Shown piece by piece: positions 1-64,000 of a stretch of DNA of 64,000 nt. Each line of letters starts with the position of its first letter. The stretch's first letter is position 1. Source of the DNA: Thelephora terrestris (Eukaryota; Basidiomycota; Agaricomycetes; Thelephorales; Thelephoraceae). The stretch is from NCBI GenBank assembly GCA_015956445.1, contig WIUZ02000001.1:3162001-3226000 (forward strand), written 5' to 3'. The position numbers and the translations under genes were made by a program. Below the pieces are notes generated by a model. The model was not told the origin of the DNA. It made no database searches and saw only the letters and a list, made by a program, of their open reading frames with translations.

Positions 1-115
1 GTGGCTGGTCATGTCAATGATCAAAGGGCTCCTAGTCAAAGAGTTCCACGGCTTACAGGGCATTTGTGGCGCTTTGATAGCGGCGGCGATGGCTTTCCTT
101 TGATCAAGCGTCTGG

Positions 116-121
116 TATAAA
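116..121 (+). promoter_or_regulatory. TATA box upstream of the coiled-coil gene
   Basis: A TATAAA hexamer lies about 112 bases before the ATG at 233. The three pseudokinase genes have similar elements at similar distances. Assigned by sequence and position only. Confidence 0.4.
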
Positions 122-232
122 TGGACCCGGATTTCCAATGGCCCTAGACCCAGCAACCAATTCCTCACAGCTTTATTCTACGTCTCTGGCACTCAGCGAC
201 GCTCCCCTCTACGCTCTTACCGAACTCTCGGA

Positions 233-1244
233 ATGTCTTCTTCCTCTGTCACTGCTCCCTCTTCTAGCGCCACATCTAAAACCGTTTGCTCGGAAGAGGT
301 CACGAATCAGGTTCTCACGAGCGTGATTCATGAACTCCAAGCTCAGTTAACCTCCATATGCCATCGCCAAGACGAGTTGGAGGAGCTCATCCTCGATCTG
401 CAACGCGAATTAAAGACGCGCATTGGACCGTGAGTTCAAGCCCCAATTCTCAGTGTCGAATATCAACAAATTGATTCATAGAACCATTCACGCCCCTGCA
501 ACTGTTTCCCATTCCGCCCCGGAACCTGGCCCCTCTACTGTTCCCGAGGAGGCAGACACTGACCCTGTAGCCTGCGATTCGGCACCCCCATCCAGTCAAG
601 GCGTGGGATCGGCCGTGGTGCATCCGACTCGCAAGCCAGGTCATCTCACTCCCGCTCCCGAGCGGCTGATCAGGAGGCAAAACGCGTTCTACCACATCTC
701 GGACGCGGAAGTCCCCCCCTGGAAGATCCCCGGAGGCTACTACCCCTACCATTATAGTACAGACCCTACTTTCGGCAGAATCACGCCTGAGCAGCCAGCA
801 TCCGCACCCCCTGTGTCCCTTCACCCTCCAATTGTACAGCATCGCGCATTGGACCCCCGTAACGGGCGTGATACCTTACCCTCACCAGACTCGCCCTCCC
901 TATCACCGCTCCCACCTCCCCAAGAATTCCAGTCCCTTTCCTCCGAGACCAGGGGTATATTTACTGAGGCGCCTGCTACCTTCGGGACCCTCACCACTCA
1001 ACCTGCGTCCACCCCACGCACACACCTACTTCGCGGGGAAAGTGCATTCAGTTACGCATCGCGGCTCTCTCAACCCCAATTTGTAGCCCCTGGCCACAGT
1101 AACCTCCAATCACCTCCCCACCCCCTGACACTAACATCTAACACACCAGCAGTCCCCACTTCATCACCGAAGCGCAAACGGGAAGATGCCGAGCATGGCG
1201 ACGAGGCTTCGGACAAGAAGCGCACCCGGTCACCCCTCCGCTGA
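233..1244 (+). CDS. coiled-coil / Pro-Ser-rich protein of unknown function
   Basis: Two exons join in frame: 233-429 and 482-1244, separated by a 52-base intron (GTGAGT donor, CATAG acceptor), giving 319 residues. Residues 20-60 have a heptad-like pattern (VIHELQAQL, ELEELILDLQREL), suggesting a short coiled coil. The rest is disordered and rich in Pro, Ser and Thr. The tail contains a basic KRKRED/KKRTRSP stretch that could be a nuclear localisation signal. I recognise no family. The start is the first ATG that opens the coiled-coil frame; an ATG at 138 lies in another frame. Its last 60 bases were copied downstream (about 6408-6470) by a tandem duplication, so this gene marks the left edge of the duplicated unit. 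A DNA-binding or scaffolding role would be a guess. Confidence 0.6.
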
Positions 1245-3559
1245 TGATGACGACTAGTCGCAGTGGTTTCACAGGTTGGCATGGATCGAAGCAAGGTTTT
1301 AATCGCTTGCCTCCCAAAGAGTCGTTATAAATTATACCGAGTCAATATGCATTGGCGTTAACGGCAATTGCCGAACGACGAGTATGGGCAGGCAATAACC
1401 ACGAGGTGGACAAATAAAAATTTCACTTCTCTCACCAGTTCCACTCGATCTCAATAATATTGTGCTCCTTTTTCGAGTCGCCAGCTACTGCAAGGTCCGT
1501 ACATTTGTCTGCCTCGCCCACCACACGCTCTTCCCACGAGCCTCCAAAGCTTGCGCTGCCACATCAACTGGCAGTGCTGATGGACTCCTCCACCACTGCA
1601 TTTCTCATCCACGACTTTCGTGTTGCTGCGGCCTCACCTTGACCACAAGGAAAACGGCACCCAGATATCATCGGCGAAACGCGAAAGGTTGCAGGTTCTG
1701 AAACGCCGCTAGAGAGATGCGCGAAATGCATGGGGGGTCGATTCCTGCTAGCACCACCTTCTTCCTCGTTCCCCCCCTTAAACGAATCAATTGACCTTGT
1801 GCTATGGGTGCGTAACACACGCTCCTTTGGCCATTAAGTTCCGATAACTCGCGACAAAGGCGACGAACACACGCATTTGCTGCTTGGAACTGAGGCACCC
1901 GCCCATACTATGAGCGTTTCAGCTCGTCCTCTTGCAGCCCTAGGACACATCGCGTTGGTCTAATGCTCGACGCGATCTGCGAATATCCCAACTTCTCGAG
2001 GTATATATCCCGGGAGATACGGAACTTGTCCCAGTGCACACGACCCATTTCGAGCGATCTCCACTGGCCAGTGCTTTGTACTGATCCCAATTCTTTCGGT
2101 TCCACCATTTCTCGATGCCTTCGAATGCCATCTTCTCGTGCGCTCTTGCAGTTTCTTCTCGTCAGTGGATTTCCCCTGCTCTGATGAAGATCTAATCTGT
2201 ATTTTGTCAGCGCCTCTCGGATGCTAAACGGCGCTTTGGTATCTAATCTTTACCCCCCGAGAACGGGGCCAGGTGGGGCTGGTACCAATGGGTATCTCCT
2301 TTTGGACTTAGCGTGGACGATCTGAAAAGATTGTAGAAGGGTATGTCACTACGTGGTCCTCGGAAGGCGCTTGACCTCTGCACTGGCGTGTTTCACCTCC
2401 TGTCGGCAATCGCTTTACTATGAGAAGGTAAACTTCGGACGACTTGTCTTTCGCTAAGGACAGTACCGAACGGGATTATCAGCCTGGCTCTGCTCATCGG
2501 TATCGATCTTCAAGCATGGAGGGTCAAGCTAGGGATCTCGGCCGGGGGTCAGCGTATGGAAGTTGAACATTTGGGCACTCCCTCCCCTTCAACCTCGATT
2601 AATTCGAGTAGCGACTTTGATAGGCACTGGGTGACTATCCGTAGGATTTACACACTGTAAACTCGAATCCAGACGAATATTCATGGAATCATAAGGAAGG
2701 TGGAGGGACCCCGACCGCTTCGTTGGGTCAGGAACCCCGCAAAACTCGGTAACTGGCACCCTTCTACGACAGATATTATAATATCTAATGCTACGGATAG
2801 CCACCCACTTTCAATCAGGGCAATTAACCCGATAGACGAATACTTAATTTCCATTTTAATGACCATCGCGGGATGACCGAAGCTCTAACTCTGAGAAGGT
2901 ACCGAACATCTTGGAGCTCAAGTATTGGAAGCCCTTCACCTTTGTGCGAAATCGTAACATTCGAGAACGCGAAGCCCAGCTTACTCGGAGGGTGAGCGCA
3001 CAGCAAAATGAGGCCCTGTACAACTTTTTGTTGCCAGTGCAGCCCCGTGGTGGTGTCTAGGGTGTTAATATCAGTTTATAAACCCCATGTGACTTCCAGG
3101 AATCAATAACTAAGAGAACTCACAGGGATATAGCACAGTGATCCAATTAACTGAATTGACTGACGATTACGAATGACCTTCGTCACTACACGTGACGTGC
3201 GCATTCACTGCCAGACGTTTTTTAGCGGCTCGATGAGTGTTAGTTCACATTCATTAGAAATGAATGCTCCTTGCGAACGATGTCGCATGCAACTAGTCAG
3301 GCCGGGCTCCTCGGAACCCAGAGATGAAAGACGAGACGGATGATAACGATTTTTGGGGAACTACTGTTGACGGTCACCCTGTCCACGGTCACCCTGCGTG
3401 CTGCAGCAGTTATCTTATCACGTACAAGATTGCGTACAATTTTTACAGGAATAATTGGATTGGAGCCTGAGCTTGCTATAGGAAGAGAGTATCGGCTTTT
3501 ACGATACAAGCATTCCCCTCCCCCGCTCTCCCTGAATCTGAGGCTGGAATATTCCAGCC
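1245..3559. other. intergenic, homologous to 6.47-8.4 kb; possible minus-strand gene remnant
   Basis: No intact gene is visible. On the minus strand, 1908-2131 reads plausibly as protein (GIEKWWNRKNWDQY, then HWDKFRISRDIYLEKLGY in another frame). The matching part of copy B (about 7250-7450, minus) keeps parts of it. This may be the remnant of an unknown gene, or a small gene with introns. I do not recognise the family. Confidence 0.3.
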
Positions 3560-3567
3560 TATATAAG
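3560..3567 (+). promoter_or_regulatory. TATA box of pseudokinase 1
   Basis: TATATAAG lies about 124 bases before the ATG at 3691. The same octamer or a one-base variant lies upstream of the other two pseudokinases (9808-9816 and, on the minus strand, 16289-16296), so the promoter core was copied with the genes. Confidence 0.5.
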
Positions 3568-3690
3568 CCAATGACTCAACCGAGTCAGATGGTCGATCAC
3601 CTAAATCCCCCCTCCTCAATCTGCCCTGACCGTACGACGCCTAACTCATATCTCAACGCGATTCAACGCTGGTTTTCAGCCACAGCTATC

Positions 3691-4971
3691 ATGGATAGCA
3701 GTCCAACTTCCCGTGTTACTTTATTGTCTAGAATGAAACGTCTCCTACCAAGTCGCCGCTTCCGCTTCTTTTTTCCAGGTGCAAGACAGTCGGCGATCGC
3801 CCAGTCCACCATCCCTCCCCCACCTCGATATACAACAGCTTCCACCGCCCGCCCTGAAGTCACCCAGCATAATGCTCAGAGCTACCACGAGTTGGCCCAA
3901 CGTCTTCAGAGACTCTCACCCCCCGAATCCAACTGGTATGGCCCGGGGAGCGTTCAAATCGTTGACGCGGCGCCGTTCGCTTCCGGGGGTTTCTCCGACG
4001 TGTGGAAAGGGACATTCCAGAATCGAACCGTCGCGGTCAAGTCCCTCCGATGCTACTCCTCTCCAGAATTCGATCCGGCTGAGGTCGGCATCGTAAGTCT
4101 TTCTCGCTCCCTAAGATCGGAGCATCATTAACGGCGTACGAAGCGGTTCCTCAAAGAGTTGTGGGCGTCTGACAAACTTTCAAATCCTAATTTCGTCCGT
4201 TTCCTCGGCGTATACTCTACCCCCACCCATCCGTTCGCCCTTATCTACGAAATGATGGACAACGCGGACCTTGGCCAATATATAGCGCAACACCCTACCA
4301 CCAGCAGGCTGAAGCTTGTAAGCACGGTCATTCGATGCCAGCAGCGATTCCTCTGTTGAACCCCTTCTTCCCAGCTGACTGATATTTCACGTGCACTGGA
4401 ATATATGCACGGCCAAGACATCACCCATGGGAACGTCAAGTCGGTACGTCTTCTCATCTCGTACACCACCACAACCTATTCACTCTCTTGCAGAAGAACG
4501 TTCTCGTCGACGGCGACAATGTCGCTCGCCTTGGCGGTTTGGGTTCTGCCTTCGCGCTCTCCCTTCCTGCAAGCTGGTCCGATGTCGAGTCGCAGAGGTT
4601 GTTTTGTGGCTTCGCTCCTGAGCTCATCGATCCAGATGCCTTTGGGCTCGTTCACGCGCGCGCTACGAAGGCGACGGACATGTTCGCATTTGGCATGCTC
4701 GCCTGGGAGGTAAGCACAATCTTTCTCCTGCTCCCCAGTCTTGATTTACTGGTTTTGGTCTCAGGTCTTTGCTGGTAAACATCCGTTCGCAGGAAATGTC
4801 GAGGCCGCAGGAATATTTTCTCTGTTTCGGAACAACCGGCCTCCGCGTCCTGTTCACCCCGAAATGACGGATCGCGTGTGGAACATGATCGAAAGCTGCT
4901 GGAACCAAGACCCGTTCAAAAGGATGACTGCTGCGGATGTCGTTGACGTCCTCGAGGCAGAGTTGTTCTAG
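3691..4971 (+). CDS. protein pseudokinase 1
   Basis: Five exons (3691-4092, 4144-4317, 4375-4443, 4494-4709, 4765-4971) join in frame to 355 residues. A basic N-terminus is followed by a kinase fold. The glycine loop is degenerate (FASGGFSDVWKG). The ATP-anchoring Lys is kept (VAVK, about residue 117). The hydrophobic core reads FLGVYSTPTHPFALIYEMM, and later FAPELID and FGMLAWEVFAGKHPF match the APE and F-helix regions. The catalytic loop reads HGNVKSKN instead of HRDxxxxN, so the catalytic Asp is Asn (about residue 212). The DFG motif reads GLG, so the metal-binding Asp is missing (about residue 230). Phosphotransfer is therefore unlikely; a scaffold or regulatory role is the natural inference. 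All splice sites are intact, so the gene looks expressed rather than decayed. It belongs to the tyrosine-kinase-like families common in agaricomycetes. Confidence 0.85.
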
Positions 4972-6276
4972 GAAACCACCAACCACAGTCTATGAACGTT
5001 CGCGAACCCGTGCACGCGGGCGCCGGAGCCTGGCACCAGTTCTTGAAGCTTGATAGCTTCCCTGCATCGGCTCGGTATCGATATCAAGTACCGGTCCGTT
5101 AATAGGCCCTGGCTGGCCATTCCCTTGTCTTCCCCCTCGGTTACCCGCTCTGTGAGCGCTATTTAGCCCAGACCCTGTATGTACCGTAAAATATGTATTT
5201 ATCTAGCCTGTATTTATCTAGCCTGTATCTATCTGCTATCCTATATGTACCGCTTATCTATTCACCTATCCTCGGTGTAGCTTATTCCCTGTATTCGCTG
5301 GCGAAATTTATATATTACCATTACTTGTTAATATTCCCTAAGGCTGAAACGAAGGGCTCTCGCGATCAAACGTTGGCCTGGTCCTTTTGCGGATTTGTAC
5401 CGACCGCCCATGTGATGCACCATGCGTTGCCTCAGGCCCGATGGGCTGCCCCGACCTTGCACCTCCTACGTGCGCTTTTGTTCAACCGAGAACCTTGAGA
5501 AGCACATTTCGACCGACAATCCGTTGGAAACGGCGCTTATGATCTAAGGGGTGCGAAGAAACCTTGCAGGCAAGGCAGTCCCTGGCAATCCTCACGCTTT
5601 TCTCAAGGCGTGCGCGCGTATCACTGATAATGGGAATTTTACAGAAAGATGGACATTGTGAAGTGGAATTCAATTGCGAGTTGTGGGAATAGCAAGGTAG
5701 ACGCAGGTACGAAACGAGCAAAAGGACGAAGTTATGTGAACTGAACTCCGTCGGGGTTCATTACTTCGTATAGCGCCTGTTGGCAGCCGTTGGCGCTAAT
5801 CGTTTCTTACTCGGCTCATTAAGGAACGTGGTCGTCACGCGTCATCAGGTGCGTTCCGTGACGTTATGTGAAATGATGTGAAGCCAAAATTAATTCCGTA
5901 ATGGTGACGTTGACGTGACGCCGGCCCGAGTAGCGGAATCATGTGGCTTGGGCTGTGAATACAGAGGATCCCCCCGGGGACGTGTGCAGGTGCAACGCTG
6001 CCCCCTCCGGTAACCCTGGCTCGCAGCTCGTCTTCTAGCGCACAAGCGCTGCGACCGGGACCAGCCGGGTCAATTTGAAAGACCAGTACGTGTCGTCTGT
6101 TGGCTCGGTCATGTCGTGCCCCTCATACTAAGCCTTTTTCTCGGTCGTTGTTTGCGAATACGAACGGAAGATACTCAAACCGTTATAGACTCATTGAGTG
6201 CCAAAAACGTCTAAACAAACCCTTTGGAATATTTCGACATCACTTCGACGTTCAAAGATGAATCAATCAGTCATCT
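4972..6276. other. intergenic 3' flank of pseudokinase 1
   Basis: Apart from the short repeat at 5196-5236, no gene is seen. Parts match the 3' flank of pseudokinase 2 (11236-12000). The last few hundred bases correspond to the region downstream of Rab11 on the minus strand. Confidence 0.5.
5196..5236. repeat. 15-bp tandem repeat
   Basis: The unit TATTTATCTAGCCTG occurs twice exactly (5196-5210, 5211-5225), followed by a degenerate third copy. It lies about 225 bases beyond the stop of pseudokinase 1. Confidence 0.7.
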
Positions 6277-6402
6277 CTAACAGCACCCATCGGACCGTTT
6301 GGTCCTGGGATCGACACTCGCGCTCACTGCAATCGTGTCACCAGTCGGCGACTCCGACTCGCTCGATCGGTTCTGACGACTGTCTTGAAGAATTGTTGCA
6401 GG
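6277..6402 (-). pseudogene. truncated Rab11 3' end
   Basis: Read on the minus strand, this encodes the last ~40 residues of a Rab11-type GTPase: a variable Ser-rich tail with PTGDTIAVSASVDPR and a prenylation-type Cys-Cys end before a TAG stop. It is the diverged counterpart of the last exon of the intact gene (12001-12117). Everything upstream (P-loop, switch regions, NKxD, ETSA) is absent because the sequence changes into the coiled-coil gene copy at about 6405. There is no start or promoter for this fragment. Confidence 0.8.
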
Positions 6403-6407
6403 GATCG

Positions 6408-6470
6408 GATGCAGAAGATGGCGATGAGGCCTCGGACAGGAAGTGCACTCGGTTGTTCCTCCGCTGATGA
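6408..6470 (+). pseudogene. truncated 3' end of the coiled-coil gene
   Basis: The end of this segment, DGDEASDRKCTRLFLR before the stop, is a diverged copy of the C-terminus of the gene at 233-1244 (HGDEASDKKRTRSPLR). It starts abruptly next to the Rab11 fragment. Together the two fragments mark the join of the two tandem copies. Confidence 0.75.
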
Positions 6471-9400
6471 TGTCGACCGGTCGCAGTGGCTTTACAGGTT
6501 GACATCACCAAAGCGTGTCTTTAGTCCATTACCTCTCAAAGAGTCGTCGTCGGTAATTGGGTCAATTCACATCAGCTCCATCGGCGGTAGCCGGGTGACT
6601 CACCAGTGGCAGGAGGTGGCAGGCCGTAGCCACGAGGCCCCAAGAAATCAACAACTTCTCTCTCTCTGCTTCCACTCGATTCTCATCAGCATAGGCTATC
6701 TTTCGCGTTCCAAGCTGAGGCTCGCACAACTTTTTGCCTTGCTGTCACATGCTCGTCCCACGAGGTCCCACATCAACAGAGGCAGTGCTGGGGGACCCTT
6801 GCACCGGTTTCTTGATCATCGCATTCCACGAACTTCAGTTGCTGCTTCCACACTTCCAGCGCAAGGAAAACGGCACCCGTACAGCCAAGTGAAAGGCGAA
6901 ACGATACGGTTTTCGAAACACCGTTTGAGATATGTGCGGGATGCACGGGGGGGGGGGGGGGGGGGGGGGGGTCGATTCTGGTCACTGGTCAGCAAGTCCT
7001 TCGTCCCCCTTCCTTCTTCTCCTCTAACAGATCAATTAACCCTGCGCTGTAGGTGCTGGGCACAGACGCCTTTGGTCATTAAGTTTCGATAACTCACGAG
7101 AAAGACGACTCACACGCATTTGCAGTTTGAACTGTAACAGAAACTGGAGGAGCTGGAGAAACCCGCCCAAACCGGGGATGTTTCAGCTCGTTCCCATACG
7201 CTTCCAGGACGCGTCGAGTCGGTTCAAGGTCCGCTTATCTGTGAACATTCCAACTTCCCGGGACGTATATCTCGGAAGATGCGACATTCACACCAGCACA
7301 CGATTGTTTCTGCGTCGTCTTCACAGCCCAATGTTCCCAACCCTTTCTGTCTCTGGTCCTACTGCTTCTCGATGTCTTCACAAGAATCACCTTATCGTGC
7401 CCCCTGCGGCTCTCGGTCGCCAGTATGTTCTCTTCCTGTACCAATGAGGATATCAGATTAAATATTCTATTAGCGCCTCCGAGGCGCTGAATAGTGATTT
7501 GGTGCTTCATTTCTGCTCTGACCTGAGAACGGGAAGAGGCGAACGGCAGGCGTGGCGTCTTCATGTCGGTATTGATAGGCGTTACCATTCCGACTGACCA
7601 TGGAGGATTGCAGTCGGGGTATGGGTCACTCTACGTGGGCGTCGTCGAAGGGTCTCGACCTCCTCCTCGGCGTGTTTCGACCCCGTCCCCAATGTGTTTC
7701 CGGTATCGCTCCAAGGATCGAAGATCAAGCCGTTGACCTCGATCAAGTGTGACCGTATGGAAGGTGGAACGTTCAGGCCCCAAAAGGTATCTCGATTAAC
7801 CCGATGAGTGGCGGTGGTAGCCATTTTCCATCAGCGTAAGTCAATAGACAGTGTCGAACTTCCATTCCACAGAACACTGCGGGATGAGGTCACAAGCGAG
7901 CACCGGGCGTCCTGGGCTGAGGTATCGCGAGCCCTTCATCCTCGACGTGAAACCGTAACGGGCCAGCACGCCGAGTCCGTTCCGAGAGCACGATAAAGTG
8001 AGACGTTTGTAGGGTATCTTGGCTGTTAGCGATTGACATATCTACCACGTGTAGATTCTGGAAGTCAACGCCGAGATTAAATCCCGCAAGGTTCGAGTCG
8101 TGGAGGGATTTGCTGCACAATGATCATGTCACTCAATTCAGTCGAATATTGAAAACGGCGATTGCGCACTTGACCTTCGTCACGGTTCTGGAAGAAAGAG
8201 CACAAATGCGAGAACGTTGTGATTTGTGGAGAATAGAAAACTGCTGCTCTTGCTTTATCCTAAATACAAAAAAAAATCGGCGATCAAGTGGTCCTGAACC
8301 GTTTGGCCGCCGAGCCACAACAACTCCAAATTTTGTTCGGACGTTGAGGTGAAAGGGCATCCTGTGTACCTTTGTAGAGAGGTCCTATGAGAATATTATC
8401 ATATCACCTGGACATAACTAATTTATCCTGGAAATTGCGCAACACGTGATTCTCTTGCGGCTAGCTGTAGCCTGTACACAATCTGTCCATCAGCAAAGAC
8501 ACCACAAATAATGTGGAAGCTTGGAGATGTCGCACCCCTAATTTCTGCATCGTTGGGGACGAGGGAGGGAGCAATGTGTAACACAGCGTTACATGAGGGA
8601 ACAAACAGTGCAGCCGTTCGGAGCCGTTTCATGTGTGGGAAATTCCTGTGACAATGTGACGATTGGCGTGACTCACCTTCCGAATGCGGTAGCTCGCTGC
8701 TCAGCGCGGTTCCTGTTCTACGTTTTTTAAGTAGAAAATAGAGCTCCGCCACATGAGTATGTATGCAATGGCTGGAAGATACATTGGCCCAAAATTTTCA
8801 GCTCAATGCTCGATATTTACTTGTCGCAAAATTGGGCGAATGACCACTGCCCGATTGCTGCGATGTCATCGTCAACGCAGAACGATAACTTCACACGTTC
8901 TTTGGTCTTACACGCTAACCAGCTCGTCGTTTTCGAGGATGCTTTATGTTTTGCAATGCCCGACCAAGCACCTATCATATTTATCTAGAAAATGAAAGTG
9001 GCACCAAACCCAGAAGGATATGCGGAACAAATAGCTCAAACATCTGGATCGATTCGGCATCGTGCTCGCTGTGTTTTATGTGTCGATCGGTGCGAAACGT
9101 GCTGATTTCGGCAGGTTTGGGAGGAGCCGCCTGAGGGACACGCAAGCTTTACGGGTAGCACATGAGATCTTGAGAGGAACGACGCTGTTGGTGGATTTCA
9201 TTTCGAGCGACTGAATCACTGATATCATAGATGTCGATGAATCGTAATGGGAAAGAACCAAGAAAGGGGCGATAGCATGTTCCAATCCAATTCCGAAGAT
9301 TACGTTTTGGTTCGTGGGTCTCATCGGGCAGGAACCGAGAGAGAGAAAAGGCTGTGAAAGGCCACGGCGAAGAGTTCGAGCGGCTGATAGAGATTTGGCG

Positions 9401-9807
9401 TGCAATCTAAGCGAGAAACGCCTTGGAGAGGTACCGGGCGTTAGTGAGCGAGAGTAGATCCAAGCCAAAAGGACCAACGAATCATCCTGACATCCTTCCG
9501 ATCTGAAACCGAAAGATCGACCGACGGGCTGGAGATGAAACTTCTGGAGCCCTCGAGGCATACCCCGTGTCAATTGTACTTGAACACTCCACACTGATCC
9601 GGCCAGCGGCTGCTAGTCACGCCGTGGTGCTCGGAAAGATCAAACGAAGTCCGAACTGCATGGTAATTTTTCTTGAGGGAACGCGGTCCTGAACGTTGAA
9701 CGCCAGACGTGGTACCGCAGTTGTTTCATCAGGTACAACGTCTGCGGGGAGGATAGTAGGGTTAAATGGCATACTCGCGGCGAGGGAGAGAGGTTCAGTA
9801 CTTAGCG
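6471..9807. other. intergenic of copy B, with about 1 kb not matched in copy A
   Basis: No intact gene is recognised. 6.5-8.3 kb follows copy A. About 8.4-9.6 kb has no counterpart there, and part of it (8.56-8.70 kb) weakly resembles 14.39-14.56 kb. A 172-codon open frame on the minus strand (9076-9594) has no recognisable domain and no supporting splice pattern; I do not call it a gene. Confidence 0.4.
6947..6971 (+). repeat. G25 homopolymer
   Basis: Twenty-five consecutive G occur between ATGCAC and TCGATTC. The corresponding site of copy A (near 1733) has only six G in the same flanks, so the run expanded after the duplication or was shortened in copy A. Runs like this are mutable and may form G-quadruplexes. 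The exact length may also carry sequencing error. Confidence 0.9.
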
Positions 9808-9816
9808 TATATAAAT
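9808..9816 (+). promoter_or_regulatory. TATA box of pseudokinase 2
   Basis: TATATAAAT lies about 111-119 bases before the ATG at 9927, at the place equivalent to the TATATAAG of pseudokinase 1. Confidence 0.5.
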
Positions 9817-9926
9817 CCAGCCACTCACAACTTATCCACAATCCATCTTTCCCTCTTCAACCCGTTCTACCTGACAACCCCCTTATTATTTTTTCTAACT
9901 TTGTTCAGCACTGGATTTGCTGTACC

Positions 9927-11235
9927 ATGTCTGGCACATCCTTCAGTAGTACTTTTCTCTCGAGGATGAAAAGACTCCTACCCAGTCCCTTGTTCCGACT
10001 CTTTCTTCGACGCAGCGGAAAGAGATCGAAGGCCCGAAGTGGCAAAGGGCCGATCGCACAGGCCGTCAGCGCTTCCCCGCCCCCATCTCCCACCAATTCT
10101 ACCTCTTTCTCGGCCGTCCGCAATGACTCTCAAAGCCACTACGAGCTAGCTCAACGTCTCCAGAAGCTCTCACCCCCGGATCTCAATTGGTATGGCTCGG
10201 ATGTCGTTCAAATCGTTGGCGCGGCGCCTTTCGCTTCTGGGGGCTCCGCCGACGTATGGAAAGGGTGGTTCCAAGATAGGCCTGTCGCGGTCAAGGATCT
10301 CAGATGTTACTCATCTTCCGAGTTTGATCCAGCTGAAATTGGCATAGTAAGTTTTCTTCGCTCCCTGCGACCAGGTCATCGTTAACGGCGTACGAAGAGG
10401 TTCCTCAAGGAGGTGTGGGCGTCTACCAACCTTTCTCACCCCAACGTCGTTCCTATCCTCGGCGTGTACTCCAGCCCTGCCCACCCATTTGCTCTTGTTT
10501 ACGAAATGATGGAGAACGTGGACCTTCGCCAGCACCTGGCGCAACAGCCTGCCATCAGCAGGCTGAAGTTTGTAAGCACGGACTTTATGTACAATACCGG
10601 CGGCGAATCCTCGATTGAGCCCTTCCCTCCAGCTCGCCGAAATATCCCGTGCATTGAAACACCTCCACGGCCTAGATATCACTCACGGGAATATCAAGTT
10701 GGTGCGTCTTCCCATCTTACACACCACCACAACATACTCACCCTCTTACAGCGGAACCTCCTCGTCGACAGCAACCATGTCGCTCGCCTTGGCGGTTTTG
10801 GCTCAGCCTTTTCGCTTTCTCTCCCCGCTAGCTGGTCCGATGTAGAATCGGAGAGGTTGTTTGGCGGGATAGCTCCTGAGCTCATCGATCCACGTGCCTT
10901 TGGTTTCGTCGAAGCACGCGACACGAAGGCCACGGATATGTTTTCGTTTGGTATGCTCGCTTGGGAGGTAAGCATTGTGTCTTTCCGCCTCCCAGTGTCT
11001 AGGAATTTATCTGCTCTTGTGCCCGTTTCAGGTCCTCGTTGGTAGGCCACCGTTCGCCGGACAGTCCGATGCTGCAGTAATCCTTTCCGTGTTTCGGAAC
11101 AACCGACCACCGCGGCCTGTTCATCCTGAAGTGACGGATCGCGTTTGGAACATGATTGAGCGGTGCTGGAACAAAGACCCGTTCAACAGGATGAGTGCTG
11201 CGGAGGTCGTTGACATCCTCGAGGCCGAGTTATAG
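9927..11235 (+). CDS. protein pseudokinase 2
   Basis: Five exons (9927-10346, 10398-10571, 10633-10701, 10752-10967, 11032-11235) give 360 residues. Exons 2-4 have exactly the same lengths as in pseudokinase 1 (174, 69 and 216 bases). The glycine loop is FASGGSADVWKG. The anchoring Lys is kept in VAVKDL. The catalytic loop is HGNIKLRN, with Asn for the catalytic Asp, and the DFG position reads GFG. APELID, the helix F region (FSFGMLAWEV) and the C-lobe end (WNMIERCWNKDPFNRMSA) are intact. The open frame and conserved splice sites after substantial divergence from copy 1 suggest selection to keep a non-catalytic protein. It is the middle member of the family, in the copy of the unit that keeps the full Rab11 gene on its 3' side. 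Confidence 0.85.
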
Positions 11236-12000
11236 AAGCCCTCCAGCAGTGGCAATCTATCGACCCCAGCGTACGTGAGCTGGTGCTCGTGCTTGGATCT
11301 TGACGGCTTCCCTGCACCGGCTCGGCATTGAATACCGGTCCGTAAACACGACCTGGTCGCCCTGGTGGTGTTAACCAGCAGCCGTAACCTCCTCCTTATC
11401 GTTCCACGTATGTATGGTCACCCTAACTGTAACCTTATCTATCTCCTCGATTACCTGTTCTGCGAGCCTCCTTTATTCCAGGTGCTATCTGTATCCATGT
11501 GTCCTTCCATCCTCTATGTAGCGTGTATCCTCTAGGCCCTAAAGTATATCCGCCCTGTTTATCGACTATTATTATCATTATATTTTATTACTTGTTCCAA
11601 AAGGCGTGGCCATCATCGTGTCCATTCTGTAATGTGACGCACAGGTAGGAAAGTTAATGACGGTGCATATAACGGCTGTAACGGTCCGAGCGGTGAAGAA
11701 TCCCCTCAGACGTGCCCTCCGGAAACCTTGGTTTTCAACTAGGACTCTGGCGCGTAGACGCCGAAATGATAATGCGATCGTGGCAAGTAACTCTGCGACC
11801 TGCCGACCTAACCGAGTTAATCTTGAGGGACCGGGACCTGTTGTCTGTTCGCACGGTTGTGCCGTGTCCGTTTTTCGTGCATGCAAAGTACTGGATTCAT
11901 TATAGACCCGTCAAGTGTCAAAAAACATGTAAACAAAGCTTGTCAAACAAGGTTGGATAGTTCGGTATCACATCAACGTCAAAAGATGAACCAGCCATCT
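11236..12000. other. intergenic between convergent pseudokinase 2 and Rab11
   Basis: This must hold both 3' ends, since the two genes converge. It shows patchy similarity to 4972-6276. No gene is seen. Confidence 0.5.
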
Positions 12001-13094
12001 CTAACAGCACCCACCGGACTGCTTGGTCCTGGGATCGACGCTCGAGCTCACCGTAATCGTGTCACCAGTCGACGGTTTGATCGGTTCTGAAGACTGTTCC
12101 AAAGATTTGCTGGAGACGATTCGGTAGATGTCTGGAGAAGATGTCAGAAACATTTCCAGCACACGAACGCGTAAGACGAACCGGCTAGGATAGTTTGGAA
12201 TGCAGATTCGACGTTTGAGGCGTCCAGGGCAGAAGTTTCAATGAACGAAAGGTCGTTCTCAGCTGTCGAAGGAAGAAACGAGTGTTACTTACGGGTGTAA
12301 GGAAGAACGGTTCTACATACCTGCAAATGCTTTTGCCTCTTCCGTCGGAACCGCACGCAGATGTTTCAAGTCGCTCTTGTTCCCGACCAACATGATGATG
12401 ATGTTGGCGTCAGCGTGGTCTCTCAGTTCTTTGAGCCATCGAGTTACGTTGGCATATGTCGAATGTTTCGCGATGTCGTATACGAGTAGCGCCCCGACCG
12501 CCCCGCGGTAGTAGCTGCGCAGTCAACATCAACTTTTGGTGAGCCTTAATGAGCTCAATCATTTTGTTTCAATGGATCGCACGTACGCGGAAGTGATCGC
12601 ACGGTACCGTTCTTGGCCGGCTATTGTGGGTTACAGATGAGTCGACGAGCAAGCGTGGAACGGGCAGAGAATTCGCGTCACGCGCGACTTGCCTGTATCC
12701 CAGATCTGCGCTTTGATGGTCTTGTCGTCGATTGCCAACGTCCTGGTGGCAAACTCTACACCAATGGTCGACTTGGAATCCAGGTTGAACTCGTTCCGGG
12801 TAAACCTCGACAGAACTACGCGGATGAAACGTTTGAGACGTATGGCCTCTACGACCACAAAGGTCGTTTGAACGTACGGTTTCTGTTGACGGGTTTGTGA
12901 TCTCGTCAGTACGCTCGAACGATCCACGAGTTCCCAGGTGTGGCACGCACGATTTCCCGACACCAGAATCACCAATCAGAACGACCTGTCATAGTAGGTT
13001 TCGGGTTACGAGTCCGCTTCCGTTTCCACGTTCTCTGGCAGGTAACATACAGACGGACCTTGAAGAGGAAATCAAAGTTGCTGCCTTCGGCCAT
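12001..13094 (-). CDS. RAB11: Rab11-family small GTPase
   Basis: This gene encodes a recycling-endosome/trans-Golgi Rab acting in polarised exocytosis. Reading the minus strand, the exons give [12 protein letters not shown], then the P-loop [33 protein letters not shown] (switch I), [15 protein letters not shown] (switch II), [27 protein letters not shown] (base specificity), then [21 protein letters not shown] and a C-terminal Cys-Cys for geranylgeranylation, followed by TAG at 12001. The closeness of these motifs identifies Rab11 (Ypt31/Ypt3 in yeasts) rather than another Rab. The join between GKS and LSRF is not clean: no GT-AG pair gives the expected GKSNLLSRF. Either a noncanonical site, a few extra residues or a sequence error is present. 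The gene converges on pseudokinase 2, and its last exon was copied to 6277-6402. Confidence 0.88.
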
Positions 13095-13811
13095 GGATGC
13101 GTATTTCGAAACGAGGAAAGGTGATAATTTATGGAGTGAAAGGTTGCGGAACGCTCGTACGGTGTTGAGGATGTGAGGTCGGTTCGCCATTTCAGACTCC
13201 GCCTTCTTCCGTTCACTCGGCTATTACTCTTCCAGTCCATCACTCTCATGGTGAGCCGCTGCATATCGCAATGGCCATACTTATTTTTCATGATTCCACC
13301 GACTGTTCAGTGAGCGCGAGAGCTGTAATATCTCTCAACGATGCCCCAGAACATTGTAATAATCCACGAATAGGTGAACATATCATGAAGGCATATATGC
13401 GCGGACAGGACGAATCGCACTTGGAGCTTGAAGGGCGATCTATCTCTGGTAAAAATGCCGGAGAACGTTAACGCCCTTTCGCGGCCTGGAACGAGGGGGG
13501 ATTTCCAGAGATGCATTAGCCGACCACAATATTATCGGCTTGGAGGGTGCATGCCAACACGGAGCCCACTCGCAGTGCTTTCCCCGACCACTCTAGCCCA
13601 TGGCCTCTGCGAAAGCGTCATTCACCCAACGATGGCGTTCATGACATATGCGGAATTTGTATGTTGCGACTACGCAGTCTTGAGGCGGCTTTCCCCATAT
13701 GCCGACGCCTCTGCTAAGCTGACGTTTCACATGCACCGAAGTGGATTGCCACAAACGATCCGTCAGTTTTCGGAAACCCATGGGAGCCCCCCGATGGCCT
13801 AATATTCAATA
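13095..13811. other. intergenic, 5' of Rab11
   Basis: This should include the Rab11 promoter. About 13354-13400 has weak similarity to 17.3-17.4 kb (ATGAAGGCA..TATGCGCG), which would fit a shared upstream flank of the two aldo-keto reductase copies. No gene is recognised. Confidence 0.35.
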
Positions 13812-14189
13812 GAATTGGCCGAAAATCCACAGCAACAACGGATCTGAGGTAATCGTTCGACGGTTCGTAACGTCACCTCAGATACCTCTCTGTCATGCGA
13901 GTGCTGATTGTTCTCAGCGTCGAGGAGGTTGCCAAGAAAAAGATATGAACGTGGCTCAGGTCGCCCTCGCTTGGAGCCTCAGGCGGGTTACCGCTCCGAT
14001 TGTCGAGACATCTAAAATTCAGAACCTGAAGGAGATGATTGGTCAGTGGGGATGTGTGTGAACAGATTATCCGTTGGGGTGCTCATTGGGATTGCATCGG
14101 AGGCGATCGACGTCACCGAACTTCCGGAGGAAGAGGCTAAGCACTTGGAAGAACCGTACTCGCCAAACGCCGTCTCGGGACACAACTAA
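13812..14189 (+). pseudogene. truncated aldo-keto reductase 3' end
   Basis: This matches the last three exons of the complete gene at 18097-19898, with introns kept in place. It includes a segment equivalent to GKNGSEAVVGR, then VEEVAKKK..MNVAQVALAWSLRRVTAPIV, then EAIDVTELPEEEAKHLEEP..GHN and a TAA stop. The frame is broken inside the VEEVAKKK exon (AAAAAGATATGA), where a few bases are missing relative to the complete copy. The N-terminal two thirds, with the catalytic tetrad, are absent. It is therefore a non-functional duplicate fragment. Confidence 0.8.
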
Positions 14190-14818
14190 CCAACGCTTGG
14201 AGCCTATCAAAACCTGATTCATTGGCCCGAGAGCAGTAGTGTACGTATTCCGCGGTGAGAATAAACTTATGTGTATTTACGATTTACTAGATGGAATCAG
14301 TACCTTACGTGCACAAGCACAGACTGAATGAAGTCTTAGGCGAGGTACGTTCCAACCGCGCGAACAGACGACACAACCTAGCCTCATGAGGAGCGTTGAA
14401 GAAATGGCAGCGGAGCCGTTAAAATGTGGGAAACCCTGTGAAATTGCAACCAGGTTTTGCAGCCGAACGGCAGCCGTGGCGGCCTGGGCTGGTAGTTGCA
14501 GCTTGGTGGTTGAGCTTTTCTGTGCGGCCCGTGCAATCGAGTTTGTCGACCACGCACCGCACATGCGGCTCAGAGTCTTTCTGTCGCCCGAGTTTTCCGA
14601 ACCCTGATGAGGGAACCGTCGAGACGCCGATCGTTCTGTCTGGAGGTACGTAGAGAACACGAGGTATAGGATGGATAAAATACACGTTTTACCGATACAC
14701 ATAGCATCTAGGAAAACAGGGCAGAATGAATGGACGAGGAGGAGGCGGATAGGATTCTAGTTAAAGTGACCATACGTAAAAGTTTGTGTTAGCGACCTGT
14801 GGAACGATAAGGAATGGG
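14190..14818. other. intergenic between AKR fragment and pseudokinase 3
   Basis: No gene is recognised. A stretch near 14.39-14.56 kb weakly resembles 8.56-8.70 kb, within the extra sequence of duplication copy B. Confidence 0.35.
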
Positions 14819-16114
14819 TTACGGCTGTGACCGCCACCGGGGCGCCTTCGCGGACAGCTCATTATCGAAGACATCAACGACCTCTGCAGCAGTCATCCTG
14901 TTAAGAGGGTCTTTGTCCCAGCATCTCTCAATCACGTTCCACACGCGGTCCGTCACTTCAGGGTGAACTGGCCGCGGTGGTCGGTCGTTGCGGAACACGG
15001 AAAGGATTACTGCAGCCTCGATGTTCCCATCGAACGGAAGTTTACCGGCGAGGACCTGAGGCCGACACAAGTAGATGACTACCTCGACATTAGGAAGCAG
15101 AGAAGATGAGGCTTACCTCCCAGGCGAGCATACCAAACGCAAACATGTCTGTCGCCTTCGTAGCGCGCGCGTCGGCGAACCCAAAGGCATGCGGATCGAT
15201 GAGCTCAGGAGCTATCCCGGAAAACAACCTCGAGTCTGACTCTACATCGGACCAGCTAGCTGGGAGGGAGACCGCAAAAGAAGAGCCTAAACCACCGAGG
15301 CGAGCGACATCGTTTGTGTCGACGAGGACGTTCCTCTGGAAGAGAGTGAACTTGTTGTGGCGATAGTGTACGAGATATGAAGACATACCAATTTGATGTT
15401 CCTATGGGTGATGTCGAGCCTGTGCATGTGTTCTAACGCCCGTGAGATTTCTATGAGCTGGGCAGAAGGGCTCAATCGGGGAATCGCCGCTGATATGGTA
15501 CATAAAGACCGGGCTCACAAGCTTCAGCCTGCTAATACCCGGGTGCTGCGCTAGGTGGCGGCTAATATCCACGTTGACCATCATTTCGTAAATAAGAGCA
15601 AAGGGGTGGGTAGGGGTGGAGTACACGCCAAGAAACGGGACGAAATTAGGGTGCGAGAGTTTGCTGGATGCCCATACCTCCTTGTAGAAGACCTTTGTAC
15701 GCCGTTAATAAGGCTCTCAGGTTCACAGGTGGTGGGACGACTTACAATGCCGACCTTAGCTGGATCGAACTCGGGAGAAGAATAACATCGGAGGGACTTG
15801 ACCGCAACAGGCCGACCTTGGAGTGTCCCTTTCCATACCTCAGAGAAGCCCCCAGAAGCAAATGGCTGCGTGTCAACGATTTGAATGTCGCCCGAGCCTA
15901 ACCGATTGAGACCTGGGGGTAAAACCTTCTGGAGACGTTGGGCCAACTCGTAGTAGCTTTTAGAGTCATTCCAGATGGCTTCGGAGGGGAAGATAGAGCC
16001 GGTTGTAGATGAATGTTGGGAAGATGTGGCAAGCTGGGTGACCGGCATCCCTTTGGCACCTGAAGCCTCTGGTCTCCTCGCGCTACGTTGGAGAAAGAGA
16101 AAGAGCTTTTTCAT
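14819..16114 (-). CDS. protein pseudokinase 3 (inverted paralog)
   Basis: Five exons on the minus strand correspond to those of pseudokinases 1 and 2. The glycine loop is FASGGFSEVWKG and the anchoring Lys is kept in VAVKSL. The catalytic loop is HRNIKL..RN, so Arg is present but the catalytic Asp is again Asn. The DFG site is GLG. APELID and FAFGMLAWEV follow, and the protein ends with an extra tail (SAKAPRWRSQP). The first in-frame ATG is at 16114 (MKKLFLF). The paralogs begin 13-15 residues earlier, and here that stretch (STPYNVTLLSR) is open but has no ATG, so the original start seems lost and translation would begin at the internal Met. The kinase domain itself is uninterrupted. Orientation is opposite to the other two, and a minisatellite lies just upstream. 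Confidence 0.8.
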
Positions 16115-16288
16115 TCTCGAGAGCAAGGTGACGTTGTAAGGCGTGCTGGAAATAGCTAGGGAAAACCTGGGCCAAAACACAGGGTTGAGTTGAGTTCAGC
16201 GATGGGGAGGACGCTGTCCAGTGGGAGAGACTGAAGTGGGGAGAAGGAGACTTCTCGATAGAGCGTGGGTCTCTGACTTGATAAGCCA

Positions 16289-16296
16289 CTTATATA
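16289..16296 (-). promoter_or_regulatory. TATA box of pseudokinase 3
   Basis: TATATAAG on the minus strand lies about 175 bases before the internal ATG. It matches the elements of the two paralogs and lies just inside the start of the minisatellite region. Confidence 0.45.
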
Positions 16297-16369
16297 CTAG
16301 GCGACACAACCCTCAATTTTTTACTTCTCCTTGAGTAATTTTGTGCTATCAACCTCAAGTGGGATAGAA

Positions 16370-16862
16370 CCGGTGGTGAGGGCAGGGAGAAGATGTGTTG
16401 GGTGGCAGGTTCTCGACTTCATGGTATGCAGCGATGTGCGTGGAAATTTGGGGTAGTATGGAATAAAAAGGGAACGTGCGTGTGACCGGTTTCCCACCTT
16501 AGGTTATGCGGTTACGCGCCCAGACAATCGAGATAGAACCATGGTGGTGAGCATAGACAAGGAGCATGTTTTGTGGCAGGTTTTCGGCCCCAGGTACGTG
16601 CGGTTATATCAACAGAAGTTCGAAATGGAACTTTGGTACTGAGCGTAAGAAAGTCAACGTGTCTGTCGTCAGGTTTTCGACTCTAGGGTACGCAATCAAG
16701 CGCATAGAAATTCGAGATAGAACCATGGTGGTGAGGGCGAGAAAGGAACGTGTTGAATGGCAGGTTTCGCGCTTCAGAGTATGCGATTATGCGGATAGAA
16801 CTTCCAGATGGAACCACGGTGGTGAGGGTAGAAAAGAGAACGTGTTGAGTGGCAGGATGCGC
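16370..16862. repeat. minisatellite, about 90-bp unit, about six copies
   Basis: Degenerate direct repeats carry a core like GAGATAGAACCATGGTGG followed by ACGTGTTGAGTGGCAGG and TTATGCGGTTACGC. Core landmarks occur near 16395, 16473, 16565, 16658, 16748 and 16838, spaced about 78-93 bases apart. Because 90 is a multiple of three, one frame stays open across the later units. I take this as a by-product rather than a gene. Confidence 0.75.
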
Positions 16863-18096
16863 GCAGGAGCCACGGGGTCGATCCCTCAAAGCGTATCCGA
16901 TTCCGAATCGGCCTGGACATTTGATCAATTGACTCGGCGGATCAATCGATCACCCCTCTGGGCCCCACCAAATCCAATAAGGATCGTACCGCTGATCGGT
17001 GGCAAGAACGGGTACTAGCGCCTGTGCCTGATATGCATAATTGGATTCTTGTCTGAGGGAGAACGTCGTTCAACAACGGCTGCTAGGAGGGGATGGGAAA
17101 GGCATGTCGGTCCACACCTGTACCATGTCCGTCGACGGACCCCTTGAAGCGAAAACTCGGGCCTGTTGACTTCGTGAGCGATAGGCTGGTTCGTATCCCA
17201 TGCGCTCATACATCTTTTTGTACATACAGGTCCGCTTCGGACTTCGCCTTGTTGTTACGGCTCAGCGAGTGACCGTTCCCTGTCATCACTTGAAAAAATG
17301 AAGTGTGATTACACGAGTGCATAGCGCGACTATGAAGGCACTTATGCGCGTGGCTGGTGTCAGAAAAGGAAGTTTGTCACAGTTATGACATGAGTTGTAA
17401 TCGGAAATTTGGGGGTCTTCGAAACCGAAGTTTGTACCCCGCCGAGAGACGAGGTTCCGTCCTGTTTGGTGATGCTACCGTTGCATGTCCGCACTTGGCG
17501 GCAGCTTGGTGCGGAGTCAGAATTTTTGGATCGCATGACTGGTGGAACCACACCTCAAAACCTGTCCAAGTCGTTGTTCTCCGCCTTTCGTTGTGAAATC
17601 GTTGTGGAGTTATGGGCCAGTTTAAACAATGCAGGAATCGGACGGCATCCGCCGGTGATGTCGCCCGAGCTTCGCGCCACCCGTGAGATAATAATATTGA
17701 TAGCTGAGTGGGTTTATACCTCACGTCCTCCGATTATGCAGTCTTGCCCCACACGGCAGCATGGTAATACTTATTTTCCGTAGTGCCCTCATCTCTCGAG
17801 TCACGCGTCCCCCCTGACGACCACCAAGGATCAGCTGCAATCAGACCCACCTTGATTCCGCTCAAGGAAGCTGAGTGAGGAATAGCCCCGGGATGAGTAA
17901 ACTTTAAAGCCGTCGCCCACCTCTTCCTCGGATTTGATTTTTTTCTATATCTGCCGAGTGTACGCGAGTCCCAGATGTGGGTCAGCACCAGGATCAGGAG
18001 TGGGTCTCCAGTCTCCGGAACCCTATAAAACCAGCAGCGCGAACGGCTGGTACAAGTCAACAAATTCGCCACCCAACTCATCACACAGTTTGAAGG
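16863..18096. other. intergenic, 5' of the aldo-keto reductase
   Basis: No gene is recognised on either strand; the short open frames here are without known motifs or splice support. The segment near 17.3-17.4 kb weakly matches the flank of the truncated AKR copy. Confidence 0.4.
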
Positions 18097-19898
18097 ATGT
18101 CCACCACCAACGACACTAGCGTAGTCACCCCGAAGGCCGGGAAATACGGTAGCCACGAAAAAACTCGATCTCTTGTCACCTCTGCTGAACCCATGTCCAA
18201 CCTTTACAGTGCGACTTGGAAATTCTGGGCTGAAAGTTAGCCGAATCATCTTGGGTCCGTTTCGCATGTCTAGGCGAATCTTTTGGTAATACTGATCGGC
18301 GGCGTACGGTACGCGATTCCAGGTTGCATGAGCTATGGCTCTACCAAATGGCAAGGATGGCTGTTGGGTGAGAAAGAGGGAATGGAGCATATCAAGTTTG
18401 CGTGAGTGCTATGTTCCTACTCGCCAATTGTTGGGTCTATTCATATTCACCTCCATCGTGATCAGGTACGAAAACGGTATCAACACTTTTGACACGGCCA
18501 ACACATACTCTAACGGAGAATCGGAGCGTATCCTGGGGAAGGCGCTCAAGGAATACAAAATCCCTAGGGAAAAGGTTGTCATCATGACTAAGGTATGGCT
18601 TCTCTGACCCATCGTGCCTCTATCGCTCGCTCACGAAGTGCAACGCAAGGTATTCTTCCCCGTTCCGGACGAAGAGGGCCCAACTCCCCTGGCGGGAGCG
18701 GACGATCTTGGCTACGTCAACCGCCACGGACTCTCCCGCAAGGTGAGCCTACAATCTACTCGTGAATTGACGGGTTCGCTTAACGCTGCCCTAGCACATC
18801 TTCGCGGCGGTTAAAGACAGCTTGGAAAGACTGGACCTCGAGTACGTCGACGTCTTGCAATGCCACAGGTATTATTTGTTTGTCCGCGGTGCTTTCGAAG
18901 ACCCGTGGTGACCTCTAATGAAAGGTTCGACCCAGAAACACCGATCGAGGAGACTGTGTGTCCCTCTTCACCTCCCTCCCTTCGTCACTGGCTCTGATGG
19001 TGTTGACCTAGATGCAAACTCTCCACGACGTCGTCAAAGCGGGATATGCTCGGTATATCGGCATGAGCAGCTGCTACGCATGGCAATGTGCGTCTTAACC
19101 CCCATCTTTCTCCTTGGCCGGTTACTAATGATCCACGTCACAGTCTTTGCAATGCAGAGTGAGCACCGCGCAATACCGCACGATTCAGTGATTGACCATC
19201 TTCCACAGGCTATGCGATAGCGCACAACCTCACCCCGTTCATCTCCATGCAGAACCACCACAGTTTGTTGTACAGGGAGGAAGAGCGCGAGATGCTCCCG
19301 CTCCTCAAGGTATGTCCTGGTCCTTCTCCACACAGGCACACTCACCCTATATCAACTGGTGCTCATCCTCGATCATTAGCACCTTGGCGTGGGATGCATC
19401 CCGTGGAGTCCCTTAGCGAGAGGCATGCTAACTCGCCCATGGGACGAGGCCAGCGCGCGCTCGGAGACCGATGGGTAAGCTTGTAAAGTCCCCTTGAAGA
19501 ATCGCAGAATCCAATCTTCCGTAGTTGGGGTAAAATTTACGTGGGCAAAAATGGGTCCGAAGCAGTCGTTGGACGGTTCGTGACTTTACTAAATATCCTT
19601 ATTTGCCAAATGAGTGCTTATCTGCCCTTAGCGTTGAGGAGTTGGCCAAAAAGAAGGGCGTGAAGATGGCTCAGATCGCCACCGCTTGGAGTCTCAAGCG
19701 AGTCACCGCTCCGATCGTTGGGACGACAAAGCTCCGGAACTTGATAGAGATTATTGGTGAGTCGGATAAGCTGTGAAGGATCCACTCTTCGGAATACTGA
19801 CCAGGACTGCAGAGGCTCTCGACATTGAACTTACGGAGGAAGAGGTCAAATACTTGGAAGAACCGTACCTTCCCGTCCCTGTCTTGGGCCATAATTAA
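18097..19898 (+). CDS. aldo-keto reductase (NADPH-dependent, AKR superfamily)
   Basis: About 11 exons with GT-AG introns of 50-70 bases. The reading starts MSTTNDTSVVTPKAGKY, then RLGNSGLKVSRIILGCMSYG, then the catalytic residues: Asp and Tyr in FDTANTYSNG, Lys in VVIMTK, His in LQCHRFD. Later come GYARYIGMSSCYAWQ, MQNHHSLLYREEEREM, GVGCIPWSPLARGML (NADPH side), KMAQIATAWSLKR and APIVGTTKLRNL, then EEEVKYLEEPY and TAA. This is a full-length (alpha/beta)8 barrel of the YajO / K-channel-beta-like branch, about 350 residues, reducing carbonyl substrates in the cytosol. The substrate cannot be told. An earlier partial copy of its 3' end lies at 13812-14189. No operon-like partners are evident. 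Confidence 0.88.
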
Positions 19899-20002
19899 CC
19901 GGCGGAGCATCCACCATCGTCATCGCTGACTGCCATCGACATCAAGAGACTATACGATCTGATCGCAGTTGAAATGTATAACTCATGAGGAGAAATAAAT
20001 TG

Positions 20003-20245
20003 TCATGAATTCACCTTGTGTTCATCATGAAATAGCGGACGTGGGAAGTGTCTCACCTTGGCGTATGTAGTCAGACGGTGACTCTTGAAATTGACCTTCT
20101 CCACGACCTTTCTCCCAAACCCACTCGTTTTCCATTCTGGCGGAGGCAAAGATTCGGGGTGATCTTCCATCGCGAGCCGAAAGTTCTTGAAAGTCTGAAC
20201 GAGGCGAATCACCATGAATGACGCCTCGTTGTTATCGGCTTTGAG
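20003..20245 (-). pseudogene. cytochrome P450 C-terminal fragment
   Basis: The minus-strand reading NEASFMVIRLVQTFKNF, then PPPEWKTSGFGRKVVEKV and KSHRLTTYAKV, matches the last ~60 residues of fungal P450s after the haem-binding Cys loop. The haem Cys motif, the I-helix and the rest are missing. Immediately upstream the sequence becomes low-complexity Ser and then a DUF1479 fragment, so this is a broken chimera. Confidence 0.55.
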
Positions 20246-20369
20246 GGTCCAGTTGTGAAACTCAACAGTTGATGACGAGATCCACGTTTGGCTGTTGGTA
20301 TATGATACCTCGGATGAAGACGAAGATGAGTCTTCACATGTCATAGAGAGAGCTCGTCCTCGACCTCGG

Positions 20370-20545
20370 GACGCTTGTGTAGAACTCGCAGTGCCCGATA
20401 CCTGGTTCCCAATCACCAGCCTCCAGCAAGGCTTTGCGACCAGGCTCAGGTTTGAGGGAATACCTCAGCACGAGAGACGCAGCGGAAAGCCCGAGAAATG
20501 GCACCACACGAAACGCGCCCTTTTTTATGCCCCTGTTCCAGGCTC
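20370..20545 (-). pseudogene. DUF1479 fragment (partial duplicate)
   Basis: The plus-strand stretch with GGTTCCCAATCACCAGC and then AGGCTTTGCGACCAGGCTC matches the coding part of the complete DUF1479 gene near 22310-22470. On the minus strand this is the WEPDLEHGEF region, here reading WEPGIGHCEFY before a stop. It lies next to the P450 fragment. Both are small and cannot encode a functional protein. Confidence 0.6.
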
Positions 20546-21686
20546 GACGTAAGTTTTTTGCTCAAGTAACATCCGCAGAGAGGCTTACGTGCGCTGAGTT
20601 GAAACGAATTGTAACATGTGCGTGCTCGGTTCTGACTGGAACAGGCTCGTGACTCGTAGGGAAGTGGCTGTGGAAATCTGCTGAATGTGGCTTAGAGGAG
20701 ACGAAGGGAAACGACCGTCAAGGCTCGACTATGGAGGGAGCCGATGCTGAACAGAAAATTCGTACCGTGCTTGCTGCCTCTTCGATTGGGCCAGCCTTAA
20801 AAATTAAAACGATGCGCAAATCGTTCTTCAAGTTGGACTCGATCATCGTCGAACTCCGTTTGCCAAACTCTCAGATTACGCTACAATTGCGTGGTGAGGC
20901 TACAACCGAACCTCTAAAGGAAACTAAAAGATTCGTGCGAGGTCTTCGGGACGCCGTCGGTGGTTTTCACACAACTCTCTCCCTGAAGGCCTGACACTCC
21001 TCGCCGCTGAACCTCACACGTTGTGACCGTGGCGCGGTCCGGCGTGAACAGGTTACGATGCAAATGCTCGTGATCGCAGAGGCACCAAAGGCGCTACCTG
21101 GTGGAACGCTTGATGACTACGAAACCTGTGTTGGTGCCCAGCTCTTCTCTGCCAAAGCATCTCACCAGTATGTGAGCTGTGATATATAATGACCTGAACC
21201 TTCTTCTTGAAAGGGCGAAAACCGATCAAACTCTGGACATTATGCGGGACCACGTCAGTCTTGTGAGATATCACTCCTGTGTGCGAACTCGCCTTGACAA
21301 CTCCCTGCGTGAAACTACGAATCTGTGTCCGGCCTCGATATCGACACCCTCTGCAACGACCACTGGGACGAGGAAGGGATAACCGCGAGCCTCCGAATCG
21401 CTTGGGGTTGTGCGGTGCAGACTTCACTCCCGCGAAAGAGAGTAGGTCTACAGCATCTGGCCCTATCGATGTTCCGTTGCCTTCCCTGCCTGCAGGATGG
21501 CATTGTCATTCCACTCGAAAACCAGCGAGCTATCTAGATCGATGGGTGGTCGCCCGTAGACCCGCCCCGCCGGACTTCTAGAATATACACACGACATATT
21601 CAGAAGTATCTATTGAATACACTCCTTGATAGTACACTTCTTGAACCGGTAACAAAGTGAGGAATCCGCGTGGGAGGAGGGTAACG
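20546..21686. other. intergenic, no gene recognised
   Basis: Short open frames at 20731-20994 (plus) and 21053-21427 (minus) have no recognisable motifs. The interval lies between broken duplicate fragments and the 3' end of DUF1479, and may hold further decayed sequence. Confidence 0.35.
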
Positions 21687-23586
21687 TCAAGCAGTTATGG
21701 CCAATATTTTGTTCGCTTCCTCAATCGCCCTCGCGCCGCCTACCGTTTCCTGCGGGAGGACCTCGAAAGGGGCTAAACCAAACATCCTTCGGCCAGTGAT
21801 GTCTTTCTGAGAGATTCCAGCCACAGTGAAGCGACTCGAAAATTTACTTTCTCCCGGGCCTTGTGGAAAATCTCTGCGGAAATGTTTTAGTCAGATGCTA
21901 ACGCGATCTCCACTCTAGAACTTACGGAGCAGGCAGTCCAGCCTCAAAGTGCGCGCGTTGCTTCTTGAGATAATGAGCGCTAAGGGGGCAGAATTCAGAC
22001 ACGTCAGATGGGAAAACGAAGTGTGAGTGCTACTTTTTGATCGTGAGAGGGGCAGTGGGGATGTATAAAACGGAAGAGTCTCCAGCGCCCGTGTGCTCTG
22101 CCTCGACCGCGTGGATTAGATCGCAATGCCCTGGGTGCCCCGCTTTAGCCATCGACACCTTGAATGAACGTCGAACGTACAGTAAACTTGATCACCGGGC
22201 TCAACCAAATCAACGGAAACCACCGTTTTGTCAAGCTGAAGGTGGGGGTGACTCTTCGCGGAAAGAGTCTGGGCCCGTCCCGGAGACGTTCCATGGAACT
22301 CTCCATGCTCAAGATCGGGTTCCCAATCATCAGCTTCCAGCGAGGCCTCAAAACCAGGCTTGGGTTTGAAGAAAGGCCTCAACAAGATATATGCGGTAGA
22401 AAGCTTGAGGAACGGGACGACGCGAAGCGTGCCCTCGCGAGCCCTGGTAGTAGAAAGTGAGGTCCAACCCTGCCAAGTGCGGAAAATTGAGCACTGGTTC
22501 CTGCTTAATGGTCAGCGCCTGCGCGTTTTGTGGGGGGAGATAACACCTACGCTGAATCATAAAGGTCCTGATTTGCAATTAGTCTGGGAGTTACGTCGTA
22601 AGAGTCGAGCTGCTTCCATGAATCCCCTCCCTCGAATACGCGGGCATAGCAAGACCTAAGTCCTGGATCCTCCCAGCGTTCGACACCCCCTCCATCTATA
22701 TGCGGTCCGAGAGACCAGCCGGCAGGGCCTGGTTCTCTAATCCTGAAGCGGTCGAAATACGAAATGGGCTGAACGAGAGAAATCTCCGAATTTGGGTCGG
22801 AAGCGTGCCAGAACGAGAGGAGTGCCTTCTGTGTGTTGACCAACCCAGGATGTGTTCGCGCGACAATTTGGGCCTTCGTGTTGTATATTTCATAGAACAT
22901 CGGATTCTCGGCAGGATGGCCTACAATAAAACAGTCATCATCATGGTCTTTGACACGAGGATGATGGACTTGCCGACGACCTGGTCGCGATTCTCGGCAA
23001 TATAATCCCGTAAGAACTGCTTCCAACCAAGTGCCTCCTATACAACGAGGTAAATTCCATCGAAGAAGAAAGTTATGTGGCAAACCTCTTTCGAAACGGC
23101 ACCGCAAACAACGACAACACCCGCTTCTTTGATTTTCGCGATCTGCCCATCAGACAGTCCTTTCTGCAGTTCGTCGTAGTGAATCCTTGGGATCGCCTAT
23201 GACACTATGCTTTGAGCACAGACAAGGTTTCTCTTGATCATGCCACTTGCCTTCGAACCCAAGGACTCCATCAGTTTCGATTTATCCTTGAGAGCGGCCA
23301 GGACCCCAACCCACGATTCTCTCATGGAATCCTTCCATAGCGCTTTCTTGAGTTCGGAAAAGCGGGGTTGGACTTCGTCCCCGGCCTCATCAAAAATGGA
23401 TGAGATGTTTCCGCCCGAACCCTTTTGGGCTGGCGGTTCACCTGCGGCCGAGCGGGCGAGATCATGGTCAACAGTTGCTGATAGAAAGCGCACACTGAAC
23501 GGGTTGTTTCTACGAAGACACCTCGATGAGGAATTGTTACGTAGGGTGAAGCGCGCGGGGGCGAGAAACGCTGAGCTGAGAGCCAT
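21687..23586 (-). CDS. DUF1479 family protein (2-oxoglutarate/Fe oxygenase-like fold)
   Basis: A complete multi-exon gene. The N-terminus MALSSAFLAPARFTLRNNSS is basic and Ser-rich and could be a mitochondrial presequence. It is followed by SGGNISSIFDEAGD, RFSELKKALWKDSM, IPRIHYDELQKGLSDGQIAK and GVVVVCGAVSKE. Then come GHPAENPMFYEIYNTKAQ, ARTHPGLVNTQKALLSFWHA, GPHIDGGGVERWEDPG, ANQDLYDSA, PGDQVYWHCDLIHAVEAEH and the C-terminal GRRMFGLAPFEVLPQ. GPHIDGG and the later CDLIHAVE suit the metal-binding His-X-Asp...His pattern of this fold. One intron (22921-22973, 53 bases) starts with GCAAGT instead of GT and is needed to give DQVVGHPAENP. The reaction is unknown; related proteins are often called oxygenases of unknown substrate. 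A partial copy lies at 20370-20545. Confidence 0.82.
22921..22973 (-). other. GC-AG intron in the DUF1479 gene
   Basis: Only removal of this 53-base segment (GCAAGT...TTGTAG) keeps the family reading DQVVG|HPAENP in frame; a GT at the upstream CAG|GTCGTC would shift the frame. GCAAGT is otherwise a perfect donor with the GT-to-GC change. Confidence 0.7.
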
Positions 23587-23909
23587 CGTTGGGGTATGAG
23601 GAGACTCAGGGAGACTATTTATGATTCTGACTCTATTTCGTATGGCCCGCGATGCCGAGGCATGAATACAGACCGTAAGGATAGACCATGTGGCTTATCT
23701 AACTACGTTCTGTTTTTAGAATCAAGAAGGCAAGATATCAGCATACGAGCCGCAGATCGGGAGCCTTTTATTCTAAATACAAAGCGGCCGGAAAAGAAGG
23801 ACATATGGGGGAGTGCACTGCATACTTATGGCAGGCCGGGATGAAGCCTTCACAGGCCTGAAAGAACTGCCACCGGGCAAGTGATAGCCCTGAGGAAAGG
23901 CTCTACATG
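23587..23909. other. short intergenic between DUF1479 and the WD40 gene
   Basis: Both neighbours are on the minus strand, so this holds the DUF1479 promoter and the WD40 gene 3' end. No gene is seen. Confidence 0.5.
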
Positions 23910-25431
23910 TTACACCTTCAACACTTGAATTTCCCGACCCATCGCGATGACCAGCCACTCGCCGGGTCCAGTCGAATGACCTGTGTTCAACGTCATCGAA
24001 TTCATATACGGGGACCATGCCATATTCGATATCTCGCATCCACTCGTGTAAGCCATCACTGGATCTGAGATAATCCTCTTTTTCGTATCTGGTCGGGGCG
24101 AATTCAGTCGGGAGGAGGCGTTTCGTGGGGAGGTCGCTGGCGCAGTGGTGTGGCCTGCTAGGTCCCAGAGCAAAAGCTGACAATCGTCACCTATACAAAA
24201 GGTTTAACGGGGGCATTTCCTTTCCTGAGTGACGGTGACGTCTCACCTGCTGTGGCCAGGAGTGGCCTTTCAGACGTGCTCCATCGGGCAGCGGTCACCG
24301 GGGCCTGGTGAGCGGTCAGCTCCATGACCGGCTGGCCTGGACTCCTCATATCCAGAATTTGAACGCTTGTTCCGTCGACATGAAAAGTGGCCATATAATT
24401 CGAGTCGTGCGGGTTGAAGCATATCCTCAACAAAGGTTGGGTCAGAGGCCTGGCCGATGAGGAAGGGGATCCCGGCGGCGGAGGAACAGACTTGGGCGCT
24501 GGCGTCTCGTACAAGATCGTCGAATGCTCAAGACTCCGGAGGTCGAACGCCCTCAGGCTCCCATCCGCCCCGACAGAGACGAAGATGTCTGTCGACCCCG
24601 GTAACCATGCGACATCGTAGACCTCTCGATCGTGCGCGATCAGCTGCGTTATAGCCTGAGAGGAATCGATGTTCCAAACCGTACACGTCGTATCGATCGA
24701 CGACGTGACGACGAGACTGGGAGCCTTCTCGTTCCACGAGAAATTAGTCAACGGCGCACTCGAGTTTTGATTTTGCACTTTTGATTGCTGTGATATCCAG
24801 AATTGTTCATCACGTACGATGGAAGATGCAAGGCGATTAGATGCGCCTCAATCACAAGGTTTGAAAACAAAACTCACCCCGCTCAAACACGTCTTGAGTT
24901 GTAGCCGGCTCCCGGTCCCAGATCCTGTCCTGCCCACATATGACGACCCGCCGACCTGACCGTCGCTCATATATTCCCAGACTCTCAGCGCATCTCCCGT
25001 GGTGGCCAGCAATTCTGTCGCGACGGATTTCTGTGACCATGCGAAGGAAGGCGCCGTAGAAGGTTGCCACTGCAAGCTGGTGGCCGGATATCCGTGGTGC
25101 GCCTCTGCGAGAGTCACGAAATCGCTATAGTCCGGATAATTGTCTTCCACCAATACTCGTTCGTCTTGTAATCCAACTATGGCTATCCGGTTCCTGTAGT
25201 CTTCGGAGAAGGAGGCAATCCCCAATCGAAACGCAGACCGGGGTCGGATTTGTTGCCCCGGCGCAGTAGTTTTGCACCAATCGAGGGCGTATACCGGCCC
25301 TTGCAGTTGCGCGTGTGAGAAAACGGAGACAAGACGCAGTCAGGCTGTGACTTACAAGGTGCCTCGTATTGTAGTAATGTCATCCCCAGGCAATCGTGTA
25401 GGGGAAGAGACTTCGGCTTTACCCTTTGCAA
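23910..25431 (-). CDS. DCAF7: WD40 repeat protein, DCAF7/WDR68 (AN11) type
   Basis: Minus-strand exons give TLLQYEAP|WPVYALDWCK, FRLGIASFSEDYRNRIAIVGLQ, HGYPATSLQWQP, LLATTGDALRVWEY, and then LTNFSWNEKAPSLVVTSSIDTTCTVWNI. These are followed by TQLIAHDREVYDVAW, STDIFVSVGADGSLRAFDLRSLEHSTILYE, QPVMELTAHQAPVTAARW, DDCQLLLWDLAGH and the end EISNMAWSPYMNSM..IAMGREIQVLKV. The SIDTTCTVWNI and SVGADGSLRAFDLRSLEHSTI blocks are the signature of DCAF7/WDR68/TTG1 proteins. In other organisms these bind DYRK and HIPK kinases and CUL4-DDB1. The N-terminus could start at 25431 or at the Met at 25383, which matches the family start better. Introns split TAG|GTGAG and GGG|GTGAG at expected places. Confidence 0.85.
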
Positions 25432-26109
25432 TCTAGATCACGTGCTCCTCATGCCTTGGAGCACAAGTCCAGGTCGCACAGGCTGTATTCAAAGAGGTAA
25501 GCCTTGAGTTTAAGATGGATCTTGCCTTGTTACAATTTTTGAGTTAATTGTATTTGGGATGGCATACGCAGCCGAAAGCCACTTAGCCATACTGAACCGT
25601 AGGAGTTTTTTAACCGACGCAAACGTGCTCACTCAATTCCAGTAAGGCTGATCGTGGATAGTTGTATTTTCCCACCCAGGACTCGTGGCCTTTGTGTATC
25701 TCCGCCATAGGTAAGCGAAACCCACGATTCCGTTTCTCCTCGGCGCTGTCTGTTTGACCATCATGCATCACTCATCACCCAGATTTGTCAAATAATTCAT
25801 TTACAACATAAACAATTTAATACACAGAGAGCAGGACGATTGTTGAGTAGCAGAGTAACCGGGCAGTGACTGTTCTAGGCGGTGTCGGATGGTGTGTCGG
25901 ACAGGTGGCAATGGGGAATAATCGGCGATACTGTGGTGGGGATGCGGGGAATACCGGTAACGAGGTTGGAGGCGATAGAGACAACAAGAGAGTCGGAGAC
26001 AAATACTTTAACCTGATAAAACGAAAAGGGCGAGCACCAAGATTGTGAGTGTGATTGTCGGAGATGGGAAGGATAGGGATAGGGATTCGAGGCGGTCAGA
26101 TGTTGGACA
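25432..26109. other. intergenic between WD40 gene and small CxxC gene
   Basis: This is the promoter side of the WD40 gene and the 3' side of the next gene. Nothing else is recognised. Confidence 0.45.
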
Positions 26110-26721
26110 CTAGTCAAGCATTTCAATCGAGCCACATTGTTCGCAGAGCGCAAACATGGTCCGTTGACCATGGGGACCAGCAGAGCACGCCATTTTGAGC
26201 TTGGGAATTTGGGTGCAACTTGCGCTGAAAGATGGAGCACAGGTCAGACCAAGCTGAGGCGTGCCAAGGTGTCTGGCCTTACTGTTTAAGTGAAGTCATG
26301 GACCCGTTGGGTTGAAGCAAGCCTATAGACGGAGATGAAGCTGGGTCAGTGTTAACCTCTGGATACAAATCCATCATGGGGTTGCCAACAGCTGTCAAGT
26401 TAAACTTTAGCTTATACGGTTCTTGGTCCACAAAGGAGCAGACTCACGGGAGGTCGACAATGAGGACGACGAGACAGAGCTCGCGGTGGAACAAAGCCTG
26501 CTGTGATAGGCTTCAAAGTCATACACGGGTGATTCCGACATGGCCACGTCGTCGTTGGTGGCAGAGGGGAAAGGAATCAACTTTATCTGTTTGGTGTTCT
26601 GCGAGAGGAAATTGATGGCAATGTTGAGACCTCGATGTTGTCACATGAAGAGCGTGGCGGAGAATGAACTCACGACTGGGTACGAGTCTTCGGAGGTGTC
26701 GAGCTTTCTTTTGTACGCCAT
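26110..26721 (-). CDS. small protein with C-terminal CxxC, unknown function
   Basis: This gene is visible only after joining exons. MAYKRKLDTSEDSYPV is followed by an intron, NTKQIKLIPFPSATNDDVAMSE..YHSRLCSTASSVSSSSLSTS by another intron, and VGNPMMDLYPEVNTDPASSPSIGLLQPNG..TSLK by a third. The last exon reads HASCTQIPKLKMACSAGPHGQR, TMFALCEQCGSIEMLD and ends in TAG. The result is about 141 residues. Donors (GTGAGT, GTGAGT, GTAAGG) and acceptors (CGCAG, ACAG, TTCAG) are good and the frame is unbroken across four exons, which is unlikely by chance. The tail has Cys at C..C..C..CEQC that could bind a metal. The middle is Ser-rich and acidic. I do not recognise a named family; it resembles a small conserved basidiomycete protein, possibly nuclear (KRK near the start). 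Confidence 0.65.
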
Positions 26722-27257
26722 TGAGTAGTAAATGTAGTGGTGAGAGGCGGCAAGGGAGTACAAAAGGGCAACTGGCCAACAAGCGGGGAGATGGTGGTTG
26801 GGGTGGTTTGAGGACGAAAGAAGGGAGACAGGTGAGCTTTAGTCGTTATTTATACAGTTCAGACCTGAATTACACCTCAGGATGAGATCGGTGGTGCTTA
26901 CATAATCGTGGCCCTCATTTTTATTGGATCATTTTCGTTCTGACCACAGTCAGGGGTTCCGCCATTCAATGCCGACACTCGGCTAGGCCAACTGAATTCA
27001 GAATCTCTGCCTGACGGGTAACTCCGCCGCTTTTTGCAAAAGGTGTGATAAATTTCAATTGATTGCTAGTCACGCCTGTGTCACAGCGGGCGTGACCCAT
27101 TGAACGGGAGGTGGAAAAATCAGTATCTTTACATCACATCAGATAGGTCCGTTTAAATAAGAGAATTAACAGTAAATATATCTAAAGGCAGTTACCAAAG
27201 AGTATCGATACAAAGCATAACCTACATCTCGTCCCCACGAATACTACGAGTATCTAC
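26722..27257. other. intergenic
   Basis: This holds the promoter of the small CxxC gene and the 3' end of the transcription factor gene. No further gene is recognised. Confidence 0.45.
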
Positions 27258-29408
27258 TTATGAGTTAACGGCAGAGTTTTCGTTTGATGCTCGTTGAATC
27301 CATCTCCTCATTGCGTCCGCTATCCCAACCCTTGATAATGACGGCCCAAACGGCGCAAGCCCTTCCCTATAGGCAGTAAAGGACCACAGGGCCACCAGAT
27401 AGCATGGGAGCGGATTCCATAGATAATGGCTATCTCCGACAAACTTTCGCCTCCGTTCCGTGTCCCGAGTCCACCCCACTGACCAATTGCTCAATTGACG
27501 CCCCAGCCTCAGGAGGGTCGCCTCGTCATCAATAGCGCCGACCGAGTGCAACCCCCCGTTGAGTATAGGGAGGTGAACTAACTGGGTTGCGGCGTCCTTG
27601 TTGTACCGTCGGTTCAAGAGCCGGAGGATGGTCATGATAACCACAACCATTGCCCCTCTCGACGAGAAGTCGGCCCCTCTGAGAGGTTCCTTTTCAAGCC
27701 GCTCAAGCGCATCAAATAAGAAGACGCCGAGGTGGTCCGCACCATCCACGTTCCAGGAGTTGGAGAACAACATGAACCAAGTAACAGGTTCCGTTGTTTC
27801 CCACAACGCGTCATCGCAAGGTAATGGCAATATCATCTCGTCAATGCTCAGCAACGGATCTTCACCGAAGAACACATAACGGATTGTGTCGATTATGAAC
27901 AAAAGCCATAAGGTCCTGCAGTATGCTCAGCGGAAGGCTAGAGGATTTGTTTCCAAGTAACCCACCTCTTGTTCATCTCGTAACGTATCCATTGGTGCCA
28001 TGCGGCCCTCATGGCATCGTCGGAGATATTAGCGGGTGGAGCCAGCGGGTACGTTGAGAGCTTGGATATGACGGAATCCCGTCGGATCATCTGAAAAGTT
28101 GCTCATCATAAGCCAAAGTGGGGGTCTCGTAAGGACTGGGGTGTACCTCTATAACCTTTCTAGTTGTTGAGACCAAGGAATTTGTATCCGACCGGAATAG
28201 TTGGATGGCGTGAAGGAAACAAAATTCCAAAAGAAAATCAGGCATGCGACCTGTTGCCCCGGCCTTCTAATAAACCTTCGGTGAGTGCATGAGGGGACAT
28301 GATATCCAGTGATCTTACCGCTTTTGCAGCAACCCTCTTATAGGTCTGTATCCAAATATTGCACATGTAGCCGGATGGGACGTCGTCAGCTGCCAGCGAG
28401 CCGAGGGCACATGCAAGAGCCGCAAGTTGGTTGTCTGCGGCAATCTGCTGTCTTCCCAAGACCGGGTGTATGATCGGGACATGCTTGATGAACTCGTTAA
28501 AAAACAGGTCGTCTAAACACACATTACCGTTGAGATGGCACAGACGCCAATCGGTCACACGTTGTCACGTACTGTATCGCAAATATTGGGTTTCCGTTGG
28601 CGAGATCCAGTCTGCGGGAGCCTGGAACTTCTCCGCTTCTTCCCCAATTGAATCATCTGGCGCAGCGGTGAAGACGTACGGCAGCCATGACGCCACTGTC
28701 GCATCAGAAACAAGGGAATACGGGTGAACTTCCAAGTAGGAGCTCGATGAGGCATCGCTTGTATTAGTCCCCACCATGCCGTCCGCGGAAGGATCATCGG
28801 CCGGGGAGGTAATGCCACTTATTCCCGAGGCCGAACCCTTCCAGACTTGACTGTCCCGACGAGTGTGCCGTTTGGCAGGTGTATTAGGTGTTGATACACA
28901 TTCAAGATTTCCAGCCTTGCATGCCCCACACGGACGCTGGAAGTCGCACTCCCTCTTCTCCTGGGCGCAGACAGAACATTCCCTCCTGTGTGGGATGGAT
29001 TACGTCAGAAAACCGGAAGTGAAACGCACGAGACAACCTACGCCTTCCGACAGGTACGTAGATGTCTTGTGAGGAGGTCTCTACGAGTGAAGGTGAAAGA
29101 GCATTTCTGCGAGATGGTCAAGGTCTGCTCCCGAACCAGCCGAGGTGGGAGCTCACATCACACTCGTACGGTCGGCTGTCGTTATCTTATGACGTAGCGT
29201 CAGAATTGGTCTCGGAGTGCATAGGATAGCAGAACTGACGGGTAAGTTGGTGTCGTTTGAGATGGGACAGTCTCGTAAATTTTGCTCCGCAGACGTTGCA
29301 TTCCTCAGACTGCGGGATGGTGGGAATGTTCCCCGGATGAGACTGCCTGGTGCGGGTGGATTTCTTGGGCCTCGAAGAGACACTGACTGTGCGTTCTGGC
29401 GAAGGCAT
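27258..29408 (-). CDS. transcription factor with two C2H2-type fingers plus Zn2Cys6 cluster
   Basis: The minus strand opens MPSPERTVSVSSRPKK. Finger 1 is CNVCGAKFTRLSHLKRHQLTH (C-X2-C-X12-H-X3-H), completed across an intron. Finger 2 is CDKCSFTFTRRDLLTRHLRTC (C2HC). A further intron leads to the binuclear cluster CSVCAQEKRECDFQRPC..CKAGNLEC, with spacing C-X2-C-X6-C-X5-C-X2-C-X6-C. After a Ser-rich linker comes the fungal transcription-factor regulatory domain: LFFNEFIKHVPIIHPVL, LAALACALGS, then AAWHQWIRYEMNKR, DTIRYVFFGEDPLLSIDEMILPLPCDDALWE and the terminal helical part to 27258. The combination of C2H2 fingers followed directly by Zn2Cys6 is known for a minority of fungal regulators. It should act in the nucleus; target genes cannot be told from the neighbours. 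Confidence 0.82.
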
Positions 29409-29751
29409 GGGGATGGTAGATGGAGGAGAGCGAGTTGTTCAGCAGTTGCGCAAACATCGGGAGAGTCTTTTAGTAATCACTTTATGTAGCGGCAGCCTTT
29501 AGTCAGGCCGAGCGGTAAAGTCGCTTGTCGGCGAATCTCAGGCCGCAAATCACGAGAACCACCTCAAGTAAACGCGGCTTCACGTGGGACCCATTGCAAA
29601 ATACTGTGCGGGTGGGAAACAAGCAACAGACGGTCCACGATGGCAGCGCGGCGAAAGATGAGAATTAAGACGAGAAACGGGACGGACAGACGATTGTTAC
29701 GATCAGTTACTACTTATCACGAACCTAAATCCCCCATCTCCCTCCTGCAAA
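29409..29751. other. divergent promoter region
   Basis: This lies between the starts of the minus-strand transcription factor and the plus-strand amidohydrolase-like gene, so both promoters should lie here. No TATA element is clear. Confidence 0.5.
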
Positions 29752-30944
29752 ATGTCTGCGCCGCCCCCGACCCCCTTGAGCGCAAGTACCCGGAGGCACA
29801 AGGCTCCACCGGCCTTGCCTCTTTCTGCGTTCACGCCCCCCAGTACAGGCACTGCGGATCGCTTCCCATTCCCACCAAGCCCGACCTCGGTCACCGCTCA
29901 ATCAATCGTAGATGCAAACGTTGTGGTCTCCTCCTCAGATCTCAGCCAATGGAAGTCTGAGGCCACTTCCGAACTCAAAGAGAAGATCTCTGGCGTAGTC
30001 CTCATTCTAAAGGTAGACAATGTCCAACAGCTCGTAGAACTGTGCGTATTTGATCAGTCGTCGTTTGCGGCGCATTGAAATTGTTCGCTCCCCAGCCTCG
30101 AATCAAAGATATCCCAAGTCCCCATCTTATCCGTGTCAGTCCCTTTCAGAATCGACAACGGGTCCCCGGTTGGCATCCCTTCATCGTCCAAAGTGCCGAT
30201 ATCGCTTTCAATCACTTATTCGAGGCAATCACCGGAGGCTGTAGAGGCGTTGGCCTGGGCACTAAGCAACGGTCACGTAGTTGACGTTGATGTTCAATTC
30301 ACTGCAGATGATAAGAGCTACGATTCATTGGAAGAATCCCTCACGACCGCTTCTAAGGACGCGAATCCCGAAAGTACAATTGTAATTTGTTCGTGCCTTC
30401 TCATGATTCCGTTCACCTTCAGCTGCTCATACTCCCACTATAGCGAACTTACTGCCACCAGTGGATGATTTGTCACTGCCCCTCGTCAAACTTCTTACCC
30501 ACCCGACGTATAGGGCGTATCAAGCCCACACCGCCTCATTATCGTTGATCCCCAACACTTACATCAAGTTGCTTCCGCCAAACTGGCGCGAACCAACACC
30601 TCCGACTCCTGCGCCCGTCGGTGGTATCAGACCCGAGGACAGCTCCGAGAAGAAAGAGTGGAAGCGGCGTATTAAGATGTATGGTAAGTTGACAATTCCA
30701 GATCGTTCGCTGTTAAGGAACGTTTTGTTAACATTCCGGTCTAGTTGGCCCTGCGCTGGAAGCGTTTGGTGACCAAAGAATCATCTTTGGCACTTCACCG
30801 TCCCCCGAGTCCTCCGCAAAATCCGCCGTTGGGGACTGGTTTGAACTTGTAAAAGAGTCGTTGGCTGAGCTCGGCATTGAGCAAGAAGGCGTCGACGCCA
30901 TCTTCGGGGGCAATGCCCAAAAGGTGTATGGCAAGAAACAATGA
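29752..30944 (+). CDS. amidohydrolase-like TIM-barrel protein, catalytic motif not seen
   Basis: Four exons (29752-30041, 30096-30373, 30423-30683, 30745-30944) join in frame. The N-terminus is Pro/Ser-rich (MSAPPPTPLSASTRRHK). The middle reads SLSITYSRQSPEAVEALAWAL and VVDVDVQFTADDKSYDSL, and PPVDDLSLPLVKLLTHPTYRAY follows. The end VGPALEAFGDQRIIFGTSP, then GDWFELVKESLAELGIEQEGVD and AIFGGNAQKVYG, resembles the C-terminal strand-helix end of amidohydrolase-2 type metal-dependent hydrolases (GxxRIxFGSDxP..N..RxYG). No HxH metal site is visible in the N-terminal half, and FGSD is FGTS here, so it is probably non-catalytic or very divergent. The second intron donor is GTACAA. The long inverted-repeat element begins about 120 bases downstream. 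Confidence 0.6.
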
Positions 30945-31061
30945 AAGCAGAGGCGGTGGTGTCAACTCATATATATCACTTGTAGTTGTGTAAGTTAAGT
31001 CTAGACCTTCGGCGACTCCGCTGAGGAACCAACAACAATGGTGGACCAAATGTAGTGAATT

Positions 31062-31742
31062 TTTATGCTGTTCGGATTGTACAAAAATTAATCGCGACGA
31101 CAATCGCGTGTTTTCACCAAAAATTTCCAGAGTTTCGTGGCATAAATCGCCATTGTCGACACTCTCCGTGAATGTCGTCAAGGATCGCTCGGATTGACGA
31201 CAATTGTTTCTTATCTTCGACTGTCATTCACATTTGTCGAGGACTTGCGATAATTGAATCAGATTTCCGTAACTCTGTTTTGACTCACGGAATTCTATGC
31301 AGATTTCCGAAAGTCGGAAATTTTCGTCGACATCCCCTTTCCAAAAATTCAATAGTCACTATACTATGGAAACTGACTACATTACACTACGATTTTTTTG
31401 TAATCAACTATGGTAGACTACGATTCTCTTACAACAATACAAAAAATAACAAAGAATTCTGAAAAAATATGTTTTATAGAAGACGTAAAAAGAGGTCCAT
31501 CCCACCAAACGCGACTTCAAACAAACGAAAATCGAGTGAGATATGCTCGATTTTCGCCCTAGGCTCGAGCCTGCATTGCCAGCTCACCGCGCGGATTGAT
31601 GGGATTGATCGCGACTTCCTTTTTGGGAACGCGCGGTTTTCCCAGCTCACGCCTGGGTGTAGCCCCTTCCCCTCGTGTTTGGGGCCCTTACAGGTGATTA
31701 TGGCCCTAACCCTTATCCATACCAACTACTATGTGATGTATA
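31062..31742 (+). repeat. left inverted-repeat arm
   Basis: This is the left arm of the element. Sub-structure includes the hairpin CGAAAATCGAG/CTCGATTTTCG (31526-31556), the palindrome GGCTCGAGCC shortly after, and two copies of an AGATTTCCG motif near 31.26-31.31 kb that could be binding sites. Confidence 0.85.
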
Positions 31743-31849
31743 TGGGCTAGGGTCCAATGGGGAGAAGATGGGGTGCCCTGTCAACATTGATGAAGGTGGT
31801 CCTTGGTCGTACAATGCCTCCTAGCTCTGTAGGGACAGGTAGGTAAGAC

Positions 31850-32900
31850 TGGAAGGTGCGTAGGGAACAGTAGGGAAACATTGGGAAAGTCGGGAAAGTC
31901 GGGAGATGTAGATAACAAGATAGAACTAAAGATAGCTAAAGATAACTGAAGGGAATCAATGAGACAGACGAGGGAACAATGAGGGAAAACTTTGGGATGA
32001 CGACAAGAACTTTGGGGTGTCGGGACTCTCTTCGGGACGGCAACGGGATGCTAGAGACAACAAGGAGGATGCAGGGATGTAGGTATGACAACAAGAACGA
32101 TAGGGAAGACGAGGGAGGCTATAGGGAGACGACGATGGGGAGTAGAGAGTAATAGGGAGAGGAAAACATGGGAATCAGTCCCCTGGATTGGTCTGTTGCT
32201 AGTCTATCGAATACAGAGGCTTATATACTACTCTAGGAGGCTCTGAGAAAAAGGAATCAAGAGGGAACAAACCAAATGATGTCAAATGAACCAAATGACG
32301 AGTCCATGACATAAGGGTGAGGGATCGAAAGGAACAATGAAAGAAAGAGATGTGGTTGAGAAACAAACCAAAAGGGAAGTGATTGAGCACAGGGATCAAG
32401 GGAGATGGTGTAGGGAGATGTCGCGAAGGTATAGGGAAGTCAGGAAGAGATATAGGGAGGAGTCATGAATGGTGTAGTGTAGGGAGGGATATAGGGAGGT
32501 CGGGGGGGGGGGGGTAGCAAGAGATAGAGAGGATAGAAATACATCGGGAGGATTGCAAAGCATCGGGATGAATAAGAAAGTATAGGGAAGGGAATAGTGA
32601 GGCAGAGGGAGATATAAGGATATGTAGGGGGATATAGGAATGCATAGGGAGAGGTAGAGAGGTGTAGAGGTACAGGAACATCGTGCAACATCGTGAAGGT
32701 GTTGCAAGGGAAAGGGACGTAGGGAATGTCGCTGCCAAGTACTCCAAAGAATGGAGGCATGTCATCAGGACGTGACCAGAATAGCAGGAGTGAAGGTGAG
32801 GGGTCACCAGTTGTGCAGAGGTCAGAAAGAGGGTAAAAGCTGGATGGGGTAGACGCAACCACGGTAGGTTGGGAAGAGGTCAGGGACAGGGATGTCGTCA
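31850..32900 (+). repeat. purine-rich, degenerate repeat core of the element
   Basis: The plus strand is dominated by GGGA, TAGGGAG and GGGAAAG words repeated irregularly, and contains a G13 run (32502-32514). The complementary strand gives pyrimidine-rich open frames of low complexity, such as a 153-codon frame at 32440-32901, which I take as by-products of composition rather than a gene. Confidence 0.6.
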
Positions 32901-32959
32901 TGAACCCAGCACTGGGTTGAGCACGTGTGTCGAGAGGAAAGAGAGACTCCGAACTAGCT

Positions 32960-33060
32960 AACTCCGACCTAGATGATCACGATGGGCTAGGGGGCTAGTG
33001 GACTAGTGAGCTAGGGGGCTATTGGGACTATGGAGCTATTGGGATCGATGGCAAAACGAG
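32960..33060. repeat. short GCTAG/CTATTGGGA repeats
   Basis: Words such as GGGCTAG, GACTAGTGAGCTAG and GGAGCTATTGGGA recur within about 100 bases near the right side of the element core. Confidence 0.5.
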
Positions 33061-33545
33061 GAACAAAGACTTATCAGTGATCAGGTCGTTCAGGCAGAAG
33101 GGAAAATAGGTGTGAAGAGGCCCAGGGGGTTCCTTGGTCATTCAGCTAGCTAGTACAGGGTATTTATAGGTAAGGACAGTGCGATCTACGCAAAAGAGAT
33201 GGGAAAAGTCACAAATGAATGGAGAAACTGTGGGAAACTAAGAACAACTGGATGGAAGGAGGTTAAATCTGCAACTCCTAAGACAGGAAACACAGATGTG
33301 ACAGCATGGGAGGAACATGGTCAACACGTGAATACATACCTAAATGTGTGCTCAAAAATGCAAAACAATTGCACCCTGTGTTTAGGCAAAATCAGAACTT
33401 TTGAGTTTTGACCCCTTTGAGAACAGGGTAAAAACAGTGCAAACCTGTAGCAGTACAAGGGGATTTGTATTCCACCCTACCCCACCCAGGAGGTGAAGGT
33501 ATCTGGACTTATGCTGGGTGACCAAAAATTGGTCCCAGAACCTAA

Positions 33546-34225
33546 ATACATCACATAGTAGTTGGTATGGATAAGGGTTAGGGCCATAATCACCTGTAAG
33601 GGCCCCAAACACGAGGGGAAGGGGCTACACCCAGGCGTGAGCTGGGAAAACCGCGCGTTCCCAAAAAGGAAGTCGCGATCAATCCCATCAATCCGCGCGG
33701 TGAGCTGGCAATGCAGGCTCGAGCCTAGGGCGAAAATCGAGCATATCTCACTCGATTTTCGTTTGTTTGAAGTCGCGTTTGGTGGGATGGACCTCTTTTT
33801 ACGTCTTCTATAAAACATATTTTTTCAGAATTCTTTGTTATTTTTTGTATTGTTGTAAGAGAATCGTAGTCTACCATAGTTGATTACAAAAAAATCGTAG
33901 TGTAATGTAGTCAGTTTCCATAGTATAGTGACTATTGAATTTTTGGAAAGGGGATGTCGACGAAAATTTCCGACTTTCGGAAATCTGCATAGAATTCCGT
34001 GAGTCAAAACAGAGTTACGGAAATCTGATTCAATTATCGCAAGTCCTCGACAAATGTGAATGACAGTCGAAGATAAGAAACAATTGTCGTCAATCCGAGC
34101 GATCCTTGACGACATTCACGGAGAGTGTCGACAATGGCGATTTATGCCACGAAACTCTGGAAATTTTTGGTGAAAACACGCGATTGTCGTCGCGATTAAT
34201 TTTTGTACAATCCGAACAGCATAAA
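33546..34225 (-). repeat. right inverted-repeat arm
   Basis: This is the reverse complement of 31062-31742. The homology ends sharply at ATACATCAC on the inner side and at CAGCATAAA on the outer side. Just outside lies a small palindrome-like run, GAGTGCTGAGTGCTGAGCACTG (34235-34256). Confidence 0.85.
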
Positions 34226-34442
34226 TTTTTTGCCGAGTGCTGAGTGCTGAGCACTGAACACCGAAAGGACAGCCGCAGGCCCAACTGCTCGGTCGGGGAT
34301 CGATTGTGGGTGTTTGCCCCCGGCCACAATCTTGCCGCTGATCTTTGTGGGTCCAATAACGCTTTTCGTACCCTCTCGTCTTTTTGCTTTTTTCTGGTTC
34401 CCAAGTGCAGTAATCGCCAACTTTGACCTCTCTCCCGAATCA

Positions 34443-37231
34443 ATGTATCACGGCTCGGACGGTGACGACTCCGTATGTCCTCTCTCAATAGCCACATGAT
34501 TCACGCTGCATTCGTGCAGTCTCGACTTATCCAGTCGAAGTTCACACTGTTGTTTGCTTTCGGCCTGAAAAGGGCACGGGCGACTGGTACTAATTACAGA
34601 TCTCTTGCCAGCCTCGAAACTACACCGATTCTGAGGATGAAGGGCCACGTCATAGACACCACCAACCGCCTCAATACCCTCCTTCGCCGATAAGGCAGAC
34701 CTCTGGGAACGGACATAAGCCCAACGACGGCAAATATGGCCCGCAGCACCATGCCACGTCACAAAGTTATCACTCTCAAGGCTACGGTCCTCCTCCAAAC
34801 CAGACTGACCACTACGGCCGCAGTGGTTCGCGTGCGTCCAGCAGGGGTAAATCCAGAGAAAAGCACCCCTCGGAATCATCGAGGGAGGAGTCAAGACGCC
34901 CTCCGCGTGAACCAGCCAAATATCTTACTTGTGAGTCGTTTGGAGCCTCAGTTGCTTCCAGCCGCCCGCTCGGACCCGCATCTGTGCGCGCGCCTTGCGC
35001 GTGATCGATTTATTTATGATTACCCTTTGTCTCGTTCGTCGTAGACCTCCCCGGGGATATCCCCGAGTCTTCTAATCTCGCCAACGCCAACAAGCCAGGA
35101 GCTACGACGTTTGTGGGCGATCCCCGGCCCTACTTTCACACGGACCCCAACAAGCCGCCCGAGATCGTTGAACGTGCCAAACGAAGCAAGACAAGGTTTC
35201 AGTGGTATTGGCCTGCAGAGAAGGTCTACGGGCCTGACGGCAAGCGTCTCATCCCTTTCCCATATATACCCGACATCGATGGGCCGGTAATGCCTCCTGG
35301 CTACGCGCCGATCGACGAAAACGGAAATTTTTTACCCTACGGAGAGGACGTCATCCGTGAGGTCAACGATCTCATCGAGAACAGCGGGAACGCCCAGAAG
35401 AACAGGAGAAAGAAAGAGAAGGCTGCTGAAAGGCGCGAACGCAACAGAAAGGCTAACGCTGTTGCTAACCAGCCACTATATCAACCACCACCGCCCCTTC
35501 CGCCGCATCAGGATTACCGTGGACGCGACTACCATTATCAGGAACAAAGGGACAAGGAAAGAAATCGGGACCGAGATCGGGAAGCCGAAAGAGATTCGCG
35601 ATATCTTTCACTCGGACCCACTCAACAATACCCAGGACCACCGCCACAACACTCATACTATCAGCCGTACACCCAGCCTACTCACCCACCTCCTTCGGAC
35701 CCAGCACCATCCCAACAACATACACCAATGAATCAACCTGCGCAGAAAGGACCTGCACTTCGCATACTGACATTGCTGATCGAAGATACACGGAAGGACC
35801 CCGGAGAGAGAGATGAGCTTGCGGAAGTGCGAGTACCTCTCAAGCAGATCGATGGACCAGAAGATGGTTTCTGGGCGGACGCGAACGACGTTTGTAAGGC
35901 CTTACAGAGCGGACCTTCCCGGGTGGATGGTAATTAATTTGACACACGCCGCCCGCCCGTGAGTGCTAATCCGCTTAAAGGTCCAGCTAAGGTGTACACC
36001 CTCAGGGGGAAGTATCGGCAGTACTTCCTTCGAGTGAATGCCTGTGGAGAAGCTGAGTTCGGACCTGCCAACCTCCGCGTTGACAAGCACAGGACTCTTC
36101 AGGCTGTCATTGAAGCGATTGTGCGTCATTCTACCTCTTTGGTATCAAGATCTTCCTGATCTTCGGATTTGTAGCCTGTAGAACTTGTGGATCATCCACA
36201 ATCTCTTGCAACACCACAAGCCACTCCACGACCGATGACACCAATGTCACTTTCAACAGGAAGCCCTCTCATATTCGGCTCCGACTCTACGAAACGAAAG
36301 CGATCTGATGGTTCCAGGCTCGCCTCGGCAGAAACGCACGAACAACCAGGCCCTTCCATGTCTCCGCACTCAATTCGTGAGCCGTCCCCTTTGAAAGATC
36401 AAGGTCGTCCCCCGGCGCATCCCTCGAAGAAACCTAGGCATATTGCTAGCCTTGATCCAGATACAGAGATGTCCAACGCCAGGGCCGAACCTCCTCCGTG
36501 GACGCATACGCATGATCACCCGCCGGGCAACAAAAATTCTGTTGGGTCTCCGGAATCGATGTCATCTGCACGGAGTCCTGACGTAGAGAACGGAATGGAT
36601 TTGGACGTTTCAGTTAAGGCACAAGAATCTGACCCACCCCCTCGCCAACACCAAAATCTGCCTCCACCACTACCTCAGTTGCAGCTGCGAAAGTCGCCTC
36701 CGCCCCAACATAAGATGGAGTCTCCACCGAGACTGCGGACCACCCTTACTCTCCCCACCGGGTCTGGCTCGCACATGTGGACGGAGGAAGACAGAGATCT
36801 GATTGAACAGTTGCGGTCGCAAATGTCCAAGGGACCCGGCTATAACGAATTCTTGGAATCCAGGAATAGCCAGCTCACCATGCGCGAGCAGCTAACACAC
36901 TACACGTACATCACGAAACAATTGGAGGAGCATACCCGTGGAGGGTTGAACGTTAAGAAGGTCTGTATTGGATCCTCCGCTTCTCGTGAATCGTGTTCAC
37001 TTTACCTCGTTGTAGATGCATGTCATGGGCGTTTTCAATTTACCTGAATCGTGGGCGGATATGGCGCAGGAGACCCTCCAGCTATTCTCGCTTTATGGTC
37101 CTGGGGGCTCCGAGTTTGAAGATCGTAGAATCATCGACATGATGGATGAGGTTCCTCCCGTTACAGCAAAGATACAGGCGTCCAAGTTTTTGGACCGCCT
37201 GCGTCAACTTCGCGACCAAGATGATTATTGA
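34443..37231 (+). CDS. large Pro/Ser-rich, charged protein of unknown function
   Basis: A short first exon (MYHGSDGDDS, donor GTATGT) is followed by a histidine/proline-rich exon (ISCQPRNYTDSEDEGPRHRHH...). Next come LPGDIPESSNLANANKPG..VGDPRPYFHTDPNKPPE, RAKRSKTRFQWYWPAEKVYG and DENGNFLPYGEDVIREVNDLIE. A basic charged stretch (KKEKAAERRERNRK) and an RDRDRE run follow. A folded-looking core (ALRILTLLIEDTRKDPGERDELAEVRVPLKQID..GFWADANDVCKALQSG, KVYTLRGKYRQYFLRV) is separated by a long disordered Pro/Ser segment from a C-terminal helical part (MWTEEDRDLIEQLRSQM, VFNLPESWADMAQETLQLF, SKFLDRLRQLRDQDDY). The FLRV..EFGPANLRV and C-terminal helices look conserved, but I recognise no named family. 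The basic and disordered character fits a nuclear or RNA-associated protein; this is inference only. Confidence 0.65.
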
Positions 37232-37490
37232 GTAGTTGGTGTTCGTGTTTTCCCCCTGGATCCGGCGAGTCTGTGCCACTTGCATGTATACATATAGTGT
37301 TTTACTCGGTAATCACCCTCGTCTCGATTTTTCTTGTCACTCTGTTGTCAGTTTATGAAAATTGGTCATGTGACGCATTACACACTTGTTCAGTGATCGC
37401 GACGTTAGGCACGAGAAACTGACACCAGGATTGCGAGAAGCTGGACCTGGAGCAGCGAAACACGCAGGACGCACGCTCGATTTATTTGGG
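37232..37490. other. short intergenic before GCN5
   Basis: This holds the 3' UTR of the preceding gene and the GCN5 promoter or an unfound first exon. The GCN5 frame is open upstream of the 37491 ATG back to about 37386 (DRDVRHEKLTPGLREAG), just after a possible acceptor TTGTTCAG. Confidence 0.4.
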
Positions 37491-39859
37491 ATGAGGGTAC
37501 TATACCCCGCTGAATATGATATCTCTGGCCTTTCCGAGGAACAACTCTCACTGAAGATTGCACGGCATTCGCCTTGTTCATCATGCCCTTGCTCAGGTTT
37601 ACGTCCTCCCATAGGCGTAGAAGTCTCTACAGACGACTCCTTATTGTCAGATCAAATGGAATTTGCCTACCTGAGTGAGTGCCAGTGCGGCCACGATGTG
37701 CCTTCACACGGTGCGGACGTCTCGGTCCTGGGCAGGCCGGAGTACCAGCGGCGTGGCCGTGTGGCCATCAGGATAGATGAACTACTACAGGTGTGTTGAG
37801 GGTGCCGTCGAACCTCGTTACCTTCTTACTGAATTGGATGGCGAATCTAGGTGCAGTTTGCGCTTGAGGCAGTTGGAAAACACCGAACTAACGGCCACCT
37901 CCCGCCGCCTTTTATATAGGGTGCTGGCAGGCTAGTGGACTTCAATTTTTTGGACGGGGATGTCATGTCCCTACGCCGTCAGATGTCGTTGCCCCGAGCC
38001 TCATCTCCGGACGATATCTCCACAGCTAGTACGCCCAGCTCGTCAGGAACCAAGCTCGATAGTCGTTAGCTAACTCCCTCTGACTAGGTCCATCTACGGA
38101 GAAACGCTCTTTATCTGTCGACTCCATGTCATTTAGTGATCATGACCGGGAGCCACCCCAGAAGCGACAAAAGATGATGGAGTTCACTTTCGAAGATATG
38201 CAGGAAGACGAAGACGACGACGACGATGATGGCAACGAACCACTGGCTTCGCAGGTTGGCCCATCGCGCCAACCGCTTTCGGGCCGCCGAACGACAAAAG
38301 GCCACAAAACTCAAGCCGGAACCGCGCCCGCGTCGATACCCCCACTAACAGATCTCGCGCTCGCCGAAATGAACGGGCAGACTACGCACGAGGAACCTCG
38401 GATAAAGCTGGAAGACAAGATGGATGAGGGACAGTTAAATCGGCTTGCGACAGGCGTGACGGTCGACACTGACACAGCCGCCGCAACGGTGCGTACCATT
38501 GCAACAACTCAATGTGGCGTTCTGTATTCTCAAACTTAATGAAACAGCCCTCGTGGGTGAAACCTGAGAAAGCATCGTGGGTTGAACTCCGGAGAGGTGT
38601 GATCGATGTCGTACCTGTCGAAAACGATGGTGAACCGAGGTCGATGATCATTCTCACTGGCCTCAAAACGCTGTTTCAGAAACAATTACCGAAAATGCCC
38701 AGAGAATACATTGCGCGGCTCGTGTACGACTCCAACTCGAGGAGCCTCGCTATCATCAAGCATGGGTATGTGGTTGTCGGTGGGATCTGCTTTCGCCCAT
38801 TCCCGCATCGGAAATTCGTGGAAATAGTGTTCTTTGCGACGAACTCTGCAGACCAAGAAAAGGTGATGAATTTCACCAACGCTTATTCTATTACAAGCGC
38901 CATTGCTGAATATCTGCGTACAAGGGTTACGGCGGTATGCTCATGGATCATTTCAAACACCACATTCGGACCGCCTACCCGACCATGATGCACTTCCTCA
39001 CCTATGCCGACAATTACGCAGTCGGGTACTTCAGGAAACAGGGGTTCACCAAAGAGATCACATTATCGCGATCGGTCTGGGCAGGTTACATCAAGGATTA
39101 CGAAGGAGGGACGATTATGGAATGTGTCCTGTTACCGAAAGTTAACTACCTGGAAATCCGGGATACGGTGGCTAAGCAACGGGATGCTGTGCTGAAGATG
39201 GTCCGGGAGGTTTCAAAGTCCCACAGGGTGTATCCCGGGATCCAGCGGTTCCAGACCACGAACGACGGAGGGTTCAAGATTGATTATCGTGATATCCCTG
39301 GACTCGGTGCGCGGCTTATTCTTCGACCATTTCCAATGTCTGACAGTCCTGGCCGCCGTAACAGCGGAAAGTGGTTGGACGCCTGATCAAAATGGAGTGT
39401 ATGTCATTCCCGAAATTTACCCCATTGAGGAGCTTACACTCCCTCCCTAGCACTTGCTCACAGCACAAGAATCCTGAACGTGGCACCATGGAGCGCTTGC
39501 TCTCTGATTTGCGGGGACATTCATCTGCGTGGGCATTCCTGAAACCGGTCAATGGTGAGGAAGTTCCGGATTACTACGAGGTCATCAAAGAACCCATGGG
39601 TGCGTTCATAGCACGTATTCGCTTAATCATGCGAGATCTCGCTCACGACCCTTATGAAGACCTTCGCACGATGGAACACAAACTCAACACGAATCAATAT
39701 CCGAACCTGGAAGCCTTTGTGGACGATGCGCAATTGATGTTCGATAACTGTCGGATATACAATCCGGAGGAGTCGGTCTATGCCCGAAACGCAACGAAGA
39801 TGGAGAAGATCATGAAGGATCTACTTGCGTCGTACAGTGTAAAACAGGAGGAATCCTGA
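37491..39859 (+). CDS. GCN5: histone acetyltransferase GCN5/KAT2 with bromodomain
   Basis: This is the catalytic subunit of SAGA/ADA-type complexes, acetylating histone H3 in the nucleus. The N-terminal exon has a PCAF-N-like Cys/His region (HSPCSSCPCSGLRPP then CQCGHDVPSHGAD). A linker with an acidic run and a basic run leads to the acetyltransferase domain: REYIARLVYDSNSRSLAIIK, VVGGICFRPFPHRKFVEIVFFATNS with the catalytic Glu, the acetyl-CoA loop QEKGYGGMLMDHFK, then LTYADNYAVGYFRKQGF, SVWAGYIKDYEGGTIMEC, and IDYRDIPGLAESGWTPDQ. The C-terminal bromodomain reads SAWAFLKPVNGEEVPDYYEVI to DNCRIYNPEESVYARNATKME, with the acetyl-lysine-binding Asn in YNPEE. The start at 37491 is the first ATG; the frame remains open about 35 codons upstream, so another exon may exist. 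Introns include GTACGC...CTAG (38030-38086). Confidence 0.93.
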
Positions 39860-41771
39860 CCGTCCCCTCTCTTCCACTCTGCCTGTGTTCCCCAGTCTCG
39901 TGTTCGATGTACATTGTGATACTGGTCGATAGCGCAGAGGTGTATTTATCTTGTACATATAATTTCTCAGTATTTTTAGAGTTCAACGAGCACAAGTAAT
40001 AAAGCGACCGTTATCCGCCCTTTTTGTTGCTCGGGCTTTTCGGCGCTCAACATCGGACAGCCAAGTTGGGGGCCAATTATCCAGGGGAAGAATTATTGGT
40101 CAATTAAAGGCCTGCGGTGTCTACCAATCGAGCACTCATCTTGAAGTGCTCGAGCGATTTAGCGTCCGCTCGTAAGGGGGGCATCAACTGCGACGAGGCT
40201 GTGAGTGACTGGATGATGGATTCCCGCCGTTGAGATAATTTAGAGATTCAGGACGTGCTTTGCTCCAACGGCGGCAGAAGCGGCTACGATCCCGAAAGGC
40301 CAACTGAGGATGTCCAGCTCTACACGTGAGTCGTCTTCCGGGAGAGGGGCAATATAGACGTTCCTTGCGGTCGAAATGTTTGAGTACATCCAATTCTACC
40401 AGCGCCAAGGGTATTGACCCTGAGCGTCCCTCGCATTTTCAGATACATCCTAGCGCCCACTCTATACCGCTCCGTGAGCAGGCATGAACGAGTAGGAATA
40501 TCGGCATCAGACGCGATTGAAGTGACGCTAGACCCTGGCACTTCCAAGAGTCGTGACGGTCAACGGCTTTGTAATGTGAGTGGGTCAATCCAAAGCGGAC
40601 CCTGAGGTTGTTCTCAAAATAGAGCCTCTCGGCTTCAAACTCGATGCGATCACTGTAGACACCGTGACCAGCAGTGCCACAGAGTCTCAAGTTCCTCGCT
40701 TTGGGGATGGATGAAGGAGGTCAGAAGGACGGACTCGGACAAAGATACTGAGCCATACCTTCTCAACGAGGTCCCTAGTCCGGTACCCCAGGATGGCACA
40801 GTGGAGTGATCAAGATCTCTCCCTCAGCTGACTTCGGGTTGAGGTATGGCGAAACATCGTGCAATTCGAAGTGCGCTCATATCCGAAATGTGCTCCTGGA
40901 ACACGCCGCTCGAACCCTCCTCGTCACCGGTCACCGGTTACGGCGTGCTTGTGACCCCGGCCCCCCAAGCATTCACAGAGATGGTCATTTCTGGTGGGCA
41001 ATGAACTCATTATCGTATCAACGGTGCCCAGCAAAACGGGGCTCCTGACCCGCAGCAGGACGCTCGGAGTGGAGTATAACTAGGATCTTCACGTTCCTCT
41101 TTAGGGAGTAGACAAATGCGGTTGGTTATCTGGTTGTACACTCAGTTTGAAGCACATAAGCGCTCACTGAGTCCGAGGTCTCGGTGCATCTCCAGATTGC
41201 TCACCCAAGTATCGACATTCTGCTGGTTCAATTGGAAGAATCACGAAGGTATAGCAAGAAGCTGTTCCTGGCTATCCTTTCTATGGTCATTGTCAGGTGT
41301 TGTGATAGTTGCGGTGGAGCTGGGAGGAGCGAATCCGAACGGCGTGGTGAGCGGCGAACATTCAGACGGTCCGTCATATTGAAAAGTCGACATATCGGGG
41401 AGTTGTATACATCATGTGTGTGCTGCTCCCGGTTATGGAGCATCTCCTGACCATCGGTAGTTTCGGCCCATCCTATAGTCACTCTGGGTTATCCCGAGAT
41501 ACAAGAACCTCCGAGAGCAGCTGAGCTTGTCGAAATCGGGGGTGGCCTGGCATCTGGCCTCAAGTTCGAAGGGGAGGGTGCCTCTAGAACCTGAAGGCAC
41601 CAGGCCGAAATGAGGCAAGATAGTGATGACATCCGCTTCTGAGACGATTGGCTGGAATGGTGGGTGAGTCGCGGGGGTAGAACCTTTGGTTTTCTTGCGA
41701 ATAGAATGGGCAAGAATCGTGAAGAAAATGAAACTGAGGACGACTTTTTCCTTCATTAAATCGAAATACCT
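39860..41771. other. intergenic, possible decayed gene near 40.4-41.0 kb
   Basis: No intact gene is recognised. A stretch near 40414-40605 (RIFRYILAPTLYRSV) vaguely resembles F-box-type protein starts in this group, but no continuous exon structure follows. Confidence 0.3.
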
Positions 41772-41859
41772 GCCCGCGTAGCTCAATTGGCTAGAGCGTC
41801 AGACTTTTACGGCTTGTGTTGAAATCTGAAGGCTGCGAGTTCGACCCTCGCCGTGGGCT
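41772..41859 (+). tRNA. trnK-UUU: tRNA-Lys(UUU) with a 14-base intron
   Basis: The acceptor stem GCCCGCG pairs with CGTGGGC (one G-U pair), the D-arm GCTC/GAGC encloses AATTGGCTA, the anticodon stem TCAGA/TCTGA holds the loop CTTTTAA, and the T-arm GCGAG/CTCGC has loop TTCGACC. The intron (41810-41823) interrupts the loop one base after the anticodon TTT, the usual place. The run of T from 41859 serves as polymerase III terminator. The base after the acceptor stem is T, whereas lysine tRNAs usually have G or A there. Confidence 0.93.
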
Positions 41860-44800
41860 TTTTTTGCTTGTCTTTACTCATTCATCCACCTCGCATCCAC
41901 CCCTGACTATGGCCTGGGCTGGGCGGCTCGTCTTCTTTCCTGAGAATTCTTTCAAATCATTTGCGTTCATTGGGCGGTATCGCAGCAGCGTTCTATTGAA
42001 TGTTTGAGCCTTGCGGTCTCACTCTGCGCCTTATTGGCTACGCGGCCGCCCATTGCGACAAACTGAAGAGCTGCTTTGTCACCCACAGGCATACAAGCTG
42101 TTACATCTGATCACCGCCTCTCCTTCTTAGTTTGGTCTGGCGCAGCTCCCTCCGCTGGCGCATAAATCGTGTAAACAACGAGGTATGCAGCGCCATTCGC
42201 TCAGTGTCAGATGTCACCAATTTCCGTCCGGAAAACTAGGCGCACATGTGGTTCCGATACCGCACCGTGTTTGAGACGGGGATAATAGACCGTGTGATGT
42301 CGACCGCCGCGATCCACTAGCCCCAGAGAACCGTTTGATCTTCACCTTGATGACCGCATCGTCTCATCCAGGATTCGCTGCGAACATTGACCATGGTCGT
42401 GGGGGCGGCGTGTCAGTGACCGAGATCACCTCATACCCCTGTCTAACCCCCCCTGTACTGCGCACAGCATATTCGGCCTATTTGTGATCGAGACGACCAC
42501 TGCTAGTACGTTTCGGAAAGGCCGACGTCATGAAAACAACGCTTGTTTCGCACTCAGGGATCGGTGGGGAGGCCCTGAAACTCACGTCACGAGTGCAATG
42601 AGCTGGCCGTCATCCATTTTGATTTCGTTCGGCCGCCCTTCGGACGGTGACATGGTTCTTTCGGAAGTTCTGCTCGTTCCAAATGTATGTCACCGCTTCC
42701 GTCATTGTCCTTTCGCCTTCGGAGCGCGCTGACAACTCGGGTCGGCCACGCTTTAGCCGGCAGGGTCCCCATAGGTCACCGTTCTCTCGGTGGGTGCTTC
42801 GTTGCGGAGCAGCGCCTGTTGATATGAGGTTATCCGTCGTATGGCTCGCCTGTTTGCATTGCCGCGTCGTACGACTCCGACGGCGTTCCGCTACTGTATT
42901 TTGGAGTGGCGAGCCTTTGAAGCATCGACGTCAGCCAGGAGCCTCACTGATCAGCGGTGGTATTCAGGATCTGCGGGTCCGGTAAAACGAGGTCCCGAGA
43001 TGAAGCGATTAAGTCTCTGGGAGCTGGAGATCGACGATGTGTTGCAAAACGGTGTGCTTAATCATTCTGCGATAATCTGAGAAGTCATCTTGACTGTTTG
43101 CTCCTAATCATAGATAAAATCTCGTCGAGGCTTGGCCGATCTGGGTCGTTCCCAGGCCGACCGCGAGGCTTCCAAGAGGGACGCTGAGGAGCAACTGTGT
43201 GAATTTCAACCCAGCCGAGGGGGAGGATCACACCGAATCTGGGGGACGGAAATCACACCGTGGGCCGTTTTCCCCGCACTTTTTCAGGAAGTTCCGGTTG
43301 GCGTTTTCCAGAAGGCCAGTTGGTGAATATTAATATCGAATTGGTAACCTGAAGCCTGAAGGTCCCATCCTTCGAAATGCATGCGAAATATGGGACACAG
43401 GGCCGGGAAATTTTTTCAACCAGATATGGGCACGCAAACCCTCGCTTGACGGGTGCGAAGCGGAGCGAAAACGACGGCGGCTAACGCGCCAGCGCGACAG
43501 GACAATAATCAATGGTTTCCGGGAGAGATTGAGACATCTGAGCCCCGGATCTTCAACTGACAGATAGAGTAAAACTTAGTCTTGTTTTACCCACGAACAA
43601 GGATTTACAATATCGACGGATCATCGATGACGCAAAGCGGGATAGCGGGCGGCGAGGCTGTGGATTGGTTGCAGCGTCGACCCGGGGCGTTGGGTTGCTA
43701 TTGGCGGTTGATGCGGTGTGCGACTATCTTAGATCCATCGACCCGAACCGAATAGGACACCGAGGTGATGGGGGACACAGGTGGGAGGCGAACTCCAACC
43801 GAAAAATTAAGCATTTAGATGCTACACAAACAGCACAGGGGGGTTATGAAAACAAAGTGGACGCTAGTAGTACATTTCGTGTCTACTGTTAGGGGGGAAT
43901 ATGCTGGCTTGCGGTGAGAACGGTTGCAGAGATGTGGAGGATGATATCGGTGGGTCAATAAAGATGCCTGGCGTGTCCCAACACACTAGGTGTGAGGTTG
44001 ATGCTAAACAGAGCAATTCGGAGAGCAAGGCTGATGGTGACGATTTGAGGTTGGAAAGCAGGGTTCATCGTAGCGGTCGTGGTCGTCACATAGACTGATA
44101 GTTGGTCACTTGCGACGACCGTTGCCAACAGGTCCCGGTCCGTACCATGGGACACACTGGTTGCAGTGACCGTGGTCTATGGAAGTAATTGTTTCTGACT
44201 TGTCAGGACCGAGGAACTGGAACACAAAGCCGGATCAATGGTGGGGAGGGAAGCGTAAGAGAACGACGCCTTACAATTTGGCAAGCGCATCCGGGGCATA
44301 TCTGGGGGTGCTTTATGGAATGACGACAGTAGCGGTTGCCACAGTCGATCTTACGAAGCTGTCTAGTCTATAACGCGAGTTAGATTGATGACTGAATGCA
44401 AGAGAGGGGGACTACTGACGATCTGATAATGCTGTTTCGTAACGAACGGAGAGATTCGATTAGAGGCGGATCGGACGAACGGAAGGATGCGCGTCAACGT
44501 ACTCCGCATCCGAACTTGGTGCCCTCACTATACGACAAAGTCACGTCAGGGATACATTGCGGTCACAGGGGGAGAGGGGGAGTCGAGAGGACACATACGT
44601 TTCAAGATTGCACATGATGGGATAGCAGTGTAGAGGGGGAGATGTGGGACGGGAGGTGGGTGGGGTTGTGAGGGTTTTGAGGGGGGACTTATATAGGTCA
44701 GGGGAATGCGGCCTACATCTCTTTGTAGGTCTGGGATTCTCGAAACGAATTTCTGGAAAGGGGCGGTGTGAGAACGATCCGGTGGTCGATAAGAAACGAG

Positions 44801-45102
44801 TGGCGACAGAACAGCATCCGAGCTCCCGTCGTCATGCAATATTTCACTTTCTTTTTTTACTTGAATACACGGAGCTGCGCTATGCTCCAAGTCCGAAACG
44901 ACAATTGGATGGAATCCACTTACACTTACGCATATATCTCGTCAACAACGGCCTTTCAATATCCAATGTTCCAATTGGGCCATCCTTTGTCGCCGCACGG
45001 CTAAGCCCAAGCCAACACAAGCCCCGCGACGGAACGCCTCTCAGGTTCTCACACGTGTCTTCCGGGCTCCGTTGCAACGCGCACGTGCCCCCTGGCCCCT
45101 TG
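41860..45102. other. gene-poor interval of about 3.2 kb
   Basis: Only short open frames without motifs or consistent splice patterns are seen on either strand. This is the longest stretch without a supported gene. A small TATATAG lies near 44691. Confidence 0.45.
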
Positions 45103-46622
45103 ATGTCCTCGACTCCCACTACTCGTTCGAGAACGCTCCTCTTCTTATCCTACAGGGACTCTCGCGCGAGCTCCTCTACTTCCCACCATAGATACGCCCT
45201 AGACAATGATGGCGATGAGAACGAGCGCCTCATTGACCCCGTGAAAGACCACATTGCCATTGATGTTAGACTGCCTCCGAAATGGTCAGCCCACCTGCAA
45301 AGATAATCACCCTCACGATCTACTTACCTCTGATATGCTCGTCTGCCCTCCAGGGTAGACATCTCGGATAAAATTGAGGCCGTCCTAGCCGATACACAAC
45401 TCAAAAGTACGTACAATACCTGCAATGCCATCCGTTCCCCGTGCTTATCCGCCTTTCCACCCAACTCCCACGTAGTAAATGCTCTCGATAAATTGCACGC
45501 AAAGCATGCTCTTCCCGGTTTCACGGACCGAACTGCGGAGGAACGAGAAATTGAAACCATGACCGCAGAAATCACAAGTGTGAATCCTACCTCGTCCCGT
45601 TCTCGTGCATTCTTCCCCAGGTCTGCTGACATAGCTTATCACTGGTTAGAGTTTTCATCATTGCCATCGCCTGATTCAGCAAATCGGTTCGGATTCCATT
45701 CACTCTTTCCCACCTTCACAGGGTCTTCGGAGTTCGGCTGCAAATAACGTGCAACGAGGCATGGCTGCCAAACTGCAGGGCCTCAGCGCTAGTTTTCGGA
45801 AGAAACAGCGCGTATACTTCGAGAGTGCGTCTTCCTCGTTTCGCAACTCTACATCAGAGATTGATCAGTGGCGACGCCTCGTTCCTCTCCTATTCTCCAA
45901 TAGGGCTCCAAGGTCATGCGATCAAAAATCAAGATCTTCTCATCGCCTCGGGATCGTTATCGCTCAAGGGTCAAGAGGGGTTGTCTGCTGTAGATGATGA
46001 CCTTCAAGCCGCAGTATGTATCTCCTTTGATCTTCTCTCCGCGTCGCCTAGCGATCAGACGCTCAAAACCATCATCAATTTGATTCCGCATTTCTAGTCG
46101 CAGTTACAAGCACAGGATATTCTGCAACCGGACTTGAGGCGGCGTGATCGCGAGCTCACAGAGATAGCTAAATCCATCGCAGACCTCGCCGTATTGTTCA
46201 AAGACCTCTCTTCTATGGTCATTGACCAGGGAACTCTACTGGACAGCGTAGAATATAACATCGAGCAAACAGCAGTTCAGATGACCCAGGCGGTTAAGGA
46301 GTTGGACGTTGCAACCAGGTGTGCACCCTCCCACGTAATCTTCATGTCAAGAGCTCCTGATCATGAGACCCGCATTGTGCTTCTGCTAATGTTCAGGTAC
46401 CAGAAAAATACTGGGAGGAGGAGTTGTATTTTCCTGCTTGTGCTTATCATTTTCGGACTGATCGTCGTCCTCATCTTCAAACCCCGACGGCACTCTCCTT
46501 CCAGTGTAACACCCCAGCCGCCCTTATCAGGTGATGTACCGGGACCGGGAGAAACAGCAGTTGATAGATTGGCCGATGTCTCCAGGTCAATATGGGCGTT
46601 CAGACGAACCACACCCATATAG
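45103..46622 (+). CDS. TLG2: t-SNARE Tlg2 / syntaxin-16
   Basis: This Qa-SNARE acts in retrograde traffic to the trans-Golgi and late Golgi. The start MSSTPTTRSRTLLFLSYRDS is family-like, followed by IDPVKDHIAIDVRLPPKW, DISDKIEAVLADTQL, and NALDKLHAKHALPGFTDRTAEEREIE. Later exons give QRGMAAKLQGLSASFRKKQRVYFE|RLQGHAIKNQDLL, IASGSLSLKGQEGLSAVDDD, and then the SNARE helix with the zero-layer Gln region (SKSIADLAVLFKDLSSMVIDQGTLLDSVEYNIEQ). The C-terminal membrane anchor is CIFLLVLIIFGLIVVLIFKPRRH with a short lumenal tail. Introns of about 50-80 bases interrupt it, and the exon join at 46080-46110 (AA|SQLQAQDILQPDL) is in frame. The gene is full length for the family. Confidence 0.92.
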
Positions 46623-47581
46623 AGTTCGATTGTACAATGGGGTGTCACACTACCTTCTCAACTGTTGCACAATCTCCTTCCACTACTCCAAGTTAGGTTA
46701 GGGCAGGCGTTCTTCGCAGGCCATTCCATACGCATCATGGCATAGAGCACAACGTGGATGTGACTGTTGGATGAATGGAGGAAGCCATTAAGAGCGGTCT
46801 TCTGGAATTGGGCCCTCAGTCGTCCTGTGACTCGGGCTACGTTTCCTGTGGCAAAGAGATAGTTTTGCCGACTTCAAACTCCGGTTCAGTATTCGTAATA
46901 ATGTAGTTCGATGATCATCGATAGCGGTTGGATGTGGTCCGACGAGGAAAGACGTGTAGACACACTGGTCATCTGAGTTCGATGCTTCGCCCAGCCGAGA
47001 CAATACATGTAATACTAGAGTAATTTCATGACGCCCTTGTTGTCTTTGAAAGGACGGCAAACTCGAAAAAGCAGGAGGAGGAGATATGTTTCATCAAAAC
47101 GAGGTGTGGCATGGAGTCCCTTTGGCAAAGGGTTCCCGGCCCGCCACAAACGCATTCCATCACACCGTGGCAGACTGATGTCAATGAGCGCTGGAGCTGA
47201 GTGGCTGTTAGGTCTGGGGCCGGGGTTTGGCGGGTAAGGTGAGAGCTCAGAAGAGAAATTGCCGCTATGAAATGAGAATTTTCGAGAGCGTGCATCATCG
47301 AAAATACGCGTATCTGTGAGGAATAGCGGGTAGGCGGGGTGGCTACAGTGTTGGAGGTCCTGACGAGAACGCGTTCCGTTCTGGTCGATCTGCCGTGAGA
47401 TGATCGTCCCAATAACCGGGAGCGGCGACCGTTGGCAACGACACAAGTTGCAACTACGCTACCGCATAACCACCACGCTCATTTTTTTGACCTCATTCGG
47501 TTGAACCCCACCTGCGGTTCTAACGTCGGGTGCTTCTAGAGTGCTTCGACCCATTCCGAATTTCATTCTTCGCCCCATTGC
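46623..47581. other. intergenic
   Basis: No gene is recognised. A minus-strand open frame of 143 codons (47015-47446) has no motif and no splice support. Confidence 0.45.
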
Positions 47582-50500
47582 ATGTCCGGCTCTCACCAAA
47601 AAAAGCGGAGCGGATACGAACAAATCGATCTTGCCGCGTTCCAAAGCCAAGAGGATCTCTCGAGACGCAGGGATAGTATTCCCACCGTCACCTCTCACGC
47701 GCACGACAACATGTCCATCAACTCAGCAGCACCTCTCCACCGGCAAGTTGATCCCGTTGACACGGGTTATCCACCCGTCAGCAACAGTTCACCGGGCGGT
47801 CTGACTCCAGTTCACGAACCTCGTGTGCAATTCAGCCCTGCTGTTTCGGATGTTGAAGCGAACAAGGAGGGCCGCTCGTATACTGAAATGCCCACGCCAG
47901 ACCCATCCGGCGGTCGGGGACACATGAGCAAGAACCCGAGTTGGGATCTCTTGGCTGGGTACAGGAAGTTCGAGCACTCTTACGAAGAATTCGACACAAG
48001 GAACGCGTCGGAAAAACATTTGGTGTTTGCTGACGGTGACGTTCCGAACACTGCGGTGAGTGTTGTGCTCGTTTGGCATCATTCATCTCTTGCTGAGAGG
48101 GTTCCACAAATAGTTCGTCCGATGTTATCACTACCTTTTGAACGTTTCAATCATCACTCGTTGGATTATTTTTATCGTTCCTGTGCTCGCTATCCTTTGG
48201 GTTCCTGGTATCCTTCACTTCACGGCCTTCCCTAATGGTAACGTGAGTTCATCCCGCAGAAACTCCCTGCTCAGAGACCGCAGGTGCTAATTTCCGATAG
48301 ATATGGGCAATCGGCCTGTTGTGGTGGTCGATTTGGTTCAGCGTCGCCTGGGTAGGTTAGTGCTCAAACCCCCCCTTTCCCCCCCGTCGACCATCCCTTT
48401 TTAATTCGTTTCCTCAAAGGCTGGTGGGTTTGCCTGGCATTCGCGTGAGTGTTTCAATTTTCTATGGCATTCGCGCGGCCCTGAATTTGGGCTTTTGGGC
48501 GTGAAAGACGCATCTTCCCGACCTTCCTTCGACACACTATCGGACTTGTGGCTGTCGGCAGCCGTCGCTACATCGATTGGTTGGATGCCCTGAATAGATA
48601 TGTGGCCCTCACTGCGTGGACTATAGTAATCTGGGTCACATATCAACCTCTTCTCAACCGTAGGCAATCAGCCGGTGCCAGCGATAATTCGAAGGCGATC
48701 ATCAGTTTAATTGGCCGACTCCTATTCTCGTTCTTCCTTTCCGCAACGGTGCTCTTCTTTGAAAAGTTTTCCATTCAGTGGATTGCCGGAAAGTTCCACG
48801 AGAGATCTTACGCAGGTGCGTCGGACGTTCTCTACATCGACGTGAAGAGACCGCGACCGGATCTGATTGTGACGGACAGAGAGGATCGCTGACCAGAAAG
48901 CTGCGGTCAGGATTTTGGTCACGTTGTACCAATATTCTAGTGATATTCCAGGTCGCACGGACACCCTCAGAGATACGGGAGTTGGAAGCAAGCGCGCAAG
49001 CGTTAGCGCCACACGATTTTTCAAGAAGGCGCTCAAGGGTGTCCGGTATGCGGCGACTACAACAACTACCGCCTTAGGGAATGTCGCATCTGAAATTACA
49101 GGCAGGTACGTAGGGCATGCGTAAGTGTGACTGCATCAGATGACTGACTAGCGTCAAATAGTTCTGTCCTGCAGCCGAACTCACCCCAGGCCGTGGTGAA
49201 GACGGCGCTGGAGTCGGCTAACAAATCGCGGCTTGTGAGCACCATATCCGTTGATATGTGGGAACCGCACCAGTACTCAAACGGCCTATCTGTGTTTAGC
49301 TCGCCCGTCGGTTGTTCTATTCCTTTGCGAAGCCAGGCGTCGATTACCTGCTGTTGGAGGACATTGCCAAGTACTTTCCCACAGCTGAGGACGCTGAGGC
49401 CGCATGGAATCTATTTGACAAGGACGGTAATGGCGATACTACCCGAGATGAACTTGAAATGACTTGCATGTGCGTAGATGACCCCTAACCCTCTCCACGC
49501 GCCTTTGGGCTTAGTGAGCGCGACGGAACTAATGCGATACCCTCGATAGGCAATGTCACCGGGAACAGCTTTCCATTGAACACTCTATGCGGGACCTTGA
49601 CAGCGCAGTTGGCCGATTGGACAACATCTTTATGTCACTCTATGTGATTGTTGTTTTCTTGATAATCGCAGTGGCTTTGGTGAGTCCCACCTCCCCGTTC
49701 TAACGCACACATGTCTGATGGCGCTTATAGGAGGCCCAATTGCTTACCCTCATCACAGGGGCAGGAACTATCATTCTCGGTGCGGTACTCTATCTTGCTC
49801 AGGAGAGAAACCTCGTGCCTGATGCCTAGCAGGTCTTAGTTGGCTAATCGGTGGAAGTCTCGCCGAAGTCTTGACCAGTATCATTTTCCTCTTCATCAAG
49901 CATCCATATGATGTTGGTGACAGAATCCAGGTTAATAAGGACGCCTACACCGTCAAGGAAATCAGACTCCTTAGTACCATCTTCCTGGATGGGAGTAACG
50001 CATTGGTCCAAGCCCCGAACGTCGTTTTGAACAGCGAGTTCATCATTAATTTCCGCCGGAGCGGAGAAATGTCCGAGCCGTTTACGTTCGATGTGGCGTA
50101 TGACACTTCTTTCGAGCAGATTGAGGCTCTGCGGGGAAGGATGATCGCCTACTTGTCTAACGAGAGGCGAGATTATGTCGCTGTGTTCGATGTCACGGTC
50201 CTGGGTAAAGAGCATGGCCTAACGTTGGGTGACAAGGATTGACGAAGGTTCACAGATATCCCCGACCAAGAAAAGATGAGCCTCAAAGTGGACATCAAGT
50301 ACAAAAGTAACGTTCAGCAGGGTTCATTGAAGGGTCAGTGGGTCAGTATTTATACATCGGAGCTTGCGAACTGAAACTCTGGGCAGCCAAACGAAAGAAC
50401 AAGTGGATCTGCGCGTTGAAGAGCGCCTTGTCTGATCTCGAAATCTATGGACCGAGTGGCAATCCCAACCCGAAACCCGCTACTTCACGTTATACGCTCG

Positions 50501-50923
50501 TCCCTTGGGAGTTGATTTCTGAGCAGGATAGGACCAAGGAGGCTAATTCTCACCCGATGCCTTCAGGGGGCATGCAAGAACCTAGAATTCCGGATAGCCA
50601 TTGGAATTTTACCGATAGCAATATTGCCCTGGTTGATGGTGGAGGTGACGTGTTTGACGAGGAAAGCGAGGCGAGTGATTTGAGCATTTTTGATCAAGGT
50701 GTTGTTTGCTGAAACTGTTGTGCAGCTTCGCATGCGCAACCCATCAAGGGGGACAAATCGCCCTGCCTTAAATATGAACTTTAGTTCATCAACGCAGGAA
50801 GGCCTCCCAACGATGTCGAGTATCTCAATGCCCCATCCTGTGTATGGGTCTAACCCTAGGATTCCTCTGCAACCCATGGCCGAGGAGATCGAGATGCATC
50901 CATCTAGTTCTACCGCACTCTAA
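47582..50923 (+). CDS. mechanosensitive channel of the MscS family with EF-hand
   Basis: Many exons encode a disordered N-terminus (MSGSHQKKRSGYEQIDL...), then hydrophobic segments (IIFIVPVLAILWVPGILHF, WAIGLLWWSIWFSVAW). After WLDALNRYVALTAWTIVIWV comes an inner segment LFSFFLSATVLFFEKF. An EF-hand follows, with loop DKDGNGDTTRDE (Asp at 1 and 3, Asn at 5, Glu at 12), preceded by LLEDIAKYFPTAEDAEAAWNLF. The pore region is SLYVIVVFLIIAVAL..LLTLITGAGTIILG..LSWLIGGSLAEVLTSI, with IFLFIKHPYDVGDRIQV as the beta-domain entrance. This is the EF-hand MscS type known from fission yeast Msy1/Msy2, which sit in ER membranes and link membrane tension to Ca2+ control. The last exon is ambiguous: one donor choice gives a stop near 50783, another a Ser/Pro-rich tail to 50923. 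The neighbour is a P5B ATPase on the same strand. Confidence 0.88.
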
Positions 50924-51340
50924 TTGGACTACAAAACAGAAAAAATAACCCCCTGACAGATGTGGTTTCCTGGTTGTTGACTAGACGCACTCACCACATT
51001 CCATCTCAACAACGTGGATTTGGGGCTGGAGCCGTGGATGGCGTCCAGACAAATAGTGCTTATTCCGCTATCCTATTCGTTGATTTATTTTGCTTCCTGT
51101 TACTCGCGGTTCTAAGACCGGCGACACGACCCTTCGTTTGCTTATTTTCTGTATGATTCGGTAGTTGGAAAGTTGAAATCGAGTCGGCTACAGAACACCA
51201 AAAGCAAAATAAAAAATCGAGTTGGCTGCTATCCGTTCTCGATCATTCCGCGTCATCCAATCAACTTGGTTCGATCAATAATTTGTCCCCCGCCACCACA
51301 CGGCAGTTCGACGCAGCGCGCACGACCTCCCCTTGGACTC
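50924..51340. other. intergenic before the P5B ATPase
   Basis: This contains the promoter region of the ATPase gene. The ATPase frame is open upstream to about 51173, but the first ATG consistent with the coding character is at 51341. Confidence 0.4.
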
Positions 51341-54300
51341 ATGGCCTCCTCGTCGAGGTTTTCGTACGACTACACGGAGGGAGCTAGCCCGGAAGACGTC
51401 AGAAACGCGGTCACGATAAACGAGCTTTCCCGAACCGAATCTCGATACACCTCTTACGGTGATGATCACTTTGGTTCAATCTTCGATGGACCGGGCAGCG
51501 CCGTCATACCCAGCAGTGTGTCCCGGATGTCCCAGGATGGTTCTCGGAGGAGGAGCATGGAATTCTCTCGCGCTAGGAGAACGAGTCAAGGAGCACGGAG
51601 TATCGATTCTCGGGGGAGTCACGGCAGCAGAACAGAAGATGGGCTAATTGACGATTCTGACGCCGTATTGCGCGACGACGTGAGCTATGTCGACAACTGG
51701 AGTTACAGACGGTCACCCTCGCCGCCGGCACGAACGTCGGTGTTCGAGAACATTGCGAATATCTTTGGGAGAAGTACCGTGGATTCCCCAGTTCAGACCC
51801 GGAGACCTTCTTTGTCCCGTGGATCGGTTTCGAGCCGGAGGGTCAGAAGAGCCCGCAGTAGGGCGAGCTCGGATCGTCTCTTTGGTGATGACGCGGCTTC
51901 TGGAGACGAGAGGTGGGGATATTCCTCTGGAGAGGACGACGAAGAAGGCGAACAGGACAGCATCGAAGCTGAAATCATTAGAGAAGGAGGAAGTGACTTG
52001 AACTCGTGCCCACCCACCCCTACCAACCTCCCTTTGCTCGTCAATGACCCTATTTTTGGTGGCGAGACGCGGGTTGACATGGGAGTGGAATTTGAGCCGC
52101 TGGAACCTCCCCCTCCAGGGCCTCCAAGCCGGCAGACGCTTTACGTTTCGGATGAAGACCTGAACATCCGTTTTGTGGGGTATGAGATCATCCGAATGCG
52201 GCAGGTGCTTTGGAGGGTTGGCTGTATATTGTCGTTTGGCATCTTGGCCCTTATGGGACACTGGTTTCCGCGGCTCTGGTTGCGGTGGGTGGCGGAGGAG
52301 AAGGCTTTCATGCTCATCGAACATGGGTTTGTCGTTGTCGAGGTGTGTAACCTTCTCACATGTCCTTTAAGGAGTATTCAAACGCGATGCAGACCGCATC
52401 TAGGGATATTGCGTTATTCACCGTCAAGAAGATAGATTATCCCTACGCCACTTCAACGGCTTTCAGTGCCCCCTCACTAACTGGGGACACTGGCGATGAG
52501 ATGATCGGTGATCTTCTGGTTGTGGACTATCGATACGCTCGGTTCGCTCTGGATCCTAGAACTGGACTCTTCGGTATGATCAGGTGAGTCTCCCCTATAC
52601 CCTCAAGGGGCGGATGCACAACTCTCTGTGATAGCGATTGGCGAGATTCATCGTGGAACGGCTTGGCTTCAATACATAATGGGCTGACTCCCAGCGTGAG
52701 GGCACAAAGGAACATATTATTTGGCCCGAATTCCCTCGATATCCAGGGGAAGTCTGTTGTTTCTCTGCTCATCGACGAGGTACGTGACTTTTGTTACCCT
52801 CGTCTTGAAGTACTCATGGAACGGGTCGCCTCAGATCATCCACCCTTTCTACATCTTTCAAATTGCAAGCATAGTTCTGTGGTCATTTGACGACTACTAT
52901 TATTATGCGTTTTGTATCGCTTTGATATCAGTCATCAGCATTGTAACCACTTTGATCGATACCAAGAAGGTAGATTCCTCGTTCGTTTGCGAAAAAACAC
53001 AAACTTAACCTCGCTTTCCAGACGATCGCGCGGATGAGGGAGATGTCACGATTCACCTGTCCAGTGAACGTGCTCATCGACGGTGCATGTGAGCTCAGCC
53101 CGTATGCCACCGCCGTTCTTCGTTGACCTCTCCCTACCTTGGCAGGGGTTGAGAAGGACTCGAGCGAGTTGGTGATCGGGGATATCGTCAATTTGATCTC
53201 ACCGCAACTCAGTTTCATACCCGCCGATATTTTCTTACTCACTGGGGACATCATCGTGAACGAGAGTATGCTGACAGGCGAGAGCGTTCCGGTTAGCAAA
53301 GCCCCTGCCAGTAACGAGGATATCGTCAAGTGGAAGGATAGTGCAGACGTCGCTAGGGAGAGCGCGAAAAGCTTCTTATATTGTGGCACTCGTGTGGTCC
53401 GTGTGCGGGGCTTGTTGGCTCCCGATGGTTCGACCAGCAATCCTGCGGTCGGACTGGTGGCTCGCACCGGTACGCGACGACAGATTTATCAGGCGGAACT
53501 GTCGCGTGAATTCTGACCTTCTGACAGGATTCGCTACGACCAAGGGTGCTCTCATTCGGTCTATGTTGTTTCCAAAGCCAATGGGGTTCAAGTTTTACCG
53601 GGACTCAGTCCGGTTCATCGGGGTACTTGCCGGAATCGCTGTCCTTGGATTCTCTGCGAGCGCTATACAGTTCATTCGCCTCGGGATACCCTGGCATACG
53701 ATCTTGGTTCGCGCCCTGGACCTCGTCACAGTCGTTGTCCCACCTGCTCTGCCCGCCACGTTATCTATCGGAACTAGCTTCGCCATCAGCCGATTACGCA
53801 AAAAGGGGATTTTCTGTATTTCACCGAGCAGGGTGAACGTCGCAGGAAAGATTAATGTATGCTGTTTCGATAAGACGGGCACATTGACGGAAGACGGGCT
53901 GGATATTCTTGGCATCAGAGGCTTGGACAGGGAGGGGGAGAGATTCGGAGAATTGATCGATGATGTCTACGATCTACCACAGAGTCGGAGCAAGGCCAAC
54001 TTCCACCAGGCCCTGGCCACATGTCACTCTTTGAAAATGGTCGACGGGAAGCCCATTGGCGACCCGCTAGATGTCAAGATGTTCACCTTTACGAAGTGGA
54101 CGCTGGAGGAGGGCATGAACGTTGGGATGGGCAAGATCAAGGGGCCATCCGGCATGGAGCAGCCAGCTGCTCTAGTCCAAACTGTGGTTCATCCACCGGG
54201 TACTGGACATTTTCGACTTGAAGATGCTTTGAAGAGCGGTGGAAGGGTGCGCTCGTTTGTGTGCATTGCGCGGACGGTCACTCAAAGGGAATTTAGCATG

Positions 54301-56477
54301 CCTACTTCTTGGAGCTTGGTGTTATACGCACTTTCGAGTTTGTCGCTTCATTGCGTAGAATGAGCGTCATCGTGAAGCGGCTCAAGAGCAACGCGATGGA
54401 AGTGTACGTGAAGGGCGCACCCGAAGTTATGGAGGAAATTTGCGAAAAGGATTCCTGTATGGCATCAAATTATATGCTATGGGGCGAAGCTAACTAGCCA
54501 CGGACAGTTCCACAGGATTACGGCGATCTTCTCTCTTACTACACTCGAGCTGGTTATCGTGTTATTGCCGTCGCGGGAAAGAGCATCGAAGGTCTGTCTT
54601 GGATCAAAGCTCAGAGGATGAAACGGTATGGATTTCCTGGTCTCCCGAAAGGGCACACATTCTAATTCTCTCCAAAGTGAACAAGCTGAGAGCGGTCTTC
54701 GCTTTCTTGGGCTGGTCATTTTTGAGAATAAGCTTAAACCGGGAACGACACCTGCAATTCATTCGTTGAGAGCTGCTCACTTGGCCTGCCGGATGATCAC
54801 CGGCGATAACCCACTTACGGCGGTCAGCGTCGCCAGAGAGTGCGGTCTCATCAGCGAGGCCGCGCACGTCTTTACCCCGGCGTTTATCAGAGGTACCTGC
54901 GACATTCTGTGCACCGGTCAGGCTGACGAACGTTGCACGTAGGAAATCCCTCGACACCAATGTCGAAACTGCAATGGACTTCAATGGATGAACCTACCTG
55001 GATGTTGGACGACTACAGTTTAAAACCTTTGACACCCCCTCTCCACCATGGTACGGATCCAGAGGAATTGAGCAATCAAGATTATGTACTGGTAGTAACC
55101 GGGGATGTGTTTCGTTGGATGATGAACCACGCTCCCTTAGAGACATTGCAGAGGGTAAGTGTTTCATGCGTTCCTTGCTGGATTCGGTCCTCATGCCCGG
55201 CGTGCAGATGCTTGTCAAAGCACAGATCTTTGCTCGAATGTCGCCGGATGAGAAAAACGAAGTGGTGGAAAGGCTACAATCACTCGGGTATACGGTATTG
55301 ATGTGTGGAGATGGGGCCAACGACTGTGCAGCACTCAAAGCGGCCGACGTTGGAATATCGCTTTCCGAAGCAGAGGCGTCAGTTGCAGCACCGTTCACAA
55401 GTCATACACCCGATATCAGCTGTGTCCTCGATGTCATCAAGGAGGGAAGGGCGGCGCTTGTGACGAGTTTCAGCTGCTTTAAGTACATGTTAGTGCGCTC
55501 TCTTCTCTCATGCTGGATGCTGTTCAACTTTGAACTTTCAGGGCATTGTACTCTTTGATACAATTCACCACCATCACTTTGTTGTATTCCTTCGCTTCAT
55601 CACTGGCCGACTTTCAGGTGAGTTCAAGCCGGGAAAAACTCCGGGAACGGGATCACTGAAGACGTACTAGTTCCTGTACATCGATCTGTTCATAATCATA
55701 CCTGTGGCTGTGGCCAGTGGGTCCCGATTTCATCCATCGCACAATCAAACTGCTGATCGACCTCATTTCTTAGTGGCGAGAACGTTACCCTACCCAACCC
55801 TTCACACCAAGCGCCCTACAGCAAGTCTAGTATCGAAGAAGGTTTTGACCAGTATCATTGGTCAAATTCTCATTGCTGCCATTGTACAGTTCTGGGCCTT
55901 TGATTGGGTCAGAGCACAGACATGGTGAGAGATCAAAGAATGTTTGTTGGGACCGTGACTGAAGTGGCGCAGGTATACCGCTCCGCCACCCTTCGTACCT
56001 GGGGACAACAATAAGCTCTCAGCAAAGAATTTTGAGAACTCCGCGTTGTTCTTGGTTTCGTGTTTCCAGTATGTGTTGACCGCGGCAGTGTTCAGCATCG
56101 GACCACCGTTCAGGCAACCAATGTGGACAAACGGTAAGGAGGGTTCTCGCCCTGGTTTTTTTATTTTGAGATAACACGTCGAAATTTTACCTCCAGGTTG
56201 GTTGGTGTTCTCGCTCGCCATTCTAGGCCTCATAAACACAGTGATCCTGCTGTCGCCCCCGAAGTTCGCTACGATCCTTTTAGAGTTGAAGAAGCTTCCG
56301 CGCTCCTCGCGCCCAACGCTCTTCGTTGGAGTGGTGGTTAACATCGTTGTTTCAGTCATGTTCGAGCGCTGGGGCGCACGGTATCTTGCTGAGATTGTAG
56401 GATATCTGACGAAGAGGTATCAGGAACGTCGCCGCGATAGGTCAGGCAAGGCATACAAACTCGTTGATGGACGGTAG
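51341..56477 (+). CDS. YPK9: P5B-type ATPase (Ypk9/ATP13A2 family)
   Basis: A long disordered Ser/Arg N-terminus ([20 protein letters not shown]...) leads into a membrane region ([17 protein letters not shown]). The actuator domain shows [13 protein letters not shown]. The membrane motif [19 protein letters not shown] is the P5B form (P5A has PPELP). The phosphorylation site is [13 protein letters not shown], with the nucleotide domain around [12 protein letters not shown] and [19 protein letters not shown]. The hinge is [20 protein letters not shown]. Several C-terminal membrane segments follow ([35 protein letters not shown], and others), ending [20 protein letters not shown]. Such pumps act in vacuole/lysosome membranes and export polyamines (human ATP13A2) with effects on metal tolerance. 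The gene is full length, with many short introns; one at GCACCG|GTACGC (before TTFATTKG) must be removed to keep the frame. Confidence 0.92.
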
Positions 56478-57305
56478 AATTCATAGAAGGATAGAAGGAT
56501 AGACATTGTGCTCTAAGGTTGTACTAGATTGGTTTCCCGGGAAGCCGTGCCGATACACGGGGGCTTCTTTACGCCCGTATAGCTCACCTGAGGCTCCGGC
56601 GTTCGGAAATCTGCATGCCATAAATGCACCCACAACGGGGTGCTTGAGCCAGTGGACCATATTGATCGGGCGAGCAACCAAACGCAAAAGTTAAAACGAG
56701 AAGACGTACGCCAACTAGACCTTGCCGGGCGCCAGGGCCAGCTTATTCACAAACAGTATGGATTTTGCACGGCGTAGCGGGGTGCATGGGGCATGTCCTT
56801 CCACAAGGCAGAAACTTTGTGGTTTTGCAAACACGGGGGCAGCGCGCTGGATCACCTGGTACTCAGTTTCTGACCGGTATGGGTAGGCCCACGATTGAGT
56901 CGACTCGATCGGTTCTGATCGTTTGCAACAAAAAAGCAGACCTCGCACACTTGTTGGTTTTAGGCGACAAGTCTGAGAGAAGTCGTGAGCTGCGCAGTCG
57001 ACGATGAGAACCGTGTATACAAGGGGAGGCGATCAGCACCCTTGACAACGGGTGTGACCAAAGACCCGCAGCCGAACTCCCACGGTCAATGAATCCGGTC
57101 GCGCAGGGAAGGTCAAGAGGCATGGTCTATTTCTGCCTTTCTGTGTCTTCTTCATCTACATCCGCCTCTACGGGTGCCCAGGTGGCCTTTTCATTCTTTT
57201 CTCGCCCTCCTTCGCTGTCTCCGGTTTGGGTGCTTCCATCCGTCATTCAAGCAGCTCGAGCAGGCCTCCCACACTCCGTTAACTTCCCTTCCTTTTCTTC
57301 TAAAG
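56478..57305. other. intergenic
   Basis: No gene is recognised; only short frames without motifs. Confidence 0.45.
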
Positions 57306-58629
57306 ATGGTTCCGACCGTCCTAAACTTCCGTCTCCTTCTCTTCTTCCTGCTTATCTTTGACTTCTGCTGTGCATATTCGTCTTCCGACTTGCGTACATC
57401 GACTGTATTTTCAAGCCAGAAAGAGACCAGCCTTCAATCCCCTGTGACCTTTACAACCACTGAGAGGATTACTACGTAAGGATTGTGGTCTGTTACTTCA
57501 CTGTAAGCATCGCTTACCCCGCCACTTAGCGACATTGGAGTGTTCGTTCAAACTTGCACGATAACCCTCACCCCGATTGTTGTGAACGGTGCAAACCTGG
57601 TCAGAGAGGACAAGACCTGTACGGTCACGCCTGATAATGGCAATTCAAGCGCCCGTGCGTGTTCTTGACGTTCTGGACGTGTTTCCTATGTACTGACCCT
57701 TCATACGCGAACCAGTTCCACCTCCTGGTAAGCATACAAATCCATTCTGGCGTGGTATCTTTCAACTCACCAAATCCTGGAATCGATCGATCACCTATTA
57801 GCAACATCGACAAGCTCGAGCGATTCGCTTTCATCGACATCCAATAGTATCCCTAGCAGCACGGATGTCCCCCCTCTTTCCGGTAGTGTGTCATCGAGCA
57901 CCCAAGACGGTCTTTCAAGCACGGGCGTTCCCTCGAGCACTCTCCCACCGGGTATGATATTCGGCTGCGTATCCCGTGTGCTATTGTCTCATTGTTCTTA
58001 CAGATTCAACTATTACTAGCTTGTCATCACGTACGTGCAAACGGTTCGAATCCCATGCGCTAGATCCTGACTTCGTGTTCCAGCTCCTAGTAGCACCAGC
58101 ACCAGCAGCGATGTCGTGCCATCTTCTAGTGGACCTGTAGTTGTCATCGTGAGTCGGTTCGTTGTCGATATGTTTTCCTTCCCTAAATATCTCCAGGGGG
58201 TTTCCTCCGTGCCGATTCCTGTGGCCACCCCGCAGCCGGACAGCACAGACTCGTCTACTGTTGTCTCACCCCCGTCTTCGACGGCACCCTTACCCTTATC
58301 TCAATCTTCGAGTTCATTACTCCCAACTGTGTCTCCAACCGCCAGTGCGGAGAATTCTGGAGCAGAGGCACCGTTCGATCCTCCGGGGAAGAAATTAGAG
58401 GTGTTGCCGATCGGTTTGGGAGTGTTCGCAGGTGTTTCTGTCATTGCCTTACTTGTGGTGGGTATTGTCACATATGAACGAACAAAGCACCGAAAGGTAA
58501 GTTCGGTCGTTTTTGCTGTTAATGGTAACCGAATCTGATGGATGCGTTCACCCTACACAGAACTTCAGAATGCGTAGGCAACAGGAAGTCAATAATCAAA
58601 TGGGGTACGGACCGTACGGTACAGTGTAG
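57306..58629 (+). CDS. single-pass membrane protein with Ser/Thr-rich ectodomain
   Basis: The start MVPTVLNFRLLLFFLLIFDFCCAYS is a clear signal peptide. The next exon has a Cys pair (VFVQTCTITLTPIVV..EDKTCTVTP). Further short exons are almost all Ser, Thr and Pro (SSTDVPPLSGSVSSS..., APSSTSTSSDVVPSSS..., TDSSTVVSPPSST...), so heavy O-glycosylation is expected. One transmembrane helix follows (LPIGLGVFAGVSVIALLVVGIV), then a short basic tail (YERTKHRK..NFRMRRQQEVNNQMGYGPYGTV). The layout is like fungal cell-wall sensors of the Mid2/Wsc kind, but no Wsc or other defining motif is present. At least six exons are joined by short introns; splice choices in the Ser-rich part are not unique. Confidence 0.7.
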
Positions 58630-59139
58630 GGCATGATTTACGGCCTCTTTCGCGAATCGCTAGGCCCAAGACGTGGCCATGACTTTGATTTGCTGACCAT
58701 TCCGATGGTTTCCTCGCGCTCTCACTTGCACTTGGCTTTTTATTCCTGTTTATTCGCCGCCTCCGTATCACGTAAGATGTAGCCTAGATGTAACTGGGCC
58801 CTCGGCCACCAGAGAAATAATGGAAGCAGTCACGTCGTTGATGCCCCCGCAGACCCCGGCATTGAACACGACGGGATTTGTCAAAGCTATCGTGTTACCA
58901 TTTCCTGACCGTATCCCCTGCACAATACGTTGCCGCAAGGCCATCAGCACTTGGAAACTGCACTCGGGGCCGTGCTCACCTCCAACCGGCACAGGGAGCC
59001 GTTTTGGAGCTTCAACGATGACTTTGTTTGCACAGGACGTGTCGTAACGAAATGGCCGCCCGTCCTTATTAGGGTTCGGGCTTTTCCTCACAGCCTGCAC
59101 GCCACGCACATCGTTTCCTCGCATCTCCAAGTTTCGACG
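58630..59139. other. intergenic
   Basis: Short open frames on both strands (for example 58768-59130 minus) are without motifs. This is the promoter region of the following gene. Confidence 0.45.
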
Positions 59140-60126
59140 ATGGCTACAAAGACTCTACGACCCAAAGCACGAGATGCCGCCCTCTCAAAGTTGGATGTGG
59201 CCATTGAATGTCTAAGCGTTGCGAAGGAGATCTCTGGTATCACGCCAGTACAAGTCGCTCTCGGTTCTCTCGGCGCCCTCCTGACGGTGATCAGGGTACG
59301 TTCCCCTCCCATGACTGGGGGAAGGCGAGCGCTCGATTCATGTTTTTCTAGGACACCATGGCCAACGAACAGCGGTATGAAGAGCTTGGGCTGAACTGCG
59401 CGGATATCTGTCAGGCACTTGATCGGGGAACGGACGAGAGGAAATTGGGCGAGAAGCAACCGGATGAGAAGAAGACGGACGGGAAGAAATCTGATGAGAA
59501 GAGAACGGACAAGAAGAAGGAGGAGAAGAGAACGGATGAGAAGAAAAAGGAGGAGAAGAAAGCGGAAGTGAAGAAAGCGGAAGTGAAGAAAGCGGACGAG
59601 AAGAAGTTGGACTCTAACCCCAGCCAGCCCGTGCGCGAGGCCACAAATCAGCCGGCGAAGTGGGTTAAAGCTTGTGGCGCAAAGTATGGTCAGCTTACTG
59701 ACGACTCGCCCGATTGCAGAACCGTTGCGGAACCCAGGAGAAAGGTTACCAAACAGAGTGCGCGCACCCCAGCTCCCAAACCCTCCCGCATCTCGAAGAG
59801 CGAAAAGGACGAGATTGCTGCATGGAGGGCTGAGCTCAACAGGATTCTTCATGTCTTCAATGTGCGTTCAATTGCGTATAATTGGCTCCTACTGATCGCT
59901 CCCTTTCAGACCGAATTGCTTGACAACACCAGTGGAGCGGCTTCTGACATTCGCGACGATGTGTCAAAGATCCAGGAAGAGACCGGTGGTCAAGGGACTC
60001 AGGGCCGTTCGGTGAGCGTCGTTCGTATTTGTGCTACTGACCAGGAAATGCTGACAGGTGCCTAGAGTTGAACTAGGTCGAAAGCTCGGGCTTTCAAGGA
60101 ACCCTGTGCCTTATGTTCGGGTCTAG
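59140..60126 (+). CDS. STAND-protein-like N-terminal domain with Lys/Glu repeats
   Basis: Four exons (59140-59295, 59352-59861, 59910-60011, 60058-60126) join to 278 residues. The first part (LDVAIECLSVAKEISGITPVQVALGSLGALLTVIR, then DTMANEQRYEELGLNCADICQALDRG) is the helical N-terminal pattern seen in many agaricomycete NACHT/STAND-type and related proteins, where it precedes an ATPase and repeats. Here no ATPase follows. Instead there are about 50 residues of (E/D)KK repeats, a Pro/Ser linker, and a helical end (EIAAWRAELNRILHVFNTELLDNTSGAASDIRDDVSKIQEE). The last exon ends LSRNPVPYVRV and overlaps the minus-strand neighbour by about 33 bases. It may be a stand-alone regulator or adaptor version of the domain. 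Family assignment is moderate. Confidence 0.6.
59437..59610 (+). repeat. in-frame Lys/Glu codon repeat
   Basis: GAGAAGAAG/GACGAGAAG/GAAGTGAAGAAAGCG units repeat in frame for about 170 bases and encode alternating EKK/DKK/EVKKA. Slippage probably sets their number. Confidence 0.8.
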
Positions 60127-60639
60127 TTTATTTGGAGATCTGTCTCCGCCACCGAAGGGATGATTCGGACGTGAAGAGTTGACCAGGGGTGTCATGGGTC
60201 CTGCGGAGAACCTCAATCCTAACGCTTTCATCGGTTCTGGTGGGGGCCAGGCAAACCCTGAGGATTTGATCGCTTTGCGACCATCCATATCCTCCGGGGG
60301 TGTGATCGTGTTTTTCCGGTAAACGCTGAATCCACCCTCGACCCGCAAGGGGAGATGTGTCCAGTGGTAGAGGGGCTGGGCCACTTCAGCAACAGCAGCC
60401 TCGGCACCACCTCCCGCGTTTCGAAATTCCTCTGGCGTTGGATTCAGCATGTCGATCTTCTATGATACCTATAAGAAACAATGGACACTCAGATACCGGG
60501 CGACTCTGTCCCTAGGTAGGAATACATACATCCGTCGTAGAAGGGTGCCACTCGCTGAGCTTTTCTGGAAAATATCCCGGACGCTGTCCGTTGGAGTGTT
60601 CGTGAGCAGATAATGCTTTCCGCCGTGGAGGCTGATCAT
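60094..60639 (-). CDS. hypothetical small protein, unknown function
   Basis: On the minus strand an exon from the ATG at 60639 (MISLHGGKHYLLTNTPTDSV..) is joined through a GTATTC/CATAG intron to KIDMLNPTPEEFRNAGGG..EAAVAEVAQPLYHWTHLPL. The reading continues FSVYRKNTITPPEDMDGRKAI, SSGFAWPPPEPMKALGLRF and a basic Pro-rich end. The stop at 60094 lies inside the last exon of the plus-strand gene. Amino-acid composition looks protein-like, but I recognise no family, so this is tentative. Confidence 0.4.
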
Positions 60640-61884
60640 AATGATATGCTCGCGTGAGGAGAGGACTCCTCACTCATGTTGGAGCAAAGTCCGTGGGAGA
60701 TGGCACACCAAATCAGAGGAGCCCGCGCATCCAGAGGGTCGAGGCAGGTCGAGGAGAACGCCCTGCCAGATCCCTACCGGGCTGGGGGGTTTAGAGACGA
60801 TATCAACGTTTTTGCGCAACGGTCGGGGTCTTGACAGATCCCTTATGAGCCCTCCAGTAGTCAGACGATTAGATTTCCACACCCTCTCGCGTTGTAGGAC
60901 CCACAGCGTAGGACCCACAGCGCGCGCAGGTACCCCGTCGAAGGGTCCAGATTCGAATGCCTGGCGGCTTGAACTGTAGAGCTCTCAATCGTCTCCCCGA
61001 CGTTTCGCAAACTCAGTCCCTGGCATCTGTGGCCTCTCCAGGGTCGTCGCTATCTTCCCTCAAGGCGTCGATAAAAACGACTTCTCCTGGTTGCTGCTCA
61101 CTGTGTTCTTTCGCTGACGCGTGGGAGCGGTGCAGGCTTTCTCGCCATGTTGGCCTAACTCTGTCGCCACCATCCGGCATTTTCCACGCTGTGACTTGTG
61201 CGACCAAGGATCGCTGCCTCGGCCTGACACTGATATTTCCGAGTTGAGAGTATCGCGATGAATCGCACACATGCCGGAAGGTGTAAATATCAGGCACTCG
61301 GGTGACGTCTGGGGTACAGCTTGGGATCACCAAGGCAGGTTTGAAGTTCGAGGCATCCGGTGCGCTGCAAAGATTTGGATTTGTTCCGGGATATCTTAGA
61401 CTCCAGTGGTGAATTGACTCTCCCTCTGTGAGCGGTGCTTTTTCCAGCTGACTGTGCATCGTGTTCCTGATTTCAATACCTTTCACCCTCTTTTGTCTAA
61501 AGGCTTCCATCGTCGTACTGGTTGTTGACCTACCTGCACATCGTTCGGTATTTTGTCGTTCCACTGCTCGTTGCTGACTTGTAATATCTCGCATCATCAA
61601 ATTTTGCGTCCTGCATCTTGCACTCGTACTTCCTATGACTTGCATCTTTTGTCACCGTTTGTGCGGCAGCACCACGGTGTATGTAAGAATGCTCCAATTC
61701 CCGATCGGGGAACCGTGAGATATTGTACGCCGTTCCGTCTGACAAATCGAATTGTTCCGGCATACCCTTTTGAGGCGGGCGCCTACGGAGGACTCCGCAC
61801 TGTGTAAAGCTTCAGCGACCCACATCACTTTGGATTCCACTTCCCCCTCCGTTCCCTTGCCCCTCAAAAGGCTACAATACACGA
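60640..61884. other. intergenic before the NIPA gene, with an unassigned 210-codon frame
   Basis: A minus-strand open frame of 210 codons (61013-61645) is long for chance, but shows no domain, signal or splice support; it may or may not be a gene. A direct repeat GTAGGACCCACAGC lies at about 60894-60921. Confidence 0.35.
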
Positions 61885-63850
61885 ATGTCGACGAGGCGGT
61901 TCGCTTCGCTGGCAACCGACCTTCTCACCAGAGACGAAGACGGTGAAGTCAGGAAGACGCCTCACCACGATAGCCCCGTCGTTGCGTTTATCATCGGCCT
62001 CTCAATCATCCTTTTGGCCTCCATCTTGAATGCTGCAGGGCTGAACCTCACAAAGTTGGACCACGTGCGCGTTTTTGTCAAGTCAGCGTGTTCCGGTGTC
62101 GTTTGTTCTGACTCTATTGTGACCAGGTGCGAACGAGTGCTATACCCAAGGCTCAACGACGGAAAGATTGGTTACGCCCGCTATGGTTACTCGGAATGAT
62201 ACTTTACATGTGAGCAGCTGCAAATCGGTTTCCGTTCTCGGTTCCTAAACGGTGCTTCTCCTATTCTCCTTTGGTTGAACGCAGATTATCGCAATTAATT
62301 GGGAGCACGTTGGCATTAGATTACCTGCGAGCCGGTGAGTGGTCTCCGAGGAACGTTAGTGCGCCTTTTACTTAAAGCACTTCAGAATACGTGGCTCCAC
62401 TCGGCTCAACCTCTCTGATCTTCAACTTTTTATTCGCGAGCTTTTTGGTGGGAAGTCCAGTGACGAGTAACGATATTTATGTCAGCCTTTTCCCCGCTCG
62501 CCTCCTGCTCCTCAACTGACATTTTTGGGTTTGCCAGGGCACAATAGTCGTAATATTTGGGGTAATCGGGATCGTGGCCTTTGGATCGATAAACAGCGGA
62601 TTGGCCCAAGAGACGGACGCAGAGCGTTTGGCGTACCTGTGGCGTCGAGGGGGATGGCTCGGATTTTTCCTCCTGATGACGATATCCCTCACGTCGACGT
62701 ACGTCTTTACGAGCGAGCTAGATGCCGTGCTTGCCGCGCGGTCCGACCTATCCGCAGAACCTTTTTCGAGCATCAGTGCGAGGAGGCGGCTTCCGGACAA
62801 CGCGAACTCCATCACCAAGGCGAAATTCCGCATCGGGTCTGGGTTGCTTTGGGTGAAACAGAAGCTGGAAGCGTGGACTGCAGCCCACGATGACACGCAA
62901 ATCGCCTGGACGTTGGGGATCGGTTGGGCGTGCTGCGGAGGAGGCCTGGCGGGGATGTGTCTGGTGTTCGCGAAAGCGGCGGTGAAGCTAGTCTCTGGTG
63001 CACTCTCGCACGAGAACACCGGAAACCAGTTTGGACACCTTGCGCCTATTTTCACGTTCATATTTTTGGCTATCACCGCAGTGTTGCAGATCATGTGCTT
63101 GAATCGGGGCCTTCGGGTTTACGACTCGACTTTGGTCGTACCGGTGTTTTATGGGGTGTATACGGCGACTGGGTAAGCGAGGTTCCTTCGTTTCTCGGTT
63201 GCTTTGTCGCTTACCAGAGAGGTTCACGATAGATTCGTTGATTCTCTTGTGAGTTGTCGAGTTTTTGCGTGTCGTCGTGGTTCGCTGATTATTGTATGAA
63301 GGTGTTCAACGATTCTGTTGACGCGTACCAAACTTGGACGCTGTTCCTGATATTTATCTCCATAACGGTGCTCATATCGGGGGTTGTGCTTCTGACGCTG
63401 AAGAAACCGGAGAAACGGGGAGGGGCACCGACGACACCTGGGATGCCAGGATCGGCGCGGAGCGTTCGATCGAGCCGTCGGCGTTCAGGTAGTAAGCGAG
63501 ATTTGGAACGGGGAGGAGGGCCGGAGATAGAAGGGAGGGAGTTGGATGATGATCAGACGTTGTGGGAGGTTGGGGAAATGAGTGATGATGAGGAGGGGGA
63601 GGATGGTGATGTTAGGTCTGCTGGTGGGAGGTCTGATGGTCAGAGGACGCCACGACGGCAGCTGAGTCCAAACGTCTCGAGGAAACCTGCGCAGGAGCAA
63701 GAACATCCTGGGGAGGAAGGACGAGGTCTGATGGGCGATGAAGAGGAGGATGATGAGGATGAAGGGGGCCAAGTTCATGGCGGGTACGAGAGGCGGCGGA
63801 GTGGATCGCCTGTACCGTCGTTGTCCTCCAACACCGCTGTTTGGAGGTAG
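61885..63850 (+). CDS. NIPA-like magnesium transporter (DUF803)
   Basis: Exons give MSTRRFASLATDLLTRDEDG, then the first membrane helix VVAFIIGLSIILLASILNAAG, LNLTKLDHV|RTSAIPKAQRRKDWLRPLWLLGMILY, LSQLIGSTLALDYLRAEYVAPLG, and LIFNFLFASFLVG. Then come IVVIFGVIGIVAFGSIN, a helix GWLGFFLLMTISLTSTYVF, a hydrophilic loop, AWTLGIGWACCGGGLAGMCLVFAKAAVKL, FGHLAPIFTFIFLAITAVLQ, and STLVVPVFYGVYTATG. The end is a helix LFLIFISITVLISGVVLLTL and a long acidic, disordered C-terminal tail. The PLG..FN and LQ..LN..VYDSTLVVPVFY patterns are the NIPA family. It probably moves Mg2+ across endosomal or plasma membrane. The tail is longer than in animal NIPAs. Confidence 0.88.
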
Positions 63851-64000
63851 ACTAGTTGTGATCTGGAACCCCCGGGAAGTAGCTACGATATATTCTTAAT
63901 TACCGCTGTAATATAGGCGACGATCCGCGAGATGCGTCTTATGGTAGAACGGTGCACCCAGATAAGTTGTACTTCAACGAAGCCTGGAATTGAAACATTC
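63851..64000. other. 3' flank of the NIPA gene
   Basis: Nothing recognisable in the last 150 bases. Confidence 0.5.

Follow-up and report, generated by a model that had tools for sequence, protein, structure and literature searches.

The window (the whole 64,000-nt stretch of DNA analysed, C1:3162001-3226000) belongs to a 40.6-Mb genome assembled in 60 contigs. The kinase family and the shortness of the introns point to a filamentous fungus, probably a basidiomycete. Near its left end lie a gene that the preliminary description had given the putative label 'coiled-coil', three kinase-like genes and an intact Rab11 gene. Between the first two kinases, broken 3' ends of a Rab11 gene and of the 'coiled-coil' gene meet at a joint. 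The following features were assigned, with the basis of each in brackets.

233-1244, plus strand: full 'coiled-coil' parent gene at the left break point, 319 aa, with an intron at ~430-481, both read by eye (open frame by reading)
1185-6401, plus strand: copy 1, comprising the coiled-coil gene 3' end, kinase 1 and the Rab11 3' stub (collinear blastn blocks, sharp ends)
2628-2807, plus strand: MITE-like dispersed repeat of 180 bp with inverted ends TGGGTG...CACCCA, in copy 1 only (blastn gap, genome matches)
3691-4971, plus strand: kinase 1, predicted pseudokinase of 5 exons and 355 aa, with HGN at HRD and GLG at DFG (PF07714/PF00069)
6049-6276, minus strand: 3' flank of the Rab11 stub, collinear with 11793-12000 (blastn block)
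6277-6401, minus strand: Rab11 3' stub of 125 nt, with its own stop codon at 6277-6279 (alignment to parent)
6402-6407, no strand: joint, a few bases without certain assignment to either side (break-point alignment)
6408-6467, plus strand: coiled-coil gene 3' stub, the last 19 codons and the stop (alignment to parent)
6408-12115, plus strand: copy 2 of the duplicated segment (collinear blastn blocks, sharp ends)
9927-11235, plus strand: kinase 2, predicted pseudokinase of 360 aa with the same four introns, HGN and GFG (PF07714/PF00069, alignment to a solved kinase)
12001-13094, minus strand: intact parent Rab11 at the right break point, 212 aa in 8 predicted exons (spliced by script)
14819-16114, minus strand: kinase 3, an inverted paralogue with HRN and GLG, whose short flanks weakly resemble those of kinases 1 and 2 (codon comparison, PF07714/PF00069)

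With the first 20 kb as query and the whole window as target, BLAST paired 1185-1892 with 6408-7134, 3875-4964 with 10129-11231, 5039-5112 with 11289-11356 and 6183-6401 with 11900-12115; every pair lay on the plus strand and the order was kept. A sensitive blastn run of one half against the other, with the dust filter off, gave same-strand blocks at 1185-2410 and 6408-7693 (E 8.7e-97), 2498-2626 and 7701-7823 (E 6e-7), 2805-2977 and 7821-7978 (E 6e-7), 3610-5112 and 9851-11356 (E 0.0), 5123-5183 and 11433-11493 (E 6e-4), and 6049-6401 and 11793-12115 (E 1.4e-36), together with a weaker one at 3293-3427 and 9613-9738 (E 0.005). Two more pieces on the same order, at 5223-5258 (E 1.8) and 6003-6041 (E 0.24), were each non-significant alone, and three off-order pieces were at chance level (E 0.66 to 4.8). 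As controls, we compared 12 other pairs of neighbouring segments, equal in size and drawn from 16001-60000, overlapping one another and run with the dust filter on; one of the 12 had a match at E <= 1e-6, a single piece of 177 columns. These results confirmed that 1185-6401 and 6408-12115 are copies of each other, side by side and identically oriented, a segment of ~5 kb having probably been duplicated in tandem long ago.

Homology began abruptly at 1185/6408 and ended abruptly at 6401/12115, and beyond both points similarity fell to chance level. When local scores were compared for the 200 bases inside and the 200 bases outside each end, the inner stretches scored 79 and 88 and the outer ones 8 and 9, as judged against 200 letter shuffles each (mean ~9, maxima 14-15). 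The preliminary description had expected a single break near 6405 between collinear segments, and the comparison gave exactly one, from 6401 to 6408; the position it had named for that break, ~6402/6408, was correct to about one base, as homology stops at 6401 and restarts at 6408. At E <= 0.001, a search of all 40.6 Mb with window 6200-6600 returned three matches, namely the sequence itself and the two parents, and no fourth.

Microhomology at the joint was considered and rejected: the longest common word within 15 nt of both break points was 5 nt, a length that 803 of 2000 random pairs reached or exceeded. A short original homology could be masked, the parents having diverged. An 89-codon plus-strand frame with a GTG start (6198-6467) crosses the joint, running antisense to the Rab11 stub and then into the coiled-coil gene's own frame and stop. 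We also rejected a chimeric gene at this place, since 1-16000 contains 83 frames of 60 aa or more, of which this is one, and it is probably due to chance; that a new small protein or antisense transcript made from it is in use seems to us extremely improbable.

The preliminary description had spoken of two pseudogenes at the joint. The broken copies are real, but they amount to 3' stubs, in which 125 nt and 60 nt were once coding. The Rab11 stub corresponds to the last 115 nt of the parent coding sequence, with a frame-shifting insertion of 10 bp, and 97 of the 115 aligned bases are identical to the parent. The parent itself, used as a query with four guessed residues, had Rab-11A as its best match among solved structures (E 7e-92), and matched Ypt31 with E 2e-75. 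It has GTP-binding motifs and C-terminal cysteines, with a final GGCC.

To polarise the changes, we used a second Rab11 gene, on contig C60, as the outgroup. Among the 115 last-exon columns of stub, parent and outgroup, all three agreed in 55, the outgroup alone differed in 42, the stub alone in 10 and the parent alone in one, and all differed in seven. The excess of stub-only over parent-only changes (10 versus 1; two-sided sign test, p = 0.012) indicated that the Rab11 stub is the decayed copy, and among the three sequences the frame-breaking 10-bp insertion was confined to it.

The coiled-coil stub matched its parent at 48 of 60 bases; its 19 codons are still open, and the Rab11 stub is the one of the two polarised by an outgroup. 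The protein of the parent gene at 233-1244 hit no Pfam family at E <= 0.01. A protein search of the genome matched this one gene and revealed no second copy, and a scan of GTDB contigs for relatives gave 273 pattern matches, none of them confirmed.

Non-coding parts of the two copies had ungapped identities of 71.6% and 77.7%, figures inflated by gap placement, and Jukes-Cantor (JC) distances of 0.26 and 0.36. The live-versus-stub distances were lower than these for both Rab11 (JC 0.18) and the coiled-coil gene (JC 0.23), which is expected if one side was constrained and the other decayed freely. We considered whether the stubs were unusually conserved and rejected this. The Rab11 stub matched its parent at 41 of 46 bases in each of two bins, yet, judged by the kinase introns (76% identical) and the two non-coding flanks, roughly this degree of similarity is predicted for a single freely decaying branch. 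Over 1342 sites, the copies differed by 217 transitions and 151 transversions (K2P 0.35); as 64 of the 217 transitions lay in CpG context, CpG decay does not dominate the mutations.

The copies are not collinear throughout, because two interior stretches lack a match. Between 2978-3609 in copy 1 and 7979-9850 in copy 2, the sole similarity was the weak block of 137 columns (E 0.005), and 5259-6002 aligned to 11530-11714 with a local score of 12, inside the shuffle range (mean 10.0, maximum 14). Dispersed repeats as the source of these stretches were rejected, since the parts searched (2978-3609, 5259-6002 and 7979-9612) had no long genomic match elsewhere: 7979-9612 had one other match of 83 bases, 5259-6002 had three others of 45 bases, and 2978-3609, as part of the genome query, had none. 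The 45-bp stretch at 5531-5575 is 87% identical to three other places on three contigs and is a short dispersed element.

One interior difference is the MITE-like repeat at 2628-2807, for which we aligned the window copy with 7 of 11 loci. Its family has at least 50 further genome matches, some of which are parts of a single location; scores were obtained for 40 of the 88 candidates. Opposite the element, the alignment closes up in copy 2 at ~7821-7823; being present in copy 1 only, the element was either inserted after the duplication or precisely lost from copy 2. The copies also differ at 6947-6971 in copy 2, a run of 25 G where copy 1 has ~6 G, as counted by eye.

Each copy contains one whole kinase gene. 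Kinases 1, 2 and 3 share four introns at identical positions, and all three scored above the cut-off for both PF07714 and PF00069. The catalytic Asp of HRD and the metal-binding Asp of DFG are absent from all of them, the motifs reading HGN, HGN and HRN, and GLG, GFG and GLG, in kinases 1, 2 and 3, respectively (readings from translations, kinase 2 being the one aligned to a solved kinase). By their sequences, therefore, the three are pseudokinases. Over 333 codons compared without gaps across all three, synonymous distances (dS, NG86) were 0.75 for kinases 1 and 2, 0.84 for 1 and 3 and 0.68 for 2 and 3, and the corresponding dN values were 0.18, 0.19 and 0.17; by YN00, the dS of kinases 1 and 2 was 0.67. 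Their introns were identical at 132 of 173 aligned bases (76%), with the first 6 and last 3 bases of each intron excluded. The synonymous distance of this pair (0.67-0.75) is about twice the intron and flank distance, a point that fits the proposed history less neatly; gap placement flatters the non-coding figure. Both kinases kept long open frames, which together with a dN of 0.18 against a dS of 0.75 suggests that these two proteins, catalytically dead as judged by their motifs, may still be under selection. When the flanks serve as the yardstick the contrast shrinks, as dN reaches about half to two thirds of the non-coding distance (0.26-0.36).

To place the kinases, we built trees over residues 85-357 of kinase 2 that combined kinases 1-3 with 15 outgroup loci from this genome. 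Stop codons in the outgroup rows were treated as gaps, and the other matches among the at least 135 kinase-like exon-wise matches in the genome (E <= 0.001; 113 of 646 candidates scored) were left out. The trees were run twice, with and without a fourth kinase-like locus on the same contig (L048). Kinases 1-3 grouped together with full support, and their inner order had bootstrap values of 56% and 59%. The flanks of kinase 3 pointed both ways. Its 3' flank scored 24 against kinase 2 (0 of 300 shuffles as high) and 19 against kinase 1 (1 of 300), and its near 5' flank scored 18 against kinase 1 (0 of 300) and 13 against kinase 2 (15 of 300). As the third kinase is also about equidistant from the other two, it would have been copied either at nearly the same time as they were or from one of them. 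The preliminary description held that the duplication explains two of the three kinase-like genes. This is borne out by the long flanks common to kinases 1 and 2, and it is on these flanks, not on the tree, that we attribute the two genes to the duplication; they need not be sisters, kinase 3 being about equidistant.

The fourth locus (kinase 4, C1 near 3,559,900) was rejected as a root for kinases 1-3, being a 3' fragment that clusters with kinase 3 (support 98/100). It is located in a rearranged, inverted segmental copy of window 14810-23583 that lies ~380 kb away, at C1:3555500-3565000. In this copy, an aldo/keto reductase region is 87.5% identical to the window, the kinase 3 3' fragment 84.7% and the region of a Gig2-like gene 79.9%, and the kinase 3 fragment is joined to the aldo/keto reductase region at 15364/17773. 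Judged by identity, the segmental copy would be younger than the tandem duplication.

We propose a history in which an ancestor carried, in this order, one 'coiled-coil'-like gene, one pseudokinase gene and one Rab11 gene. A tandem duplication would then have begun 60 nt inside the coding 3' end of the coiled-coil gene and ended ~115 nt inside the coding 3' end of Rab11, with the intervening segment copied in place, perhaps through break repair or a replication error without long homology. Both outer genes would thereby have retained one full copy and the pseudokinase would have been duplicated whole. The two cut 3' ends, set back to back at the joint, would later have decayed, probably without function. 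The present order, with the coiled-coil gene, a kinase and the Rab11 stub followed by the coiled-coil stub, the second kinase and Rab11, is the one that a single tandem duplication of the segment gives, and we consider such an event the best explanation and a probable one.

The preliminary description had gone further and called this order the exact product of one tandem duplication. The order does fit, but two steps would give a product that looks alike. In that case a larger tandem duplication would have left both outer genes whole, and a deletion that began inside Rab11 of copy 1 and ended inside the coiled-coil gene of copy 2 would then have taken out the first joint and created the present one. 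Because the order and the single visible joint would be identical, the BLAST blocks and break-point scores fit these two steps equally well, and the loss of redundant gene copies through deletion is common. They nevertheless require two events where one suffices, and the genome shows no remnant of a further coiled-coil 5' portion, a weak argument as the deletion would erase that remnant. We therefore regard the two-step course as unlikely.

The neighbourhood also has dispersed copies, such as the inverted one ~380 kb away, so that a copy made elsewhere might have been inserted by chance beside its source. It would have had to land exactly at the edge of that source, in direct orientation and with complementary parts missing, and the sharp break points strongly disfavour this, which makes it very improbable. 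Still less credence is given to an assembly artefact, for example two haplotypes joined end to end, in an assembly of 60 contigs. The ungapped non-coding identities of 71.6% and 77.7% are far from what alleles would be expected to show, and a haplotype join would not cut two genes in complementary fashion. A single tandem duplication is thus the reading that we retain.

Under a single tandem duplication, the origin of a pair of pseudokinase genes can be read from one joint at this locus; the stubs serve as a built-in control for decay and, with the full parents and a genomic outgroup, let the main steps be followed. The locus illustrates gene family growth clearly, though in an ordinary way, and is of use to annotators and to studies of gene birth in this fungus. 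Mushroom-forming fungi have expanded protein-kinase-like families. The many kinase-like stretches in this genome and the supported group of kinases 1-3 resemble that situation; unlike those families, the three form a small local group and are without the catalytic aspartates. The Rab11 parent matches the Rab11 / Ypt31-32 GTPases, and its copy at the joint was reduced to a 3' stub. Among the matches listed, the literature on basidiomycete kinases and duplication held nothing specific to this case.

For Drosophila yakuba, passages of one report (PMC5460883) describe tandem duplications in which genes are cut and their fragments stay at the joint. As in those cases, the direct duplication ends inside two genes, with fragments at the new joint and full copies outside. 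The emphasis in those passages is on 5'-to-3' fusions that give rise to expressed chimeric genes (PMC5460883). Here, in contrast, the cut genes are convergent and their 3' stubs lie back to back with no same-strand fusion, and the duplication appears to be old, not segregating. The mechanism is already well known, and the present case is a fresh example with no new principle.

The stretch 13801-14191, beside kinase 3, is 69% identical to 19513-19900, the 3' part of an aldo/keto reductase gene at ~18.1-19.9 kb, and forms a further broken gene end. The fragment at 20346-20521 is 70% identical to 22261-22435, next to the gene with a Gig2-like domain (PF07350, frame 22547-23107, minus strand), and is perhaps another duplication stub. 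Short degenerate tandem repeats occupy 16347-16864, upstream of kinase 3, the best array having a unit of ~91 bp.

Functional microexons were previously undescribed in filamentous fungi, according to the abstract of a 2024 paper (PMC11121469). The predicted splicing of the window Rab11 gene includes a GC donor after exon 4 and, after the P-loop exon, a 5-nt exon AAACC at 12882-12878 (minus strand) that is seemingly required for the frame (SNLL...). The Rab11 gene on C60 (L049), read by eye, has an equivalent 5-nt exon, AAACT, and both of these small exons are predicted from sequence.
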